In this document: positions 1 to 64,000 of the stretch, one piece after another
Layout: each line of letters begins with the position of its first letter
How positions within the stretch are numbered: the first letter of the stretch is position 1
Source of the DNA: a virus
Reading direction: 5' to 3' (one strand)
Length of the DNA stretch: 64,000 nt
IMG/VR virus record: IMGVR_UViG_3300048808_000008
Coordinates: 1 to 64,000 of that record
The notes under the pieces: generated by a model
Told to the model about the DNA's origin: nothing
Seen by the model: the letters and a program-made list of their open reading frames with translations, nothing else
The model's database searches: none
Translations under genes and position numbers: made by a program

Positions 1-329
1 TGCGTTCTATACAGTCACGGTGGGTATGGCTTGTTACACCCACCACACACGCCCCGACTGGCACCTATGGGCGTGGGCAGCCGGGGCGCTTGCTGCGGCC
101 GTGGGTGTCGTTAGATGCGGCCGGTCACTTGCGCAACCGGCCGTGAAGGAATAAGGGAGACTTAGGTATAATGGGTTTTATGATTGCCGGCCGGCCGCTC
201 TCGTGTCGCAACCACGAGAATTACGCGACCGGAGGTCGAAATAAACTGTGCTGGAGTTTATAACGAAGTGCCATATTTTACCCTTTCACGCGCCCTTTCG
301 AACACCCTCCGCTCGGAGGGTGACTAAAC
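1..329. other. Non-coding, hairpin-rich leader upstream of the primase gene
   Basis: No convincing gene lies here. The stretch is dense in inverted repeats. GCCCCGACTG near 50-60 pairs imperfectly with CAGCCGGGGC near 79-89. CGGCCGGT near 119-127 pairs with ACCGGCCG near 136-143. GCCGGCCGGC near 187-196 is self-complementary, and CTCGTG/CACGAG flank a short loop near 201-219. A TATAAT at 167-172 has no good -35 partner. The position just before the replication primase suggests a regulatory or origin role, which is inference. Confidence 0.5.
303..322 (+). promoter_or_regulatory. Palindrome covering the primase ribosome-binding site
   Basis: CACCCTCCG, a CT centre and CGGAGGGTG form a perfect 9-base inverted repeat. 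Its right arm contains the GGAGGG Shine-Dalgarno of the gene that starts with TTG at 330. A hairpin in the mRNA would hide the ribosome-binding site; the palindrome could instead be a protein operator. Confidence 0.55.
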
Positions 330-2624
330 TTGCTCGCCAATCATGCTGCGATCCCCGCCGAGCTAAAGGCAATGCGCCGATGGGCCGTCTGCCGCGAGAT
401 TGGGGAATGGGACCCCGAGCGCGCCGAAACCAAGAAGCGTAAAGTCCCAATCATTCCCTTCACGCGCGACTGTAAGGCGTCGTGCAATAACCCCGCAACC
501 CTGAGGACGTTTACCGAGGCCGAGACCGCGTACCGCGATAGCCTGGCGACTAAGGAGCCATTCTCGGGGTTACAGTTCTGCCTGTTGGCCGGCGACGATT
601 TGGTGTTCGTCGATCTCGACGACTGTCGCGAGCCAGATTCGGGCATTGTGGCGGATTGGGCGCAGAGCATAATCGACAGGCTGGATTCCTACACAGAGGT
701 GTCGCTGTCCGGCAAGGGTATCCACGTGTTCGTGCATGGCGCGCTGCCGGAGGGCCGACGGCGTTACGGCGACATCGAGTTGTACGATAGGTCCAAGTTC
801 GCTTTAATGACCGGAGCTCTCCTGCCTGGCCGAGCAGAGAAGATCGAACGGCGACAGTCCGAAATCGAGATGGTACACGCCCAGCTTCCCCCGCTTACAG
901 TAGCACGGGACGTGAACGCGTCGTCGATTGGGCCCCTGGATGAGGCCGATCCGTCAGCTATCAGAGATTTACTGATCTCGTTTAAGCAGACCGGCGACAA
1001 GGCGCGGCGCCTGTTCGACGGGGACACGACCGACACCGACGGGGACGACAGCCGCGCGGACTACCAGCTGTGCCAGCTCATCGCTTTTGTGACCCGCGAC
1101 GCCGCCAAGATCGATGAGGTTTTTCGCCTCTCCGCCCTGTGCCGGTCGAAATGGACGGCGCGGGCTAATTATCGTAATCTTACGATCCGCGCGGCCGTGG
1201 CGTCTCAGAAGCGGCAATACAAGGCCCCGAAGCCCAAGATCGACATAAGGCGAGCCGTTGACCTGCGCCTGGACGAGATCGGAAACGGTGAGCGCTTTAT
1301 TGCCCAGCACGGCGAGGATCTGCGATACGTGGCCGATTGGGGGCAATGGATTACCTGGGACGGCGCCCGGTGGAAACGCGATACCGGGGATTTGGGCGTC
1401 GAGGCGCTGGGTAAACTCACGGCCAGGTCCCTCTATGCAGAGGCCGAGCGCGAGACTAACGCAAACCGCGCGGCCGAGATCGCAAAGCACGCGATTAGGA
1501 GCCAGTCTGTGGCCAAGGTGCGCGCTTGTATCGCCTCTGCACGGTCGGAGGAGGGCGTTCCGATCTCGGCCGCCGAGCTGGATCGCGACCCTTGGGTATT
1601 GTGCTGCCCGAACGGCACAGTCGATCTTAAAACCGCAAAACTGAGGCCGTCGCGCAAGACCGATTTACTGACCAAGGTGGCCGGCGCCGAATACGACAGG
1701 AACGCCTATGCGAGCCGCTGGTATACATTCCTTGAGCGAGTGCTGCCCGATGCCGATGTCCGTGGTTATGTGCAAAGGGCGGCGGGTTACGCACTCTGCG
1801 GAAAGTGCGCGGAAAAGGCGCTGTTTTTCCTCTACGGCGCGACCGGCGATAACGGAAAGACCGTGTTTCTGTCCGCACTTTTGGACGTGTTTGGCGAGTA
1901 TGGGCTAAGAGCCCCGGCCGAACTCCTGCTTGCGAACGATCACGGCAGCGGCAACACGCTTGATAAGGCCATGCTGTGCGGGGCTCGGCTGGTCGTAACT
2001 GTCGAGGTCGAGGACGGCCGACGGATGGCTGAGAGCGTGGTTCGGGAAATCACTGGCGCGGATCGAATTACCGCAAGGCGGCTGTACGAGATGCCATTCG
2101 AGTTCGATCCGACTCATACTATATTTCTAGCCGCCAACCATCGACCGGTGATTAAGTGTCAGGACCCGGCGATTTGGAATCGCATCAAAACCATTCCGTT
2201 TCTCGAGCAGATTCCCAAAGCCGAGCAAGATCCCTTACTAACCGATAAGCTGCGCGAGGAGCGCGCCGGAATCCTAAACTGGCTGCTCGTCGGATACCAA
2301 GATTGGCAGGAGGGCGGACTGCGCGAGCCTGCCGGGGTTGTGGCTGCAAACGAAGAGTACAAGCTGTCCGTCGATGTTTTAGCGGACTTCCTGGCCGAGC
2401 GCTGCGTATTCGACCCAGGATACGCCACAGCGGGGCCTGAGTTGTGGATTGAGTATTCCACGTGGTGCAAGAATAATGAGGTGCGCGGTATCGGTAAGCA
2501 GGCGCTTGGAGCGCGGATCAGGGAACACGCAGGGGTGTCTGCCGCTGTGGGAATCGGGCCGAAAGCGTCGCGCGGTTTCCGGGGAATCGGTATTAAAAAC
2601 AGCGTGCAACAAGCCAGCTTGTAA
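330..2624 (+). CDS. Phage primase-polymerase/SF3 helicase (D5-like)
   Basis: Bifunctional replication protein of 764 residues, inferred to prime and unwind phage DNA. The N-terminal third has primase-polymerase signatures: VDLDD at about 94-98, SGKGIH at about 127-132 and ELYDRSKF at about 150-157, as in NrS-1/archaeo-eukaryotic primase-type phage enzymes. The C-terminal half is a D5/P4-type superfamily 3 helicase with Walker A GATGDNGKT at about 503-511, a following acidic strand near 555, and the ITGAD...AANHRP sensor region. The start is TTG, chosen because GGAGGG lies 9 bases upstream and the resulting N-terminus (IPAELKAMRRW) is typical of the family. The ribosome-binding site sits inside a perfect palindrome. 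Confidence 0.9.
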   Translation: MLANHAAIPAELKAMRRWAVCREIGEWDPERAETKKRKVPIIPFTRDCKASCNNPATLRTFTEAETAYRDSLATKEPFSGLQFCLLAGDDLVFVDLDDCREPDSGIVADWAQSIIDRLDSYTEVSLSGKGIHVFVHGALPEGRRRYGDIELYDRSKFALMTGALLPGRAEKIERRQSEIEMVHAQLPPLTVARDVNASSIGPLDEADPSAIRDLLISFKQTGDKARRLFDGDTTDTDGDDSRADYQLCQLIAFVTRDAAKIDEVFRLSALCRSKWTARANYRNLTIRAAVASQKRQYKAPKPKIDIRRAVDLRLDEIGNGERFIAQHGEDLRYVADWGQWITWDGARWKRDTGDLGVEALGKLTARSLYAEAERETNANRAAEIAKHAIRSQSVAKVRACIASARSEEGVPISAAELDRDPWVLCCPNGTVDLKTAKLRPSRKTDLLTKVAGAEYDRNAYASRWYTFLERVLPDADVRGYVQRAAGYALCGKCAEKALFFLYGATGDNGKTVFLSALLDVFGEYGLRAPAELLLANDHGSGNTLDKAMLCGARLVVTVEVEDGRRMAESVVREITGADRITARRLYEMPFEFDPTHTIFLAANHRPVIKCQDPAIWNRIKTIPFLEQIPKAEQDPLLTDKLREERAGILNWLLVGYQDWQEGGLREPAGVVAANEEYKLSVDVLADFLAERCVFDPGYATAGPELWIEYSTWCKNNEVRGIGKQALGARIREHAGVSAAVGIGPKASRGFRGIGIKNSVQQASL

Positions 2625-2626
2625 GC

Positions 2627-2659
2627 CAGCCGTATTTCAGCCGTGTTTCAGCCGTATTT
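2627..2659 (+). repeat. Three tandem 11-base repeats after the primase gene
   Basis: The unit CAGCCGTATTT occurs three times head to tail (2627-2637, 2638-2648, 2649-2659); the middle copy has one A-to-G change. It begins two bases after the primase stop. It could be a small iteron array or slippage product. Confidence 0.8.
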
Positions 2660-2704
2660 TGGTTCGGCCGGCCACCGGTGATAAAGGCCCAGGGAGGATA
2701 GCGC

Positions 2705-3157
2705 ATGCGACGATCGCCATTGATTATGACGCCGACGCCGGCAGCGGACCCGCTGGAGAGTGTTCATCAGGAGCGCTTTTTCCAGGCGGCGAAATTGCAC
2801 GAACAGAAGTGGCCGGAGCTCCGCTACCTTTTCGCCGTGCCAAACGGAGGCCTGCGTTTCCAGAGGGAGGCGCAGGCGCTGAAGCGGCAGGGCGTTCGGG
2901 CGGGCGTCCCGGACGTGTGGCTGCCGGTGGCGCGGACGGCGCCGGGCGGTGGTGTCTACCATGGCTGGGTCGGCGAGCTGAAACGCTATGCGGGCGTGGC
3001 AAGCGACCTGAGCGAAGATCAGAAGCGGTGGCTTGCGTGGCTGCGCTCGCAGGGATACTGCGCGGACTGGTATCGCGGCTGGGATCTGATGTGGGCAAGC
3101 CTGGTCACATACCTTGAGTTGCCGAAGGCGGCGTCACCACAACAGTCGCTCAACTAA
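2705..3157 (+). CDS. VRR-NUC domain nuclease
   Basis: 150-residue protein spanning a whole VRR-NUC fold, a PD-(D/E)XK-type nuclease common beside phage replication genes. Visible signatures are an early HQERFF...E helix, the PNGG turn, GVRAGVPDVWLP with the metal-binding D, and GELKRYAG supplying the ExK pair. The later SEDQKRWLAWLRSQGY matches the family's helix. ATG at 2705 follows GGGAGG at good spacing. The usual inference is branched-DNA or junction cleavage during replication or repair. It is the last plus-strand gene of the leftmost block and converges on the minus-strand operon. Confidence 0.88.
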   Translation: MRRSPLIMTPTPAADPLESVHQERFFQAAKLHEQKWPELRYLFAVPNGGLRFQREAQALKRQGVRAGVPDVWLPVARTAPGGGVYHGWVGELKRYAGVASDLSEDQKRWLAWLRSQGYCADWYRGWDLMWASLVTYLELPKAASPQQSLN

Positions 3158-3165
3158 CGCGCCTC

Positions 3166-3315
3166 CTAAATATCGATCTGTTCAGCCTTGCAGCAGATCC
3201 GGATCATCTGCTCGATGGTCTGCACCATCGTTGGTAACGCCCAGCGCGCCTGCAGCCGCTTGAGCGCAACTGCGAGCGCGGGCGTCAATAGAAATTGTTT
3301 ACGCAACTTTGCCAT
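3166..3315 (-). CDS. Small basic protein, possible ribbon-helix-helix type
   Basis: 49 residues starting MAKLRKQFLL. A longer in-frame reading exists, but this ATG has AAAGGAG seven bases upstream. The sequence is a strand-like basic N-terminus followed by two predicted helices (TPALAVALKRLQ and MVQTIEQMIRIC), resembling short Arc-type DNA-binding proteins. The resemblance is weak. Its start overlaps the end of the upstream zinc-finger gene by 17 bases, so the two are probably co-translated. It is the last gene of its operon. Confidence 0.6.
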   Translation of the reverse strand: MAKLRKQFLLTPALAVALKRLQARWALPTMVQTIEQMIRICCKAEQIDI

Positions 3316-3664
3316 GAGAGACTCCTTTAGCGAATGTGCGAAATGGATTCGTTGCCCTGGCTGCATAAGCGCAGGCGGCAACGAGTGTTTTGTGGGATAC
3401 CCCCGTTTTTGGCGGCGGAGGATTCTTCGCCTGCGAGCACTCGCGAGAGCAGAAGACGCGCGCCTTTGGCCTCTTGCTGTCGTACTCTGTGAAGATCTTG
3501 TGGCAGTTCGCGCACCGCATACGGCGGGGGGGTGCGGATTTGCCGCCGTGAGCCGTTTCGCGCCCACGCTGGACAAACAAGAGGCCTGCGCACTTGTTGG
3601 AGCAGACCTTGCGCGAGGGCGCTCCGCGGAACTCGGCTTGGCAATAAGCGCATTTATGCAACAT
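3299..3664 (-). CDS. Double zinc-finger (treble-clef-like) protein
   Basis: 121 residues with two similar Cys4 modules: CAYCQ...CSNKC near residues 5-25 and CANCHKIF...CSREC near 50-75. Such CxxC...CxxxC pairs occur in phage HNH-associated and DNA-binding zinc domains. No nuclease His motif is visible, so it is a binding module rather than an enzyme as far as can be seen. ATG at 3664 is preceded by AAGGGAG. A perfect 12-base-arm palindrome at 3693-3717 separates it from the gene upstream. Confidence 0.7.
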   Translation of the reverse strand: MLHKCAYCQAEFRGAPSRKVCSNKCAGLLFVQRGRETAHGGKSAPPRRMRCANCHKIFTEYDSKRPKARVFCSRECSQAKNPPPPKTGVSHKTLVAACAYAARATNPFRTFAKGVSHGKVA

Positions 3665-3679
3665 GTGCTATAATCTCCC

Positions 3680-3719
3680 TTTAATCGAACGCGCCGGGCC
3701 TGAACTTCAGGCCCGGCAA
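3680..3719 (+). repeat. Hairpin element, left copy of an inverted pair
   Basis: TTTAATCGAACGC is followed by GCCGGGCCTGAA, C and TTCAGGCCCGGC (3693-3717). The same AATCGAACGC-plus-GC-hairpin arrangement occurs in reverse orientation at 4744-4781, so the pair brackets the gene at 3727-4698. Either copy could serve as a terminator stem, but neither is followed by a clear T run on the minus strand. Confidence 0.7.
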
Positions 3720-3726
3720 GCGAATT

Positions 3727-4698
3727 CTAGACATGGGAAAACTTCCCATGTCCCAGCCACGCCGGTGGCGAGATCACGCGCCAGGCGGCAACGCGAACAA
3801 TATCGTCTGCGTCGCCTTGGTAGTAGTCGGCGGTTGCCCATTTTCTGGTTTCGCCACTGGTTTCCGTAAGCGTTCCGACCATGTTCCATGCGTACGTCCC
3901 TTCGTGACGTACACCGTCCACGGTGTAATACTCCACCGCGATGTTTTCATAGCCGCTGGGCTGGCCATGCCGCTGCCAGAATGTAGCTTCGTCGGAAAGG
4001 CTGGTTCCGACACGTCCGGCCAGATAGTGCGCCACATCGCGCCAGGGGTTCCACGCATAGCCGAGCGGGTCTCGCAGCTTCTTCTGCGCGACGCGGAAAT
4101 TGGCCAGGGCATCTTCGAGTGACGACGACCCGGCTAATTCGTGGCCGACATTGATCGATTGGTTCGCGACGATCGCTTCAACGATCCGCTGCAGGCGGTC
4201 GATGTATCGACCGCCTTCGCTCGGATCGTCGCGCACGTCAAGGCACGACTCCGGCGCGACGCTAACGGTCCATACTCCGTCGGCGTCCATGCGTAAAACC
4301 GTTCGAGCACGGTCTATTAAGCCCGCCGAACGAGCCGTTATCTCCAGCTCTGCACCGGTGAACACGTCCTCGCGGCCAAGCGATGATACCTCCCAGGAGA
4401 GGCCACCGCCTGCGGTCGAGCCACCGACTACGCCGTCAGCATAGTCGGCGTCGATGTAGTCAGGGCTGGTGACTCCCCAGCCACAGGCACCTTCTGTAAG
4501 GTTCTGGTAGCACGCCTCGTCTATATCTGCAAGGCGGACGTATCCGTCCCTGTCGGCGAGTCCTTTTATTGTGGACTCGCTAAGTTTGCTCCAAGTGTGG
4601 CCAAGGAGTCCGGCCACGCTTTTTGCGGCGAGGACGGTGAGCACTTGGGCGCGCTCAAGTCGCTTGAGCGCGTTAATGATTTCATTCGTTTCGGACAT
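3727..4698 (-). CDS. Hypothetical phage protein, 323 residues
   Basis: Not recognised. The N-terminal 35 residues form a helix (ETNEIINALKRLERAQ) and the rest is acidic and rich in Tyr/Trp/Gly with several Cys in the first third (CYQNLTEGACGW). No membrane segment or signal peptide is seen. ATG at 4698 follows AGAGGAG. It is the longest gene of the left minus-strand operon and is bracketed by two inverted copies of a GC-rich hairpin element. Confidence 0.75.
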   Translation of the reverse strand: MSETNEIINALKRLERAQVLTVLAAKSVAGLLGHTWSKLSESTIKGLADRDGYVRLADIDEACYQNLTEGACGWGVTSPDYIDADYADGVVGGSTAGGGLSWEVSSLGREDVFTGAELEITARSAGLIDRARTVLRMDADGVWTVSVAPESCLDVRDDPSEGGRYIDRLQRIVEAIVANQSINVGHELAGSSSLEDALANFRVAQKKLRDPLGYAWNPWRDVAHYLAGRVGTSLSDEATFWQRHGQPSGYENIAVEYYTVDGVRHEGTYAWNMVGTLTETSGETRKWATADYYQGDADDIVRVAAWRVISPPAWLGHGKFSHV

Positions 4699-4743
4699 TT
4701 CTTTCGTTTCTCCTCTGGGTTTAAGGTCCGCCGACCATTCCGT

Positions 4744-4781
4744 TTGCCGGGGCCAAGCGGCCCCGGCGCGTTCGATTAAAA
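4744..4781 (-). repeat. Hairpin element, right copy of an inverted pair
   Basis: Read on the minus strand this is TTTTAATCGAACGC followed by GCCGGGGCC, GCTT and GGCCCCGGC (stem 4746-4767). It matches the element at 3680-3719 in inverted orientation, differing in the loop and a few stem positions. Confidence 0.7.
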
Positions 4782-4800
4782 GAGGGCAGTGGCGAAAAAA

Positions 4801-5250
4801 CTAATCCTCATTCCCACCGTCGTTGAAGGTGAGTGTCCACACTCCTTCCGATGTGAGGGTGGCGACATTGAAAACTATGAACCGCTCGTCCGCATCGGCG
4901 GCTTCGAGCGCCGCCATCGCCTCTTCATGGCTGTCGAACCGCTCAACCACGTGCCAGTTTCGATCGCCAAAAAACTGCGCCGATCCATTTCCAACGCCCT
5001 CCATCAGGGCGAACGATCCCTGTTCATTGATCACGGCGAAGTCGCAATAGTGCTCGCCGATTTTCACTTCGCCGTCAACGATGGCGCCGGTGACCCAATG
5101 GCCACCGTTGAGCTCGGCGGGACAGTAGCCATCAACAACCCCGGTTATCAGCAACGTTTCCCGATCTACGACCGGGTAAGACGACCCGAAATCCACGCCC
5201 TGGATCTCGGTGTCGGTGATTGATTTACCAATTACCTGATTGATGTCCAT
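4801..5250 (-). CDS. Hypothetical acidic phage protein
   Basis: 149 residues, strongly acidic, mixed alpha/beta, with many short strands (GHWVTGAIVDGEVKIG, CDFAVINEQ) and a helix DSHEEAMAALEAA. No family recognised. ATG at 5250 is preceded by AAAGGAG in the recurring hairpin leader at 5259-5300. It sits in the operon read from the promoter at 6408-6436. Confidence 0.75.
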   Translation of the reverse strand: MDINQVIGKSITDTEIQGVDFGSSYPVVDRETLLITGVVDGYCPAELNGGHWVTGAIVDGEVKIGEHYCDFAVINEQGSFALMEGVGNGSAQFFGDRNWHVVERFDSHEEAMAALEAADADERFIVFNVATLTSEGVWTLTFNDGGNED

Positions 5251-5258
5251 TCCTGTTT

Positions 5259-5300
5259 CTCCTTTGCGCTGCCCGCCTTGCGGTCGGGACTTACTGCGCG
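5259..5300 (-). repeat. Recurring hairpin leader, copy 1
   Basis: On the minus strand: GCGCAGTAAGTCCCGACC, loop, GGCGGGCAGCGC, then AAAGGAG and the next start. CCCG(A)CC pairs with GGCGGG and the flanking GCGC boxes can also pair. The first nine bases are also the end of the upstream gene (codons Ala-Gln-stop). Confidence 0.75.
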
Positions 5301-5509
5301 TTATCGCGTTTCGTCTTATACTCCAATGTTTCGCTTTTCCTGTCTAAGCGATATCGCGCTTCATCTCTCATTGCCTCTTCCCGGGTTGGCCGGATAGGGG
5401 CGTTTGGGTAACTTTTTGCGCGATATCCTATCGCCCCTGTAGGTCGAAAACGACCTACGGCGACTGCTGCATCGCTCCCAAACGTCCAGCCATCAATTGT
5501 TAATCGCAT
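5291..5509 (-). CDS. Small hypothetical phage protein
   Basis: 72 residues, basic, no recognised family; N-terminal strands (LTIDGWTFGSDAAVAVGRF) then a charged helix from about residue 43 (REEAMRDEARYRLDRK). ATG at 5509 follows AAGGAG, supplied by leader copy 2. Its final codons lie inside leader copy 1, which serves the next gene. Confidence 0.65.
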   Translation of the reverse strand: MRLTIDGWTFGSDAAVAVGRFRPTGAIGYRAKSYPNAPIRPTREEAMRDEARYRLDRKSETLEYKTKRDNAQ

Positions 5510-5516
5510 CGATTAA

Positions 5517-5558
5517 CTCCTTGCGCTGCCCGCCGTCGCCGGTCGGGACTTACTGCGC
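5517..5558 (-). repeat. Recurring hairpin leader, copy 2
   Basis: Same order as copy 1: CGCAGTAAGTCCCGACC, a variable loop, GGCGGGCAGCGC, then AAGGAG before the gene that starts at 5509. Here the CGCAGTAAG box is not the end of a gene, so its conservation is not explained by coding. Confidence 0.75.
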
Positions 5559-5580
5559 CTGACTAACTAAAGGCCCCGGC

Positions 5581-5805
5581 CTACTCGGTTACGAGCTTGC
5601 CGGTATGCAAGATGAATAGCCGAGCATCATTTGGCCGCTCGCCGGCATTCAACTGATCGGCAAGCGCTCGCGCATCCGCCCTAAACATGTGGACTGAGCA
5701 CACCTCGCTGGTGCGCACCGACTCAGTATCCAAAACGACACGGCAGTGATGCCAACAGGTGGGTCTATCGCAGTTCACGTCCCGACCAACCGTAAATCGT
5801 GCCAT
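5581..5805 (-). CDS. Small Cys-rich hypothetical protein
   Basis: 74 residues beginning MARFTVGRDVNCDRP. CDRPTCWHHC and a later CSVH suggest a metal site. The upstream gene's TAA and this ATG share a base (TAATG at 5803-5807), so translation is probably coupled; a longer in-frame start was rejected for that reason. Confidence 0.7.
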   Translation of the reverse strand: MARFTVGRDVNCDRPTCWHHCRVVLDTESVRTSEVCSVHMFRADARALADQLNAGERPNDARLFILHTGKLVTE

Positions 5806-6377
5806 TAGAATAACCTCTCTGCTTGCGCTAAAACAGCCGCATTCGCGATCTTTCGGGCCTGCACCTTCCGGAGCACATCCTTGCCGTAAATCCGGCCCCA
5901 ACAGACCGGCCCGATACCCCGAGCCATGCTGAGATCGTCCGTCAAGGTTTCGCCGCAGATGGCGCAGTGTCCAGACCGGCCGAGCGCGGCGTACAGGCGG
6001 TCCGGGTCACAATCGGCCGAGATCACGCCCGCAGTAACGATTACAAGCGCCTGCTGCAGCCGGATAGGTCCTAGATAATCGTGGTAGTACGAGACATGCT
6101 CGTATTTGTGGCCGACCGGGTAGGGCCGCAAACAGAATCCCTCGCCCTCGGCAGACTTTGGGTCTATGTAAAGCGACCCTCGGCCTGCGCTAATGGCCTT
6201 AGGCCGAATTCCTATGAGCAGGTCGCCGGCCATCGTGATTACGAGCCGGTAGCCGCCGACGGCAACAATGATCTCCGAGGTTTTGCCTATAAGCGACTTA
6301 GCGATATCATCATGCCGATCGCTCGAATAAGTGCGCGCCGTGCCGACCGTTTCGATCATTGAGTAAATATCATTCAT
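5805..6377 (-). CDS. DUF6011-type zinc-motif protein
   Basis: 190 residues when started at ATG 6377, which has GGAGGG eight bases upstream; an in-frame longer start lacks a ribosome site and would run through the promoter. The C-terminal part carries CAICGETLTDDLSMARGIGPVCW, the Cys pair plus GIGPxC signature of DUF6011, found in many phage and bacterial proteins of unknown role. The N-terminal 120 residues are mixed alpha/beta and unrecognised. It is the first gene after the promoter at 6408-6436. Confidence 0.8.
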   Translation of the reverse strand: MNDIYSMIETVGTARTYSSDRHDDIAKSLIGKTSEIIVAVGGYRLVITMAGDLLIGIRPKAISAGRGSLYIDPKSAEGEGFCLRPYPVGHKYEHVSYYHDYLGPIRLQQALVIVTAGVISADCDPDRLYAALGRSGHCAICGETLTDDLSMARGIGPVCWGRIYGKDVLRKVQARKIANAAVLAQAERLF

Positions 6378-6407
6378 TGTTGATTCCCTCCTCTGCGCCA
6401 TACACAC

Positions 6408-6436
6408 ATTATACACACTGCATGAGCATGTGTCAA
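6408..6436 (-). promoter_or_regulatory. Consensus sigma-70 promoter
   Basis: Minus strand TTGACA (6436-6431), 17-base spacer, TATAAT (6413-6408): a perfect match to both hexamers. It points at the operon 6377 to 3166. The ribosome-binding site of the first gene is about 20 bases beyond the -10. Confidence 0.9.
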
Positions 6437-6635
6437 GTGCAGTAACTAGCAATAGCTAACTATTTTCGGCCGAGCCTTAAATATTTAGCGATTCATGGCG
6501 AATCCTTTTTCTACGATTACTGGAGCACTGAGAATTTTGCGACGTTTCGACGGGATTGAATAGCAATGATAGCAACAGTACAAACAGCTTTTTTGTGCAC
6601 TAATGACAGCTAAAGCGGGATATACACAGATATTT

Positions 6636-6680
6636 CCACTGACATTTACTGACATTTACCCCCCTGACTTCCCAAACTTT
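6636..6680 (-). repeat. 45-base element, inverted copy
   Basis: On the minus strand it reads AGTTTGGGAAG, then GGGGGG, then AAATGTCAGT and AAATGTCAGT. It shares the AGTTTGGG start and the double AAATGTCAG end with the direct copies at 6706 and 7185, but the middle diverges. Confidence 0.6.
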
Positions 6681-6705
6681 CCTATATATTTTCTCGCGTA
6701 TTGGG

Positions 6706-6752
6706 ACTTTGGGGAAAATGGACTCAAACGTCAGAAATGTCAGGATTTAGGG
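6706..6752 (+). repeat. 45-base element, direct copy A
   Basis: CTTTGGGGAAAATGG, a short variable part, AACGTCAGAAATGTCAGGATTT and GGG. Matches the copy at 7185-7230 over nearly its whole length with scattered changes. Confidence 0.75.
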
Positions 6753-7184
6753 GGAAAAGGCGATTCGGGAGCTCTTATCGGGACCCTTGCTGTATCACGG
6801 GTGGCGATCGACGAGCCTCTAGGATGCCCTGTGACGAATCTGCGGGTAAGATCGTACGCTCTGCGGCCTGAAACGTCTGTGAGTGCCATTTCCGGGGCAT
6901 TACGCCCTATCGTGGGGTTATGGCCTGCCCGTTTGCGGCGGTGGAATCTGTTAGCTGTACGATTGCGGCGGGTTGCGGGATCGTTCCGAGCAGCGGGTCG
7001 GTCGAGAGGCCCAGCCCCTGGCCTTGTGCGGGAAGCCTTCTATGATGCTGCGCGCCGGCCGGGCGGCCGGTCGGACGGGTCGGTTTTTCGCGATAGTTCG
7101 TCTCTTACGTATTGTTGTTACGATTTTCTCTAGAGTGTTCATTAAAAATCACGGTCTCTGCTGAAAACGGTCAAAACTGAAAAT

Positions 7185-7230
7185 AGTTTGGGGAAAACGG
7201 CCTCCAAATGTCAGAATGTCAGGATTTGGG
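7185..7230 (+). repeat. 45-base element, direct copy B
   Basis: AGTTTGGGGAAAACGG, a short variable part, AAATGTCAGAATGTCAGG, then ATTTGGG. It ends just before the terminator of the neighbouring operon. Confidence 0.75.
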
Positions 7231-7237
7231 TGGCGTG

Positions 7238-7267
7238 AAAAAGCCCGGCCGCGTCGGCGGCCGGGCT
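7238..7267 (-). terminator. Rho-independent terminator
   Basis: Minus strand: AGCCCGGCCGC, four-base loop, GCGGCCGGGCT (perfect 11-base stem, 7242-7267), followed directly by five T. It lies eight bases past the stop of the 7275-7517 gene and ends the operon from the promoter near 8858. Confidence 0.92.
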
Positions 7268-7274
7268 GGCGGAA

Positions 7275-7517
7275 CTAGCTAATCGGGCATCCGGCGGCAT
7301 CCAGCACCGCGTTGGCCTCCTCCTCGGTCAGTCCGCCCAATGTCAGGTCAGTGGGGACGGAGCTCGGCGCGAAGCCGAGCTCGGCGCGTGCCGCCTTTAT
7401 CAGATCGCAGCGGCGGCGGGCTTCGCGCCGACCGTAGCCATACACCCAAATATTTTTCCGGCGGTCCGCGCCGGGCTCTGATCGGTCGATGATCGCGTCC
7501 GCAACCCAATCTTCCAT
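7275..7517 (-). CDS. Small hypothetical protein
   Basis: 80 residues, unrecognised. The middle (YGYGRREARRRCDLIKAARAEL) is a basic helix and the C-terminus (LTEEEANAVLDAAG) an acidic one. It is the last gene before the terminator at 7238-7267, which supports its being transcribed. Confidence 0.65.
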   Translation of the reverse strand: MEDWVADAIIDRSEPGADRRKNIWVYGYGRREARRRCDLIKAARAELGFAPSSVPTDLTLGGLTEEEANAVLDAAGCPIS

Positions 7518-7526
7518 ATTACCTTC

Positions 7527-7844
7527 CTATCCTTTCGTTGTTATCGCAAGCATGGTCGCGATCATGGCGCTTGTGGACACGCCGGTGTCGGCCGCCATGC
7601 GCTGGATGGTCGCCTTGACGCTCGGATCTACAAATGCGTAGATTCTCACCAACCTTGTTTCGCCGCGCGGTTTGCGGCCGGCGCCAGGGCGCTTGCCGCC
7701 GCGCTTGCCGACAGGCTTTCTAAAGGTCTCGAATTCGTTACCTAATGATGCCGGGCCGCAGTCCGGGCCGCATTCCTGCTCAAGCTTGGCGCGCTCGTGA
7801 GCTTGGCGCATTGACAGATCGGGATGGTTATCAAAGCTGGTCAT
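7527..7844 (-). CDS. Probable ribbon-helix-helix DNA-binding protein
   Basis: 105 residues starting MTSFDNHPD. A basic linker GKRGGKRPGAGRKPRG precedes a strand LVRIYAFVD and helices PSVKATIQRMAAD and STSAMIATMLA, the order of RHH/CopG-like phage regulators with an AT-hook-like GRKPRG. Start 7844 was chosen over 7871 because the bases before it (CAGAAAGAAGAAGAAA) copy the leader of the next gene upstream. It may regulate its own operon, which is inference. Confidence 0.65.
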   Translation of the reverse strand: MTSFDNHPDLSMRQAHERAKLEQECGPDCGPASLGNEFETFRKPVGKRGGKRPGAGRKPRGETRLVRIYAFVDPSVKATIQRMAADTGVSTSAMIATMLAITTKG

Positions 7845-7890
7845 TTTCTTCTTCTTTCTGCGCGTAGCCATGCGCGCCCCGGCTGGTGGG

Positions 7891-8274
7891 TTACTTTCGA
7901 GTGGACGCTTTCTCGGACATTTGTATAATCAAATGCCTGCGCAAAAGCAATCTCAGGTCGGCGGATGTGGGATAACCTGATCCGCGCAGTCCATAGTACA
8001 CATCGTAGGCGCGCGCATTCATACGGTCGAACTCTGCGAGTTCGGCGCATTCCATGGGTTTTTTTAGCAGGACATTGAGCTTAGAGAGTTCGCGTCGGTC
8101 AATGCTGATAGACGCTATCAGGTAGTCGATTTCGACTAGCGACTCCGGCGGTGTATCGATCACCGGCATGTCGAGATCGGCAATTGCCTTTTCCAACTCG
8201 GCTATATGCTGTCGTGCGGCATCGGCCCACCGCGCGGCATCCTGCTCTAACTCTTGTCTATCTACCGTTGTCAT
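7891..8274 (-). CDS. Hypothetical helical protein
   Basis: 127 residues, almost all helix and charged (QELEQDAARWADAARQHIAELEKAIADLD), with a coiled-coil-like N-terminal 35 residues. Family not recognised. ATG at 8274 is preceded by AGAGGAAGAAA. Confidence 0.7.
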   Translation of the reverse strand: MTTVDRQELEQDAARWADAARQHIAELEKAIADLDMPVIDTPPESLVEIDYLIASISIDRRELSKLNVLLKKPMECAELAEFDRMNARAYDVYYGLRGSGYPTSADLRLLLRRHLIIQMSEKASTRK

Positions 8275-8322
8275 TTTCTTCCTCTTTCTGCCGGGTATCC
8301 GCCCGGCCCGGTGGGTGGGTGC

Positions 8323-8781
8323 TTACTGCGCGGCGTAGCAATAGAAGCCGTCAGCGTTCAGTATCAAATAGCCCTTGTCAATACAAACCTGGAAGGCGGC
8401 CTCAAACTGCTGCGTAGTAAAGCCGTCGCACGACTCTCTATAACCCCGTTTGGTTAAACCGTGCCCGAGCCTACAATTGCGCGCTATCAGAACAATAACA
8501 TTTGCCAGTGCTTCCGCCTGGCAGTACCGTGCTCGCTCAAGATGTCGCATACGGCCGGTGAACCGGACGACGCCGGCATCGATGACTGCGTAGTCGTCTG
8601 GACCACCGATGGCGTCGAGTTCCGACGTTTTGTAGATCATAGCAGGATAGCCTGCAGCGATCAACTCGTCCCGCTTGGCATCGGCCTCAGCGCGACCAAG
8701 GAAGGTATCGAGTACAGGCTTCCAACTATAATTAATATAGCCACCTGTCTGGAAGAGAACCGAATATGTTGACTTGGACAC
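8323..8781 (-). CDS. Hypothetical phage protein
   Basis: 152 residues, unrecognised, mixed alpha/beta with several aromatic-rich strands. It ends Ala-Ala-Gln-stop, the same ending as the 5291-5509 gene, and that ending matches the box that starts the recurring leader. First gene of the operon driven by the promoter at 8844-8872; leader copy 3 lies between promoter and start. Confidence 0.7.
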   Translation of the reverse strand: MSKSTYSVLFQTGGYINYSWKPVLDTFLGRAEADAKRDELIAAGYPAMIYKTSELDAIGGPDDYAVIDAGVVRFTGRMRHLERARYCQAEALANVIVLIARNCRLGHGLTKRGYRESCDGFTTQQFEAAFQVCIDKGYLILNADGFYCYAAQ

Positions 8782-8787
8782 TGATTT

Positions 8788-8830
8788 ACTCCTGCGCTGC
8801 CCGCCGCCACCGGTCGAGACTTACTGCGCG
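8788..8830 (-). repeat. Recurring hairpin leader, copy 3
   Basis: GCGCAGTAAGTCTCGACCGG, loop, GGCGGGCAGCGC, then AGGAG. Here no gene precedes the GCGCAGTAAG box, so it is part of the 5' untranslated leader of the 8323-8781 gene. A weaker partial copy (GCGCAGTAAGC) lies at about 8320-8335. Confidence 0.7.
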
Positions 8831-8843
8831 TTGAACTGTATTG

Positions 8844-8872
8844 ATTATAGCACACTTAATCAAATAATGCAA
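8844..8872 (-). promoter_or_regulatory. Sigma-70-type promoter
   Basis: Minus strand TTGCAT (8872-8867), 17-base spacer, TATAAT (8849-8844). Drives the operon 8781 to 7275. Confidence 0.8.
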
Positions 8873-8960
8873 GGGGTGGGGGAAAATATTTTTTTGAGCC
8901 GCCGTCGGCATCCGAATTACTCGCGCGATCCGGTATACATGGGCGGAGCCCAGCGCTCTC

Positions 8961-8989
8961 TTGACAGCAATTGCGAATAGCGTTATACT
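8961..8989 (+). promoter_or_regulatory. Consensus promoter for the packaging/head genes
   Basis: TTGACA at 8961-8966, 17-base spacer, TATACT at 8984-8989. It lies about 90 bases upstream of the first plus-strand gene and divergent from the promoter at 8844-8872. Confidence 0.85.
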
Positions 8990-9075
8990 GAGATAGGGCC
9001 GAGGGCGGCCAAGTGATCCAAATCCGGTTGCGGGGCGGACAATCCCCGCACGGCCTGTAACTACGGTTGCGCGTG

Positions 9076-9279
9076 ATGAATAAGAGAGTGCCGACTCTGA
9101 TGGAGCGCGCCCGAACCTGCGTCGGCTGCGGCGAACTTACCACGGATTGGATCTACGCAAAAGGCGACGTTTGCGCGTGCAGAACCTGTCTCGAGGAAGG
9201 CGAGTTTGATGACCCGTTCCTTGATCCTGTAGATCGCGAGACCGGCGAAGTCATTGATATTCTCCAGCTCCCCTTTTAG
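9076..9279 (+). CDS. Small zinc-binding protein
   Basis: 67 residues. CVGCGEL...CACRTC gives five Cys in a CxxC...CxCxxC pattern, suggesting one zinc site; the C-terminal half is acidic (EEGEFDDPFLDP). No clear ribosome site; a TTG at 9067 or ATG at 9112 are alternative starts. First gene after the promoter at 8961. Confidence 0.6.
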   Translation: MNKRVPTLMERARTCVGCGELTTDWIYAKGDVCACRTCLEEGEFDDPFLDPVDRETGEVIDILQLPF

Positions 9280-9285
9280 GTACAT

Positions 9286-9534
9286 ATGAGCAGACGATCA
9301 GCTAACGATCTCAAGCGCGATGCGCAATCGGTCGCTATCCACGCGTGCCGCCCGCGCAGCGAGGAGTCGCAGTATCCAGGTCAGCTCAACGAGCTCGGCG
9401 ACGTGCTGGCGCACTTGTCGGCTGCGCCGGCCGGATACCCTGGGGGAGATGCGGCGAGGCGTATCATGGCGCAGGCGATACCCAGGGGCGAGCTGACACC
9501 TGCGTACTCGATCATTCCGGGCGAGCGTAGGTAG
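9286..9534 (+). CDS. Small hypothetical protein
   Basis: 82 residues, unrecognised, with an LNELGDVLAHLSAAP helix. It fits tightly between its neighbours (6 bases from the gene before, 2 from the terminase gene after), which is the main support. Confidence 0.5.
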   Translation: MSRRSANDLKRDAQSVAIHACRPRSEESQYPGQLNELGDVLAHLSAAPAGYPGGDAARRIMAQAIPRGELTPAYSIIPGERR

Positions 9535-9536
9535 AT

Positions 9537-10049
9537 ATGGCAAGCTCTCCGATCGCTAAAGCGCCGCCAAACGACGCATGGAAAGCGGCGTTTCTAGAGG
9601 CGTACCGACAGTCAGGCAATATGACCGCCAGCTCCAAGCTGGTAGGTATCTCCTACACGTGGGTCAAAAATGTGCGCATGGAAACTCACGCGAACTACGA
9701 TCCTGTGTTTGCGCAGGCGGTCGCGGATATCCTGGCGGAGCTGATCCACACAGTCGATCAAACGCTGCACGGACTCGCGACAGGCCACTACTCTAAGGCG
9801 GTCACGATCGCAGGCAGGCCGCACATGGAGCCGATCTTCGACGTGCGCGCGGCCGAGTTATGGCTCCGGCTGAACGATGAGCGTTACCGCGTCCGGCCCA
9901 GTGGGGACGACTCGTCGCGCGGGGTGGGTATCAACGTCACTGTGGACTCCGCCACTCTGCGCCGCGCGGCGCTTGAGACGATCGAGCGGCTCAAGCTGGA
10001 TGCGCTGCCGGTCTGCAATGATAGAGAGGCAGCGAAAGGTAGGGGCTAG
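9537..10049 (+). CDS. terS: Terminase small subunit-like protein
   Basis: 170 residues. The N-terminal segment WKAAFLEAYRQSGNMTAS...GISYTWVKNVRM is a helix-turn-helix of the type used by phage small terminases to recognise packaging sites. It continues with a helical middle (FAQAVADILAELIHTVDQTLHGLA) and RAAELWLRLNDERYR, common in TerS-like proteins. It lies two genes before the large subunit. Identification is by motif and position, not full-length similarity. Confidence 0.75.
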   Translation: MASSPIAKAPPNDAWKAAFLEAYRQSGNMTASSKLVGISYTWVKNVRMETHANYDPVFAQAVADILAELIHTVDQTLHGLATGHYSKAVTIAGRPHMEPIFDVRAAELWLRLNDERYRVRPSGDDSSRGVGINVTVDSATLRRAALETIERLKLDALPVCNDREAAKGRG

Positions 10050-10051
10050 CC

Positions 10052-10408
10052 ATGACGCTGTACGAGGTGGCTCACTATCGGGATTGGGGAGCGTCGCCCA
10101 TCTCTTTAAGGATCGTGCAAGAGCTTAGCGATCTCGGATGCGCTCTATGTGATGCTGTAGCGATAATCGACCCGTCTTGTTTTAAGTCTGAGGAGGTAGT
10201 TCTCATTAGCGATTCCTGGGAATACCACGGCTATCGCCTGCCGGATCGGTTCAACAAGGACGCAAAAATGTACTTAGCCGGGCTCGCTAAGATGCTTGAC
10301 GAAAAGTTCCCCGGCGTTACGCGCATTCGGATGATGGAGTTTCCAAAGATGAAGATCGTGGGGGAATACGTCTGGTTTACTTGGCGCTTCGTGCCCGAAA
10401 CGTCCTAG
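10052..10408 (+). CDS. Hypothetical protein between terminase genes
   Basis: 118 residues, unrecognised. No zinc, membrane or nuclease motif. ATG at 10052 follows GGTAGGGG; its stop abuts the large terminase start with no gap, so the three genes form one translational unit. Confidence 0.7.
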   Translation: MTLYEVAHYRDWGASPISLRIVQELSDLGCALCDAVAIIDPSCFKSEEVVLISDSWEYHGYRLPDRFNKDAKMYLAGLAKMLDEKFPGVTRIRMMEFPKMKIVGEYVWFTWRFVPETS

Positions 10409-12205
10409 ATGTCCCTTGACGCCCTGATCGCCTCTCTCTCGCCCGACGAGCGCGAGATACTCTCAGAGGGACTCCGCACCGGCCGCGTGACGGACGACGA
10501 GCTGATGCGCATGGCGGGGATGGACAGGGGCGCCGGCACCGGCTACCCGCTTCCCGGCGCTGAGATTCCCTGGCAGGATTGGCTTAAGGCGAAGTTCGCT
10601 AAGGCAACTGAGAAGCCGCTTGCGCGCCGGCACATCGCGTTCTGGGAGTGGCTGGATTCCATTGAGGCGGGTAGGCGCAAGCAGGCGCGGGTTGAGATAT
10701 GGGCGCGCGGCGGCGGGAAGTCGATCAATGTTGAGATCGGGATCGGCAGGCTTGCGAGTAAGCTGACGCGCCGGTTCGGATTGTACGTTTGCGGCATCCA
10801 GGACCAGGCCGACGCTCATGTGGGTAGCTGTGCGAAGTGGCTAACGGCGGCTGGCGCTAATCCGGCTTTGACGAAGATGAATGCCGGTAAGCCGAAGGCG
10901 TGGCGGCGCGATCAGTTGCGGACGGCGAACGGGTTCAACCTGGCCGCGTTCGGGATAGACGCCGGGCAGCGGGGCATCCGGATCGAAGAGTACCGGCCTG
11001 ACTTCATCGTATTCGATGATGTTGACGAGCGCCACGACTCGCCAAACGAGGTCGCAAAGAAGATCGAGTGCATCACGCAGTCGATCATGCCGGCCGGCGC
11101 GTCGCACTGCATCTACCTGTTCGTTCAGAACCTTGTCCATGCCAATTCGATAGCATCTCAGCTTGCGACCGAGCGGGCGGACTTCCTCCTTGACAGGGAA
11201 CTAGCCTGCGTCGAACCTGCGCTGACCGGTTTAGACATCGAACTTATCCCGCGCGAGGGCAGAAAGCCGCTCTACAAGATCGTGGCGGGAACACCGACTT
11301 GGGCTGGGCAGTCCATCGAAATCTGCGAGTGGCAGATGAACGAGTGGGGCTATCAAGCGTTTCTACGGGAAGCGCAGCACGAGGTCCGGGCTGGATCGAG
11401 CTTCTTTCCGCACTACGACGAGAAGCGGCATTGTGTCGTTCCGCCGTACACGCCGAGTAACCCGCCGCCGCGCCATTGGCAATACTACGGCGGTTTAGAC
11501 CACGGCTTTCATGACCCGTTCGCGTTCGTGCTGAAAGCCCGTGATGAGAACGGATGCCGCCACAGGATAGAGTCGACTCAGGCGGCCGGCATGACGAATG
11601 AGGAGCAGGCCAAGCGCGTAGTGGCGATTATCCGCAAGTGGGGGATACCGCTTTCGGATTGTCCGATCGGCTTCGATCAGTCCATGCGCAGCCGGGATAC
11701 TTTGAACGCCGTCCAGGGTGAAGCGGCAATCGAGGCATTCTACCGGGAGGGATTGAACTGCGTACCGGTCATGAATGATATGAACACGCAGTACGCCGGA
11801 TTCCAGGGTGTTCGGGATCAGCAACTGGTTCCAGGCGAGCCATCGCCGGCGTTCCTGGTCTGGGAGGGCTACAACGTCGATCTGAAGTTTGCTTATTCGA
11901 ACGCGACATATGATAAACTCGTGGCTGAGAAGCTGAATCACGACGAGTGCTCGCACTTAGCACAGGCCGACAGGTATAGTGAAGGCAGCAGACCCGATAA
12001 GGCCGTGGCTCCCGCCAGGGTGCTCACTACTGAGGAAAACCGTGCGCAGGCTATTGCCGACGCGCAGGCGACGATGAAGGCGCTGAGGGATGCTCAGTTC
12101 GCGAGTTGGAACGGTAAGCTCGGATTGGTTCCGAGCACGGACGATGCGGGTAACAAGATTTGGGTAGCGGGCGGCGAAACCAAGGGCCGCATGAGAGGAA
12201 CGTGA
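10409..12205 (+). CDS. terL: Terminase large subunit
   Basis: 598-residue packaging motor that pumps DNA into the procapsid and cuts concatemers. Walker A variant ARGGGKS lies at about 99-105 and Walker B DFIVFDDVDE at about 198-207. The nuclease domain begins with GGLDHGFHDP near 361-370 (first metal-binding Asp) and IGFDQSM near 420. The C-terminal 60 residues are a charged helix. The TGA stop shares a base with the next start (TGATG). Confidence 0.93.
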   Translation: MSLDALIASLSPDEREILSEGLRTGRVTDDELMRMAGMDRGAGTGYPLPGAEIPWQDWLKAKFAKATEKPLARRHIAFWEWLDSIEAGRRKQARVEIWARGGGKSINVEIGIGRLASKLTRRFGLYVCGIQDQADAHVGSCAKWLTAAGANPALTKMNAGKPKAWRRDQLRTANGFNLAAFGIDAGQRGIRIEEYRPDFIVFDDVDERHDSPNEVAKKIECITQSIMPAGASHCIYLFVQNLVHANSIASQLATERADFLLDRELACVEPALTGLDIELIPREGRKPLYKIVAGTPTWAGQSIEICEWQMNEWGYQAFLREAQHEVRAGSSFFPHYDEKRHCVVPPYTPSNPPPRHWQYYGGLDHGFHDPFAFVLKARDENGCRHRIESTQAAGMTNEEQAKRVVAIIRKWGIPLSDCPIGFDQSMRSRDTLNAVQGEAAIEAFYREGLNCVPVMNDMNTQYAGFQGVRDQQLVPGEPSPAFLVWEGYNVDLKFAYSNATYDKLVAEKLNHDECSHLAQADRYSEGSRPDKAVAPARVLTTEENRAQAIADAQATMKALRDAQFASWNGKLGLVPSTDDAGNKIWVAGGETKGRMRGT

Positions 12206-13194
12206 TGCGAGGAAGACAACCAGGTGGGCCGAGAACTAACCATGTTGCAACGCCCGAGAAGAAGACGGCCATTCCCCCGGTGCCCAGTTTTGGCAGTCCC
12301 GAGGGTCAGGATGAGCCGATAAGGCGCAAGGCAACACCGATTTGGACCCATATGCCGGTTGCCACGGTTGCCCCGGATGATTACGATCCTGTGCAGGATT
12401 TTGCGCAGAAGTCCTGGCACGGCGAGCGCGATCCTGTATTCGTGTGGGAGATCCCGGACTCGCGCGACAACGGGTACTTTCTCAGGATCGTGGCGCGGGA
12501 AGGCGATGATGCGGAGGCGGCGCGCACCTGGGTGCTTCAGAATTACTACGTCCAGCAGCCGGACGGCACGAACCGGAGTATGTCCACTTCGGAACGCAAC
12601 TGGATTACGGGGCAGCCGCCCGAGGCCATTGTGGACACGTCTACTGTCACGCTGGGTCATGCCGAGGCGCTGGACGAGTGCCGGCGTCTGGACGCTCTCA
12701 ATGTGGCGTTCCGGGCCGCGAAAGAGACGCTGGACGCTCACGGGATCGACATACACGATCCGCAGGCATGGATCGACCGTCAGGTGTCCGCGACTACCGC
12801 CAAGATCGCTTCCGCCGACCGCGACCGCGACCTGCGGCATCAACGGATGTCGAACGCGCTGACCGACGCTTTGGACATCATAACGCAGGCGCAGGAGGAA
12901 ACGGGCTTTGCGCCGCCGAAACCTGTATTGCCGCCCGAGCCGGATTACTCGATGCTTACTGTGATCCTGCCGCCGTTCGTGTCCGAGGACTCTTACGCGG
13001 ATAAGATTAAGGGTGCAAACTTTATCAAACGGGCGCCTCAAGACATCTCGGAGGCCGCGCTTGCGGGCATGAAGATTTTGACCAAGCACGAGGGGTTGAT
13101 CGAGATGACGTGGCGCATGGGCCGCGTGAGCGATCAGGAGAGAGACGAGCTGATCGAGGCTCAGAAGGCAATTAAGGCGCTTACGGGGGTGTAA
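12205..13194 (+). CDS. Hypothetical structural/packaging protein
   Basis: 329 residues starting MRGRQPGGP; the ATG overlaps the terminase stop and has GAGAGGA upstream. The first 60 residues are Pro/Lys-rich and probably disordered, the centre is helical with conserved-looking HGIDIHDPQAWIDRQV, and the last 40 residues are a charged helix. Not recognised. Tight coupling to terL suggests a role in packaging or head assembly. Confidence 0.75.
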   Translation: MRGRQPGGPRTNHVATPEKKTAIPPVPSFGSPEGQDEPIRRKATPIWTHMPVATVAPDDYDPVQDFAQKSWHGERDPVFVWEIPDSRDNGYFLRIVAREGDDAEAARTWVLQNYYVQQPDGTNRSMSTSERNWITGQPPEAIVDTSTVTLGHAEALDECRRLDALNVAFRAAKETLDAHGIDIHDPQAWIDRQVSATTAKIASADRDRDLRHQRMSNALTDALDIITQAQEETGFAPPKPVLPPEPDYSMLTVILPPFVSEDSYADKIKGANFIKRAPQDISEAALAGMKILTKHEGLIEMTWRMGRVSDQERDELIEAQKAIKALTGV

Positions 13195-13547
13195 TGGCTG
13201 AACGACTTGACGACCGCTATGATGCGCCGCATCCGCTGTACGTGCAGGCTACGCAAAGGCTTGAAGGTGAAGGGCTGGCGGAGAATGCGGCCGCCGCCGT
13301 TCCACCCACTCCTAAGAGCGCCCAGGTTCACCCGCTCCTGTTCGACATCTCGGACGCCGTGCGCGTCCGAGAGATATTTCCGGGAGCGATGGGTATTCTT
13401 ATGGCCGACATCCAGACGGAGGGAGGCGGCACGGTTAGTACCCCGGCCTGCGTGCTTCTGAACTCTATGCTGGCGCACATAAGGACGCTGGAGAACAGAC
13501 TGGATTATCCCGAGGAGTACGCGAAGTGGATCGCATCGCAGAAGTGA
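13194..13547 (+). CDS. Hypothetical protein
   Basis: 117 residues, unrecognised. Its ATG shares a base with the preceding TAA (TAATG). The segment from about 70 (MGILMADIQTEGGGT...SMLAHIRTLENRLDYPEEY) looks like a strand plus a long helix. Confidence 0.7.
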   Translation: MAERLDDRYDAPHPLYVQATQRLEGEGLAENAAAAVPPTPKSAQVHPLLFDISDAVRVREIFPGAMGILMADIQTEGGGTVSTPACVLLNSMLAHIRTLENRLDYPEEYAKWIASQK

Positions 13548-13711
13548 TCGGCGTTGCGGTGATCGCCACCCCGCTCTGGCTCATCGCCGGTATACTGATC
13601 TCGCTGAATTGCAGACTGCGCGGCGTGAACCTGTTCGGGTTGGGGCTCGACATTATGAACCTGATAAATGCGCGCAAGGAAGAGCGGCCGAGAAGGGCGA
13701 GAGGGACGTAA
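13526..13711 (+). CDS. Small single-pass membrane protein
   Basis: 61 residues with a GTG start, preceded by GAGGAG at eight bases and overlapping the previous gene by 22. One transmembrane stretch IGVAVIATPLWLIAGILISL near residues 8-27, then a basic tail (ARKEERPRRARG). Function unknown. Confidence 0.65.
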   Translation: MDRIAEVIGVAVIATPLWLIAGILISLNCRLRGVNLFGLGLDIMNLINARKEERPRRARGT

Positions 13712-13712
13712 A

Positions 13713-14234
13713 ATGACCGACGGATGCGGCGGCTTGGAGGAAGTAGACGGCAATAGGCTTTGCTCGATATGTTCTAAGCCGTATGGCGAACATGCAAGAC
13801 ACCACTTAAACGTAAGGCTGGTTATTTTGTGTACGCAGGACAACGGGAACCCGCGACTTGCCGAACTTCGGGACGGATACACAGGTCCTTCGGGATTGCC
13901 CGATCTCAACGTCCTTATTGCCCATTGGCAGTCACGGCTTCGCCTCATGGACTGGCGTATCGAAGCCAAGTACCTTGACCAGATTGATGAGGGGCGCACG
14001 AACGGTAATGTAGAGACACATTGCGGCAAGATGAGTGCGCTGATTCGTATATCCCGCAACGCTCCTGACGTAGAGGTTACATTCATTCACGAGATGTTGC
14101 ACATCGTTATGTCGCCGCTCACGGAGAACAATAAACCTGGAACAGTAGAGGGCGATGCCGAGGAAACGATAATTGACCGTCTCACTCGCGCATTATGCGG
14201 CCGATCTAATCCTGCAAAATGGGGGAAGGATTAA
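13713..14234 (+). CDS. Putative zincin-like metallopeptidase
   Basis: 173 residues from ATG 13713. The sequence VTFIHEMLHIVMSPL near residues 125-139 contains HExxH, the zinc-binding and catalytic motif of metallopeptidases, followed by EGDAEETIIDRL, which could supply a third ligand. An N-terminal CSICSKPYGEHARHH may bind a second metal. Phage proteins of this kind are found in head modules and near lysis genes; substrate unknown. Lying between terminase and portal, a maturation role is possible but is inference. Confidence 0.65.
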   Translation: MTDGCGGLEEVDGNRLCSICSKPYGEHARHHLNVRLVILCTQDNGNPRLAELRDGYTGPSGLPDLNVLIAHWQSRLRLMDWRIEAKYLDQIDEGRTNGNVETHCGKMSALIRISRNAPDVEVTFIHEMLHIVMSPLTENNKPGTVEGDAEETIIDRLTRALCGRSNPAKWGKD

Positions 14235-14237
14235 TCA

Positions 14238-14474
14238 ATGGCAACCACGGGGAATCGGCCAGAATCTCCCGATCCATACAGTTTTACGCAATACTGTGCA
14301 AGTATTAGGCAGCCTCTATACAAATCAATCTTCTGGCGATCCCTCGCCTTCGACAAGGCCCGGAAGGTGCGCAACTACGCGCGGGTCGCCAAGAAGCGGT
14401 ACAATCCTGCTGTAAGCTCCGTTCACGGCTACAAGAAACCGTTCATCCGCAAGGGCGGCGCATTCAGGAGATAA
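14238..14474 (+). CDS. Small basic protein with a capsid-protein-like N-terminus
   Basis: 78 residues. Residues 13-37 (PYSFTQY...RQPLYKSIFWRS) match the first 30 residues of the major capsid protein at 19202 (PYGFTQY...RPQLKKIWRS), and the DNA is also similar. The remaining 40 residues are very basic (KARKVRNYARVAKKRY, RKGGAFRR) and not capsid-like. It looks like a partial duplication of the capsid gene's 5' end joined to a new basic tail. Confidence 0.65.
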   Translation: MATTGNRPESPDPYSFTQYCASIRQPLYKSIFWRSLAFDKARKVRNYARVAKKRYNPAVSSVHGYKKPFIRKGGAFRR

Positions 14475-14477
14475 TCA

Positions 14478-14801
14478 ATGCCAACAAAAAAACCACCGCG
14501 CGCCGAGTTCGCGCTCCCTGGCGGAACGAAGAGCAATCCGGCTCCGGGCTATCCACTGAACACGCCGGGGCGGGTCGCCGCAGCGCCGGGTTTGGCCGCT
14601 CGCTCTGAGAAGATGGGCAATATCTCTAAGGCGCAGGAGTCCAAGGTGAACGCTGCCGCCGCCCATGCAAGAGGCGCAAGCGCAAAGCCCGATCCAAAGC
14701 CCGTTGCTCCTGCCTCGAAGCCGTCCAATCTGGGGCCGTTCCAGCACAAGGCGGGAGCGAGCATGGCTAATCGGTGTCCTACCTGCGGCAAGCCGCGTTA
14801 A
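14478..14801 (+). CDS. Small Ala/Pro/Lys-rich protein
   Basis: 107 residues, low complexity and probably disordered, with a C-terminal CPTCGKPR knuckle that could hold half a zinc site. GGAGA precedes the ATG. Function not recognised. Confidence 0.6.
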   Translation: MPTKKPPRAEFALPGGTKSNPAPGYPLNTPGRVAAAPGLAARSEKMGNISKAQESKVNAAAAHARGASAKPDPKPVAPASKPSNLGPFQHKAGASMANRCPTCGKPR

Positions 14802-14811
14802 GGAGATCACT

Positions 14812-15000
14812 ATGCTCGCAATTCTCACTCTCATCATCATAATCGTCATTCTCGGCGCGGTCTGCTACTACGTGAACCGAGCGACGGCGATTCCGCAGCT
14901 CTTCAAGGTGCTGGTGTTCATAATTTGCGCCATTGTCGCCGTCTGGCTCGTAGTTCATTTTTTCGGTATCGACACATCGCACGCGCCGACACTGAAATAA
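14812..15000 (+). CDS. Small two-helix membrane protein (Thivi_2564-like)
   Basis: 62 residues, ATG preceded by AAGGAG. Two transmembrane segments, LAILTLIIIIVILGAVCYYV and LFKVLVFIICAIVAVWLVV, joined by a short polar loop. The pattern resembles the small membrane protein family often found in phages and proteobacteria (Thivi_2564 type). Role unknown; a holin-like role is possible, although the lysis cassette is elsewhere. Confidence 0.7.
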   Translation: MLAILTLIIIIVILGAVCYYVNRATAIPQLFKVLVFIICAIVAVWLVVHFFGIDTSHAPTLK

Positions 15001-15002
15001 GT

Positions 15003-15203
15003 ATGACTCCCTCCGAGATCAAAGATTGGCAAATGGTGAAGCAGCATTCGCTTGCCAACTTCCGTGCGGCGTGCAAGCAACTTCGAGAGAATGGTTGCTA
15101 CTGCCGCGCGAACAGCGATATGACCGGCACGCATCACGCGCAAGGTTGCCCTATGCGCGATGTGGTTGCGCCTAAAGAGACGATCGACGCGGAAGAAACC
15201 TGA
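15003..15203 (+). CDS. Small Cys/His-containing protein
   Basis: 66 residues starting two bases after the previous stop. A helix is followed by NGCYCRANSDMTGTHHAQGC, with three Cys and two His in 20 positions, probably a metal site. No ribosome site is obvious, so translation may be coupled. Confidence 0.55.
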   Translation: MTPSEIKDWQMVKQHSLANFRAACKQLRENGCYCRANSDMTGTHHAQGCPMRDVVAPKETIDAEET

Positions 15204-15255
15204 CCGACCAACTCTAATAACCCGTAAGGACCCCGCCGGACCGTTCCGCGCGTCG

Positions 15256-15301
15256 CCCCCGATTCTAAAGCGCCTTTGCGCCCACAGAGTCGGGGGCTTT
15301 T
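15256..15301 (+). terminator. Probable rho-independent terminator
   Basis: CCCCCGATTCT (15256-15266) pairs with AGAGTCGGGGG (15286-15296), one G-T pair in 11, with a 19-base loop and CTTTT after it. It separates the terminase block from the portal block. Confidence 0.75.
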
Positions 15302-15318
15302 CGTCGTTTTAACCCTAC

Positions 15319-16893
15319 ATGGCGCAAACAATAGATCAAGTCAAAGCGGCCACGAATCGCCTCGTTCAAAGTGCGGTCAAGCTACTCGACCCGCAAAACG
15401 TAGACTCGCAGATTCAGCGTAACGAGATCGCCGGACCGCGCCGCCCGAAGGCGACTCCCGAAGAACGCAAGTTGATTCAACTTGGCGAAGAGCGTTACGA
15501 GGAAGCGCGCTTAGGCCGCGAGCGCCATCACGAGCGGTTCTATAACGGCATCCGGTTCTACGTTGGCTTGCATGGCGGCTGGTGGGACGGGAATAGCGGA
15601 CAGGTCATACCCTTCAGTGAGAACCCGGACTTCAAAGAGAAGTTTACTCCGAAGAAGGAGAACATGGTCCGGGTTATTGCGGACAGAACCGTAGCCCGTC
15701 TCACAGGCCAGTTCCCCGACGCATGGGCGGCGCCGCTCACGGACAGCGCGGCCGACCGGGAGTGTGCGCGCATACATCGCGCAATCAACGCCCACTGCAA
15801 CCGCGCCAACAACCGGGAGGAATTGCTGCATGACGCGCTGCTCGCCTGCACGATCTCTACGACTGCGTTTGTGGAATGCGCCTGGGATAAGAATCGATAT
15901 GCCGATGTCGGCATTCCTCAGCCGGACGGGTCGATCAAGTACCTGCGCAAGCAGATCGGGGATGTCGCCAACAATTTGATGCTTGCCATTGATGCCTACC
16001 CCGATCCGAACGCGGCGCTTCGCAATCAGGGAATCAACGGCGGGGCGTACTTTATCAAGCGGGGCATCTACTCGGTCGATTTCGTAAACGAAAAGTGGGG
16101 TGTATGGGTCGATGCGACCGGCAACACGGATACCTACGGCTCACTTGAGCAGCGTCTTGAGTGGATAGCCGGGGACAACTCCCGGCAGATGTCCAAAGTC
16201 AAGAACGCGACTGAGGTAACGGAGGTTTGGGAGAAGCCGAGCACGCGGTATCCAACCGGCCGCTTCTGGGTTTACAGCGCGGATAAGACAATGCTGTACT
16301 CCGGAGAATGGCCGTACGAGTGGAACGACCGCCTTGGCTATCCGTTCGTAGATTTCTCCTTCGCGAAGAACTTCGGGTCGATCTGGGCGCTGAACCAGTC
16401 GCACGATCTGATCGACGATCAACTTTCTTTGAACAACATAGCTACCTACCTGTCGGGACGTACGACATGGGACCGGCCGGTGCGTTTCAACCCGGACAAT
16501 TCGGCGGTGATGGTCGATCAACTGAAGGATACTCCGTACGGGGCCGTGATCGGCTACCGCGCGGAACGATACGGCGGTCAAGCTCCGAAGTGGGACTTTC
16601 CGCCGCCGCCCGGCGACTTCTACTTCAACGAAGAGCGGCGACTTCGCGCCTCAATGGAGATGACGGCCGGGGTGCATGACTTCAACTCCGATCAGGCTAA
16701 TCAGCCAAACAGTGGCTTTGAGCTTGAACTGAGGATGCAGGAAGATAAGAGCAGACTTGGGCCTGTGTACCGCCGCGCGTGTCGCAGTATGGCCCAGATT
16801 TATGAATGGGACGCGCATTTGTACCGGCAGAATGGCGGCCAATGGAGCCGCCTGCTCGGGCTTGACGACAGAGGGAATCCAGGGAGCGCATGA
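15319..16893 (+). CDS. Portal protein
   Basis: 524 residues. The N-terminal third has portal features such as ENMVRVIADRTVARLTGQ (wing/stem helix) and CNRANNREELLHDALLACTISTTAFVE, and residue 400 onward (GVHDFNSDQANQPNSGFELELRMQ) matches the usual crown-side helix with its NSG turn. Portals form the dodecameric DNA gate at one head vertex and anchor the terminase. Order terL, portal, scaffold, capsid supports the call. The ribosome site is poor; the gene follows a terminator, so its own promoter is not obvious. Confidence 0.85.
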   Translation: MAQTIDQVKAATNRLVQSAVKLLDPQNVDSQIQRNEIAGPRRPKATPEERKLIQLGEERYEEARLGRERHHERFYNGIRFYVGLHGGWWDGNSGQVIPFSENPDFKEKFTPKKENMVRVIADRTVARLTGQFPDAWAAPLTDSAADRECARIHRAINAHCNRANNREELLHDALLACTISTTAFVECAWDKNRYADVGIPQPDGSIKYLRKQIGDVANNLMLAIDAYPDPNAALRNQGINGGAYFIKRGIYSVDFVNEKWGVWVDATGNTDTYGSLEQRLEWIAGDNSRQMSKVKNATEVTEVWEKPSTRYPTGRFWVYSADKTMLYSGEWPYEWNDRLGYPFVDFSFAKNFGSIWALNQSHDLIDDQLSLNNIATYLSGRTTWDRPVRFNPDNSAVMVDQLKDTPYGAVIGYRAERYGGQAPKWDFPPPPGDFYFNEERRLRASMEMTAGVHDFNSDQANQPNSGFELELRMQEDKSRLGPVYRRACRSMAQIYEWDAHLYRQNGGQWSRLLGLDDRGNPGSA

Positions 16894-17699
16894 GCACAAT
16901 AGCCGGACCGCCGCCGATTGCACAGAGCGCAATGCCGCCGGGATTAGGACAGCCGCAAGCAGTCGCGCCGCCGATAGGCCCTCCGCCAATGCCGCCCGCG
17001 CCGTCTGCCGCGCCGCAACCCGGAGGTGAGCCACAGAGTGGCCCGAACAAGGCCGTAGCCGCGCTGATCGACCTTCAGGCGTTGCGCAACGGCCAAAGCC
17101 GCGTCGTGTTGCAGCCGGGCAGTGGAATCGCTAAACTGCCGGCCGCGCAGGAAGAAGAGCTTCAGGGCATCGTGAAGATGCTTTCGACTGCGCCTCCGCC
17201 GCTCGTACAGTTCTATCTGAAGCAGACGCAGGCCATACGTTCGGACGCCGAGGTTGATCGGCTGATTGTCGGCATGAACGAGTACGCGCAGCAGCAGTCT
17301 CAGCAGCAACTTGCTTTGGAGAATGCGAAGGGGCAGAACGCGCAGTCGCTGGCGCAGCAGAAGGCACAGAACGACCAGCAGGCGGCCGCGTACGAAGCGC
17401 AAGTCGAGCAGACGGCAGCGGCTATCGACCTGCACAAAGAGACCGCTTTGCAGCAGTTGCGCGATCAGTCGGCCGTCATGCTGCAAAACCTGAAGGACGA
17501 GAATGCGATGGCGCTTCAGCGTATCAAGGCAAGCGCGGTGAATGTAACATTGGCCGCGACTGCCGGCCCAACCGGCGTAGGCGGCGTGGAGGAGCTTGCG
17601 GGCCTTCCCGAAACCGACAGTCCGGCGGATATGAAGCCGATACTTTCCCCTCCAAAGCCCGCACCTGGAACGGTCAAGAAAACTAATGACAAGAAGTAG
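16890..17699 (+). CDS. Gln/Ala-rich coiled-coil head-module protein
   Basis: 269 residues, overlapping the portal stop by four bases (ATGA). The first 50 residues are Pro-rich and disordered; residues 130-210 form a long Gln/Ala/Glu coiled coil (QQQLALENAKGQNAQSLAQQ and on). Composition and position suit a scaffold partner or portal-associated protein; no family recognised. Confidence 0.7.
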   Translation: MSTIAGPPPIAQSAMPPGLGQPQAVAPPIGPPPMPPAPSAAPQPGGEPQSGPNKAVAALIDLQALRNGQSRVVLQPGSGIAKLPAAQEEELQGIVKMLSTAPPPLVQFYLKQTQAIRSDAEVDRLIVGMNEYAQQQSQQQLALENAKGQNAQSLAQQKAQNDQQAAAYEAQVEQTAAAIDLHKETALQQLRDQSAVMLQNLKDENAMALQRIKASAVNVTLAATAGPTGVGGVEELAGLPETDSPADMKPILSPPKPAPGTVKKTNDKK

Positions 17700-18036
17700 C
17701 ATTCCGCCCATGACGAGCCTTCCCTTAGGTGGCCCCTTCCCAGATACAGGCTATCCGTTCAGCGCGAAGCCACACGGCATGTCGCTCATGGTGAAGCCCG
17801 ATCGCACCGCACACGCAACGGCGCCGGGCCGTGACCGATTGGGGCGCATGTTGCCCGCGCCGAAAATGCCGATCGTGAAGGTGCAGAAAACGGTTATCGC
17901 TCCGCTTTCAAAAGCCGCCGCCATGCCGAAGCAGATGGCGAAGCCGCAAGTCCCCAAAATGCAGGTTCCCCCGAATCTGCCTGCGGTTGTCGCACCGCTC
18001 GCGCTGCGTTCTAACGCGATCCCGCTCACACGATAA
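17686..18036 (+). CDS. Small proline-rich protein
   Basis: 116 residues rich in Pro, Lys, Met and Ala with no folded-domain signature. It overlaps the previous gene by 14 bases and is followed by a good ribosome site for the scaffold gene. The open frame is in place, but the protein is unlike known families. Confidence 0.5.
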   Translation: MTRSSIPPMTSLPLGGPFPDTGYPFSAKPHGMSLMVKPDRTAHATAPGRDRLGRMLPAPKMPIVKVQKTVIAPLSKAAAMPKQMAKPQVPKMQVPPNLPAVVAPLALRSNAIPLTR

Positions 18037-18047
18037 CAGGAGATTAT

Positions 18048-19148
18048 ATGGCCGATATGGATGATTTTAACGTAGAGTCTTCAGATTCCAATCTTTCTTG
18101 GGCCGACGTACCCACGCCGCCCGCACTTGAGAGCACAGAGCCGAGCGGCTTGTCCGATTCGTTCGACGCGCCGACCAAGGTTCAGCCGAACGAGAACGCA
18201 CCGGAAACGCCGGTAGCTGAAAAGGAGCCGGAGACTCAAGCGCCGGAGCCCGTCGATAAGCCGGTAGATAAGCCTGCCGAAACCACCGTCGATAAGCCGG
18301 TGGATAAGCCGGTTATGGAGGCTCCCGCGCCGAAGGTCGACGACGTGACGACCGCCGCGCTGATACGGGCCGCTGCCGCGCTCGGGCTGACGGAGCGTGA
18401 CCCCGCCAAGATACCGGATGCTATTGCGGCCCACGAAGTGGCGATGCAGCAGCGGTTCGAGGCGGAAGAGCGCACAAAGGCCGAAACACAGATCGCCGAG
18501 CAGGTGCAGACTCGTATCAACGAAGAGCTTCACGTCCACATCGAGAACGAGATGCTGCGACGGGGCTGGCAGATCGGCGAAGGCAACTGGTGGGAGGACA
18601 AGACCCCCATTGACGCCGAGAATGGCGACATGCGGTCGGCAGGACAGGTCGCAAAGGCCGAATACGACGCGATCCGCGCGGGCATCATCTCGGCAGATCC
18701 TCAGTGGCGTCAGAAGTACAACGACGGCATAAAGTCGGGTTTGACGAATTACGACGCCGAGCGAGCCAGGATCGAAACCATTGCGTCTCAGTATGAGCAC
18801 GCCCCCAAAGATTTCCTAGAGCATCTGAGGAGAAACGGTGCAAAAGCCGATCTCCTTGACGATGTGGCCCGTGTAACGCACCAGAAGGTGCAGTCCGTGA
18901 CTGCGATGCTCAATTCCGCAGTCACAGCAAAAGACGCCGAGATCGCAAGATTGACGGCGCAAATTTCCGGTCAGGCCGCCGCCATCGAGGCAGCGCGGAC
19001 CGAAGGGCGAAACGCCGCGCTCCAAGACCTCGGGAAGCCTATTCCAAGCACAGTCGGCAACGGCGAGAGTGCTCCCGAACGCTCGTGGGAGTTCGATATG
19101 GATGAAGGCATCACGAGTTGGGGCGATTTCGAGACAGTATCACGATAA
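18048..19148 (+). CDS. Putative capsid scaffolding protein
   Basis: 366 acidic residues, directly upstream of the capsid gene. The first 110 residues are disordered with repeated PVDKP units (about 65-95); residues 110-160 and 265-320 are long charged helices (FEAEERTKAETQIAEQVQTR; DAEIARLTAQISGQAAAIEA). That layout, acidic helical and just before the capsid gene, is usual for scaffolds that guide procapsid assembly and then leave. AGGAG precedes the ATG. Confidence 0.75.
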   Translation: MADMDDFNVESSDSNLSWADVPTPPALESTEPSGLSDSFDAPTKVQPNENAPETPVAEKEPETQAPEPVDKPVDKPAETTVDKPVDKPVMEAPAPKVDDVTTAALIRAAAALGLTERDPAKIPDAIAAHEVAMQQRFEAEERTKAETQIAEQVQTRINEELHVHIENEMLRRGWQIGEGNWWEDKTPIDAENGDMRSAGQVAKAEYDAIRAGIISADPQWRQKYNDGIKSGLTNYDAERARIETIASQYEHAPKDFLEHLRRNGAKADLLDDVARVTHQKVQSVTAMLNSAVTAKDAEIARLTAQISGQAAAIEAARTEGRNAALQDLGKPIPSTVGNGESAPERSWEFDMDEGITSWGDFETVSR

Positions 19149-19201
19149 CCGCGCACCCGATTGCCTAACCGCAGCGGACAGCGCAGAAAGGCAACCCTAA
19201 C

Positions 19202-20284
19202 ATGGCATCTCAGCCGGGGCCGTACGGTTTTACGCAGTACCTGCAAGGTATCAATCGGCCCCAACTCAAGAAAATCTGGCGATCCTTCATTAAGCCGGGC
19301 AGCGTGTGGACACACATGCCAATGGTCAATGAAGGCTCGATGATAAAGGCTGGCAAGCGCGTGGTAGCCGGACTCCCGGTCGCGACGTTCGTGCAAGTCT
19401 CTCAAGAGCCAACTACTCCGTTCGTGCAGGATTTGGAGTCTTTTGAAGAAGGAGTCGCGCTTGCCCGCGACTTCTTCAAGATCGATGAACTCCTGCAGAC
19501 GGATAAGTGGTATATCGAGGGCAATCCGGTCGGCTTCAATTCGAAGATGTACTTCGACGGCCGAACGTTCACCCTCAATAACTACTTCTTCAATAATGAT
19601 AAGGTGCAGGGTCCGATCGCGGACGCGGGGGGCTTTGTCGGCCTGAAATACCGGCTCGCTTACCCCACCAAGTGGAAGCTCGCGCCGGGAATGAGCATTC
19701 AGGCGACCGCCGATCTCTCGGATGCCGGACTTGCCGGCACCGGAGCGATCAAGATCGCCCGTGACATACAGCGTATGCTCTCGCACTTCGGAAACGACGA
19801 CGGCAGCAACATGGTTGCGTGGGCCTCCGCGCAGTGCATGTGGCAACTTGACGCCATTGTGAAGTCCGCAGGCCAAGCGGGCGGCTTTACCACCGCCAAG
19901 GACGCCTTCGGACGAAGCATCGTCGAGTTCAAGAACCTCCGCATCGTAAGTTGCGGATTCCAACCGCCGTCTGCGACCGGGCAGCAGACAACTCCCATCA
20001 TCGCGGACTCGCAGGACGTGAACGGATGGGACGTTGGCGACGCGTCGTACACCGGAGCGGGCCTCACAGGCGCGACCGGCTATACGACGATGTTCTTCGC
20101 CCAGCTCGGCGGGAATTACCTTACGGGATGGCAGCATAGCGATCCCACGATGATTAAAGAGCGCCTGTCCGGTACTCACCAGATCGTCGGACTGTTCCAG
20201 CTCACCGCCGGGATTTTCATGGAAGACAACCGATCTATCGGCCGAATCTATGGAATCAAGGTCAACGGGCCGCTCTACGATTAA
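19202..20284 (+). CDS. Major capsid protein
   Basis: 360 residues, expected HK97-type fold; forms the head shell. Supporting signs are the position after scaffold, the family-like size, an N-terminal arm (PYGFTQYLQGINRPQLKKIW), and alternating Gly/aromatic strands with the C-terminal IGRIYGIKVNGPLYD. AAAGG lies before the ATG. No cleavable prohead protease gene is evident, apart from the possible HExxH protein at 13713. The call rests on order and character rather than an identified family. Confidence 0.8.
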   Translation: MASQPGPYGFTQYLQGINRPQLKKIWRSFIKPGSVWTHMPMVNEGSMIKAGKRVVAGLPVATFVQVSQEPTTPFVQDLESFEEGVALARDFFKIDELLQTDKWYIEGNPVGFNSKMYFDGRTFTLNNYFFNNDKVQGPIADAGGFVGLKYRLAYPTKWKLAPGMSIQATADLSDAGLAGTGAIKIARDIQRMLSHFGNDDGSNMVAWASAQCMWQLDAIVKSAGQAGGFTTAKDAFGRSIVEFKNLRIVSCGFQPPSATGQQTTPIIADSQDVNGWDVGDASYTGAGLTGATGYTTMFFAQLGGNYLTGWQHSDPTMIKERLSGTHQIVGLFQLTAGIFMEDNRSIGRIYGIKVNGPLYD

Positions 20285-20298
20285 GGAAGGGGAAGCTC

Positions 20299-20724
20299 AT
20301 GCCGTTTGAACTAAACACGTACATTTCCCCGACCACAATCACGGGGAACTATTTCAGCTCTGCATTCGACACCGGGCCGCTCGGCGGCACGGACGGCGCA
20401 GGGCAGAACTTCGGGATTCTGGTCACAGGCGTGATCGGAAACCCGAATGCGCTATTCCAAATCCAGACAAGTGCCGATGGCCTTAACTGGGTTCTGTGCG
20501 CATCGGACGATCTTGGTCCGGTGAACGCAATCGGAACGCGCAACATCCACTTCGCGACGGACAACGAATACTGGCGATTGGCCGTGCTCTGGCAAGAGCA
20601 GCCCAGCGGCGGCGGGAGCAATAACAGCTCTTCGTTGTCGAGTCAGGTATTCAATAGCTCCAGCTCCGGCGGGAGCGCAAGCCTCACATTCAGTGGCGGC
20701 CTCACCCCCAGCAACAGAGGGTAA
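20299..20724 (+). CDS. Putative head decoration/surface protein
   Basis: 141 residues of beta-type sequence with a Ser/Gly/Asn-rich C-terminal 35 residues. Residues 26-95 (GPLGGTDGAGQNF...SADGLNWVLCASDD...ATDNEYWRL) parallel residues 46-120 of the 20806 protein, so the two share a domain. GGAAGGGGAAG precedes the start. Being next to the capsid gene suggests a virion surface role. Confidence 0.65.
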   Translation: MPFELNTYISPTTITGNYFSSAFDTGPLGGTDGAGQNFGILVTGVIGNPNALFQIQTSADGLNWVLCASDDLGPVNAIGTRNIHFATDNEYWRLAVLWQEQPSGGGSNNSSSLSSQVFNSSSSGGSASLTFSGGLTPSNRG

Positions 20725-20746
20725 GCGACCTCCTCATTCGCAGATC

Positions 20747-20780
20747 GGCAGGGCGTATCCTCGCGCCCTGCCGCCCTTTT
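20747..20780 (+). terminator. Rho-independent terminator
   Basis: GGCAGGGCG (20747-20755), loop TATCCTCG, CGCCCTGCC (20764-20772), then GCCCTTTT. A perfect nine-base stem just after the capsid and decoration genes would give these two more transcript than the genes downstream. Confidence 0.85.
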
Positions 20781-20805
20781 CCAGAGGACAAGATTTTACG
20801 GCAAT

Positions 20806-22113
20806 ATGCCATATCCAATAGCCGTCGTCGACGGAACCGATAACACCGTCATTTCTTACTTCTCCGGCGCGGTTCCGGTCGATCCGAACGTGACGGTCGT
20901 CGTCAACCTGAATGGCTACACGTCGAATGTGATCGACATGGGGCCTCGCGGAAATACGGACGGCGCAGGCGTCAATGTCCGTGTAGACGTACAAAAGCTG
21001 AATGGCCTTAACCAAGTACAGTTCTTCATTGAAACGAGCGATAACGGGATAGACGGCTGGAACCTGTGCGCGGCCGACGATACAGTGGCCTTCGTGACTG
21101 GCCCAGTCGAATTGCTCATCCACTTCGAGACCGACCGGAGATTTTTTCGTCTCGCGTGGAGTGGTCAGGACGCTCCGGACGCAGAACTCAGCCCTGCAGT
21201 AATGCCTCTCTGGATTGAGATACCGATGCAGCCGCCGCCAGGATCTTACCAGGCGATTACTGCGCCCACCCCCTACACAAATAGCGTCAGTACTACATAC
21301 CAGAGCGGCAGTGGCACGACGGATACGGTCGCTCTGACAATCCGAGGGATTGTTGAGTTAAAAGGGACAACCGGCGGTTCTGTCGTGCCCGGCTCGGGCG
21401 GCAGAGCGAAGGTTGGGGCAACGCTTGACGATAACAGCAATAACATCTTTGAATTAGTGATCTCCGCTCCGGCCGCGACGGTGGTGCTAAACTGCGGCAC
21501 GGCGGGCGTAGACTCCGATTGCGTCATCTTGGACTATACCGGGGAGTTTTCCATCACCGATGGGGCGACTGTTACACTCTCGGCCAACTCGGTTGACGAT
21601 GGCTCCAACTATTCTCAGGGTCCGTTTGCGGTTCCGACCGGTTTCACGCCGCCGAGTGGGGTGAACGTACCGCCCGACGACGGCGAGTATCTACAGGTTG
21701 ACGGCTTCCCCGAGGTTTACTCGACTCTGCCAAACTATCCGGCAGGTAATTACGCACTGTCTTATCTCTTCGGCTGCTTCAACTTCGGGCCGCTGCCGTC
21801 TGAGGCGGGCTCGTGGAGCATTCAAACGAACGTGACGAATGGCACGACAGTTGAAGGTTACGCGCCATTCGGAGTTCCGCCGCCGCCATACGAGCTCCAT
21901 AACCCATGGAACTTCTCCGAAGCGACTGAACAGGCGTACTGGGCTGGGCTACTCTTACCGTTCACTCACGCGGGCGGCCCAATTGGGGTACAATGCGGTG
22001 ATCCATTCACTGGGGACAACACGGAAGGATCTCCGCCGACTACGTGGGCGCTCCGGAGTGAAACCGAAGTCACATTCTCTTGGTCTTACGCGGTCTCGAA
22101 TCGCGGCCTGTAA
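20806..22113 (+). CDS. Putative virion surface protein, paralogous domain
   Basis: 435 residues, beta-rich, low in Lys/Arg. Its N-terminal domain (GPRGNTDGAG, IETSDNGIDGWNLCAADD, FETDRRFFRLAW) is related to the 141-residue neighbour upstream. The rest contains Thr/Ser/Gly-rich strands and PPDDGEYLQVDGFPEVY. Likely a larger decoration or head-fibre protein. The stop codon lies directly at the border of the TnpB element, so the true C-terminus in relatives without the element might differ. No good ribosome site is seen. Confidence 0.65.
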   Translation: MPYPIAVVDGTDNTVISYFSGAVPVDPNVTVVVNLNGYTSNVIDMGPRGNTDGAGVNVRVDVQKLNGLNQVQFFIETSDNGIDGWNLCAADDTVAFVTGPVELLIHFETDRRFFRLAWSGQDAPDAELSPAVMPLWIEIPMQPPPGSYQAITAPTPYTNSVSTTYQSGSGTTDTVALTIRGIVELKGTTGGSVVPGSGGRAKVGATLDDNSNNIFELVISAPAATVVLNCGTAGVDSDCVILDYTGEFSITDGATVTLSANSVDDGSNYSQGPFAVPTGFTPPSGVNVPPDDGEYLQVDGFPEVYSTLPNYPAGNYALSYLFGCFNFGPLPSEAGSWSIQTNVTNGTTVEGYAPFGVPPPPYELHNPWNFSEATEQAYWAGLLLPFTHAGGPIGVQCGDPFTGDNTEGSPPTTWALRSETEVTFSWSYAVSNRGL

Positions 22114-22116
22114 ACA

Positions 22117-22145
22117 ACCCCCCGCTAAAGCAGGGGGCTTTGCCA
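22117..22145 (-). ncRNA. Putative reRNA (omega RNA) scaffold at the tnpB right end
   Basis: In known TnpB systems the guide RNA is the 3' end of the tnpB transcript through the right-end hairpin, with the guide being the next 15-20 bases outside the element. Here that would place the guide in the antisense of the last codons of the 20806-22113 gene. The hairpin is seen; RNA production and guide function are inference. Confidence 0.4.
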
Positions 22146-23231
22146 CTAACCGCAAGCGGTTGCGACTTTAGGGCCGTTTACTTGGCCCCGTGCCCGGATA
22201 TTCAGCGCCGCGTTGTCGTCGGCGTTGATCTCCAGGCCACAAGAAAGGCATTGGAATTGGGACTGGCTTCGACGATTGGCGCGATCGCAGTGGCCGCAAG
22301 CGGAACAGGTCCGGCTTGTGCCCCTCGCCTCGACGTACACGACCGGCACGCCTGCGCGCGCCGCCTTGTAAACGACAAACTGCTTCAATTCGTCAAAAGC
22401 CCAATTGCCCAGTTGCCAGCGCATGTCCCGGTTAAAAGCCGAGCCTCGCTCTCGAATCCCCTTCAGGTCTTCGAGAGCGATTGCCTTGCGGGAGGAACGC
22501 GCGGTCTGGACGATTGCCTTACTGATGTTGTGGTTGACCCACTTCGAGAAACGGGAGACCTTGCGGGCCACCTTCTTGAGCGTGCGTTTTGCGCGCTTCG
22601 AGCCGCAAGATTGAAGTCCGCGACGGTGTTCGCGCCGTTTGCGCCGGGCACTGCGGATCGGCTCTCCCGCGTACCGGTTTCCTTCGCTGTCCACGGCGAC
22701 GTTGACCAGGCCGAGATCGACGCCGAGCACGCCGTCCGTCTCGATCAGGGGCGGATCGGGAAGGCTTATCGTCGCAAGCAGGTAAAAGTTTCCGCCGACA
22801 AAGGCCAGATCGCTTTCGCCCTGCCGGAAGACGAGAAGCCCGCGCTGATAGTCGCCGCACGCGAACGGGATCTTCATGCGGCCGTCCACGGTCCAGATCG
22901 ACACCTGCCCGCGATCGACATACCAGTTGACGATTCGGTCGTCGTAAGCGATCGCGCCGAGCGGGGCAAAGAACCGCTGCGCGTCGTGGTCGAGCTTGTA
23001 GGCGTCGGCGACCTTGCCAATGCACCGGACAACCACCTGGGCCGTAAGGCCCGATTCGGCCCGCTGAACGGCGTATTGAGCGCGGTGCAGCGGATATTGG
23101 CCGAACGTCTTATTCTCCCACGCCCACGCGGAAATACTGTCGCAAACAGTGTTCGCGGCCTGCATCGTGCGCTTCAGGGCGTCGCGCTGCTTAGGCGTCG
23201 TTACCAGCTTGACCTGTGCTGTAAGTTTCAT
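22146..23231 (-). CDS. tnpB: TnpB-family RNA-guided endonuclease
   Basis: 361 residues from ATG 23231. All three RuvC acidic residues are visible: GVDLGLVNVA (Asp about 172), IALEDLKGI (Glu about 254) and NADDNAALN (Asp about 338/339). The target-nucleic-acid-binding zinc finger is complete, with CSACGHC and CLSCGL (about 309-331). The N-terminal OrfB helix-turn-helix part is present, so the gene looks intact. TnpB proteins cut DNA next to a short motif under guide of an RNA from the element's end. A TTGACG/TATAAT promoter sits just upstream, giving a nearly leaderless message. Confidence 0.92.
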   Translation of the reverse strand: MKLTAQVKLVTTPKQRDALKRTMQAANTVCDSISAWAWENKTFGQYPLHRAQYAVQRAESGLTAQVVVRCIGKVADAYKLDHDAQRFFAPLGAIAYDDRIVNWYVDRGQVSIWTVDGRMKIPFACGDYQRGLLVFRQGESDLAFVGGNFYLLATISLPDPPLIETDGVLGVDLGLVNVAVDSEGNRYAGEPIRSARRKRREHRRGLQSCGSKRAKRTLKKVARKVSRFSKWVNHNISKAIVQTARSSRKAIALEDLKGIRERGSAFNRDMRWQLGNWAFDELKQFVVYKAARAGVPVVYVEARGTSRTCSACGHCDRANRRSQSQFQCLSCGLEINADDNAALNIRARGQVNGPKVATACG

Positions 23232-23240
23232 CCTGTTGAC

Positions 23241-23270
23241 ATTATACCCGACGAAACGGGGAAGCGTCAA
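23241..23270 (-). promoter_or_regulatory. Promoter of tnpB
   Basis: Minus strand TTGACG (23270-23265), 18-base spacer, TATAAT (23246-23241). The -10 is only nine bases from the tnpB ATG. Confidence 0.75.
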
Positions 23271-23380
23271 CATCTACCTTATCTGCTTGGGCAGCTCCTC
23301 CCCTCCCTAAAGGGACCGATAACCCGGCAACCTGCCGGTAAGGGGTTTCCGCTGCCGATTGGAATCGTAAGGGATTATCG

Positions 23381-24040
23381 ATGATCCACTTAAACTCAGT
23401 CACGCTCTACACGATTCAGACGGTTCCGATTCAGACAACCGACGCGAATCCTCCCGCGAGCCATGCGGCGAACCAGAGGGCTGTTCAGTTGTGTCAGCGC
23501 GGACTAACGTATCGGGATACGGTTGCATTCGTGGATAACCCTGTTGGCTATGAAGACATCGCAACCGAGATCGTGAATATCCCGCAGTTCCCGAACTACC
23601 GCGATGTTTGTCCGTTCGTGCTCACGAAGTTGCCCGATCTCATACTCCCGCTCATGGGGAGCCATGCGTTGAAGTGCGAATGGGACGGTTTCGTTCTCAA
23701 TCCGAAATGCTGGACAGATGATTTCTTGGAGTGGGACTACATCGGGAGCCCATTTTTCGGCCATACTGTAGGCAATATGGGATTCTGTCTTCAGTCGCAG
23801 CGATATTTCAAAGCATTGAAGGAGCTAAACTTGCCGGCGACCGAGTTTGCCTGTTATCCGAGCGACCAGAAGATTTGTATAGAAAACAGGGCGAATATGG
23901 AGGCGCTAGGCGTTCGGTTTGCGCCGGTGGAACTTGCGAACCGCTTCGCGCGGGAGAACAGTCCGCCGTACGGAACGGAAACACTGGGAGGGCACGGGCG
24001 CCTATTCCTGGCTGACGTTGCGCGGCAGGGAAGGTATTGA
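23381..24040 (+). CDS. DUF5672-like putative glycosyltransferase
   Basis: 219 residues. CEWDGFVLNPKCW, FLEWDYIGSPF and VGNMGFCLQSQRY are the successive signatures of DUF5672, a GT-A-type family found in phages and sugar-modification clusters. AAGGGA precedes the ATG. First of four adjacent sugar- or methyl-transfer genes inside the virion cluster; they may decorate capsid or fibre proteins or host surface sugars. The substrate cannot be told. Confidence 0.8.
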   Translation: MIHLNSVTLYTIQTVPIQTTDANPPASHAANQRAVQLCQRGLTYRDTVAFVDNPVGYEDIATEIVNIPQFPNYRDVCPFVLTKLPDLILPLMGSHALKCEWDGFVLNPKCWTDDFLEWDYIGSPFFGHTVGNMGFCLQSQRYFKALKELNLPATEFACYPSDQKICIENRANMEALGVRFAPVELANRFARENSPPYGTETLGGHGRLFLADVARQGRY

Positions 24041-24044
24041 TGAT

Positions 24045-24650
24045 ATGCCTGGCAGTGAGTGGATGCCGAGACTTAATCCGGGGCAGAGTGTACCAAACAC
24101 TCTTGAAGAGTGGTATGAGCTTGCCTGTTCACCAGTTTACGCGGATTCGGGCATCCAGAAGCACTTGGCGTGTTTAAGCCGATATGCGGGTGTGTCAAAA
24201 CATGTCGTAGAGCTTGGCACGGGAGGCGGCGACCAATCCACTCTCGCCCTGCTCATTGGGAATCCAAAATCTCTTGACTGTTTCGATATAAGTCCACCAG
24301 GATCCCTGCCGACCATTGAACGACTTGCAGACGAAAGCGGAGTGGCCTTCGAATTCCACTGTGAGGACACGACCAAGGCGGAAGGTATTCAGTCCGATCT
24401 GCTTCTTGTCGATTCTTTGCACACGGCTGCGCAGGTGGAGGCCGAACTCGCCATCTTTGCGCCGCTATGCAGTAAGCGCATAGTCTTTCACGATGTTATC
24501 AGCTTCGGAGATCACGGCCAGACGGATAAACCCGACCAGGGCATCAACTTGGCGATAGCACGGTTTTTATATAAACACCCCGAGTGGAGCGTCGAGCGAT
24601 ATTCAGAAGAGGACAACGGACTTCTGACACTGCGGCGCGGATGCACATGA
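24045..24650 (+). CDS. Class I SAM-dependent methyltransferase
   Basis: 201 residues. Motif I VVELGTGGGDQSTLA near 58-72, an acidic second strand (LDCFDIS) and LLLVDSLHT as the post-I/IV region indicate a Rossmann methyltransferase, close to the Methyltransf_24 type seen in sugar clusters. Among glycosyltransferases it probably methylates a sugar; protein methylation is an alternative. Start chosen with GGAAGG upstream. Its TGA overlaps the ATG of a short remnant reading frame. Confidence 0.8.
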   Translation: MPGSEWMPRLNPGQSVPNTLEEWYELACSPVYADSGIQKHLACLSRYAGVSKHVVELGTGGGDQSTLALLIGNPKSLDCFDISPPGSLPTIERLADESGVAFEFHCEDTTKAEGIQSDLLLVDSLHTAAQVEAELAIFAPLCSKRIVFHDVISFGDHGQTDKPDQGINLAIARFLYKHPEWSVERYSEEDNGLLTLRRGCT

Positions 24651-24715
24651 GAACAGTAGTCCCGGAAAACAACCTATCTGTTATCAGTGTGTTAACAGTT
24701 AACGGAACCTTATGA
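24647..24715 (+). pseudogene. Remnant of a duplicated glycosyltransferase start
   Basis: 22 codons beginning MRTVVPEN; the next gene begins MRTIIPEN, and the DNA around both starts is nearly the same. The frame continues SVISVLTVNGTL, typical of a family-2 glycosyltransferase first strand, then stops, overlapping the next start by four bases. It looks like a second glycosyltransferase gene lost by internal deletion, or a short translated leader that keeps coupling. Confidence 0.6.
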
Positions 24716-25536
24716 GAACAATCATCCCGGAAAACCCTAAGATCGGAATCTGTTTGGCGACTCACGCAGCCGTTCCATATATCGACACGGGCCTAGCTTG
24801 CCTCAGACGGCACGAGCCGCAAATAAAAGTGCTCGTGCATGACGATTTTTCCAACGACCGGCTAAAACTCAACCTCTTGTGCGACAAGTACGGGGCCGAT
24901 TTCTTTACCACGGAGTACCGCAAAGTCGAGACTGTCGGGGACTTGTCCAGCTTTGCCGAAGCCCTCCGGTGGGGACAGGAAAACAATCTCGATATTGTCG
25001 TGAAGTGTTCGCGCAGGTTCATTGCGGATCGTCCGTGGTCCTCTGAGCTTGCGAACCTGATGCACTCCACGCAGTATGTGACCGCGACTGGGCACACCCC
25101 TGAATTTGGCTTTGGCTTTCGGTCCGAGTGGGTCGCCATGCACGTTCCGACATGGGTAGGATGCGGTGCGTACGCGGCGATGGCTGAAACGGCGAGGCAG
25201 AATCAATACTACGATCCGCTTCCCGAAGCGTGGTATCACCATCGGGCGCGGCAGGCACACGCCTTCGCCCATCCACAGGATGAGCCGACGTGCCATCAGA
25301 ACAATTCCAATCATCCAGACTGTGATTTTCTGGTGATGAGCGAAAGCAGGTTCGCTAGGCCCGCGACGTGCGATGCGTACATTTGGTTCGCGTCCTTGCT
25401 TGGACTGGCGCGAAAGCAGATCGTTCCGAACGTCTATTGGCACGATTCTAGGACGCCATTCGATTACTTCCAGCTTGCCAAGAAGTACGATCTCTGTTAT
25501 GAGCCGGCCGAATTCATGATCACTCCAGGAGAATGA
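24712..25536 (+). CDS. Glycosyltransferase family 2-like protein
   Basis: 274 residues. N-terminal IGICLATHAAVPYIDTGLACL and VLVHDDFSND resemble the GT-A nucleotide-sugar site, with the DD near residue 44; LDIVVKCSRRF follows at about 93. The C-terminal half is His/Trp-rich and not family-typical. Start overlaps the remnant frame (ATGA) and its own end overlaps the next gene, so it is part of a tight operon. Confidence 0.7.
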   Translation: MRTIIPENPKIGICLATHAAVPYIDTGLACLRRHEPQIKVLVHDDFSNDRLKLNLLCDKYGADFFTTEYRKVETVGDLSSFAEALRWGQENNLDIVVKCSRRFIADRPWSSELANLMHSTQYVTATGHTPEFGFGFRSEWVAMHVPTWVGCGAYAAMAETARQNQYYDPLPEAWYHHRARQAHAFAHPQDEPTCHQNNSNHPDCDFLVMSESRFARPATCDAYIWFASLLGLARKQIVPNVYWHDSRTPFDYFQLAKKYDLCYEPAEFMITPGE

Positions 25537-26621
25537 GGCAACTTATCCTCGATCACCGGACGGCAGCAGGCGATATCGTCGTTCTTACCGCCGCAATCAG
25601 GGCGCTTCACGATACGCACCCCGGCTTGTTTGAAACGGACTATATAGGCGTCCATTCCCGCTTCTCCGACGGCAACAACCTATTCGCCGGGAACCCGTAC
25701 ATCACCGAGCTATATAAGGGCGATCCGAACGTCAATCAAGCCAACTGCTGTGCGGGAATTCCTTACCTCATGGTCGAATACGGGCGCGGCGGTCGGGGCG
25801 TGAACGGATGCGGGCGGCCGTTCCACTTCCTCTCGGCGTTCGTAGAGGACTTGAGCCAGATGCTCGGCGTCTACATCGAGCTGAAGGAGTTCCGACCCGA
25901 TCTCTACCTGTCCGACGAAGAACGTGAGCCGTGGCCCGGACTGCCGGAAAAGTACATCGTGATCGACGCCGGGACGAAGCGCGACATGACTACGAAGGGA
26001 TGGAGCGTCCATCGCTACCAGCAGGTGGTAAACACGCTAAAGGACCGCATAGCATTCGTGCAGGTGGGTTCTGCCGTAGATTTGCACCCGGCACTGGAGA
26101 ACGTGGTCAACTTGGTCGGGCAAACGAGCCTGCGGGATCTGATCCGCGTCATCTCGCGGTCATCGCTCGTGCTTACCCCGATCTCGTTGCCGATGCACCT
26201 ATGCGCGGGCGTGCCATTTCCGGACGAACCTAATCCGTTGGCGCCACGCACGGTTGCAGAGCGGCACAAGTACCGTACGCAGGTTCTCTTGGCGCAGCGG
26301 GCACAAGGAATGCGGCCTCCCGACATCCCCGAGATACCGCAGCGTAGAAACCGGCCGTGCGTAGTCCTTGCGGGACAGCGTGAACCTCGCCATTGGGAAC
26401 AGTATCCCGCGCATACCCATCTCGGCACGGAAGGGCATCTTGTTTGCGGCGTACTTCCTGGAAACGGATGCTGGCGTAACAAGACAGTGCGGATAGAAAA
26501 CGATACAGACACATCGGTGTGCTTCCGCGCTATGCAGGATGAAGCAGGCCAGTGGGTTCCCGAATGTCTTCACCGAGTATCCGTAGAGGACGTGGTTCGC
26601 GCAATCGAAGTGTGGCTATAA
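25533..26621 (+). CDS. Glycosyltransferase family 9-like (heptosyltransferase fold)
   Basis: 362 residues. GDIVVLTAAIRALHDTHPG at the N-terminus, YIVIDAGTKRDMTTKGW in the middle and VGQTSLRDLIRVISRSSLVLTPISLPMHLCAG near 205-230 follow the GT-B order of family 9 enzymes. Usual family activity is transfer of heptose or a related sugar to lipopolysaccharide core. The C-terminal 110 residues carry several Cys and are not standard. Start overlaps the upstream stop by four bases. Confidence 0.78.
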   Translation: MRQLILDHRTAAGDIVVLTAAIRALHDTHPGLFETDYIGVHSRFSDGNNLFAGNPYITELYKGDPNVNQANCCAGIPYLMVEYGRGGRGVNGCGRPFHFLSAFVEDLSQMLGVYIELKEFRPDLYLSDEEREPWPGLPEKYIVIDAGTKRDMTTKGWSVHRYQQVVNTLKDRIAFVQVGSAVDLHPALENVVNLVGQTSLRDLIRVISRSSLVLTPISLPMHLCAGVPFPDEPNPLAPRTVAERHKYRTQVLLAQRAQGMRPPDIPEIPQRRNRPCVVLAGQREPRHWEQYPAHTHLGTEGHLVCGVLPGNGCWRNKTVRIENDTDTSVCFRAMQDEAGQWVPECLHRVSVEDVVRAIEVWL

Positions 26622-26622
26622 C

Positions 26623-27354
26623 ATGACAGGAACAGACTTCATCGCCGCCGGCCAACTTCGACTCAGAGAATCGCTGAGTACGTCGGCCATGCAACAAGCC
26701 CAACTTTGGCCTCGCCATGTGCGCCGCGCGGCCAACGATGTTGCAAAGCTCACGTGGTCCCTACAAAGGACCGCGACCATAGACGTTGTGGCGAATCAGG
26801 TTCAGTATACGATGCCGTCACGCATGTTCTACGTGAGCACGGTTTGCGTAAACGACGGTTTCGGCAACATCTGGCCACTTGGTTCCTCGAACGAGGCCCT
26901 GGCGGACAACCAACTTTGGAACTGGCGCGCGAGTGGGAATGTCACAGGGCCGACCTATCAGGGGGTGCCTTCCGCGTGTATTGTCGAGGGACTGCAGACA
27001 TTTAAGCTCATTCCGGTACCGAATTATTCGGTTGAGGACGGCTTGATTGTTGGCGGCTACTTCGGTGTGGACAAATGGTGGAGCATGTCCGACGAATGCC
27101 CACTCCCGGACGACGAAGAGTACAACGAGGCCGTCGAGGTCGGCGCGTGCTATCGGCGCTGCATGGAGATGAAGTCGGTCGATCCGCTATACGCGGCCGG
27201 GGCAGTCGATTATAAATTGCAGGCCGACGAGATCATACGCAACCTCTATCGCCAGTCCACGACGGCCAACCAGTCGCGGCGCGATGGCACGATACCCTCT
27301 CTTGGAAACCGGATGGGCAATTGGGGTGCGGCCGGATGGAACTGGGTGGGATAA
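26623..27354 (+). CDS. Putative head-tail adaptor (neck) protein
   Basis: 243 residues. A helical N-terminus (LRESLSTSAMQQAQLW...RAANDVAKLTW) is followed by strand-rich TATIDVVANQVQYTMPSRMFYV and an acidic helical end, the general layout of portal-side adaptors. It starts the second structural run after the sugar genes. The family is not certain. Confidence 0.5.
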   Translation: MTGTDFIAAGQLRLRESLSTSAMQQAQLWPRHVRRAANDVAKLTWSLQRTATIDVVANQVQYTMPSRMFYVSTVCVNDGFGNIWPLGSSNEALADNQLWNWRASGNVTGPTYQGVPSACIVEGLQTFKLIPVPNYSVEDGLIVGGYFGVDKWWSMSDECPLPDDEEYNEAVEVGACYRRCMEMKSVDPLYAAGAVDYKLQADEIIRNLYRQSTTANQSRRDGTIPSLGNRMGNWGAAGWNWVG

Positions 27355-28311
27355 ATGGGCTATACCACACAAGACGTTTGGAACCTCGCGCTTACGATGC
27401 TCGCGCAGCCGTCCACGTTCATCGCTTCAGGCTTGCCGAGCGGTGGCGGCCAGAACGATCAGTATACGATCACGCCGACCATTCAGGCGATCCTGTGGAT
27501 GATCGAAGGGCAGAACAGGCTCGGCAGGCTCTGTACGCCGATCCCGGACACCGTGAATTACAGCGGTGCGGCTGGTCAACCCGCTACGGGACCGTATTCG
27601 GCAATGTCCAGTGCGTCCGGTCGTCCTTTGTACCGGCCAACACAGATGGCTATCGGCAGCGCGATACTCGCGGCGACCAACACGGGGTATCTGCGCGGCC
27701 CGTACAGCTGGTATCCGAACGATCCTGCAACCGGTAATCCGACCGCTTGGGCCGACAACGATACCGTGGCGCTCATTGGCTCGGGCGTATACGCGACGAC
27801 GCCGACATTCACAATCAACGGCTATTTCCTGCCGCAGCCGGTTAAATACCTGTTCAGCGGGGCAACGGTCGCAACGGCCACTCTTAGCGTGGCAACCGGC
27901 CCGATTGGCAACAATCCTGCGGCTGGGGACATCATCTATCTGTCGGGAGGCTCTGTCACGCCCGGCAACTACACCGTTGCCTCGGTCACGAATTCTACCA
28001 CGCTCGTGCTGACAACGAACCCCGGCAACTCCAGCGGGAACGTGAATGGCGCAAGCCCATTGGATGCTTTTCTTGACGACTTCCGCTTCCGCGCTCTGGG
28101 TTACTACGTGGCATGGGAAACGGCCCAGAAGAACATGTACAACCAGCGGTTGGCCCAGCAGATCGCGCCGTGCGCAAATGAGTGGATAGGCAGCGTGAAA
28201 GAGATTTACGACCGCGTGATCGAGAATGATCCTACACTGGCAGGAATCTTCGCGCCGGAACCAATCGACGCGCAAATCCAGCTCATCAAGCAGATGTTCC
28301 CGAGAACCTAA
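27355..28311 (+). CDS. Hypothetical structural protein
   Basis: 318 residues, starting immediately after the previous stop. Residues 165-235 are Gly/Thr/Ser-rich strands (GATVATATLSVATGPIG) inserted between helical ends. No family recognised; context suggests a neck or tail component. Confidence 0.65.
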   Translation: MGYTTQDVWNLALTMLAQPSTFIASGLPSGGGQNDQYTITPTIQAILWMIEGQNRLGRLCTPIPDTVNYSGAAGQPATGPYSAMSSASGRPLYRPTQMAIGSAILAATNTGYLRGPYSWYPNDPATGNPTAWADNDTVALIGSGVYATTPTFTINGYFLPQPVKYLFSGATVATATLSVATGPIGNNPAAGDIIYLSGGSVTPGNYTVASVTNSTTLVLTTNPGNSSGNVNGASPLDAFLDDFRFRALGYYVAWETAQKNMYNQRLAQQIAPCANEWIGSVKEIYDRVIENDPTLAGIFAPEPIDAQIQLIKQMFPRT

Positions 28312-28812
28312 ATGTCAAGCTCTTCGTCACTTTCAGGCCCAACTACGCGCCAAGGGGCTCTCTTGGTCAATCCGGACAGCCGAACGACCGAAGTGCTCAC
28401 CGGTGCCGGGAATCTTCAGATCGGCGCGTACGTCCCGCTGGAGGTCATGAATCGGTACGCGGGAATCTTCCCGACAACCGGCTTCGATTCGGTCACGCTG
28501 AACTACGCCAACATCTCCGGGCAGCCACTTTCAATGACTTTCTCTGTCACCCTCTGGATGAGCGACGCCGGGTACGTATTTGTCTGCACGGACAATATCA
28601 CCCAACTTCTGATCTCCGGCGTGAACGGCGCATTCTTCAGCGCGAATGCGGCTAATATCAACCAGAGGAACTTCAACGCTTTTGCTACGGCCCTTCAGCC
28701 GTGCGGGAACGCGAGTCGCTACGGCGCGTGCGATTTGTTGCCAAACCAGGTTAGGCCGACCGTCTGGTATCGCGACGGCGTGCTCATTCCACAACCCAAC
28801 ATAGCGGAGTAA
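28312..28812 (+). CDS. Hypothetical structural protein
   Basis: 166 residues, beta-rich with few charges (GAYVPLEVMNRYAGIFP, PLSMTFSVTLWMSDAGYVFV). Starts with no gap after the previous gene. Unrecognised virion-type sequence. Confidence 0.65.
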   Translation: MSSSSSLSGPTTRQGALLVNPDSRTTEVLTGAGNLQIGAYVPLEVMNRYAGIFPTTGFDSVTLNYANISGQPLSMTFSVTLWMSDAGYVFVCTDNITQLLISGVNGAFFSANAANINQRNFNAFATALQPCGNASRYGACDLLPNQVRPTVWYRDGVLIPQPNIAE

Positions 28813-28814
28813 CG

Positions 28815-29165
28815 ATGATTCACAGAATAGACAACGGCGGCGAATGGCGCATAGACAGGATCGTTTATTCGCCCGAGGCCGAGAACAAGATTCCCGTCGA
28901 GCACGCACAGGTCGTGTTCACAGTTTGGCATAAGCGGCACGCGGTCGGCAGGTTCCGACTTCTCGTGCCGCTCACGGCGACACCGAAGGAGATCGAGCGC
29001 ATAATGGAGGCTTGGCTCTTACAGGTCGTGTCGGGGAAGATCGACCTTCAGCTTGCGGTGCACCGGGCCGAAGTGAGCGATGTTGCGGCGGGTAAGCGGC
29101 ATGAGCCTGTTAAAGAGCGCGGCCTGTTCATACCGCCCCATCTTCAAAGGACGCCCGGACTGTAA
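28815..29165 (+). CDS. Hypothetical protein
   Basis: 116 residues, basic, mixed alpha/beta (WRIDRIVYSPEAENKIPVEH; RIMEAWLLQVVSGKIDLQ). GCGGAG precedes the start. Last gene before a strong terminator. Function not recognised. Confidence 0.65.
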   Translation: MIHRIDNGGEWRIDRIVYSPEAENKIPVEHAQVVFTVWHKRHAVGRFRLLVPLTATPKEIERIMEAWLLQVVSGKIDLQLAVHRAEVSDVAAGKRHEPVKERGLFIPPHLQRTPGL

Positions 29166-29259
29166 ATGGGGTAGAATATCGTATTTGGAAAGGGTGGCCT
29201 CCCGAAAGAGCCGTCCACGAACCCTTGCACCCAAACTCAAAGCGAAAATAGTCGTTTAG

Positions 29260-29282
29260 GCCCTCCGAAGTGAGGGCTTTTT
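29260..29282 (+). terminator. Rho-independent terminator
   Basis: GCCCTC (29260-29265), loop CGAAGT, GAGGGC (29272-29277), then five T. Closes the neck-gene transcript; the next gene starts seven bases after the T run, so it must be reached by read-through or an unseen promoter. Confidence 0.88.
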
Positions 29283-29288
29283 CATGCA

Positions 29289-32200
29289 ATGCCTACAAGC
29301 AGCGATAATCCCTATCTAAATCTTGGCTCGACAACTTTTGACGAGTCGAGGGGCTTCGTCGGCCTGGACCTCTTCCAGAACCCACAGGACCTAGCCTCGT
29401 CGTATCTGATGCAGGCGGATAACTGCAACCTGCTCGCGGGGATGCTGCCAAGCCGCCCTGGTATCAACGGCGTGTTCGGCGCAAGTAATTCATCGCCGGG
29501 ATCGGTCGGTTCGTCGTACGGCTCGGGCAATCGTTCGTCCGGCAGTTGGTACAGCGAGGGCGACACATTCTATACCGTTCCGAGCGGCCCGTGTTACGGG
29601 ATTGCTAGTTTTACCGACACGTCGGGGAATATGTGGATCGTCTTCACTGACAGCAACGGGCGCATCTACAAGACGCTGAGAGGATCGCAAAGTTATACGG
29701 AACTATTGACGGTTGGCGGCGGTCATTACAACTTCACTCCGGGCAGTCTGGACGCTTCCCGACCGGATGGGTTTCTGTACCTAGTGGACGGATCGCATCC
29801 GCTCACCCGGCTAAACCTGTCGGGCGGCTATCCAGCGTACTCTATGATTGCGCCGGCGCAGTCCCCGGCCGCTGTGCTCACGTCGAACACGCTCTTTGCC
29901 GCAAACACTGGGAGCCAGTGGAGTTTTGACGGGCAAGCTACGGCAATCAATACGTCGATTGTGACCGCTAACCTGCTGAACACCGGCGCATGGACAGTCA
30001 CGAATAGTGCCGGGCCCGGCTATGGCACCGGCGTGAACATGATAAACGCGGCCGTGAATATCTGTCTTGCGGGAGGCAGTGACGCGACGGGTGCATTCCT
30101 TGCGGTGTCGGCGCTTTCGGGCAGCACGGGGGAAAGCCCGAACCTGTATCCTTCCCGGTTCCACTTCCTCATCCAAGGGATAAAAGACGGCCAGTTCCAC
30201 GGACAGGGTAACAGCTATAGCGCGAACGTCATCATCACGGCGTTCGACTCGAATCAGAATAACCTCGGTCAAGGTGTCTTTAACGTCAATCCCGCCCAGG
30301 GCGCGACAACACTGTTCGACACTGTGTTCGACTTCTCTGGCGCAGGCGCAACGGTCGCCTATCTTAAGGTGCAGATGGTTAAGTCCAGCGATTCCAACTC
30401 CGGGAATTTATGGCTCGCCAATGCGCTGCTTTACCCAATCACCGTACAAACCCAGATCATCAGCGGTGCGACCAGCACCGTCTTTATCCCGTCGATCAGT
30501 GGCGGTCTAACGGGGACCTCGCCCGGAAACGCCTCTAGCAGCAGTTCGAGCAGTCTGAACGCGGGGGGCCAAATCGTGCCAACGAGCACGACTGACATCG
30601 GCGCCGCTGCTAACATTCTGGACTATCAGGAAACCTCTTGGACATTCACGTTCCCCGGCTCACCAGTTGACCTTTCGACGACCGACCGGCTCGTGATCGG
30701 CCTCAATCCGAACGCCGTGGCATCCTGGGGCGGACAGAGCACGAACGGGGTGGACACGACCGGCCTGAACTTTGCGCTCACGCTTTTGCAAACCGGCGGC
30801 GGTGCATATCTGGCCGACAATGGAACCAGCATCTCGGCCGACAGCACCGGGCTTGACTGCGACATATCGACGCTCACGGTTGCCGAGCGGCAGAATATCA
30901 CGGGCCTGAAACTCACTTTCTTATCGAACATCCTGTGGGGCAGCCCGAACTATGCTTTCCAGCTTGGGCCGGTACTTGCTCCGGGCAATCTCTCGATTGG
31001 CGACTCGCCCTACACGTACTACGTGACCGAGACGGCACAGATGGACTCCGTGAACAATATCGAGTCTAACCCGTCCCTGCCGTCGGTTCAGGTTCTGCCG
31101 ACATTCGCGCAGGCCACCGGATCTATTACGATCCCGTCCGACTGCCCGAAGAACCCGGCGTCTACTCAGTACAACCTTTACCGGCAAGGGGGCGCGTGGT
31201 CTGATATTCGGCTTATCGCAACGGTCAATATCGGGAGCACCGTTGCGATGGGCGCGGACCCGAGCAATCCGTACTACGCCTACAGCGCAGGCGTTTTTAC
31301 GGACAATACGCCCGACTTGTTCTTGACAGGCGTTGCCCTCATGTCTTTCTCGAAAGACCCTATGCCTGCGAATGCGCAGGCAATCGCGACGTGGCAGGGC
31401 CGCAACTGGGTAGCGGTCGGAAACACAATTTACTGCTCGTGGCTCTATGCGAGCACGGGGAGCGCCGCGCTTCTCACGACCCTTGTTCAGAATCCGAATG
31501 ACCCGAACTTCTCGATAGCGGGCTTCAATACATCGCTCTCGCCTGACCCGTCTGATACGGTCGTGCGGATGATTCCTTACGGAACGCCGGTCGTGGCAGG
31601 GAACGAGTTCGGAGGCGGCTTGCTCGTGCTCTGCCAGCGCAGCGTATGGGTAGTGCAAGGACTCGACGCGAGCAATTTCTCAATCCAGCAGTTACCGTAC
31701 TCGGACGGAGTGGGGCTTGTGGCGCGGCGTGGCGTAACCGTTATCTCTCCGAACGAGATTGCATTCCTCGGCCCGGACCGTATCCATCAGTTTCCGTTGA
31801 AGCTCGACAATCCGCTGAAGGACTTCGGGCTTCCGATCCAGCCGCAACTTTACCCGAACACGACGAACGGCACACTCCAGATTCCCAGTGCGTTCGCGAA
31901 CGCCTTTGCCATCTTCCACGACGCGGCCATGTACGTGTGCGTTCCGCTTCCGGGCGGATCGTCGAACTCGGTCATTTGGAAGTACGACTTCCGAAGCGGA
32001 CCGGGATGGACGCGGTGGAGTCAGTTCTGCGATGCAACGCCGAACGACACGTTCAATATGGCGTTCACATCCGCCATGAGCTTGCCGCCCAATGCGGCCA
32101 GCGGATCGGCTGAGAACCTGTACCTGTGGGGAACGAACGGACAGATGAGTCTCGTGAGCGGAACGACGGATAGCGCGACGCCGATCTCGGGCGCAGTCAA

Positions 32201-32567
32201 TATCGCCTTCTCGATCACGGTCAATGCGAAGCGGCCGGGCTTCTTCTACCGCTACAAGCGGCGTGTTCTCTACTATATTCTGGCAATGCTGGAATGGTGG
32301 GAGATCGAAGCGGTCATGAACGGCACGCTTACAGCGACTGCGCAGGCGTACACGTACGGGCCGACCGGTCCTGCGGCAATTGCGGGAGCGAAAACGGTCC
32401 AGCCCTACCTGCTTGCGGGAACCGGCGAGGGTTACACACAGAACGCTCCGAGCGGACTTATCGAAGGACAGTACCTTACGCTTCAACTTACCGGTTCGGT
32501 TAGCCAGCAAGCTATTCTACGCGGCGTGCGCGGCTGGATCACCGGCACGTCAACTCAGGCCGACTAA
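29289..32567 (+). CDS. Large tail nozzle-like structural protein
   Basis: 1092 residues, nearly all beta, low in charge. The start (QADNCNLLAGMLPSRPGINGVF) is like phage stabilisation/nozzle proteins, in which the first strand set names the list of virion genes and a RPG motif follows. Later parts such as LLVLCQRSVWVVQGLD, VGLVARRGVTVISPNEIAFLG and the SGPGWTRWSQF segment resemble beta-propeller blades of P22 gp10-type proteins. It probably closes the portal channel and links to the needle or fibre. No clear ribosome site is visible. Confidence 0.65.
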   Translation: MPTSSDNPYLNLGSTTFDESRGFVGLDLFQNPQDLASSYLMQADNCNLLAGMLPSRPGINGVFGASNSSPGSVGSSYGSGNRSSGSWYSEGDTFYTVPSGPCYGIASFTDTSGNMWIVFTDSNGRIYKTLRGSQSYTELLTVGGGHYNFTPGSLDASRPDGFLYLVDGSHPLTRLNLSGGYPAYSMIAPAQSPAAVLTSNTLFAANTGSQWSFDGQATAINTSIVTANLLNTGAWTVTNSAGPGYGTGVNMINAAVNICLAGGSDATGAFLAVSALSGSTGESPNLYPSRFHFLIQGIKDGQFHGQGNSYSANVIITAFDSNQNNLGQGVFNVNPAQGATTLFDTVFDFSGAGATVAYLKVQMVKSSDSNSGNLWLANALLYPITVQTQIISGATSTVFIPSISGGLTGTSPGNASSSSSSSLNAGGQIVPTSTTDIGAAANILDYQETSWTFTFPGSPVDLSTTDRLVIGLNPNAVASWGGQSTNGVDTTGLNFALTLLQTGGGAYLADNGTSISADSTGLDCDISTLTVAERQNITGLKLTFLSNILWGSPNYAFQLGPVLAPGNLSIGDSPYTYYVTETAQMDSVNNIESNPSLPSVQVLPTFAQATGSITIPSDCPKNPASTQYNLYRQGGAWSDIRLIATVNIGSTVAMGADPSNPYYAYSAGVFTDNTPDLFLTGVALMSFSKDPMPANAQAIATWQGRNWVAVGNTIYCSWLYASTGSAALLTTLVQNPNDPNFSIAGFNTSLSPDPSDTVVRMIPYGTPVVAGNEFGGGLLVLCQRSVWVVQGLDASNFSIQQLPYSDGVGLVARRGVTVISPNEIAFLGPDRIHQFPLKLDNPLKDFGLPIQPQLYPNTTNGTLQIPSAFANAFAIFHDAAMYVCVPLPGGSSNSVIWKYDFRSGPGWTRWSQFCDATPNDTFNMAFTSAMSLPPNAASGSAENLYLWGTNGQMSLVSGTTDSATPISGAVNIAFSITVNAKRPGFFYRYKRRVLYYILAMLEWWEIEAVMNGTLTATAQAYTYGPTGPAAIAGAKTVQPYLLAGTGEGYTQNAPSGLIEGQYLTLQLTGSVSQQAILRGVRGWITGTSTQAD

Positions 32568-32579
32568 AGGAGTCATACC

Positions 32580-33104
32580 ATGTTTGCATACGGCGGAAAT
32601 CCAGGAGAACAAAACGGGCAAGTAGCCATCGCGGCGACATATACGTTCACGGCTTCAATTGCCGGGAGCCTCATGACCGTCACGGGATCGCCGTCCGGCC
32701 TCGCGGTCGGGCAGGTGTTCACCGGCACCGGCGTTCCGGCAGGAACCTTCATAGGATCCCTCGGGACGGGTAGCGGGGGGAACGGCACGTACAACCTCGG
32801 CAACTCGATCAATCCTATTCCCTCCACTTTGGTCATTGCCTCCGAGACAATGACTGTGAGTGGCGCGGTCATTCCGCAGCTTCAGGCCAACAATAACGCC
32901 ATTGATCCGAACCTCGATCAGATGGTCGTGCATATCTGCGCTACAGCCGATGTATTTGTCGGCAAGCCGGGCGTTACGGACACGACGGGATTCCGGGTTC
33001 CGGCAAATATCCCGTGGCGATTCATGGTCCGGTGTCAGCTTGGGGTGAACACGGCAACCACTGCGACCGTGACTTACTTCATCGAATCGCAGTCCGTCGG
33101 ATAA
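32580..33104 (+). CDS. Small beta-rich virion protein
   Basis: 174 residues. GTGVPAGTFIGSLGTGSGGNGTYNL near 50-75 is a repeat-type motif common in phage structural and fibre proteins. AAAGGAG precedes the ATG. Probably a tail accessory protein. Confidence 0.65.
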   Translation: MFAYGGNPGEQNGQVAIAATYTFTASIAGSLMTVTGSPSGLAVGQVFTGTGVPAGTFIGSLGTGSGGNGTYNLGNSINPIPSTLVIASETMTVSGAVIPQLQANNNAIDPNLDQMVVHICATADVFVGKPGVTDTTGFRVPANIPWRFMVRCQLGVNTATTATVTYFIESQSVG

Positions 33105-33114
33105 GGAGCTCGTA

Positions 33115-33867
33115 ATGGGATTCTTTGGAACAGCGCCGACCCTTCAGACAGGCCAAACAGACGCCTACATGGGCGCTCTGAATAACCTTGGAACGCAGAT
33201 TGGCGGCATGAGCGGGATCGCGAATGGAAACTACGCAAACTACAACGCGGCCAACAACAATGCGTTCAACAACTACGCCAAGTACCTGAGCACGAACCCG
33301 GCAACCGACCAGCAGACAGGCCAATATACGGCGAATGCCGAACAGGGTGCAAGTGAAGGGGCTGCACAAGCAGGCGCCGCGCTCGATGAGAGCTTGGCCG
33401 CTCGCGGACTGTCGCCGGGTTCGTCCGCAGCCGTGGGTGGACAGGCGGCCATCCAGGAAGGTCTCGCGGCCAACAACGCCAATATCCAGGCGCAGATCGG
33501 GGAGAACTATCAGAATCAGGCGAACGCGAACAAGGCCGCGCTGTACGGCCTGACGACGGGCGCGGCCAACAACGCCTTCAACCAGGCAGGCAGCTTGAAC
33601 AACGCTCAGGAGGGGATTGACCAGACGCTCTACGGGGACGCCAACCAGCAAGCGCAGCAGCAGTTGCAACTCGCGCAACAGCAGCAGCAAGCAGGATTCC
33701 AGGACATCGGGGCGATTGTCTCGGCCGGAGCGCCGTATTTCGCCAATTTCAATGCGGGCGGCAATCCTCCAGGCGCAGCGGCATCGCCGTCTGGCGCCAA
33801 CCTAGCCCAGTATTCACCGTTTAGCTATCCTCAGCAGTCCCAGTTCGCGTCTGCGGTGAGTTTCTAA
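33115..33867 (+). CDS. Ala/Asn/Gln-rich putative ejection protein
   Basis: 250 residues, helical and rich in Ala, Asn, Gln and Gly, with a Q-run near residue 180-195. Podophage ejection (internal virion) proteins have the same make-up and place, after the tail tube and before the giant internal protein. AAGGAG precedes the ATG. Confidence 0.6.
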   Translation: MGFFGTAPTLQTGQTDAYMGALNNLGTQIGGMSGIANGNYANYNAANNNAFNNYAKYLSTNPATDQQTGQYTANAEQGASEGAAQAGAALDESLAARGLSPGSSAAVGGQAAIQEGLAANNANIQAQIGENYQNQANANKAALYGLTTGAANNAFNQAGSLNNAQEGIDQTLYGDANQQAQQQLQLAQQQQQAGFQDIGAIVSAGAPYFANFNAGGNPPGAAASPSGANLAQYSPFSYPQQSQFASAVSF

Positions 33868-33869
33868 CC

Positions 33870-35660
33870 ATGTTACAAGCAAACTTTAACGCGCTTCCGC
33901 AATCGTCTATTCCGCCGCCCGCGCAGATAGCCATTCCGCCGTCGGGCAGTCCGGTACATGACTTTGTGCGTCAGAATCCGGGCGCGAACGCCATCCAAGT
34001 TTCTCAGGCTTCGGCGCGGTTCGGCCCTCCACTAAATGTGTTCCAGGCACAGAATGTCATAGACCAGGTGCGCGGTCCGGCGCGCTCGGGTGTCCCTCCA
34101 AGCAATCCGGTGCTCGGGGCCCAGCTCACACAACCGCCGACTGCTGCTCCCCCGCAGCCAGCGCCCATCCGCGCCGCAATGCCGCCGTCCGTGGCGAATG
34201 CTCCGATTGCGCCCACGCCCGTTTCAGCCGTTCCGCCATCAACGCCAATACAAAGTCCGCCCATCAATGCTCCGACGCGGCAGACCGCACAGCAATCCCC
34301 ACCTCGCGCTATTCCGCCGTGGCTTCGGCTTGTTGAGGGTATCGCGCCGATTGCGGCCGTGGCGCTCGCAGGACGCGGCAATCCCGGCGCGGCGGCAAGT
34401 GCTCTCCAGGGGTATCAGGCCGGTGCAGATCGCGTCCAGAACCAGCGAGCGCAGCAGGCGCAACTTGCCGAGACTCAGCGGGAAAATAATCTCAAAGAGA
34501 GTGACGTTGAGCAGCAGCGACTTGAAACAGACGCCCTGCGCGCACAGTCGATTGGCGACACCGAGCAGTACCGTCAGGATGAAGGCCAACTGAATGACCT
34601 GAAGGGCAAGCAGGCTTCCGAGAAGGACTTCACGACGTGGGCGGCCGGGCAGCCGTCACGCTCTACCGTACTTGCGCGCTACGAGCACGACTTCCCGGAC
34701 GACGATCTTGACCTGGCGGCGATACTGTCGCAGGGCAAGGACGACAAGAACCCGATCGAAGGGCAGACGCAGATCACCGGCGTTGCGAATACGGGCGAGC
34801 GCGTTACCCAAGATCATGCAACAGATGCGAAGGACTTCACGACGTGGGCGGCCGGGCAGCCGTCACGCTCTACCGTACTTGCGCGCTACGAGCACGACTT
34901 CCCGGACGACGATCTTGGCTTGGCTGCGATACTGTCGCAGGGCAAGGACGACAAGAACCCGATCGAAGGTGCCGCACAGGACACGGGGCAGCAAAGAGCC
35001 GACACCGGCACTGCCGTTGGGAAAGCTACGATAGCGCGTGACGCAGCCACAACAGCGTACACGAACACCGAGAATGCCGAAGCGCCCGCGAAGTTGAAAA
35101 TCCTACAGGACAATCTCAACCTGCGGACGCAGGAACTGGCAATCAGTGGGGCTCATTTGAAGATCGCTCAATCCGAGTGGAACAACAATAACCGCAATCC
35201 GGCGTCAATATGGTTCGGCACGCCGTATCCGTCCAACTCGCAGGTCGCGGGTAAGGCGCTACTGGGTGCTCAAAGCAATGCGCTCAAGGCAAGCGATGAT
35301 GCAGCCAAAGCTGCAAGAACACTCGCGGCCGACAAGGGCGCGTTCTTTGCACAGAACCAGGACGCGCACGAAAAGGATTGGCAAAAGACGCAAACCTATC
35401 AGAGTGATCTTGCTATTCTGAACAATGCGCAGACGAAAACTCAACAATATAATGCTCAGATTAACGAGCTGAATACCAAACTCGCCCCCGGCAGAACACT
35501 GAGAAGCTTAAACAATCCGAATCTAAGTCCCGTCAATCCCTTCACGACCCCCGGTTACGCCGTGGTTCCCGGGGTTCCCGTAGTTCCGAGATTGCCGGGA
35601 AGGACGCAGACGATAAAGGCCCGCACTGGCCGCGCATTTACCTATACGATTGTACCATAG
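33870..35660 (+). CDS. Putative internal virion protein with a recent internal duplication
   Basis: 596 residues: a Pro/Ala-rich first 160 residues, then helical coiled-coil-like sequence (QNQRAQQAQLAETQRENNLKE). Two copies of a 47-residue block (KDFTTWAAGQPSRS to GKDDKNPIEG) lie about 22 residues apart; the copies differ at only three bases. No ribosome site is seen, and its stop touches the next start. Confidence 0.65.
   Translation: MLQANFNALPQSSIPPPAQIAIPPSGSPVHDFVRQNPGANAIQVSQASARFGPPLNVFQAQNVIDQVRGPARSGVPPSNPVLGAQLTQPPTAAPPQPAPIRAAMPPSVANAPIAPTPVSAVPPSTPIQSPPINAPTRQTAQQSPPRAIPPWLRLVEGIAPIAAVALAGRGNPGAAASALQGYQAGADRVQNQRAQQAQLAETQRENNLKESDVEQQRLETDALRAQSIGDTEQYRQDEGQLNDLKGKQASEKDFTTWAAGQPSRSTVLARYEHDFPDDDLDLAAILSQGKDDKNPIEGQTQITGVANTGERVTQDHATDAKDFTTWAAGQPSRSTVLARYEHDFPDDDLGLAAILSQGKDDKNPIEGAAQDTGQQRADTGTAVGKATIARDAATTAYTNTENAEAPAKLKILQDNLNLRTQELAISGAHLKIAQSEWNNNNRNPASIWFGTPYPSNSQVAGKALLGAQSNALKASDDAAKAARTLAADKGAFFAQNQDAHEKDWQKTQTYQSDLAILNNAQTKTQQYNAQINELNTKLAPGRTLRSLNNPNLSPVNPFTTPGYAVVPGVPVVPRLPGRTQTIKARTGRAFTYTIVP
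34622..34762 (+). repeat. 141-base coding repeat, copy 1
   Basis: Nearly identical to 34829-34969 (207 bases apart), with three base differences clustered around GACCTGGCG versus GGCTTGGCT. In-frame, so it adds 47 residues per copy. Confidence 0.9.
34829..34969 (+). repeat. 141-base coding repeat, copy 2
   Basis: Second copy of the block at 34622-34762. Near identity indicates a recent duplication or active recombination in this gene. Confidence 0.9.
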
Positions 35661-38600
35661 ATGCCATCCGTAGTCATAAACACGCCTGACGGAACGAAAC
35701 TCAACGTGCCATTCACGGGCGCACCGCCGTCATCTTCCGAGATGCAGGACATCGTGAACGGGTACGAATCGTCTCGTGCTCCGACTCCTGCCGCTGCTCC
35801 GAAAGCGGCGCCTGCTCCGTCTTCCTATCCATCCATCTTCGATCAGGCGGCTCGCGTTCCAATTCCAACCAGTATGCCGAACGTCCCAACGCGGGCTCCT
35901 GCACGGTCTGTTCCGCATCCTGGGTACGTGTCGCAAAAGGATCGTGGCATACCATCTCAGCCCGGCGAAATGACAATTGGCGAACAGCGGCCACAATCTT
36001 TCCTTCAGGGTGTCGGTAGTAACTTTGCGCGTATCGGATTGGGCGCTGAAGAGGACTTCAACAACATCGTAGGCAGCGGCGGCAAGATGATTGCGGATGC
36101 GCTCGGCGGTGGTAATACAAATGTCGGCCCGACCCCCTACGCTACGCGCGGACGCGGCGCAACAGCGTACAAGGATCTTCCCCCCTCGCCTGCTCCCAAG
36201 GGCCAGAATTCGCCGTCCTATCTGTCCACTCTTGGGCATGACGTTGGTGGATTAGTCACGTTCCCGCTGGACTACGCTCGACAAACCAACCAAGCCATTC
36301 AGGATTACCAAGCAGCCAATCCCGGCAAGCCTGCCATATACGGATTTCTTCAGCACATGGAGGATGCGCCTATCAGCACGGCTATGATGTTAGCTCCGCT
36401 CGTTCACGGCGTCGGCGCAATCGGCCGGGAAGCAGTGCCGGAAATTCCGCCCGAGGAGTCTCCAGCTCGTGCGGTTCCTCCTCTGCGTCGCGCCAAGGCC
36501 GCAATGCCTCCCCGTAATCCGGTCCCCGTTCGCGCGCCCATCACGCCCGCACAAGCTCCGCCAACTCCTGCCGAGGCAGCGTCGGCTCTCAGTCAACTAC
36601 ATTCCGAAGAACCAATCCATGCCCCGGTCGAAGCACCGCCTACCAAAGGTGCCGCTCCTGTTCCCCCTGCTCGCCCCGAACCTGCTGCGGCGAGTCCGGC
36701 GCGTGAGATAACCTTCCCGGACACTCCCGACACGCAGGAGAGCGCACGCGCCGCGCGTGTCAGCAAGCCGGTTGCGCCTATCGAAGCACCGAAGCCAGCG
36801 GCAATTCGTGTTCCCGAGCCTGTCAGTGGCACGCCGCCCAAGACGATTGAACCTGAGCACGTGCCACTAGCGGCGGAAGTACCCCGAGTTGCCGCAGAGA
36901 CTCACATCACGGAGGGAACAGGCGCAACATTCACGCCCACAAAGAGCGATCTTGCGCCTGTCGCCAAGCCAGAGAAAGTCAGTGCCAAGACCGGTATGAC
37001 GCCGAGCCAGACGGAATTTCTCAAGAATGCTCTCAGTGAGTACGCACACACACAGGAAGGACACGAAAACGATCCCGCACCGCATGTTATCGAAGTTCCG
37101 AACGACGGGCGCTATACCGTCCGGGGCGTCAAACAGGCGAACGCGCTACACGTTTCGCTTACCGGCGAAGGCATTAAAGTCACGAGGCCCGATGGAAGCG
37201 CGGCCAACCTCAACGACGGCTTCAGGTTCCGTCCGAATAATGCGCGGGACGATATTCCGTATTCGCCGAATCGCGGCAGACTGATAAATGGACAGTCAGC
37301 GCCAGCACCGATCTCACTGCCAGGGGTCCCTAATACTCAGAAAGCGGCCGTCCTTGCGAAATATGCAGAGCCAGAAGGGGCGAATACGGTCGAAACCGCG
37401 CCTATTAAGCCTCTGACAAAACCGCTGAAGATGGATGGCACGACGCGCCCGGAGAAGCCCACGCCGAAAGCCGCGCCCGCATTCGACACATTGCACCCAG
37501 ACGCCCAAGCGAAGTTCAGTGCCGCCTGGAACACGGACAATATCGTCAAGATGCAGGAGTATTTGACGCTGGGCAACAAGGGGCTTCGCGCCGAATTCGA
37601 ACGACGATCGGGAATAAAGCTACCCAACACCGAGAGTGGCACGCGCGATGCCGTCTCCATATACCTGCGCGAAAACGGCGTGGCCGGGCCATCACTTTCT
37701 GAAAAACTCGCACAAACAGCCGCCGATGCAAAGGCCCAACTCGCCAAGAACAGTGGCAAACTGACTTCGGGCGTCGATCCCCAGGACGTTTACCACTTTG
37801 TTCGGTACGGGGCCGCGACGATTGCCAAGGGTGTCGTTGACTTCGCCGATTGGTCAAAGGAGATGATCTCCGAATTCGGAGATGCAATCAAGCCTCATCT
37901 TCGGGCCGTCCACGATGCTGCGCTCAGGGTTCATGCGAAATATGCAACAGGGCAGAAGCCGACCGCAGCGGACTTGCCGACACTGGGGGAGCAGACTCCT
38001 CCGAAGGCCAAGCCTGCCATGGCAGGCTCGATAAATCTCGGCCATACCGGACTCTCGCCAGAGGACAACGCCAAGGTAGCGGCGGCGGCTGATGAGTTCG
38101 TGAAGCATCCCGATTATCCCGACAAAATCAACGGGCAGACCGTCATGGTGGGCGCTCGGGCACTCGGCTATAATCCAGACTTCATCGCCAGTTTGCGGAC
38201 TGACAATGGGCACGGCGGTGTAACCTACAACGCCCCTCATGGCGTCGATCCGAACCTCCATGCAGTCGCAATTAGGGAACAGGCTACGCTTGCTCAAACG
38301 CGCATGACAGAGGCGCAGAACGCGCATGCTGATAATCCGACTCCCGAGACGCAAGCCGCGCTAGACAAGGCAACCGAGGATCGGAATGTGACCCATGCGG
38401 CCGATCAGGTCGTTTCCCGGCACGCTGGACAAACGCTTCAATCGTTCATAAATAACGTGTCCCCGATTGAAGCGGCGAAAGCGGCTACGGAGGTCAAGCA
38501 GCGGCTCGTGAACGAAGCGACTCCGGCAGAACCTAAGCCTGCTCCGCCCGCTATCCCGAAGGTGCGCACCCGCGTCCGCACTCCCTCCGGGGCCGACCGG

Positions 38601-41600
38601 CCGGGATTCGGAACCAAAAACAAGATTTACACTCAAGATGTGCGAGATCAGGCACTCGCGGGACTGAAGGCTTTAACCGGCCGCGCCCATGCCGATCCGT
38701 TCCTCGGGCTTGGCACACTCACGCAGGCCATGCCACATCTGGTGAAACTCGGCGGCTACTACCTCGAAGGCGGCTTGCGCTCGTTCGGCGATTGGGCAAA
38801 CGCCATGCGCGCACACGTGCCATTGACGGATGATGAAGCGCAGTTGGTCTATGCTCGCACGCGGGAAGATGCACAGGCAAAGCTCGGCCAGCGGCAGAAG
38901 GCGGCAGCCAACGGCGTACTGGCTGATGAGCTGCGGGATACGATGGGCGCGGTCGGGACGGCCAACTTCTTCAATGAGATGTACGATCATCCTGTTCACG
39001 GGAATCTGCTCGGCAAGATACTGAAAGGCGACTTGTCGAAGATTACGCCCGATGAGCGCATGGCGATTGAGGAGAGTAGGTTCCGCAACACGCCGGCCCG
39101 GTCGAAGCCGTTGCCGTCCGCGGGGGCGAAAAAGCTCCTGAAGGACATCTCGGATGAAGTGAACAAGCCGGTCAGGCAAGCGGCTATGAAGGCGGCGGCG
39201 GCGGCGAAACGGGCAGCGACTCCACCTATTCCGCGAGTGCTCACGCCGGATCAAGTATTTGACCGAGGCATGGCGCAAAAACTCGGCGGTAAAGCACAAG
39301 CTGAAGCATTCCGTAAGGCTGTATCCCCGATCATTGCGAAACTGATTAAGGGAGACGCGCTCACTCCTGAGGACTCCAACCAACTTGTAGGGGCTTATCG
39401 CGCGAACAAGTTGGTCAAGCCCGGCACGCCGCAACCAGCGAGCTTGCAGGCGGTCACTGATTTAGTTGCCGAAGCCCGGAGGGTTACAACAAGCGCAGCA
39501 AGCGAGGCGCGAAAAGCGGCGACTGAAGCCGCGAAGAACACTCCTGAAGCAATCGAAGCGAAACGGCTCGCGGGTGTCGCCAAGGATTTCCAGCGACCGC
39601 CTTCAACGCGCGAACCTTCCGGTAGGGGCGCCGTTCCAAGCGCGAAGCCCGAACGACTGCAAGGTCACACGAGCGACCTTCCGCCGACTCGCCCGCAAGA
39701 TGATCCTGTCTACGATGCGCTCAAAACGCGGATGTCGGCACAGAACCTTGCGGAGTTTGGATATCGGATCGAACACGACCCCGAACTTGCCGCGGCCGTT
39801 GACAACCTGCGCAAGCAGGCTCTGGGCGAAGGGCAGATGACCGAACATGACAAGCGCGTGATCGCGCAGCATCTTGACGACTTGAAAAGGACCCGAAGCG
39901 GCCGTAATCCTTCCGATGTCTCAAAACTACTCACCGATACGGTAAAAGACGTGCGGAACGGCAACCTCGGCTACTCGGACGCCAAGGAACTTGTGCGTGC
40001 ATTGCTGCATAACCAATTATCTCCGAAGGACGGATTGACGTTAAATCAAACGGCCGAAGCGTGGCAAAAACACGACGCGGCGATGACCGATCTTGACAAG
40101 GCCGATCCAGGGGACTTCCATAGGCTCGGGAACGTTTATAACAAGCACTCGCCGGTCGCGCCCGGCGACAAAGTGCGCTATGGCCTGCGCGGGGGGTTGT
40201 TATCCGCTCCGCACATCGCAGGCATGTACACGGCTTCCCATATTGGGATGCAGGCTGTCGAGCGTGGATTGGTCGATCCTGTCCACGCGGCGATTACGGG
40301 CGGAAAGTACGCGACAGCTAACCTCGGCGACACGGGACGGGCTATCAAGGCGGGGGCCCGGGCCGTTCCGGGCGCCGTCAAGATCATGCGGGAAGGAACG
40401 ACGGCCGCGCAATTGCGGGGATTATCGCCATACTACCGGCCAGACGATATCGAGGGGAACTCCTTGGTTCGCGAGCCACTGCCCGCGCACAACCTGTACG
40501 GCGCGTTCGCCCGGCCTTCCCTGCGCTTCCACGGGGGAATCTCGCACATTCTCGGTAGGGCTGCCGAAGAGGGCGCTACGCTGAACAACGCCCGGCTTCT
40601 AGCGAAGGTAGAGGGCGGAAAATACACGGATTACTTGAACGATCCGCGCGTGAAAGCGGCCTCCTTGCAGGATGCGCACGAACAGCTTGTGTCCAATAAG
40701 AACGCGATTGCCTCGGGCGTTCATAGCGGGGCAAAGACAATCGACCGAGTCGTGGAGAAAAGTTCGGGGATTAAAGGAGTCGGCTCGACCGCCGAAGCTG
40801 TCATGGCTCCGTTCTTAACGACCCCGCTCAACATTGCAGGCCGAGGTTTGGAATATTCCGGGCTGGGCGTTCCCGAGGGTGCATGGAACTATGCCAGATC
40901 CCTCATGCCGAAGTACGCCGATGGCAAAGACCCGTTCGATCTTTTCCGAGCGCGGCAGCACGCAACCCGGCAACTCGCGCGTGGCGTGGCCGTTGGGGGC
41001 TTAGCGGCGACTGTCGGCACCGTGCTAACTAAGGCAGGCATCCTCAATCCACCGGACCGCGCTACGCACGAAAACGGCTCAATCAATTGGAACGGCAAGC
41101 GGTATGAGATAAACCGTGTCGGCGGGGCCGTGGCGCTTCCTGTCGAGCTGGCAGGCGAAACATACCTCTATATCAGGGGCAAAGACCATGACTTCCTCGC
41201 GCCCTTCACGGATGCTATGGGGCCGCTCACATACGGATCGCAGAATATGGAATCGCTTCAGGGTGCGGCGACGGCAAAACCGGGATCGAAAACTACCGGA
41301 TGGCAGCGCGTTTCAAAGATACTTGGCGGCGTGCTGTCCGAAGCTGTTCCTGGAGGCGGATTCTTCGGAGACGTGGCATCCGCAACTGACCCGAAGGGAG
41401 TCGCGCGTATCCAGCCGGGACTGCTGGGCGCGAGCATGGCGAAGTACCCCGGCTTGCGCGAACTCCTGAAGCCTGCTGGATACCCACAGGCAAGCAATAT
41501 CCATTCGACCGGCGTTGCGAGTCTGCTTTATCCGGGAAGGGTAGACAAAGGACCGGCCGAGAAATCTGCGGGTCGCGTCACTCCCCCGCGCGGCTATGGC

Positions 41601-41645
41601 TCGGCATCCTCCGCTGGCTATGGCCGCGCCAAGAAAGTCTATTAG
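35661..41645 (+). CDS. Giant putative internal virion/polyvalent protein
   Basis: 1994 residues beginning right after the previous stop. Residues 1-500 are Pro/Ala-rich and probably flexible. From about 680 on, helical segments recur, with FADWSKEMISEFGDAIKPHL near 725-745 and GYYLEGGLRSFGDWANAMRAHVPLTDDEAQLVY near 1030, phrases seen in large phage polyvalent proteins. Glycine-rich hydrophobic stretches near 1510 and 1775 (VAVGGLAATVGTVLTKAG) could touch membrane. Likely injected with the DNA; no catalytic motif was found with confidence. Confidence 0.65.
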   Translation: MPSVVINTPDGTKLNVPFTGAPPSSSEMQDIVNGYESSRAPTPAAAPKAAPAPSSYPSIFDQAARVPIPTSMPNVPTRAPARSVPHPGYVSQKDRGIPSQPGEMTIGEQRPQSFLQGVGSNFARIGLGAEEDFNNIVGSGGKMIADALGGGNTNVGPTPYATRGRGATAYKDLPPSPAPKGQNSPSYLSTLGHDVGGLVTFPLDYARQTNQAIQDYQAANPGKPAIYGFLQHMEDAPISTAMMLAPLVHGVGAIGREAVPEIPPEESPARAVPPLRRAKAAMPPRNPVPVRAPITPAQAPPTPAEAASALSQLHSEEPIHAPVEAPPTKGAAPVPPARPEPAAASPAREITFPDTPDTQESARAARVSKPVAPIEAPKPAAIRVPEPVSGTPPKTIEPEHVPLAAEVPRVAAETHITEGTGATFTPTKSDLAPVAKPEKVSAKTGMTPSQTEFLKNALSEYAHTQEGHENDPAPHVIEVPNDGRYTVRGVKQANALHVSLTGEGIKVTRPDGSAANLNDGFRFRPNNARDDIPYSPNRGRLINGQSAPAPISLPGVPNTQKAAVLAKYAEPEGANTVETAPIKPLTKPLKMDGTTRPEKPTPKAAPAFDTLHPDAQAKFSAAWNTDNIVKMQEYLTLGNKGLRAEFERRSGIKLPNTESGTRDAVSIYLRENGVAGPSLSEKLAQTAADAKAQLAKNSGKLTSGVDPQDVYHFVRYGAATIAKGVVDFADWSKEMISEFGDAIKPHLRAVHDAALRVHAKYATGQKPTAADLPTLGEQTPPKAKPAMAGSINLGHTGLSPEDNAKVAAAADEFVKHPDYPDKINGQTVMVGARALGYNPDFIASLRTDNGHGGVTYNAPHGVDPNLHAVAIREQATLAQTRMTEAQNAHADNPTPETQAALDKATEDRNVTHAADQVVSRHAGQTLQSFINNVSPIEAAKAATEVKQRLVNEATPAEPKPAPPAIPKVRTRVRTPSGADRPGFGTKNKIYTQDVRDQALAGLKALTGRAHADPFLGLGTLTQAMPHLVKLGGYYLEGGLRSFGDWANAMRAHVPLTDDEAQLVYARTREDAQAKLGQRQKAAANGVLADELRDTMGAVGTANFFNEMYDHPVHGNLLGKILKGDLSKITPDERMAIEESRFRNTPARSKPLPSAGAKKLLKDISDEVNKPVRQAAMKAAAAAKRAATPPIPRVLTPDQVFDRGMAQKLGGKAQAEAFRKAVSPIIAKLIKGDALTPEDSNQLVGAYRANKLVKPGTPQPASLQAVTDLVAEARRVTTSAASEARKAATEAAKNTPEAIEAKRLAGVAKDFQRPPSTREPSGRGAVPSAKPERLQGHTSDLPPTRPQDDPVYDALKTRMSAQNLAEFGYRIEHDPELAAAVDNLRKQALGEGQMTEHDKRVIAQHLDDLKRTRSGRNPSDVSKLLTDTVKDVRNGNLGYSDAKELVRALLHNQLSPKDGLTLNQTAEAWQKHDAAMTDLDKADPGDFHRLGNVYNKHSPVAPGDKVRYGLRGGLLSAPHIAGMYTASHIGMQAVERGLVDPVHAAITGGKYATANLGDTGRAIKAGARAVPGAVKIMREGTTAAQLRGLSPYYRPDDIEGNSLVREPLPAHNLYGAFARPSLRFHGGISHILGRAAEEGATLNNARLLAKVEGGKYTDYLNDPRVKAASLQDAHEQLVSNKNAIASGVHSGAKTIDRVVEKSSGIKGVGSTAEAVMAPFLTTPLNIAGRGLEYSGLGVPEGAWNYARSLMPKYADGKDPFDLFRARQHATRQLARGVAVGGLAATVGTVLTKAGILNPPDRATHENGSINWNGKRYEINRVGGAVALPVELAGETYLYIRGKDHDFLAPFTDAMGPLTYGSQNMESLQGAATAKPGSKTTGWQRVSKILGGVLSEAVPGGGFFGDVASATDPKGVARIQPGLLGASMAKYPGLRELLKPAGYPQASNIHSTGVASLLYPGRVDKGPAEKSAGRVTPPRGYGSASSAGYGRAKKVY

Positions 41646-43942
41646 TGGCGAATAACCCCACGCAGCCCGGACCTCCGCAGCCGCCCCAGGTAACGATCGT
41701 TGCGCCGAAGCCCACACCCAATCCGCAGATGAAGCAGCGGCCAATGGGTGTGCCTGTCGTTCCGCCCAAAGCAGATACTTCCGGCGGCACAAGCGGCAAT
41801 GCGCCTGCTCCTCCTAGCCCCTCGGCTCCCTCAACTCCCGCTTCAACAGATGCGCAGTCCATCTTCGGAGTGCCGATTGCGGGCGCTCCAATGACAGACG
41901 CGCAGATTCCTATCTTCAGCGGCCCGAATGATCTCATCCAGTGGGAGAATGTCTCGGGGGACATTGCCCTGTCGGACACAGGCCTTGCGACCGTGCAGGG
42001 CTTCGAGAACGTGCCGCTCAAACCAGGCGCTCCCACGGACGGCGAGTACTACGCTTACAAAGCCGCCGATAGCGAGTTCGAGCTTACGGCGCCTGACCAC
42101 AAGGTCTTAGTCGACTCCTCCGATACGACGCCGGGATACCTGAACGCAAAGATCGACGTTACGCTCCCCCTCACAAGCGCAGTCGGAACGCCATCAGGTA
42201 ATGAAACTGTCAATCTGGCCGTCAACGCCGCAACCACTGCAGCAACCGGAGTTGTCCAGCTCGAATCCTCATCCTCTGACACTTCTGCTTCTCACGTAGT
42301 GACTGCGAACGATACGCGGTTATCCAACTCACGGACACCAACTGGAAGCGCGGGCGGCGACCTCGGCGGCACGTATCCAAATCCTACCGTGCTCTCCGTG
42401 GCCGATGTGACGACTGGCGTTCTCGCGGCCGGGAACGGGGGAACAGGTTCTTCGACAGTTCCGACATCCGCGCAGATTCCAATCGGTAATGCCGGTGGCA
42501 CGGCGTATGCCCCCACGACGGTGAGCGGAGATGCTACGCTGTCGAACACAGGGGCCGTCACGCTTGTGAATACAGCAGTTACCCCCGGCAACTACACCAG
42601 CACAAACCTAACGGTCGATTCAAAAGGGCGCATCACGGCAGCGGCGAACGGCAGCGGTGGCGGGATAACCGCTCTCACGGGCGATGTGACGGCAACTGGT
42701 TCCGGCTCGGTCGCCGCTACGGTCGCCAAGGTGGGCGGTCAGGCGATCTCCGCGATAGCGGCAGGCGACCTCTTGATGGGCAGCGGGTCCGGCGCGCTGA
42801 ATCGGTTCCCGATCGGCACTGCCGGGCAGGTCCCCGTTGCCACCGGCGGCCTGTTGGTATACACTTCCCTCAACACGCTGGCCGCAGGCGATCAGCTCTT
42901 ATTTGCGATCACTTCGACTTCCTCCCTCACCAACACGGTCACTTCCAAGCAGTCCTTCACAATGTCGCCGAGCTGCACGATCCCGGCGAATCAACTTGCG
43001 GTCGGACAGCAGATAGAGTTCATCGGTGCGCTCTCGATCACCAGTTCGGCGCTGTCTTTGCCGAATGTGACGTACGAACTGGATTTTGGCGGAACGGCGG
43101 TTGCGACGTTCCCGGCTACGGCTATGGCGGCTTCGCTGTCCAGTGGTCCGGCGCAGATACGCATCATCGGAACCGTGCTGACAACCGGCAGCTCCGGAAC
43201 GATTCGATTTGACGGGGCGATCATCGTTCAGGGCGCAACTTCTACGACGCCCGAGCTTATCCCGCTTACGTCTGTCTCGGCGACCGTCAATACGACGACC
43301 TCCAACGCCGTGACGATGGCGCTCACCTTCTCTTCAACGACCCAGCCGAACACGACGGTGCTGACGCAGTTCGGCGGCGTGCTGCATGCGGCGGCGGGGA
43401 CAAGTGTCGCCCCTGGTAACGGCAATATGGCATGGAATGTCTCGGGTTCGGTTCAGTCGGATAACAGCGTACAGGTCGCAGTAACTGCTGGGCATCCTGT
43501 ATTCGGAACAACTAATTTCGCCCTCACATCGGCCACAGCGATACAGTTTCAGGCGTACTTGAAGAAGTCGAGCGCAGGTAGCAACACGGGCCTCGGTATT
43601 GGATACATCTCGGGCGGTAACTACAACGCCTATGTATTCGTGTGGAATTCCGGGGCGTTCAGCGGCTGCAGCCTATACAAGGAAGTGGCGGGCACGTTGA
43701 CAGAAATCGCATCCGGCACCGGACCCGCCAACGACACCGGGTTGCACAAGATACGGATGGTTATACTGCCCAGCTCGACGGCGGGTAATTACATCAGCCT
43801 ATACTTCGATGACGTACTGGTTCTGAAAAACTTCAACGACAGTTCTCTCAACCTGTTGGCACAAAACGCAAACCTTGGCACCTACAACGACACCGGAACG
43901 AGCCTTTATTATGATCCGTGGTATCGAATTGGGGCGCTCTAG
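41645..43942 (+). CDS. Tail fibre protein
   Basis: 765 residues with a GTG start sharing a base with the upstream TAG. A Pro-rich first 60 residues is followed by typical fibre repeats: HVVTANDTRLSNSRTPTG, GTYPNPTVLSVADVTTGVLAAGNGGTGS and LTVDSKGRITAAANG. The last 200 residues form a beta sandwich resembling a concanavalin-type lectin fold (ALTSATAIQFQAYLKKSS, HKIRMVILPSS, YISLYFDDVLVLKNF). Probable receptor-binding protein. It ends 4 bases inside the converging SGNH gene. Confidence 0.85.
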   Translation: MANNPTQPGPPQPPQVTIVAPKPTPNPQMKQRPMGVPVVPPKADTSGGTSGNAPAPPSPSAPSTPASTDAQSIFGVPIAGAPMTDAQIPIFSGPNDLIQWENVSGDIALSDTGLATVQGFENVPLKPGAPTDGEYYAYKAADSEFELTAPDHKVLVDSSDTTPGYLNAKIDVTLPLTSAVGTPSGNETVNLAVNAATTAATGVVQLESSSSDTSASHVVTANDTRLSNSRTPTGSAGGDLGGTYPNPTVLSVADVTTGVLAAGNGGTGSSTVPTSAQIPIGNAGGTAYAPTTVSGDATLSNTGAVTLVNTAVTPGNYTSTNLTVDSKGRITAAANGSGGGITALTGDVTATGSGSVAATVAKVGGQAISAIAAGDLLMGSGSGALNRFPIGTAGQVPVATGGLLVYTSLNTLAAGDQLLFAITSTSSLTNTVTSKQSFTMSPSCTIPANQLAVGQQIEFIGALSITSSALSLPNVTYELDFGGTAVATFPATAMAASLSSGPAQIRIIGTVLTTGSSGTIRFDGAIIVQGATSTTPELIPLTSVSATVNTTTSNAVTMALTFSSTTQPNTTVLTQFGGVLHAAAGTSVAPGNGNMAWNVSGSVQSDNSVQVAVTAGHPVFGTTNFALTSATAIQFQAYLKKSSAGSNTGLGIGYISGGNYNAYVFVWNSGAFSGCSLYKEVAGTLTEIASGTGPANDTGLHKIRMVILPSSTAGNYISLYFDDVLVLKNFNDSSLNLLAQNANLGTYNDTGTSLYYDPWYRIGAL

Positions 43943-44649
43943 TGTGAGGCCATTTTGGCCGAGATCGTATCGGCAATCTTCGCGTATCCAGGAGGAAGCG
44001 GGTGCAGCCCATCGCTTAGGTCAGCCGTGGTAATCCCTGCATCGTGGTATATGTCCACGAAATAGATCGTGTGGCCTAGCGCGCCCCAGTGCGAGACAAT
44101 TCCAGGCAGTATCGCGTTGAAAGTCTCTTCCTGCGCTCTCGTGAACAGTTTGTTGGTCGCGTTGTGGCCTACCGGAACCAATGAGCACAGGTACACAGTG
44201 GCGTTCGGATCGGCTCGGAAGATGTCGCCAATCAGAGTATTCATTCGGGATTCGGCGGTCGCAGTGCTTGCCCCTTCCCGAAGATCGTTAGCGCCCGCCA
44301 ATACGATTACCGATTGCGGTTGCAACCTGAGCACGTCGGCCTTCGCGTGTGCGTCAATTTGATCTATCCGCAAGCCGTCCCAGCCATCGTGCTTCATTCC
44401 AAAAGAATCGGTCAAAGCGCCGACGTAATCAATCGAGATTCCGCGAACTTTGAGATCGGTTATAAGTGGCCCGCGATAACCAGGCGTGTGCGTTCCAGGG
44501 GAATTGTCGGGCCTTCCGACGTAGCCTTCAGTGATACTGTCACCCAGAGGCATAACGCCCTCCGCCATAGTTGCGTCACTGGACGGCGCTTGCCCGTACG
44601 CCTTCGCCGAAAGCAGGCAGAGGGCGAAGATTGCAGTGAGGAGTTTCAT
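43939..44649 (-). CDS. Exported SGNH/GDSL-type hydrolase
   Basis: 236 residues. Signal peptide MKLLTAIFALCLLSAKAYGQA, then block I GDSITEG (nucleophile Ser), block III AGANDL and the C-terminal DGLHP with Asp and His: a complete SGNH catalytic set. Family members are esterases, often removing acetyl groups from sugars or cell wall. GGAAGG precedes ATG 44649. The export signal is unusual for a virion part and suggests action in the periplasm or outside. Last gene of the operon from the promoter at 46720. Confidence 0.88.
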   Translation of the reverse strand: MKLLTAIFALCLLSAKAYGQAPSSDATMAEGVMPLGDSITEGYVGRPDNSPGTHTPGYRGPLITDLKVRGISIDYVGALTDSFGMKHDGWDGLRIDQIDAHAKADVLRLQPQSVIVLAGANDLREGASTATAESRMNTLIGDIFRADPNATVYLCSLVPVGHNATNKLFTRAQEETFNAILPGIVSHWGALGHTIYFVDIYHDAGITTADLSDGLHPLPPGYAKIADTISAKMASH

Positions 44650-44665
44650 TGGTTCTAATCCTTCC

Positions 44666-45349
44666 TTAGACAGCAAGCATCTTCTCCACAAGTTCCGCAA
44701 AGGCCAGTCGGGCGGACTCGGCGTTGCACAATCGAGCGTACTTGGCGGACTTGGCGGCGTACTTACAGGCGTTGCGTGCGTGCGCAGCAGCAGCGGTGTG
44801 ATCGAGGTTATTTCTGTCGTACCTTGATATGTACTCAGCTGCGTAGAATGCGGAGTACCGCGCGTACTCGCAGGCGCTCCATGTTTTGTACGGGGCAGTG
44901 CAACTGACGGCGTACTTGGCTGAAGACAAGTTAATAATCTCGGGCAAATCTCGCAGGTCTTTTGCCTCAGCCATCAGCTTTTCATTTTCGAGTTCGATGG
45001 CTGCAAATCTGCGCACGGCATAATCTGCGCACAGTAACATCCGTGGCGGCTCTTTACTGTGGTCTCTTGTGCCGATAACTCGCGGGATGAACGGCTTGAG
45101 CCAAGCGTCTCTGGCTTTATCGCTCGGAAGAGAATCGTTCATAGCAACGAATAGTGCTGTTATTACGCGACACACGCAATGAGGCGCATGAGACCAGGGC
45201 TCGCCTGCGATGTACGCGGCAGCCTCGAGAGCGCACATCTCAAGTTCGGTGTGAGTTGTCTGGTTGGGCGGAAGGTGGGATCCTATTTTCAGGGACACTG
45301 CCTCAAACTGCGCGAGGCGTTCCGGGTTGATTGTTGGTGTTTCGGTCAT
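44666..45349 (-). CDS. Hypothetical Ala/Tyr-rich helical protein
   Basis: 227 residues. The C-terminal half repeats short AxYA/AxxA helices (SAKYAVSC, CEYARYSAFYAAEYIS, NACKYAAKSAKYARLC), a pattern seen in some phage and immunity-like proteins of unknown role. AAGGAAA precedes the start, which overlaps the upstream stop by four bases. Confidence 0.7.
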   Translation of the reverse strand: MTETPTINPERLAQFEAVSLKIGSHLPPNQTTHTELEMCALEAAAYIAGEPWSHAPHCVCRVITALFVAMNDSLPSDKARDAWLKPFIPRVIGTRDHSKEPPRMLLCADYAVRRFAAIELENEKLMAEAKDLRDLPEIINLSSAKYAVSCTAPYKTWSACEYARYSAFYAAEYISRYDRNNLDHTAAAAHARNACKYAAKSAKYARLCNAESARLAFAELVEKMLAV

Positions 45350-45582
45350 TTGGTTTCCTTATACTCCCTGAGCGCGGCCCGGCCGAGATCGGTTAAGTCG
45401 TAGTCGTCCGATTGCGGATTAGTCGCCGCGCCGATATAGCCTCGAAAGCACATACTCTTGAAGACCAACTTGGTTTCGTCCCATGTAAGCGCAGCGAATG
45501 CCCGACAGGTTTTCTCGGAGAGGTTCGGGCGTTCCGCAACCGCTTGCAGCACGGCTCTTTCAATCGGCGTCAGTTCACTCAT
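45346..45582 (-). CDS. Small putative winged-helix protein
   Basis: 78 residues. Helices LTPIERAVLQAVAERPNLS and TWDETKLVFKSMCFRGYIG followed by DYDLTDLGRAALREY fit a winged helix (the helix-then-LTDLGR wing is typical). A DNA-binding role is likely but unproven. Strong GGGAGGAG before the ATG. Confidence 0.65.
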   Translation of the reverse strand: MSELTPIERAVLQAVAERPNLSEKTCRAFAALTWDETKLVFKSMCFRGYIGAATNPQSDDYDLTDLGRAALREYKETK

Positions 45583-45982
45583 TGGACTCCTCCCGCGATG
45601 TGCGCCAGGCTAACAGGTTAGCCACCAGACAGTCGTCGGCGTGCGGGAAGTCATGCAGTTCCTTTACCAGTATAGGCCGGTCAGCGATCCTGTGACAAGA
45701 GAGGCAGTGATAATTTCCTTCGCCACAGTATTGCACAGGTTTTTGGTACAGAGGAGTGTCGTTAATAACCCTTTCGAGCAAACTCTCCGCGTGCTCAAGA
45801 GCATCGATGGCCTGAAGTGCGATGTAGCGCAGGTCGGCGTTATTGTCCTCAAGCTCTTGTCTGAGGGCCGAACTGTTAATTGGCGGAGTCCTTTCGTCAG
45901 ACTCCATCGCGTAGTACGCAACGTCCGCCTCGGGGTCGATGCCGAGCTTTTCGCGGACTTTTTCGTTCGCGTCGGTGCTCAT
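45575..45982 (-). CDS. Hypothetical Cys-containing protein
   Basis: 135 residues; acidic helical first two-thirds, then CGEGNYHCLSCHRIADRP and HADDC, a probable zinc site near 85-117. AAGGGAG precedes the ATG. Overlaps both neighbours slightly, so the operon is tightly coupled. Confidence 0.7.
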   Translation of the reverse strand: MSTDANEKVREKLGIDPEADVAYYAMESDERTPPINSSALRQELEDNNADLRYIALQAIDALEHAESLLERVINDTPLYQKPVQYCGEGNYHCLSCHRIADRPILVKELHDFPHADDCLVANLLAWRTSREESNE

Positions 45983-46269
45983 TCGGGGCTCCCTTCTACG
46001 GGCTGGGCGGCTTCGATAGTGTCCCAGTAGAGCACGCCGACAACCTTACCGGAGCACAGACCGTGAAACGTTACGCGTACAACGAATTCTGCTCCAAGTG
46101 GCAGACCGCGCTTAATCGCCTCGGCCGACATCATCTCGGCAAGCTCGTGGCCCGTGAAGGCGCAGGATCGCTCTTTGGAGAAGTGTCGTTTGCCAAGGAA
46201 TCGCTGGGCCAAACTAGCAATATATCCCAGGACGGTCGATTCGGGTGGCGCATCAGGTTTAGCTAACAT
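45979..46269 (-). CDS. Small hypothetical protein
   Basis: 96 residues with a helix (TGHELAEMMSAEAIKRG) and a hydrophobic strand (GAEFVVRVTFHGL). AGGAGA precedes the ATG. Not recognised. Confidence 0.65.
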   Translation of the reverse strand: MLAKPDAPPESTVLGYIASLAQRFLGKRHFSKERSCAFTGHELAEMMSAEAIKRGLPLGAEFVVRVTFHGLCSGKVVGVLYWDTIEAAQPVEGSPE

Positions 46270-46315
46270 TCATCTCTCCTGTTCGGGGCGCGTGGGCTCT
46301 AAGGTCATTGTCGGC

Positions 46316-46696
46316 TCATCCTGCTTCTTCCTGAATCCTGCGCGGGCTGGGTTGTGGCGGATTGGCGGGGTCATCGGGATTGTTATCCTTCCGGTAACAC
46401 CAATTCCTATAGCAATTGATATGAGCCATACTATCCGCAAGGCTGATCGAGCTTTCGGGCGTGCATTCGAGGCCGCAGTACTTGCACGGATATTCGATCC
46501 GGCGCTCTAGGATACCGAGCGGTCCCTTGATTGAGCCGTCGGGCATGATCTCTGTAACGTCCGAAGGCTGCATGAGCCGAGCGATCTCTTTGCCACCGTG
46601 CGTGATAAGATACTCTGCCTTGTGATGCTTCATCTCGTGAAACATCGCGCCCAGATTGTATCTCAGGTAACTAACAGTGACCGTTTTCATGCGCAA
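46316..46696 (-). CDS. Phd/YefM-like antitoxin domain fused to a Cys-rich tail
   Basis: 126 residues. The first 45 (MKTVTVSYLRYNLGAMFHEMKHHKAEYLITHGGKEIARLM) follow the Phd/YefM DNA-binding antitoxin pattern: strand, helix, helix, strand with GKEIARL. Residues 65-100 add CKYCGLEC and CYRNWC, a possible zinc site, followed by a Pro-rich end. No toxin gene lies beside it. As first gene after the promoter at 46720, it may act as a regulator of this operon, which is inference. ATG at 46690 is an alternative start. Confidence 0.6.
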   Translation of the reverse strand: MRMKTVTVSYLRYNLGAMFHEMKHHKAEYLITHGGKEIARLMQPSDVTEIMPDGSIKGPLGILERRIEYPCKYCGLECTPESSISLADSMAHINCYRNWCYRKDNNPDDPANPPQPSPRRIQEEAG

Positions 46697-46719
46697 CCTC
46701 GCAATCGTGTGATGCGACT

Positions 46720-46748
46720 ATTATACGACCATGGCACGGATATGTCAA
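46720..46748 (-). promoter_or_regulatory. Consensus sigma-70 promoter
   Basis: Minus strand TTGACA (46748-46743), 17-base spacer, TATAAT (46725-46720). Directs the operon 46696 to 43939. Identical hexamers and spacing to the promoter at 6408-6436. Confidence 0.92.
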
Positions 46749-46797
46749 CCCTTCCCGCCAACAATTTCCGGTACAATCCCTGAGAGGAGATTCCCGT

Positions 46798-47412
46798 ATG
46801 CCGCCTATGTTACCGTCTAAGCAGACCGCTTTGCAATTTGCCGCCGCTCGCCTGAAATGGATTATCCAGGACGCCAAGATCGAGTCGCTCGTGTTCGCAC
46901 TGGCCGCCCTTACCCTCTTTGTCACCGGGCCGATGTTCTGGCCGCAGGACGGAAACCGGATCGATAGCCCGTTCGATAACTGGCCGTGGCTTGCCGAGAT
47001 CGCGGCCTACATGCCGTTCAGCCCGAAGGGGCATCAGCTCGCGGCCGGGGTATTGCTGCTCATAGCGATCTGCTTGTTCGCTGTGGCGTTCTACCATCCG
47101 GTCGAAGGAAGGTACTCGACTCCCGTTGCGGCAAAGAGCGGCGAAACACTCGCCCGCCGCCTCGGATGGATCGGGCTTATTGCGGGCGCCTTTGCGATGG
47201 CGATATGGTTTTACATCGGGGTTCGCGCCGTCTCGCTTCACTTTCGGGGGGCCCCGACTTTGCCGTTCGGGCTCGGTATGTTGCATATGTGGGTGTCGTT
47301 CCGGTTCGCCGCGTACACGCGCTGCGAGCAGGAGGTAGCCAAGGAGACGGTCGAGCGATTGACGCCGAACATAACGGAATCTCAAAGGGGAGATAGTATT
47401 CCCGCTCACTAG
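46798..47412 (+). CDS. Putative holin-like membrane protein
   Basis: 204 residues with four likely transmembrane segments: LVFALAALTLFVTGPMFW (about 32-49), AAGVLLLIAICLFAVAFY (about 82-99), GWIGLIAGAFAMAIWFYIGV (about 123-142) and a shorter FGLGMLHMWVSFRFA (about 157-171). GAGGAG precedes the ATG. Position just before the single-TM protein and the endolysin suggests a holin, though it is longer than most. Confidence 0.6.
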   Translation: MPPMLPSKQTALQFAAARLKWIIQDAKIESLVFALAALTLFVTGPMFWPQDGNRIDSPFDNWPWLAEIAAYMPFSPKGHQLAAGVLLLIAICLFAVAFYHPVEGRYSTPVAAKSGETLARRLGWIGLIAGAFAMAIWFYIGVRAVSLHFRGAPTLPFGLGMLHMWVSFRFAAYTRCEQEVAKETVERLTPNITESQRGDSIPAH

Positions 47413-47442
47413 GTGACTGTTACGGATTGGAGGTAACGGAAT

Positions 47443-47715
47443 ATGTCGGCAGGATTTTGGGACGGCGTGATTGCGCTTACGACCGGCATTGGGGCGGTCT
47501 TAGCTACGATATGGTCGGTCAAGGCGGCCGGCCGGCGCGAGGCAAAGCGGGAACGGTATACAGATTCACTCACCGACTGCCAGAAGGAGCTCCAGGAATG
47601 TACGGACCGCTGGGCATCGGTCAACCGAACGTGCCTGTCTGGTTTCGAGGATTTTAAGACACTCCAGCAACATGTGCGCTTCCTGCAGGACGTGGCGCGG
47701 AACAACGGGAATTGA
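47443..47715 (+). CDS. Single-TM coiled-coil protein, lysis cassette
   Basis: 90 residues: N-terminal membrane helix GVIALTTGIGAVLATIWSV then a basic, helical tail with QKELQECTDRWASVNRTC. This layout suits an inner-membrane spanin or small holin. GGAGG precedes the ATG. Confidence 0.6.
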   Translation: MSAGFWDGVIALTTGIGAVLATIWSVKAAGRREAKRERYTDSLTDCQKELQECTDRWASVNRTCLSGFEDFKTLQQHVRFLQDVARNNGN

Positions 47716-47798
47716 CCAACGGCGGCTGGCCGAGCAAGTTTGGGGTACACTTACCGCAGATAACGATCGCGGACTTTATAGAAGGAGTGAGGTATATT

Positions 47799-48422
47799 AT
47801 GGGTAGGGGATTCGACTGTTATAGGCCCGATCTGGTTGCCGACCGCCTTGACGAGATCGTGGCAGCGGGTTACGAGTGGGTTGCTTTTTATGGATTCCAT
47901 TCCTCGCAATTCAAGGTTCCGCTGACATTGGATCTCGCCAAGCGCATCTCCGCTAAGCTCGAAATCGTTATGGTCTACGAGAACGGCTTCCCAACCTCCG
48001 ACGACTATTTCACGAGCGAGCAGGGGGAGACCGACGCGCATGAGATCATAGCCAGCGCAAAACTCCTCACGATGCCGACCGATCTCACCGTGCCGTACTA
48101 TTATGCCGTTGACTATGACATGAGCCCCAATTCATTCGGGCGCCTGGACGACTACGCTGGGCCGATCCACGACGCGTTGAAAGACGCGGGATTGCTCACC
48201 GGGCCGTACGGCAGCGGAATCGTCTGCCAGCACATCCTAGACGCCGGGACGGGGCATTTCGCGTGGCTCTCACAATCGACCGCCTTCCCCGGCTACGAGG
48301 CGTTCAAGCCGAAAGCCAACATCGTGCAGGGTCCTAGCTTCTCCTTGTTCGGGATCGACTGCGATTCTGACGAGACAACCGGGAAAGGCGGCGGCTGGCG
48401 CATCACGCGCGGCGTGGTATAA
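47799..48422 (+). CDS. DUF1906-type glycoside-hydrolase-like endolysin
   Basis: 207 residues from ATG 47799, chosen for the GAAGGAG...GAGG before it; a TTG at 47712, overlapping the upstream stop, would add 29 residues. GFDCYRPD...ILVA-type opening, EWVAFYGFHSS, YYYAVDYDMSP and SGIVCQHILDAG follow the Rv2525c/DUF1906 TIM-barrel, found in phage endolysins that cut peptidoglycan. Catalytic acids are probably among the D of DYDMSP and the first GFDC. Genes upstream look like holin and spanin candidates. Confidence 0.78.
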   Translation: MGRGFDCYRPDLVADRLDEIVAAGYEWVAFYGFHSSQFKVPLTLDLAKRISAKLEIVMVYENGFPTSDDYFTSEQGETDAHEIIASAKLLTMPTDLTVPYYYAVDYDMSPNSFGRLDDYAGPIHDALKDAGLLTGPYGSGIVCQHILDAGTGHFAWLSQSTAFPGYEAFKPKANIVQGPSFSLFGIDCDSDETTGKGGGWRITRGVV

Positions 48423-48423
48423 T
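48415..48423 (+). promoter_or_regulatory. Extended -10 promoter motif
   Basis: TGGTATAAT, an extended -10 (TGn-TATAAT), within CGTGGTATAATC; the same 12 bases recur at 51713-51724. No -35 is seen. It overlaps the endolysin stop and would feed the genes from 48431 onward. Confidence 0.4.
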
Positions 48424-48751
48424 CGGAGGCATGGAACTAAAAGCGGCCCGGATTTCTGCGAGCCGCACAGCGCTTAGGGGGCGCTGATACCGCGAACCAG
48501 AAGATTGGCTACAGATATCTTTGGATCGCTCGTATCCGCGCTTGGCAGTACGCTCGCAACGGAGTTTTCGCCAAGAATCGGATGCGCATTCAGCGAAACG
48601 GCAATCGGTGGATCATTATGGTAGGCGACTGGCGTTAACACACGTGGCAGTCTCATCGCTGCCCGTCCCGCGATTGGTCCTAGCCGGGCCAACCAATCGC
48701 GGCGATTTCAAACCATTCCCGTCGATGAGCGGGAGAATGGAACACTCTCAG
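48424..48751. other. Intergenic stretch with a long inverted repeat
   Basis: No confident gene. An 18-codon frame at 48431 (MELKAARISASR...) has GGAGG just before its ATG and may be a leader peptide. CCGCGATTGGT (48668-48678) pairs perfectly with ACCAATCGCGG (48692-48702). A minus-strand frame at 48474-48692 ends with SDPKISVANLLVRG, phrasing found in tail fibres, and could be a decayed fragment. Confidence 0.4.
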
Positions 48752-49063
48752 ATGGCAAAAATCCAGATCACGGGTCTTGAAGAAACGCTCGTAGATTGGG
48801 GCATCGACCAGGCGCTCGGAACGAAGATCGGCGGCGAGATCACGGCCGTTCTCAACCCCATCGCTTCAGGGATCGCTTCGGGCCTAACGACTGAACAGGC
48901 GCTCTTGCAGGTCGCTATCAATCTGGCCGGCGACGTTAAAACGACCAACCCGACCGTCGTGGCGGTCGAAGCGGCGTTTGTAGCGGTTGCGGAGGCAGTC
49001 GAGGGCGGCGCTTCGATCACGGCGGCCTTCACCTCAGTGCTCGGCACGCTCACGGGAGACTAA
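48752..49063 (+). CDS. Small hypothetical protein
   Basis: 103 residues starting MAKIQITGLEETLVDWG; ATG at 48737 or 48725 are alternatives and no ribosome site is ideally placed. Helical, Ala/Thr/Val-rich, acidic (VEAAFVAVAEAVEGGASIT). Family not recognised. Followed within four bases by a similar-sized Ala-rich protein. Confidence 0.6.
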   Translation: MAKIQITGLEETLVDWGIDQALGTKIGGEITAVLNPIASGIASGLTTEQALLQVAINLAGDVKTTNPTVVAVEAAFVAVAEAVEGGASITAAFTSVLGTLTGD

Positions 49064-49066
49064 TCT

Positions 49067-49375
49067 ATGCCCACGGAACTGCAAACAGTCGAGGCCAAAA
49101 TCAAGGCCGATCTCTTCAACGAAAAGTACCTGACGAACATCGCCGACTGGGCGAAGGCACAGGTGCATGACTATCTCGAAGCGCATCAGGGCGCGGCCGA
49201 GGCTGAAGTGACAACGGCCGTAACGGTTGCTCTGCCGAAACTGATTGGCCTACTGTCGGCGCTTCTACCGCCGTTCCTGCGGCCGTTCGTGACCGAGCTT
49301 GAGACATTCGCGGAGTCCAAGCTGGCGGGACTTATCTCGCTCGCGTATGCCGAAGCGGAGAAGGTCACGGCGTAA
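49067..49375 (+). CDS. Small helical protein with one hydrophobic segment
   Basis: 102 residues; charged helix KADLFNEKYLTNIADWAKAQVHDYL, then TTAVTVALPKLIGLLSALLPPFLRPFV, which may insert in or lie on a membrane. Function not recognised. Ends six bases before the candidate structured RNA. Confidence 0.65.
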   Translation: MPTELQTVEAKIKADLFNEKYLTNIADWAKAQVHDYLEAHQGAAEAEVTTAVTVALPKLIGLLSALLPPFLRPFVTELETFAESKLAGLISLAYAEAEKVTA

Positions 49376-49380
49376 CCACT

Positions 49381-49474
49381 ATCCGGCTCGCCTCTTGTAA
49401 AGCCTCGTTCTCTCAAGGAACGGGTCCGCCGAATAAGCCCCTCCGGGCAAATAAGGCGGATAGGCGAGCCGGGT
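49381..49474 (+). ncRNA. Candidate three-way-junction structured RNA
   Basis: About 94 bases in which four helices nest without conflict. P1 pairs CCGGCTCGCCT (49383-49393) with AGGCGAGCCGG (49462-49472), perfect over 11 and extendable by two. P2 is CCTCGTTC with GAACGGG (49404-49424). P3 pairs TCCGCC with GGCGGA (49425-49430, 49455-49460). P4 is GCCC/GGGC (49437-49448). There is no T run after P1, so it is not an ordinary terminator. It lies between two small genes; function unknown. Confidence 0.5.
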
Positions 49475-49498
49475 TTAACAAAGAGGTTCGAGAAAGCC

Positions 49499-49789
49499 AT
49501 GGTATTCTTTCATAGAAACAACGAGTCAGAGCCAACAACGGAACGGGACATCACCCCGATCGACGTATCCCAGCACATGGGTGCACAGGAGTTGATCGAT
49601 CTAACCAGTGCGCTTCAGCCGGTGATGGACGCAACGAACGCGTTGATCGGTCTAATTAATGCGCTTAAGCCGATTATAGACGCAACGAATGCGTTTTATG
49701 TCATGAATGCTCCTCAAGCAGGCGAGTATCGAACCGTAACAGACACTCCATTTGAGCTATCTGAAGGAGTAATAAACAAAAGTGGATAA
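49499..49789 (+). CDS. Small helical repeat protein
   Basis: 96 residues. Two similar units, LIDLTSALQPVMDATNAL and LIGLINALKPIIDATNAF, follow one another, suggesting a duplicated helix or helical hairpin. Function not recognised. Confidence 0.6.
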   Translation: MVFFHRNNESEPTTERDITPIDVSQHMGAQELIDLTSALQPVMDATNALIGLINALKPIIDATNAFYVMNAPQAGEYRTVTDTPFELSEGVINKSG

Positions 49790-49904
49790 TACTGATACAA
49801 ACGAAGATGTAGAGATCGAACAAGAAGAGCACGTGGATGAAGTCCACGATACTCTTGTTGAAGAGGGTGTCGAGTCGCAAGATTCTAAACCTGGAGAAGT
49901 ATAA
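49782..49904 (+). CDS. Short acidic protein
   Basis: 40 codons from GTG 49782, overlapping the previous stop region: MDNTDTNEDVEIEQEEHVD and on to SKPGEV. AAGGAG lies 12 bases upstream. Very acidic (about a third Asp/Glu), no fold seen. An opposite-strand hydrophobic frame here is its mirror and is not counted. Confidence 0.45.
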   Translation: MDNTDTNEDVEIEQEEHVDEVHDTLVEEGVESQDSKPGEV

Positions 49905-49913
49905 CAATACTCC

Positions 49914-49942
49914 GGTATCATAGCGGCGCTGCTAATGATACC
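49914..49942 (+). repeat. Inverted repeat between small genes
   Basis: GGTATCAT (49914-49921) and ATGATACC (49935-49942) pair perfectly, with further pairing possible between AGC and GCT inside. No T run follows, so an operator or mRNA stem is as likely as a terminator. Confidence 0.5.
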
Positions 49943-49967
49943 AAACGGGCGGAATGTATAATAACGC

Positions 49968-50372
49968 ATGGATACCATCGCTCCCGAGCCGCTTTATCTG
50001 AAAACCGACTGCCACCCTGAAGCCAAGGGGCGCAAGCCCAAAGCTGGCGAACACGGATGGACGCTCAACATGATGCTGGAAGATGGCCGAATGCTATACC
50101 TCCAAATTGGCAAGGTCGGCCGCGATAACTTCCGCATGATGCTTGCCCAAGAGGAATTGGAGGACATTTGCGAGCATCATAGAATCGGCTTTCCGTTGAC
50201 GGGCGACATGGAGAAGGACTTGGCGACGGCGAAGGAATTCGTAAAGCATGACCGGCTGATTGCCGAAGAGATGTGCCCGAACGGACACGGACCGCTGGTA
50301 GCGAGCGGGCAGAATAACTTCGATTGTCCGATTTGCCTGTTCCATTTCCAGATAGTCGAAGTGAGTGCCTAA
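49968..50372 (+). CDS. Hypothetical protein with C-terminal zinc motif
   Basis: 134 residues; beta-rich first half (GWTLNMMLEDGRMLYLQIG), helical middle, then CPNGHG and FDCPICLFHF near 101-125, a likely zinc site. A TATAAT lies just upstream of the ATG without a convincing -35. Confidence 0.7.
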   Translation: MDTIAPEPLYLKTDCHPEAKGRKPKAGEHGWTLNMMLEDGRMLYLQIGKVGRDNFRMMLAQEELEDICEHHRIGFPLTGDMEKDLATAKEFVKHDRLIAEEMCPNGHGPLVASGQNNFDCPICLFHFQIVEVSA

Positions 50373-50412
50373 TGCCTGACCGGTCAACTGACCCACGCGA
50401 AGGGTGGATTGC

Positions 50413-50670
50413 ATGATCGTGCTTGACAAACTTGGGTGGCCAGTAGAACTGTACAGGGATAGGCCCATTATCAACCTGATACGGCTATTTGTCCACGGCC
50501 GCAAGATCGTTCGTACATGGGTGCAACCTACCCATGTAGACGGCTGTCCCGTCGTAAATGAAACCGAATTTGAACGGTTGCGCGAACAGGCAGTTAGGGA
50601 GTGTTTCATGACCGGGGAGGTCGTCAGCGGAAATTACGTCGTGGCACAAGTGCTAACTCCGATACGGTGA
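50413..50670 (+). CDS. Small hypothetical protein
   Basis: 85 residues from ATG 50413 (GAAGGG upstream); a GTG at 50404 is an alternative. Mixed alpha/beta (WPVELYRDRPIINLIRLFVHG), family not recognised. Confidence 0.65.
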   Translation: MIVLDKLGWPVELYRDRPIINLIRLFVHGRKIVRTWVQPTHVDGCPVVNETEFERLREQAVRECFMTGEVVSGNYVVAQVLTPIR

Positions 50671-50735
50671 TTAACGCTCAACCAGAACTCGGCGCGTCCG
50701 CCTAAGTACACGGGGGATACGGCCAAGGTCACGGA

Positions 50736-50757
50736 AAGCCCCGGCTAAAGCAGGCTT
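50736..50757 (+). repeat. Short sequence resembling the TnpB element end
   Basis: AAGCCCCGGCTAAAGCAGGC, next to CTTG, is like the plus-strand right end of the TnpB element (CCCCCGCTAAAGCAGGGGGC). No transposase or tnpB is beside it. It may be a relic or a chance hairpin. Confidence 0.3.
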
Positions 50758-50805
50758 GACTTGCGGCACGTCAGAGTACATGCCGCGCCTTGTGGAGGAC
50801 GAACA

Positions 50806-51642
50806 TTGAAAACAGTGACCCGAAACTTCGCCGTCGTCTTGATCGCGCTTGCGGCTATGTTGGCAATGAGAGGTTGCGAGGAGCCGGTTGTGGCCCAATC
50901 GTTGGCGCCTCAGCCGCTCGGCGCGCCGTCAACTTCCGGCCCCTGGACACTGACGTTCTCAGATAACTTCGCGACTGACACGGCTCTCGATGCAACCAAG
51001 TGGTCGACGACCTGGCTTGGCGGCTTTCAGACACACGGCGGGGCGAACGAGGTAGGTTATTACACCCCGGATAATGTAAGTATCACGGCCGGCGGCCTTG
51101 CGATTACGACGCGATCGGCGGCTGACAGTCCGAGCTCTTTTGCCGGCATTCCGTACACAACAGGCATGATCTCAAGTGCAGGGCATTTCTCCCAGCTTTA
51201 TGGCTGGTTTCAGATCACGTTGAAATTCCCTGTGGAGGGTAGGGTCGGCGGGATCTGGGATGGCTTCTGGCTGCGAGGAGTGAGAACTCGGCCGCCGGAG
51301 ACTGATGTAATCGAGAGCCTCAGTAGATACCCATTTGATAACTACGAGACGTTGTGGTGGGTCGGGGCGCACGGCCAGCCGGTCATGACGCAGCGCATGA
51401 TAGGCCCGTCCAATTTGGAGGACGGCAAATTCCATACCTACGCAGTTTGGTGGAGTGCGGCGTTTGTAAAGTGGTACGTTGACGGAAAGTGTGTCCGTGC
51501 GCTTACGGCCAACGTGCCGAATGTGGCACAGTTTCTCTATTTCAACCAGGCCGCCGACGCACGGTCGTTCGACCCGATCGGCACTGGTACACCATTGCCC
51601 GCAACGGCTGTGATAGAGAGTATCGACGTTTGGCAGGAGTGA
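50806..51642 (+). CDS. Exported GH16-family glycoside hydrolase
   Basis: 278 residues with a TTG start seven bases after GGAGG. A basic N-region and hydrophobic core (FAVVLIALAAMLAM) make an export signal. The concanavalin-like fold includes FSDNFATDTALDATKW, GGLAITTR, and the catalytic ETDVIE at about 165-170, matching ExDxxE of GH16 beta-glucanases, carrageenases and agarases. It may degrade host capsule or matrix polysaccharide after export or lysis. The substrate cannot be read from sequence. The tRNA gene begins two bases after the stop. Confidence 0.85.
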   Translation: MKTVTRNFAVVLIALAAMLAMRGCEEPVVAQSLAPQPLGAPSTSGPWTLTFSDNFATDTALDATKWSTTWLGGFQTHGGANEVGYYTPDNVSITAGGLAITTRSAADSPSSFAGIPYTTGMISSAGHFSQLYGWFQITLKFPVEGRVGGIWDGFWLRGVRTRPPETDVIESLSRYPFDNYETLWWVGAHGQPVMTQRMIGPSNLEDGKFHTYAVWWSAAFVKWYVDGKCVRALTANVPNVAQFLYFNQAADARSFDPIGTGTPLPATAVIESIDVWQE

Positions 51643-51643
51643 T

Positions 51644-51714
51644 GAGGGCGTGGCGTAACGGTAGCGCAGCGGACTCCAAACCCGCCGGTTCCGGTCCGAA
51701 TCCGGGCGCTCTCG
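51644..51714 (+). tRNA. tRNA-Trp (CCA anticodon)
   Basis: Folds as a cloverleaf: acceptor GAGGGCG/CGCTCTC with one G-T pair, D-arm GCG/CGC around AACGGTAG, anticodon stem GCGG/CCGC with loop CTCCAAA (anticodon CCA), T-arm around TCCGAAT, discriminator G. The anticodon stem's last pair is A-C and the T-arm has a T-G pair, so it is somewhat weak. CCA is not encoded (TGG follows). Confidence 0.82.
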
Positions 51715-51723
51715 TGGTATAAT
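51715..51723 (+). promoter_or_regulatory. Extended -10 promoter motif, second copy
   Basis: CGTGGTATAATC as at 48415. It overlaps the end of the tRNA gene by position and has no -35. Would feed the gene at 51854, but a terminator at 51761-51787 lies between. Confidence 0.35.
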
Positions 51724-51760
51724 CTCAGCGTCTACTCCTATCGCGTACATCGTTCATTTT

Positions 51761-51787
51761 AGCCGCCGAGTATTCGGCGGCTCTTTT
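51761..51787 (+). terminator. Rho-independent terminator
   Basis: AGCCGCCGA (51761-51769), GTAT loop, TCGGCGGCT (51774-51782), then CTTTT. Perfect nine-base stem that ends the GH16/tRNA transcript. Confidence 0.9.
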
Positions 51788-51810
51788 CTTGCCGATCCCA
51801 ACTCATCGAC

Positions 51811-51831
51811 TTATTCGAAGAGTTCGAATAA
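51811..51831 (+). promoter_or_regulatory. Perfect inverted repeat upstream of the PLD gene
   Basis: TTATTCGAA, GAG, TTCGAATAA: nine-base arms, three-base centre. AT-rich and symmetric like a repressor operator; it lies 20 bases before the ribosome site of the gene at 51854. Could be an RNA stem instead. Confidence 0.5.
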
Positions 51832-51853
51832 CTCACCAAAGGAGAATTCCAAC

Positions 51854-52531
51854 ATGTCTACAGTCATCGGGCCGGTTGTTGCAGCGGATCTGTTCCAGCA
51901 GCTTGACATCTTGAAGTCGCCCCCGCTCGGCCGCCCAACCAATATCAGGAGGTTCTTCGCTCCGTGGGAACCTGTGCACGAGGCCATCATGACGTGCCTG
52001 AACGCGGTCACAGGGTCGCTCTACGTGGAGATGTTTGGATTCGACGACCCTCTCGTGGAGGCCAAGATTATTGAGATCGCACAGAATCCGGATATCTACG
52101 AGATGGTGTGCCTGGACAAGACCCAGGAAGCCGGCAGAGGTGAGCACCCGCTTGCGCTTGCACTGCTCGGCCAACCGGCTACCGATACTGCAGTCGGTAC
52201 TTCGCCTTCAGGAGACATCGCTCACCGGAAAACTTTTATCATCAACGAGAGGTATGTCCTCTGCGGATCGACCAACCTCAGCAAGAAGGGCGAAGGGGAC
52301 GGGGAGGGTCACGGTCAGTTTAACGAGCTTACCATCATCGATGACGTAATTCTCGCCGCCGAGTCAATCGCGATGGTGAAGCGCACTCATGCCGTGATGT
52401 TAGCTCAAATGCTCAGGCACGCAGCGAGCGCCGGGGTGCCTCAGCCAATCGCGCCCGTCGTCACGCCGGACACTGTGACCGTGACGACCACGATGAACCT
52501 TCCTTCCAAGTCCGCAGACGCCCCTGGTTGA
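51854..52531 (+). CDS. Phospholipase D-superfamily protein
   Basis: 225 residues with one HKD-type motif: HRKTFIINERYVLCGSTNLS near 123-142 (His, Lys, and the GSxN turn). The preceding MFGFDDPLVEAKIIEIA and CLDKTQ fit the first half of a PLD fold. One-motif members are often nucleases of the Nuc/BfiI type acting as dimers. AAAGGAG precedes the ATG. The C-terminal 35 residues are Pro/Thr/Val-rich and disordered. Converges with the methyltransferase gene. Confidence 0.8.
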   Translation: MSTVIGPVVAADLFQQLDILKSPPLGRPTNIRRFFAPWEPVHEAIMTCLNAVTGSLYVEMFGFDDPLVEAKIIEIAQNPDIYEMVCLDKTQEAGRGEHPLALALLGQPATDTAVGTSPSGDIAHRKTFIINERYVLCGSTNLSKKGEGDGEGHGQFNELTIIDDVILAAESIAMVKRTHAVMLAQMLRHAASAGVPQPIAPVVTPDTVTVTTTMNLPSKSADAPG

Positions 52532-52532
52532 G

Positions 52533-52553
52533 CTGTTGCATATTTTGCAACAG
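52533..52553. terminator. Hairpin between convergent genes
   Basis: CTGTTGCA, TATTT, TGCAACAG: eight-base perfect stem just after the PLD stop and before the methyltransferase stop. No long T run on either side, so termination is possible rather than certain. Confidence 0.5.
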
Positions 52554-52562
52554 TTGAATTAG

Positions 52563-53945
52563 TTAGAGGCAGTCGCGGAGTCCTTCCATTATCCTCTGAC
52601 TTAGCAGACACGGTACGGCATTGCCAATAATCGCGGACGCCAACAGTCTCCGCTCCGGCAGTCTGTACCAATCCGGGAACGTTTGGAACCGCGCGAGGCA
52701 GCGGATATCGAGCATGACCACGCGGCCCTGACTGAGCCATGCCCGGACCGGCCGCTTCGTACTGCTCGCGCCTACCGTAAAACAGGGCTCGTCGGCGTCC
52801 GCCGTCGTCATATCTTCGCCTCTGTTGTTTGTCGTTCCGTTGGCAAGAAACGCCCTCGGCGGACTTCCCCCGCCGCGCACGGTCGTCGCGGGCGTGTCTC
52901 CGTCCGGCGTCTGCAATCCGTGATCCGTGCCCGACTGATCGTTGGCAAGAAACGCCCTTGTACGTCCCGGCGCATTCCCTGCGACCGAAAAAGCCGGTTC
53001 CTCTCCGTCTCGCTGATTGTCGCCCCAACTCTTTTCGTTGGAGTTAGGCGCGACAAGGAAGGCGCGGGGATAGGTCCCGCCGCCCATACTGTTGACAGTA
53101 TTCGCCGGCGATTCCTTTTCGAGCACACCCGTGCCGGACGGATTGGCGAGCTGCGTGTTGCCGGTCATGTGGAGAAAGGCGCGGGGTTGACTGGCTGCAC
53201 GCCGCCCACATTGAGCGCCTGTCAATGTAAATATGGGCTCGTCGGTCTGCCTCACAGTGGCGTCTCTTGCGGTTGAACACATATCGGCCACAAATGTCGT
53301 GCTGTACTCGGCGGGAAGTCTTTTAAGTTGCCAGTCAGCGAACTCGCTGTCCTTCAACCCCGGCAGTAAATCCTCTATCGCCGCATACCAGCCGATGTGC
53401 TTGACCGGCTGCGGCAACGGCGGTACAAGCCCGTCGCGAACCGCACGAATAATTAAGCGGCGGCGTGATTGTGGAACGCCCATGTCGGCCGAATTTACAT
53501 TGTTCGCCGTGTGAAAGTATCCGAGTTCGGACAGGCATCGCTCAATCAGCTTACACGCCTCGAACACCCGGTACTGCGTCACGTTCTCCATGACAAATAT
53601 CTTTGGCCGCACAATTCTGAGCCAATTGCAGACGCCCTGCGCGGCCCGTATGTCGATCTCGCGTTCCCCCCGGTTCGGATTGGCGATAGAAGCCGCTGTA
53701 CACACAGGGGAGGCCCAGAGCGCATCGACGCCGGCAAAGGGAGTAGGGTCAGCGCATTCGACACGATCGACGATCACGTGATCTCCGATGTTGTCTGCGT
53801 ATGCGCTGGCAATCGCATCCGGACCGCCGAGTTTCGGCAATACGTTCCACTCCACCGCGCCGACCGGTTGGAATCCGGCCGCAATTGCGCCGAGGTCGGC
53901 CCCGCCGCCGCCCGCAAAGAGGGATACCCAGGTTGGTTTGTTCAA
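52563..53945 (-). CDS. DNA (cytosine-5) methyltransferase with a repeat-built recognition region
   Basis: 460 residues. Motif I FAGGGGADLG (10-19), motif IV SPVC (catalytic Cys about 82), motif VI MENV (119-122), motif VIII QSRRR (159-163) and C-terminal motif X IGNAVP are in order, so it should be active; SPVC instead of PPC is an uncommon form. The region from about 255 to 410 consists of four related units, each ending near RAFL or RAWL with a D/G-rich turn and PAxTV or PAFSV. Likely protects phage DNA from host restriction. No matching endonuclease gene is adjacent. Confidence 0.9.
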   Translation of the reverse strand: MNKPTWVSLFAGGGGADLGAIAAGFQPVGAVEWNVLPKLGGPDAIASAYADNIGDHVIVDRVECADPTPFAGVDALWASPVCTAASIANPNRGEREIDIRAAQGVCNWLRIVRPKIFVMENVTQYRVFEACKLIERCLSELGYFHTANNVNSADMGVPQSRRRLIIRAVRDGLVPPLPQPVKHIGWYAAIEDLLPGLKDSEFADWQLKRLPAEYSTTFVADMCSTARDATVRQTDEPIFTLTGAQCGRRAASQPRAFLHMTGNTQLANPSGTGVLEKESPANTVNSMGGGTYPRAFLVAPNSNEKSWGDNQRDGEEPAFSVAGNAPGRTRAFLANDQSGTDHGLQTPDGDTPATTVRGGGSPPRAFLANGTTNNRGEDMTTADADEPCFTVGASSTKRPVRAWLSQGRVVMLDIRCLARFQTFPDWYRLPERRLLASAIIGNAVPCLLSQRIMEGLRDCL

Positions 53946-54136
53946 GTTTTCGCCTCTCCCTCAAGTCCTTCCGCCGCCTTCCTCTTCAGCTTCTTTATCC
54001 CACCGCTCGCCACGATCCGGTCATGCACGGTCGGCGGCCAGCATCCGCGCTCAACCTGATACGGCGCGGTCCTGCCTTCCGGGCGATCCGTCAGCTCGGA
54101 GGACATGCGGCGCGAGTGTTCACTGGAGGTAATCAT
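53942..54136 (-). CDS. Small basic protein upstream of the C5 methyltransferase
   Basis: 64 residues from ATG 54136, with GAAGGAG eight bases before. Its stop overlaps the methyltransferase start (ATGA). Polar and basic, with YQVERGCWPPTVHDRIVASGG. A 15-codon frame (54133-54180) overlaps its start and may couple translation from the gene upstream. Function unknown. Confidence 0.55.
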   Translation of the reverse strand: MITSSEHSRRMSSELTDRPEGRTAPYQVERGCWPPTVHDRIVASGGIKKLKRKAAEGLEGEAKT

Positions 54137-54199
54137 AGTCCGCACTCCTTCTCTGCGAACCGTTGGGCTGTCATGCTCATAGCCGTCTCAATGCCTCCG

Positions 54200-55150
54200 T
54201 TATCTCGCCTCCATGAGGTCAAGCAGGTTCGGCGTATCGGATTCAGCCTCGGCCTCAAGCAGCAGCGCACTGGACCACTCAAAGTAGCTCTCTTTAAGTT
54301 CGATCCCGATGTATTTGCGTTTCATTTTGAGTGCCATATATCCGGTCGATCCGATCCCACTGAACGGGTCTAGTACCACGTCGCCAGGATTAGAGCGAAG
54401 CTCTATACATCGCTCAATCACGTCAAGCTGGAGCGGGCAAATGTGCCTTTCGTCCTCGCCGTCACGAGCCATTCTGTGATTGAGAACGTGCGTCTGCCGA
54501 ATATCATCCCAAACCGGAGAAGCCCATTTCTGCCACTTTTCAAGCGGGAAGTCCTCGCGCGTGTGGAAAACGGGATCGGGGAACGAGAGAAGATCGTTAT
54601 CCCCGCTGCCGACAGGCCACTTGCGGAATGAGAGCAGATAATCTGCCATTCCGGCACGCGAACAGCAGGAATCGGCCCTCAGGTTCTTATAAAGAAGCCC
54701 GTGATTTTTCGTCCTCTGCATCTCAATCACAGGGTCTTTCCAGATGGTCAGTCTCGAATGGTATGCCCATCCGCAGCCAACAAAATTGCGGATTATATCG
54801 CCGGGGAAGTCGTATAGTCCGGCCGATCCGTCACGGCCCTTATAGGTCGGCAGGTCCTTGCAGTGAATATCGACCAATCGACCCGGAATAGTCACTCGCA
54901 GGAGCTCTTTGATCGCAAACCGGAAGTGATCGAAGAACTCGGCATGATCCTTGCAGTTCCCCATATCGTTTTGGGAATCGCTGTAGATGTAGAGATTAGC
55001 GAATGGGAGGCTCGTCACGGTTAGGCCGACCGATTCGTCGGGCAATCCGCGCATGACCTCTATGCAGTCGCCAAGGTACAGAACGTGGTTTTTGCCGACC
55101 GACTGATCGTTAACAAGACCTTCTGGAATAACTTCTATGTGTTGAGCCAA
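54200..55150 (-). CDS. DNA N4-cytosine/N6-adenine methyltransferase
   Basis: 316 residues in the permuted order, catalytic motif first: TSLPFANLY near 46-54 (variant of TSPPY/DPPY), SAM-binding DPFSGIGSTGYMALKMKRKYIGIEL near 262-286. The FANLYIYSDS...DMGNC block is typical of phage and plasmid orphan methyltransferases. SLPF in place of SPPF/SPPY is unusual, as the second Pro is kept but the first is Leu. Start overlaps the end of the helicase gene by 16 bases. Confidence 0.85.
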   Translation of the reverse strand: MAQHIEVIPEGLVNDQSVGKNHVLYLGDCIEVMRGLPDESVGLTVTSLPFANLYIYSDSQNDMGNCKDHAEFFDHFRFAIKELLRVTIPGRLVDIHCKDLPTYKGRDGSAGLYDFPGDIIRNFVGCGWAYHSRLTIWKDPVIEMQRTKNHGLLYKNLRADSCCSRAGMADYLLSFRKWPVGSGDNDLLSFPDPVFHTREDFPLEKWQKWASPVWDDIRQTHVLNHRMARDGEDERHICPLQLDVIERCIELRSNPGDVVLDPFSGIGSTGYMALKMKRKYIGIELKESYFEWSSALLLEAEAESDTPNLLDLMEAR

Positions 55151-56529
55151 TTAGGAACCTCCATCTTTCGTGTGGGCGCGTAGGCTACGAGCCGCTTGCT
55201 CGAAATATCGGATAACTGCGTTTCGCGCATGGCCTGGATCATAGCCGCCTTCATGCGCGTATGATCTCGCTCCTTGCGCCTCACTGCGTCAAGTATGGCC
55301 GTCTCGGTATCGGCCATCACTATATGGGCGAAAACCGGCCTGGTTTGGCCGTACCTATAATTCCGCCGAACGGCCTGGTAAAGCTGCTCAAAGCTGTAAG
55401 ACAGCCCGACAAAAGCAGAATTGGCCGAGTGCTGCCAATTCATTCCGAATCCCGTAATCGTCCCCTTGGTTATGAGTAAGCGTGATTGGCCGGAAGAGAA
55501 AGCCATGAGCTTCGACTCCTTGGCTTCTACGCTCTCGTTCCCGCGAATCTCAATCGCTTCGGGAATGGCGGCCTTAAGCGCGTCGGCCTCGTAATTCGTG
55601 TTGCACCATATCGGCCATGCCTCATTAGGCCCCGACGACGCTACGATCTCGGCGACCTTCGCCGCGCGTTGCTCGCATGTGATTCGCATTTCCCTATGCA
55701 GAGTGGTCGCCGACAGGCTCACGGAGCGGAAGAGTTGATCTTCGGCAGCGCCGACTGTGTGATCGGTAGAAACGATGTGACGAACGTATTCTAGTGGCGG
55801 CAAGATAAACCCATCATCCGAATAACCAATATCGGACGGCTTATCTAGGGCAATTGCCCAAGAGGATACCCAGCGCCAAAAATCATTTTCGCCATGCCGC
55901 TTCAGCCGGTACGCCCCGGCCTCCATCGTGTCGTTTATGAACCAACGCATAATCATTTCATTGGCAGGCATGATGCCGAGAAACGCGGCCTGGTTGCCCA
56001 GTTCGAGGAAGTCGTTTGGGCTTGGCACCGCAGTGCAGGCGAGCCTGAACGGTGTCCGCGCGAATGCTGAAATTATCCGTTGCTTCGTTTTGCCCATGAA
56101 GTTCTTTAGTATCGCGCTCTCATCCAATACGACCGCGACGAATCGTTCGGGGTCGAAATGCTCAAGCATCTCATAGTTGGCGATATTGACACCGGGTCGC
56201 ACGTCCTTCTGAGAACGGCAGACAGTCACCGGAATCCCAAACTTCTCACCCTCGCGTTTGGTTTGCGCGGCCACGGCAAGCGGTGCAAGATTCAGCACGT
56301 CTTTATTCGTGCGCTCGTAAACAGCCTGGGACCAAGCCAATTCCATCAGCGTCTTGCCGGTTCCGCATTCGGAGAAAATCGCCGCTCGCCCGAGCCGGCA
56401 CGCCCATGAAACGATATGCGCCTGAAATGGAAATAGGTTCGGATTCAAGCTGTCCGGGGCAATCTCGAATCCCTGTTCCGGCGCGTGCTTACGCTTCCCC
56501 GCCAAAAACCGCTCGTACTCATCGTTCAC
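55135..56529 (-). CDS. SNF2/DEAD-like phage helicase
   Basis: 464 residues with a GTG start that overlaps the upstream TGA and has GGAG seven bases before. Superfamily 2 motifs: Q/phosphate loop SECGTGKTLME (I), VVLDESAILKN (II), TAVPSPN (III), LLITKGTITGFGMNW (V) and QAVRRNYRYGQTRPV (VI). It is a translocase or helicase, probably in replication, recombination or modification together with the methyltransferases beside it. Confidence 0.88.
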   Translation of the reverse strand: MNDEYERFLAGKRKHAPEQGFEIAPDSLNPNLFPFQAHIVSWACRLGRAAIFSECGTGKTLMELAWSQAVYERTNKDVLNLAPLAVAAQTKREGEKFGIPVTVCRSQKDVRPGVNIANYEMLEHFDPERFVAVVLDESAILKNFMGKTKQRIISAFARTPFRLACTAVPSPNDFLELGNQAAFLGIMPANEMIMRWFINDTMEAGAYRLKRHGENDFWRWVSSWAIALDKPSDIGYSDDGFILPPLEYVRHIVSTDHTVGAAEDQLFRSVSLSATTLHREMRITCEQRAAKVAEIVASSGPNEAWPIWCNTNYEADALKAAIPEAIEIRGNESVEAKESKLMAFSSGQSRLLITKGTITGFGMNWQHSANSAFVGLSYSFEQLYQAVRRNYRYGQTRPVFAHIVMADTETAILDAVRRKERDHTRMKAAMIQAMRETQLSDISSKRLVAYAPTRKMEVPNWLNT

Positions 56530-56870
56530 GTCATATCTCCATTCTCGTAAACTCTCACCATAGCCGCGCTTTGGTAGACCTGAATACCACGATCTTTGCA
56601 CAGCGCGACCTCGGCTTTCGATCCGGCCGAATGTTCCCATCCCGCGAGCGTCACGGCGAAGTCACAACGTTTCAACATCTCCACGTCGCCTTCTAGGAAC
56701 ACTTCATCGGGCACAATTCCTCCGAGTAGTGCGGTATTCTTGTGCGGGCAAAGAACTGCAATTCCATTGCGCCACAATTCTATTGCGACCGCCTCCGCTG
56801 CCCTGATATTCTCAACCACGCCATGCTCGGAAGTCGCGCGGTAAGGACCGATAATATAAGCCAGTCTCAT
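56526..56870 (-). CDS. DUF4406/nucleoside deoxyribosyltransferase-like protein
   Basis: 114 residues. AYIIGPYRATSEHGVVENIRAAEAVAIELWRNG, CPHKNTALLGG and a terminal GWEHSAGSKAEVALCKDRGIQVY follow DUF4406, related to nucleoside 2-deoxyribosyltransferases. May act on nucleotides; the usual catalytic Glu is not certain. Confidence 0.85.
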   Translation of the reverse strand: MRLAYIIGPYRATSEHGVVENIRAAEAVAIELWRNGIAVLCPHKNTALLGGIVPDEVFLEGDVEMLKRCDFAVTLAGWEHSAGSKAEVALCKDRGIQVYQSAAMVRVYENGDMT

Positions 56871-56874
56871 TCGC

Positions 56875-57483
56875 TCATTTAACCCTTTCGAACCGGTACG
56901 CCCACACCCAAGGATTAAGCGCCCACGACTCGGGACCGTTGATCGACTTCCAGAGATCGGAAAATGTCTGTATGTAGCTCGGCTCCTCTGGCCAGGTCAC
57001 CATAGGATGGCCAGCTTCAACACCCTCCGCCTTCGCGGCCGCCTCCGAAATCTCGTTCACGCGCTGGACCGTGACCGCAGTAACCCGAAACCACATCCGC
57101 GCCAGCTTCTCTGGCAGATTGATGGGTGAGCGCGTGCGACCGTATCCAGGCGGCTTAGGGCCGTCAGTGAGGAAGTGCGGTTCGTGTTTACCGATCAATT
57201 TCTCCGGCGATAAATGGTCGAATACCGCGCGGACGCACCAGGTCTCCTTAACGTAAAACACCGTGCCGACCGGCATACGCGGATAGAGCACGGTTCCGCC
57301 TTGCGGTTCAGTGCGCTGAAAATGCGCGGCTGCCCCTCGACCCTCGACCGAAACCACCCCGATGAACTGCCAGTTATCCGGTTCCGCATTCAGCAGTTCA
57401 AGGCCGACCAACCGCCGCGTCATCGTCTTGCGGCCGTCCCGCAGCGCCCGAACCAGCTCTGGCCTGAATAATAAACCGATCAT
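56875..57483 (-). CDS. ASCH-like phage protein
   Basis: 202 residues. LLFRPELVRALRDGRKTMTRRLV at the start, GTVFYVKETW, SPINLPEKLARMWFRVTAVTVQRVNEISEAAAKAEGVEAG and LWKSING...NPWVWAYRFERV give the complete layout of a phage family with an ASCH-type fold. Such domains bind RNA or modified nucleotides; role not known. GGAGG before the start, which overlaps its upstream neighbour (ATGA). Confidence 0.8.
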   Translation of the reverse strand: MIGLLFRPELVRALRDGRKTMTRRLVGLELLNAEPDNWQFIGVVSVEGRGAAAHFQRTEPQGGTVLYPRMPVGTVFYVKETWCVRAVFDHLSPEKLIGKHEPHFLTDGPKPPGYGRTRSPINLPEKLARMWFRVTAVTVQRVNEISEAAAKAEGVEAGHPMVTWPEEPSYIQTFSDLWKSINGPESWALNPWVWAYRFERVK

Positions 57484-57911
57484 TCCGTGCCTCCGTTAAT
57501 TTCTGGCATCTTTGAGCGCCAGTCGCCGACTTCGCGAATCAAGTGCTCGAACGGCTTGAAATACCGCCAGCCCTGAAAACCTGCCATCGGAATAGGATCA
57601 ATCCAAGTCCATGTCGTTGCATCCATGTAAAGCAGGATCGAATCGCCTCCAACGAGATAGCTTCGGCCAGTCGTTGCGCACTGCATCCATTGCGACCACG
57701 GGCCGATGGTCGGTCGCAGAATTTCGACCACAACGCAGTAACCGCGTACATATCCCGCTTCCGTGTACCAAACCTTATCGCCGACCGCGTGAGCCGAGCC
57801 GGGTCTTTTAATCACGCGGAAGTAGTATCCTCCGCCATCTCGTTTACATTCCTCGGCCTCTTTTGCAGCCTCGGCGATACGACTTTTTGGAGTTGTGATT
57901 ATTATGTCCAT
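57480..57911 (-). CDS. Conserved hypothetical phage protein
   Basis: 143 residues from ATG 57911, preceded by AGGA. Trp/Tyr-rich C-terminal half (YMDATTWTWIDPIPMAGFQG) is of a type seen in phage early regions. No function recognised. Confidence 0.7.
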   Translation of the reverse strand: MDIIITTPKSRIAEAAKEAEECKRDGGGYYFRVIKRPGSAHAVGDKVWYTEAGYVRGYCVVVEILRPTIGPWSQWMQCATTGRSYLVGGDSILLYMDATTWTWIDPIPMAGFQGWRYFKPFEHLIREVGDWRSKMPEINGGTE

Positions 57912-57964
57912 CGTTGTCCTAAATCTTCGGCCGGACCGCCTTTCAACAATCCGGCCTGTGGAGT

Positions 57965-58720
57965 TTACGCGAGAATCGGCGTGCCTGCAGGCAGTTCCGC
58001 TGCGAGCCACGCGCCGATTGCCTTGATAGTCGGCGGTCGCCACGCCCCGCCATCTGCTTCCAAGAGTGTCGTTTTGGCCGTAAGCTCACCGCTAGAGCTA
58101 TCCTGCTTCATTCGCAGGATAAACGGCGACACCGGCTGTGCGATCTCCGGGAACGTCCGGAACGGCGCAAGAAGCGTAGGATTCTTGAATGCCTGTGCTA
58201 CCGACGCGCGAGTAAGTCCGCGCTGTGTTTGCACCGACTGGGAGATCCCGTCATCCTCAATGTCCGCCATGAGCTTCGATGAGAACTGCGCCGCGTAGGT
58301 TTGAACAGCCGTTCGCGCATCACTTTCCACGAAGCAGGTTTGCAGGATAATCAGGAACTGCTCGGCGTCCAGATACTGCCCGAGCGGGATCGTTGGCAGG
58401 ACGGGATTCGCCTGAACGAATATCAGTTGCTGCCTCTGCTCGCCAAAGACCGGCACGAGCACCTTGACCGATGTCGGGCTTTCTACTGCCACAACGAGCC
58501 CTTCGATTCCTGCAAGCTCGCCGCTCACGTAATCGGCCACACCCTGAAGCGTGCCGATCTTAAGCACTGTCGGCAATACCGTGCTCGGGTCAGGGTAGAC
58601 CGTTATCACGTCGTTACTGTCGATAAGCACCTTGCTTCGGTACACATCGAATACCTGCGGCTTGTGACGCTCCGCTATCTCGTCGATAGCTTCCACGAAA
58701 GTTCCGTCTATGTCCGCCAA
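57965..58720 (-). CDS. Conserved phage protein of the recombination module
   Basis: 251 residues with a TTG start after AGGAGG. The sequence order LKIGTLQGVADYVSGE, VVAVESPTSVKVLVPVFGEQRQ, LGQYLDAEQFLIILQTCFV, DDGISQSVQTQRGL, FRTFPEIAQPVSPFILRM and LLEADGGAWR marks an uncharacterised phage family commonly found near recombinase genes. No catalytic motif is known to me. Possibly a recombination cofactor. Confidence 0.78.
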   Translation of the reverse strand: MADIDGTFVEAIDEIAERHKPQVFDVYRSKVLIDSNDVITVYPDPSTVLPTVLKIGTLQGVADYVSGELAGIEGLVVAVESPTSVKVLVPVFGEQRQQLIFVQANPVLPTIPLGQYLDAEQFLIILQTCFVESDARTAVQTYAAQFSSKLMADIEDDGISQSVQTQRGLTRASVAQAFKNPTLLAPFRTFPEIAQPVSPFILRMKQDSSSGELTAKTTLLEADGGAWRPPTIKAIGAWLAAELPAGTPILA

Positions 58721-58753
58721 ATTTAGCCTCCTTTTCGGCCGTTCGCGCGTAAC

Positions 58754-59119
58754 TTACCTGCTATGCCGAAGCGCCTTCGCCGGAACCTCGTCACGAATCC
58801 CCGGCAAGCTCATTTGCTTGGGATCGAATTCCGAAATGCGAACCTCGTCAGTTTCGCCCTCGATCTTTTCGGCGAACACCGTCCTTTTGAACGGTGGCCT
58901 TGGCGCGAGGGAGATAGTCGATCCGACCTCATACTGAAGTTCTGTCCGGTCTTGCTCCGGAGTGATCTTAACCTTCAGCGTGATCGTGCTCGCCTTGAGT
59001 GCCGTGCTTGCGTCCTGCGCGTGCTGTACGGCCTTCTCGATCCCATCGTGCAGCAATTCCAGCGCCGCATTACCGGCGGCTGTCTGGAATATCCCGATCT
59101 TATCAATCTGATTGTCCAT
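58754..59119 (-). CDS. Conserved hypothetical phage protein
   Basis: 121 residues from ATG 59119, which has GGAGG eight bases before. A helical first half then strands (TITLKVKITPEQDRTELQYEVG, LAPRPPFKRTVF) and an end QMSLPGIR. Usually accompanies the preceding family. Function unknown. Confidence 0.72.
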   Translation of the reverse strand: MDNQIDKIGIFQTAAGNAALELLHDGIEKAVQHAQDASTALKASTITLKVKITPEQDRTELQYEVGSTISLAPRPPFKRTVFAEKIEGETDEVRISEFDPKQMSLPGIRDEVPAKALRHSR

Positions 59120-59345
59120 GTATATCACCTCCTTCCTCTTCCGCGTTTGCTTCCGGACTGGTCAACGTCACCGTTATCCCGTCGTCGCCGAATGTCAATG
59201 TAACACGATCCCGGTACGCCAAGATCTCGGCGTCGATTGCGGCTATCTCGTTATCAGTGATCGGGCCGTTGCATCGTTTTCTATGTCGCGCATAGTACGA
59301 GTGCCGGCGGCACAGTTCCGCCAGTCTGTCTGTGGTGTCAGCCAT
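59103..59345 (-). CDS. Small hypothetical protein
   Basis: 80 residues from ATG 59345, preceded by GGGAGG. Helical first part with RHSYYARHRKRCNGP then acidic EANAEEEGG tail. Overlaps the next gene by 17 bases. Confidence 0.65.
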   Translation of the reverse strand: MADTTDRLAELCRRHSYYARHRKRCNGPITDNEIAAIDAEILAYRDRVTLTFGDDGITVTLTSPEANAEEEGGDIHGQSD

Positions 59346-59364
59346 CTTATTTGACCTCCCGGCT

Positions 59365-60337
59365 CTACGCAACTACAGGCCACTCCTTCACCGTCCAAAC
59401 CTCGTCAGGGATTCGCCCTTGCTGCCCCGGCTTAGGTCCGCTGTCCTGTTTAACGAAACAGGCGACACCGGCGGCTTTGCAATCGGCCACAGTCTGGCGC
59501 GCCCACTCGGGGCCGAACGGGCGATGACCCGGACCATATTCGCCACCCACAATGATCCAGTCGAGTCCGCACTTTATCTGCACGGTCCCCAGATGGTCGC
59601 AACCACAGCAACCGTCTCCGCCGCACCCGTAGGGGCACGGCGCATAAATCCAGCGCAGTAAATCATGGCCATTGGGCGCCATTTCCAGTAAGCGGAAATC
59701 GATGTACGAAAGCGCAGGTTCGTAACTGACGAACCGCACCGCCGCCGGAATCTGGAGTAACTTCGGAATGCGCAGGTCGGCCGTCGCCTGGTCCTCAACC
59801 GATGTGCCGAGCCACACGTTTGTGGGCGGCTCGCCGTCGAAAAAGTGGGAGAGCCAGGGCGATGCCGGCCGCTTCGTAAGCAGAAGCCAATCCAGGTTCG
59901 GGGTCCGGCGAATGAGATCGAATAGTTCCAATCGCCACGGCACAAGTTCCGGCCGGTCCTCGAACACGTCGGCCATCGAAGCGCAGAAGACGCGAGGCCG
60001 CCGCAGTGACACTTTTCCGAGGCAATTATGAACCGGGCACATAGTACCATTGCCGACCCAATGGCGAGCGGCCTGCGTATAAAGCCTTGATAGCAACTTC
60101 CAGTTAAACCAAGCATCGCATGTATCGCAATGGAATATCTCCAGGTTCCACTTCAGCGGCAGACGCCAGTTCGCCGCACTCGTGCGTTGTCTCGGTTTCG
60201 ACCCCCAAACGTCGCGGCCCCAGCGCTTCGAAAGCGCCTCGGCGTAGCAAAATTGGCAACCCTTTGATATTTTCGCGCAGCCCATCCAGGGGTTGAAACG
60301 TATGGTGAGTCCAGCCGATATTAGATTGCTCGCCCAA
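59365..60337 (-). CDS. DUF5131 (Gp37/Gp68-like) protein, frameshifted
   Basis: About 323 residues if one extra base is ignored. The main part begins at MGCAKISKGCQFCYAEA with the three-Cys motif and continues with VFCASMADVFE, WLLLTKRP, WLGTSVE, RFVSYEPAL and WIIVGGEYG, all family signatures. The missing start (LGEQSNIGWTHHTF) lies in another frame; deleting one T of the TTT at 60296-60298 gives the expected WTHHTFNPWMGC. Start is TTG 60337 or GTG 60343. The family may be radical-SAM-like. True frameshift, programmed slip or sequencing error cannot be told apart here. Confidence 0.8.
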
Positions 60338-60339
60338 AT

Positions 60340-60432
60340 TCACACCTCACTTTCCGTGCTGGAAACGCCAGTAACGTCCGGAGCGAACTGGCCGATCCGA
60401 TTCCTCTCGCGGCGCACTACAGGATGCCTCAC
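60340..60432 (-). CDS. Possible tiny coding frame before the DUF5131 gene
   Basis: 30 codons from GTG 60432, five bases after the RusA stop, ending with a TGA that overlaps the GTG start option of the DUF5131 gene. No proper ribosome site. May only maintain coupling. Confidence 0.25.
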   Translation of the reverse strand: MRHPVVRRERNRIGQFAPDVTGVSSTESEV

Positions 60433-60436
60433 TCCC

Positions 60437-60904
60437 TCAGCGCCCATCTCGCCTGACCTCCGTCACGGTCACGATCACGCCGATCGGTTCCCCGTCCTCC
60501 TGATAGCGTTTGCAGGAGCCGTCAAAACTGACGATCTGGCTGTCGTTCTTGACGATGCAGCTTTCCTGAAGGCTATCGTTAGCGCATCTCAACAGCTTGT
60601 CGAGATCGGGCGCCACAGTCGGCATCGCGCCCTTCTTCGCCGACTTCGGGCGCGGCATGATGAAAACTGCCGCCACACTGACGGGCCCCTTCGGGAAGAG
60701 AACGGCGGGCGTCTCGGTCCCTTGAAGCGCCTCGTTTCTCGCCGCGAACGCGAAGCTCATGGTGTCGCGCCACTGGCCCTGCTTTTTGTTCGTCGCAGTG
60801 ACAATGGCCCGGTTCCAACCCTTCGGAATGAAGGCCCGAGTACTCCCCTGCGGCTTCGGTTCCCCGATTACGCGGCAATGAAAAACGACCGGCTGCTCGG
60901 TCAA
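60437..60904 (-). CDS. rusA: RusA-like Holliday junction resolvase
   Basis: 155 residues, TTG start overlapping the MazG-like stop (TTGA) with GGAGGG upstream. PKPQGSTRAFIPKG, PKSAKKGAMPTVAPDLDKLLRCANDSL and IVKNDSQIVSFDGSCKRY match RusA, with the metal-binding Asp residues of PDLDKL and the following NDSQI (D in the usual DDSQ is replaced by N at its first position). Resolves branched DNA in replication and recombination. Confidence 0.85.
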   Translation of the reverse strand: MTEQPVVFHCRVIGEPKPQGSTRAFIPKGWNRAIVTATNKKQGQWRDTMSFAFAARNEALQGTETPAVLFPKGPVSVAAVFIMPRPKSAKKGAMPTVAPDLDKLLRCANDSLQESCIVKNDSQIVSFDGSCKRYQEDGEPIGVIVTVTEVRRDGR

Positions 60905-61284
60905 TACTTCTTCCCTCCATCCCTGATCCTACATTCGGCCTTGTGATCCTCCCTGTGCCTATTGTAAATCATCTTATTTCGGAACGCACCAGCCAGGTCT
61001 AGACCTAACCCTGCTGCCATGTCTAAGATTCTTATAAGGCAATCGGCAAGTTCAACCTCAAGCATTGGCCTATCAGGTAACTTGTCATCCATGAGAGACT
61101 TGCGATCTCCCTCCATTGCTTCTGCGAGTTCTGATACACACAGCATAAGAAGTTCGCCAACGTTCCTTTTGATGGGCGCTCCTGTGTGTAGATCGAACCA
61201 CCACTTATGGTTGCACTCATGAACTACTTTACATAGTTCATCGATTGATGCTGATAGTCCAGAAATCCGTTCGTCAGTATTCAT
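60901..61284 (-). CDS. MazG-like nucleotide pyrophosphohydrolase
   Basis: 127 residues. LLMLCVSELAEAMEGDRK and MLEVELADCLIRILDMAAGLG supply the two helices with the ExxE...ExxD metal-binding set of the all-alpha NTP pyrophosphatase (MazG/dUTPase) superfamily. May remove unusual nucleotides or lower the alarmone signal in infected cells. GAGGA precedes the ATG. Confidence 0.85.
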   Translation of the reverse strand: MNTDERISGLSASIDELCKVVHECNHKWWFDLHTGAPIKRNVGELLMLCVSELAEAMEGDRKSLMDDKLPDRPMLEVELADCLIRILDMAAGLGLDLAGAFRNKMIYNRHREDHKAECRIRDGGKKY

Positions 61285-61316
61285 GTAAGCATCCTCTAGT
61301 GTCTGTCGTACTGGAC

Positions 61317-61706
61317 TTACTCAAACTCAAGATCGTCGCCCTCCGACCGGTCGCCAAGATCATCGCCCTCCAACTGCTCGTCATGCTCAAGCTGATACCG
61401 GTATGGCCGGTAGACCTTGCGCGCCGTCTCCCACGCATCCTTGACGGCATAAACGGTCGTGCCGGTAATCCGGTAGATCATGGTCGGGTTGTATGTCTGC
61501 GTGATCATCTCAGCTCTCGGCGCTTCGTCGCATTTCTGGAAATCAACGCGGACGAACTTCTGCCCGAAAAGCTCGACTTCAGAGACAAATCCGACCAGGC
61601 GCACATGGCCCATGAACTCGATGATCGTTGGCTCGCCGACCGGGTTCTCAAGATAGGTGTCGATCGGCGAAATCGGCGATTCCGCCTGCGTGTCTGTCTC
61701 GGTCAT
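61317..61706 (-). CDS. Hypothetical acidic protein
   Basis: 129 residues from ATG 61706, which has GGGAG before it; in-frame ATGs at 61718 and 61742 are alternatives. Beta-rich centre (GHVRLVGFVSEVELFGQKFVRVD) and very acidic C-terminal tail (EQLEGDDLGDRSEGDD). Family not recognised. Confidence 0.7.
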   Translation of the reverse strand: MTETDTQAESPISPIDTYLENPVGEPTIIEFMGHVRLVGFVSEVELFGQKFVRVDFQKCDEAPRAEMITQTYNPTMIYRITGTTVYAVKDAWETARKVYRPYRYQLEHDEQLEGDDLGDRSEGDDLEFE

Positions 61707-61746
61707 GGCTTCTCCCATTTCTTTTGCGATGGAACCGTCCATAAAA

Positions 61747-62361
61747 TCAAGCAGGATAAACGGCGACACCGGCGATCTTGTCGGTAAATGTGTTCGGAGT
61801 TTCCGGGCGTATCTCAGCAGGGGCGTAGTCGCCTTCGCGTACATGTGTTTTAAGCACGTCTAACGCCCACTCACGAAGATCGGTGGGGATGTCCAGAAAC
61901 TTACTCCAACACCAATCAAGCGAGACAGCCACAAGCCCGGCAATCATCCGCTTTTGAATGTCGTCTACAGCGGCACGACGAAGCAGTTCAGCTATAAGCG
62001 CGTGCGACTTCCAATTCATTAACGTACCGTCCAAGTTTGCCTCGCGCAAGTTGGCACCGCGCAAGTTGGCACCGTACAAGTCGGCACCGCACAAGTCGGC
62101 ATTGATCAAGCTGGCACCGTGCAATTCGGCCCCGCGCAAGTCGGCCCTGCGCAAGTTGGCACCGTACAAGTCGGCCCTGCGCAAGTCGGCACCGCGCAAG
62201 TTGGCACCGTGCAAGTCGGCACTGTCCAAGTCGGCACCGCGCAAGTCGGCCCACCACAAGTCGGCACCGCGCAAGTTGGCACAGACCAAGGTTTCGGCGT
62301 CAATTGTCTTAATTACCTGGTTGGTGAAACGGTTCTTAATCTCCACTGTTCCGGTCATCAT
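61747..62361 (-). CDS. Pentapeptide-repeat protein
   Basis: 204 residues. From about 24 to 115 the sequence repeats A(D/N)LxG units (ANLRGADLWWADLRGADLDS and so on), forming a right-handed quadrilateral beta-helix. Such proteins mimic DNA (gyrase or other DNA-binding proteins); the C-terminal 80 residues are a separate helical domain. GAAGGAG lies upstream. The matching base-level repeats at 62030-62290 are a result of this coding pattern. Confidence 0.88.
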   Translation of the reverse strand: MMTGTVEIKNRFTNQVIKTIDAETLVCANLRGADLWWADLRGADLDSADLHGANLRGADLRRADLYGANLRRADLRGAELHGASLINADLCGADLYGANLRGANLREANLDGTLMNWKSHALIAELLRRAAVDDIQKRMIAGLVAVSLDWCWSKFLDIPTDLREWALDVLKTHVREGDYAPAEIRPETPNTFTDKIAGVAVYPA

Positions 62362-62400
62362 ATACAGACCACTCCTTCACTTTCTGGAACCGTCCATTTT

Positions 62401-63600
62401 TTAGGCCCCCATCGAAAGCGCCGGCTGATCGTCCGCAAACGGATCGTCGGAGTCGTCGTCCGGCTCCGGTTCGGCCTTCTCACGCAGTTCGCACGCAGGG
62501 CAAAGCTTCGGCCGGTCGCCGACGATCTCTTTGCCGCAGGTCGTGCAGTTGGTTAGCGGCGGTTCATCAGACTTCGCGGCGGCGGGTTTTGTGTGCTCGG
62601 CTACCAACCGCTCGAATTCGTCGCGCAGTTCGAGCAGGTCCGGCGTCGCAATATCGCGCAGCTTGTTTGCGCCGTGTTTAGTCATGCGCCATTGCGCCCA
62701 AGCTTGGGCCGCCGCGGTGCCTTCGTGGTCGTGCTGCAGTTTTGCGATCGCCGCCGTGCATTGACGGCGTTCGTCAGAAGACGCCCCGGCCGCAGGTTTC
62801 GTTGCCGTCGCCACATTCCCCGCCGCCCACTCTGCGATCTGTGCGCCGACATCCTCCGTTAGTTGCACCCCCTGGCGATCAAAGATGCGCTTGAACTGTT
62901 TGGGCAGCTTAATCATCATCTTTTCACCTTCTTCGAGGTCGTTTCCAAAGAAGGTGGGAACCCCGTTCGCATTCGGGAGAAGCAAGCAGTTCAACGTCAT
63001 CTCGAACACGAACTCCGGCCCGGCGATTGGCATAAAGCCCATCTTGACCACTTCCATCTTGTTATTCGCGCCGCGCTGGGGTTTGGCGGTGTCCTTCGCC
63101 CGAAAACAGCAGATGACGTTGCAATCCAGTTGAAGCATCCCGTTGATGAGTTGCCGGCGCATCTGCTTTGGTTCAGCCCAAGCCAGCATCTTCATGGTCT
63201 CACGCTTTTTGAAATCGTCTCCAGCTAAGCGGGTTAAGATCGTTTCGTGCATGTCGAGCATTCCGCCCGGCCCTTCGTGCTCGTGACTCATCGAGTCGAC
63301 GACGATCACCTTTGCGCCCTGCCGAGTGCAATACTGCATAGCCGCCAGGTAGTCGAGTGACCCAAAGGGTGCGCCGAACGGCACGTGGATAAACTTGAAA
63401 TCGTCGGCGTAATGCTTGGCACGCCCATTCTCGGTATCGACAAAGTAGATGTCACCGCCGACCACCTGTTGAATGCCGGTTGCCAGCCGTAGGGCCGAAT
63501 AGGTCTTTCCGCCGCCGGACGGCCCGGAGAGGCCCACCAGCACGGGGACACGCTCGCGTACCGCCGGCGCGCCCGTAAAATCTCGTGTAGAAGGTTTCAT
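62401..63600 (-). CDS. Sak4-type single-strand annealing/RecA-like ATPase
   Basis: 399 residues. Walker A GPSGGGKTYSA at 26-36, Walker B VIVVDSMSHE near 98-107, and a middle lobe with CCFRAKDT and FGNDLEEGEKMM. The second part has a CTTCGKEI...CPACEL zinc ribbon near 353-372 and ends in an acidic tail (DDDSDDPFADDQP) similar to SSB C-termini. Likely recombinase acting with the exonuclease just upstream and the RusA resolvase downstream. Confidence 0.85.
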   Translation of the reverse strand: MKPSTRDFTGAPAVRERVPVLVGLSGPSGGGKTYSALRLATGIQQVVGGDIYFVDTENGRAKHYADDFKFIHVPFGAPFGSLDYLAAMQYCTRQGAKVIVVDSMSHEHEGPGGMLDMHETILTRLAGDDFKKRETMKMLAWAEPKQMRRQLINGMLQLDCNVICCFRAKDTAKPQRGANNKMEVVKMGFMPIAGPEFVFEMTLNCLLLPNANGVPTFFGNDLEEGEKMMIKLPKQFKRIFDRQGVQLTEDVGAQIAEWAAGNVATATKPAAGASSDERRQCTAAIAKLQHDHEGTAAAQAWAQWRMTKHGANKLRDIATPDLLELRDEFERLVAEHTKPAAAKSDEPPLTNCTTCGKEIVGDRPKLCPACELREKAEPEPDDDSDDPFADDQPALSMGA

Positions 63601-63642
63601 GTTGTTGATCTTTCTGCCATTTTGTCTCTTAGGCTGAGTGAT

Positions 63643-64000
63643 CTACTGATCGTAAAGCCCCGCCTCGATCTCGGCATTCAGCGCCCACGGCGGCGGGTTA
63701 ATCGTGAGCGTTTCGTTGCCATAAGCCGGCCACTCGTCCGCGATCAGACAATCTTTCCAAAGGGGGATTGCGCGCCGGATTTTGAAGTCGGCCACGGCGC
63801 GGGCCTCACCGGAGAGCGTGACCGGTGTCACCACGTAAGGAGGCGTCGTCTCCACAAACAAGAATACAAAACCCGATCGGCCACCCATCTGCGGTAACAA
63901 GGTCTCGTAGCCGATCTGGTAAAGCTCCGACTGTATGTCGTAGCCCATCTGGGCGATCTTGGCCGCGATCGCTTTCGGATGCGCGCTCGGGCAGGTTTTC
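63643..64000 (-). CDS. PD-(D/E)XK exonuclease, C-terminal part (partial)
   Basis: The frame is open to the window edge, so the N-terminus is outside. HPKAIAAKIAQMGYDIQSELYQIGYETL, FVFLFVETTPPYVVTPVTL and INPPPWAL match the C-terminal half of phage DUF3799/YqaJ- or RecE-like exonucleases; the MGYDIQ...Y helix carries the usual Gln and Tyr. Partner of the Sak4-type ATPase: 5'-3' resection plus annealing. Confidence 0.8.
   Translation of the reverse strand, partial: KTCPSAHPKAIAAKIAQMGYDIQSELYQIGYETLLPQMGGRSGFVFLFVETTPPYVVTPVTLSGEARAVADFKIRRAIPLWKDCLIADEWPAYGNETLTINPPPWALNAEIEAGLYDQ

What the first reader, a model, noticed from the sequence alone, without database searches (positions are those of the whole stretch)
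22114..23355. Intact solitary tnpB inserted between virion genes
The TnpB keeps all three RuvC acidic residues and the complete zinc finger, and has its own promoter, but no transposase is present. The gene sits antisense inside a head-gene run. TnpB proteins are RNA-guided nucleases (established for the IS200/IS605 family). A phage copy could act as a homing element or be used against competing phages or plasmids.
Basis: partly seen in the sequence, partly recalled or inferred. Interest (0 to 1): 0.75.

Follow-up and report, generated by a model that had tools for sequence, protein, structure and literature searches.

The report
Phage TnpB element in gene overlap
A phage carries a selfish RNA-guided DNA-cutting gene (TnpB) that appears to have slipped in at the 4-letter overlap between two phage genes without damaging either, and related elements in many other phages show the same tendency.

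Summary
An intact, transposase-less TnpB lies antisense in the late gene run of a 70.9-kb virus record. RuvC residues D186/E268/D352 and the CxxC..CxxC finger align with characterised Cas12f/TnpB, and the AlphaFold2 model matches AsCas12f and ISDra2 TnpB. The element is 22110-23380 (1271 bp), with both subterminal hairpins and a sigma70-like promoter. Its omegaRNA pseudoknot (GTAAAC/GTTTAC) covaries across relatives (51/77 exact, 6% in controls).

Some 230 IMG/VR loci gave the target motif, TCAT/TCAC. Here it is the antisense of gene 23381's ATG. Removing the element recreates a 4-nt ATGA stop/start overlap. With the element present, the upstream gene still ends in Leu-stop, because the right end supplies TAA. 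Other phage copies show the same tendency: the motif joins two ORFs of at least 80 codons in 12/49 unique insertions versus 2.5% expected, and 86/101 right ends carry an in-frame stop within 5 codons (other frames 5 and 34).

Best reading: a TnpB-only IS200/IS605 (IS1341-group) homing element that cuts empty alleles. The antiphage/antiplasmid idea has no support. No empty relative was found, and no activity or RNA data exist. The element is a known kind; the overlap-compatible insertion appears unreported.

The parts
22110..23380 (-). Whole TnpB-only IS200/IS605 element (1271 bp), left end at 23380, right end at 22110
   Evidence: TCAY motif position in relatives, pseudoknot-defined right end, reconstructed empty site
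22146..23231 (-). tnpB coding sequence from the likely start M15 (361 aa; the longest ORF reaches 23273)
23241..23270 (-). Sigma70-like promoter TTGACG-18-TATAAT, giving a near-leaderless tnpB mRNA
   Evidence: conserved -10 position in relatives
23290..23356 (-). Left-end hairpin (outer helix GGCAGC/GCTGCC, GGAA..AGGA, CTTTAG loop) with an extra mini-hairpin inserted
   Evidence: Same architecture in relatives
23381..23384 (-). Target/transposon-associated motif TCAT flanking the left end; its complement ATGA contains the ATG of the downstream gene
22171..22188 (-). omegaRNA stem-loop GGGCC-AAGTAAAC-GGCCC; loop GTAAAC (22181-22176) is one strand of the pseudoknot
22116..22139 (-). Right-end terminal hairpin AGCCCCCTGC-TTTA-GCGGGGGGTT
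   Evidence: conserved in relatives
22110..22115 (-). Right-end hexamer GTTTAC: second strand of the pseudoknot and last element bases before the guide
   Evidence: Covariation in relatives
22090..22109 (-). Predicted guide AGGCCGCGATTCGAGACCGC (phage flank, antisense to the end of gene 20806-22113)
   Evidence: position by the ISDra2 rule (PMC8612924)
22111..22113 (+). Stop codon TAA of the upstream gene, supplied by the element's right end
20806..22113 (+). Upstream gene (435 aa, unknown); would end CTA TGA in the empty site and ends CTG TAA now
23381..24040 (+). Downstream gene (219 aa, DUF5672), start codon intact at the insertion point
23368..23374 (+). Shine-Dalgarno-like TAAGGGA in the left end, before the ATG of the downstream gene
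   Evidence: not supported as a general family trait

Best explanation
This is a TnpB-only IS200/IS605 element (IS1341 group) living in a phage as an RNA-guided homing element. SHOWN by sequence: an intact TnpB, both transposon ends, an omegaRNA with a covarying pseudoknot, and boundaries 22110-23380 next to the family motif TCAT. Removing the element recreates a 4-nt ATGA overlap between two late genes; with it, the upstream gene still ends Leu-stop (CTG TAA instead of CTA TGA) and the downstream gene keeps its ATG. INFERRED: TnpB is transcribed from its own promoter and an omegaRNA is made from the 3' end of its mRNA, with the phage flank 22109-22090 as guide. It cuts phage genomes that carry the empty junction (TCAT + guide) but spares the occupied one, where TTTAC precedes the guide. 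Repair from the occupied genome copies the element. No transposase is needed for this, though a Y1 TnpA could move the preserved ends in trans. The target motif read antisense is RTGA, the stop/start overlap of tandem genes, and the right end encodes an in-frame stop, so the element sits in a packed operon without breaking either gene.
For: Catalytic and finger residues; fold; ends shared with relatives; pseudoknot covariation 51/77 exact versus 6.3% control, 17 loop types; TCAY clustered 10-14 nt before the left-end helix; the empty site joins ORFs of 462 and 219 codons, matched by only 3 of 809 RTGA sites in the window including this one; the same tendency in other phages and an in-frame stop in 86/101 right ends; dN/dS 0.06-0.17 between phage copies; no TnpA. 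RNA-guided cleavage next to the TAM is shown for ISDra2 TnpB (PMC8612924) and TnpB gene drive on plasmids is reported in PMC11870625.
Against: No phage relative with or without the element was found, so the empty site is reconstructed. The spacing from TCAT to the left hairpin (28 nt) is longer than the usual 10-14, though L153 and L202 share it (27). The left hairpin has an insertion. No RNA, cleavage or inheritance data exist. The site preference is a tendency, not a rule.
Confidence: 0.72

Rival explanations
1. A passive passenger: a TnpA-less copy moved in by a Y1 transposase acting in trans, with TnpB contributing nothing to its upkeep in the phage.
For: Both ends are preserved and TCAY is the kind of site a Y1 transposase selects; 7 of 40 related virus records do carry a Y1 transposase.
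Against: Phage TnpBs of this group evolve with dN/dS 0.06-0.17 between copies; catalytic residues never vary in 30 sequences; right ends are recognisable in 98 of 135 loci against 67 for left ends (detection rules not equally sensitive).
Confidence: 0.18
2. A weapon or exclusion system: the nuclease is used by the phage against competing phages or plasmids.
For: TnpB cleaves dsDNA (PMC8612924); it would cut close relatives lacking the element, so some exclusion of empty siblings follows from homing itself.
Against: A single guide equal to the phage's own flank; no array or second guide seen; no exact TAM+16-nt target in 2.9 million IMG/VR contigs.
Confidence: 0.06
3. A domesticated regulator like phage-encoded TldR, binding DNA under RNA guidance without cutting.
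For: [quoted passage not shown]
Against: All three RuvC acidic residues are kept here and in 29 relatives; that TldRs have lost them is from my own knowledge.
Confidence: 0.02

Closest known systems
IS200/IS605 family, TnpB-only (IS1341) group; ISCaje TnpB-only elements in virulent Campylobacter phages CP220/CPt10 (PMC2853527)
   Same: tnpB alone with subterminal hairpins, in a phage genome, no transposase
   Different: Here the insertion is placed at an ATGA gene overlap with the upstream stop restored by the right end; this was not described for ISCaje in the passages read
ISDra2 TnpB and its reRNA/omegaRNA (PMC8612924, PMC10097598)
   Same: RuvC and finger, guide taken from the 3' flank, pseudoknot next to the guide, fold match
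   Different: TAM TCAY-type instead of TTGAT; no tnpA; shorter distance between the pseudoknot strands
TnpB gene drive of insertion sequences in plasmids (PMC11870625)
   Same: Proposed spread by cutting empty copies in a multi-copy replicon
   Different: Phage rather than plasmid; activity not shown here
TnpB genes of Thermus phages (PMC11437467) and TnpB in Thermus phage MN1 / Rhodothermus phage RM378
   Same: TnpB relatives encoded by phages (34-42% identity for MN1 and RM378)
   Different: Lalka copies lie next to CRISPR-like arrays; none looked for here by a dedicated tool, none seen near the element
Free-standing homing endonuclease genes of T4-like phages (own knowledge)
   Same: Selfish nuclease genes lodged between phage genes that spread by cutting empty alleles
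   Different: Target set by protein recognition, not by an RNA; unrelated nuclease families

Membership tests
TnpB nuclease | RuvC D-E-D triad and CxxC..CxxC finger aligned to family positions | tested here: met
   Pfam cutoffs passed; fold match
TnpB nuclease | RNA-guided dsDNA cleavage next to a TAM | not testable with these tools
   Needs biochemistry
TnpB nuclease | omegaRNA with pseudoknot directly before the guide | tested here: met
   GTAAAC/GTTTAC; covariation across relatives. The transcript itself is not shown
IS200/IS605, IS1341 (TnpB-only) group | Subterminal left and right hairpins | tested here: met
IS200/IS605, IS1341 (TnpB-only) group | tnpB without tnpA | tested here: met
   No PF01797 match in the 70,917-bp record; the record may be a fragment
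IS200/IS605, IS1341 (TnpB-only) group | Insertion 3' of a fixed short motif without target duplication | tested here: inconclusive
   TCAY motif clear in the family; for the window the empty site is reconstructed, not observed
Homing element | Empty allele exists and is converted | tested here: inconclusive
   No empty relative in IMG/VR or among fetched loci
TldR (nuclease-dead TnpB regulator) | Loss of RuvC catalytic residues | tested here: not met
   Residues intact

The most novel reading that the evidence does not exclude
A phage-borne lineage of TnpB elements is adapted to invade operons silently. Its target motif (TCAY), read antisense, is the RTGA stop/start overlap, so it can insert exactly between overlapping genes. 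Its right end, which is also the omegaRNA pseudoknot strand, is selected to carry an in-frame stop for the upstream gene, so one short sequence serves the guide RNA, the transposon end and translation of the virus's genes.
Probability: 0.45. Interest if true: 0.65.

Novelty: new member of a known kind. Interest (0 to 1): 0.45.

Why it matters
How a selfish nuclease persists in a virus genome with almost no spare DNA is not well explained. A target motif that coincides with gene overlaps, plus an end that restores the stop codon, gives a concrete and testable answer. It also yields exact predictions for this phage (boundaries, target motif, guide, empty allele) and a rule for mapping hundreds of phage TnpB insertions. 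The TCAY motif and covarying pseudoknot are directly usable for assaying these compact nucleases.

Tried and rejected
(1) First boundary guess, TAM TTAC at 23370-23367 (empty junction CCT|GTAAGGG): dropped after relatives showed TCAY and a left-end start homologous to CGATAATCCC. A second guess, TTAT at about 23325, was dropped because it would cut off the conserved outer helix. (2) Shine-Dalgarno supplied by the left end as a general design: present here (TAAGGGA) and in some relatives, and above shuffles (20% versus 4% at 5 or more matches), but not commoner at gene starts than elsewhere, so not claimed. (3) The codon-5 stop of TGAC-type right ends may follow from fixed hairpin geometry, since the window's right end also has that TAA; only the ATGAC-type pattern argues for selection. 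(4) Relatives of the phage through terminase, head protein, both flanking genes and the exact empty site: none. (5) Natural empty sites among the fetched loci: none. (6) Rfam gave no match at the element. (7) Multi-copy Meiothermus and Bacteroides plasmid relatives for boundary mapping: uninformative. (8) Whether chromosomal copies share the overlap preference was not tested beyond a handful of loci.

Full report
OBSERVATION. The reported gene is real. The ORF 22146-23273 (-) encodes 375 aa. It hits Cas12f1-like_TNB and OrfB_IS605 above their cutoffs and solved Cas12f/TnpB chains down to E 2e-26. D186, E268 and D352 align with the RuvC residues of AsCas12f1 and C323/C326/C342/C345 with the finger; all seven are invariant in 30 aligned sequences. 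An AlphaFold2 model (pLDDT 87) matches AsCas12f (E 5e-20) and ISDra2 TnpB (8h1j E 3e-14, 8exa E 5e-11). The disordered residues 1-12, the start of relatives at M15 and the promoter (TTGACG-18-TATAAT ending 9 nt before that ATG) point to M15 (23231) as the start of a near-leaderless mRNA. A -10 box at that spot is a family trait: 79/140 relatives with at least 5/6 matches versus 10% in shuffles. No Y1 transposase occurs in the 70,917-bp virus record.

ENDS AND GUIDE RNA. Relatives share a left-end hairpin (outer helix, GGAA...AGGA, inner CCC/GGG, CTTTAG loop) and a right-end hairpin followed by a hexamer such as GTTGAC or GTTTAC. The window has both; its left hairpin carries an extra mini-hairpin. 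The terminal hexamer pairs with a loop upstream, near the 3' end of tnpB. The match is exact in 51 of 77 loci, versus 6.3% when partners are taken from loci with another loop; there are 17 loop types. A pseudoknot in the same position, directly before the guide, is seen in the ISDra2 structure (PMC10097598). The window pair is GTAAAC (22181-22176) with GTTTAC (22115-22110). By the rule shown for ISDra2 (PMC8612924) the guide starts at 22109: AGGCCGCGATTCGAGACCGC.

TARGET MOTIF. In 74 unique insertions TCAT/TCAC clusters 10-14 nt before the left-end outer helix: 77 occurrences at 8-31 nt versus 12 at 44-67 nt. Copies of one element at different sites share sequence from TCAC inward and diverge outside. 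In the window the nearest TCAY is TCAT at 23384-23381, 28 nt from the helix. L153 and L202 have the same long spacing (27 nt) and a similar start (CGAAAAACCCTCCGA in L153 against CGATAATCCCTTACGA in the window). The element is therefore 22110-23380.

EMPTY SITE. Joining the flanks gives ...CGCGGCCT|ATGATCC.... The upstream gene would end CTA TGA and the downstream DUF5672 gene would begin ATG, overlapping by ATGA. With the element, the upstream gene ends CTG TAA: the same Leu, with the stop supplied by the right end. The downstream ATG is untouched. Of 809 RTGA sites in the window only three join ORFs this long (at least 200 codons downstream and 400 upstream), this one included, so the fit is unlikely to be chance.

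GENERALITY. The same reconstruction in unique phage insertions shows a tendency, not a rule. RTGA opens an ORF of at least 60 codons in 38/65 (null 0.29-0.33, p 2e-5 or better). An upstream ORF of at least 60 codons ends in that TGA in 23/52 (null 0.12, p 1e-8). Both at least 80 codons: 12/49 (null 0.025, p 2e-9). Read in the overlap frame, 86 of 101 distinct right ends give a stop within 5 codons, versus 5 and 34 in the other two frames. TTAC-type ends give TAA at once (37/37). ATGAC-type ends always give TAA, TAG or TGA at codon 2 (9/9), although the seventh base is otherwise mostly T; on the TnpB tree that type (8 rows) needs 8 changes, at least 6 of them forced by well-supported branches. 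The codon-5 stop of the TGAC type may be a by-product of hairpin geometry. The simplest cause of the site preference is survival: in packed operons an antisense insertion at RTGA is one of the few that break nothing. Adaptation of the right end is a further, less certain step.

MECHANISM. Inferred: TnpB cuts genomes with the empty junction and repair copies the element (homing). The occupied junction has TTTAC instead of ATCAT before the guide and should be spared. Purifying selection between phage copies (dN/dS 0.06-0.17) and the commoner detection of right than left ends (98 versus 67 of 135) favour a working nuclease over a mere passenger. TnpB-driven spread on plasmids is reported in PMC11870625. 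I found no support for a weapon role: one guide, no array seen, and no exact target in IMG/VR.

LIMITS. No relative of this phage was found, so the empty site is reconstructed, not observed. Statistics treat unique insertion contexts as independent. Left- and right-end detection used my own pattern rules. Chromosomal copies were not surveyed. The paper library lacks most subscription journals, so 'unreported' means not found in it.

KNOWN OR NEW. TnpB-only IS elements in phages are known (ISCaje in Campylobacter phages, PMC2853527; TnpB in Thermus phages, PMC11437467). This is a new member of that kind. The overlap-compatible insertion and the stop-coding right end are, as far as I could check, new observations.

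Noticed in passing
23381-27354: A run of glycan-modification-like genes inside the late module: DUF5672 (23381), methyltransferase-like (about 24044-24650, weak), glycosyltransferase family 9 (25533-26621), followed by an SU10-type adaptor (26623-27354). Possibly a virion glycosylation cassette.
   Followed up: partly
20299-22113: The small gene 20299-20724 and the 435-aa gene 20806-22113 appear related: 42% identity over 91 aa in a side search. They may be paired decoration-type proteins.
   Followed up: no
59365-60285: DUF5131 (PF07505, 178 bits) protein of unknown function in the early/minus-strand region.
   Followed up: no
52563-56640: Minus-strand cluster with two DNA methyltransferase-like genes and a helicase, split differently from the fused PHROG profiles they match.
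   Followed up: no
43939-44700: GDSL-type lipase/esterase gene on the minus strand directly after the large tail-side ORFs.
   Followed up: no
51643-51715: A tRNA-Trp gene (anticodon CCA), the only RNA gene found.
   Followed up: no
L049, L037, L041: Phage tnpB loci in which I could recognise no left-end hairpin, suggesting loss of transposition ability.
   Followed up: partly
G003:36910-37269 (record of L028): Seven of 40 related virus records encode a Y1 TnpA (PF01797); in the record of L028 one of two copies lies close to the tnpB, so complete IS605-type elements also travel in phages.
   Followed up: no
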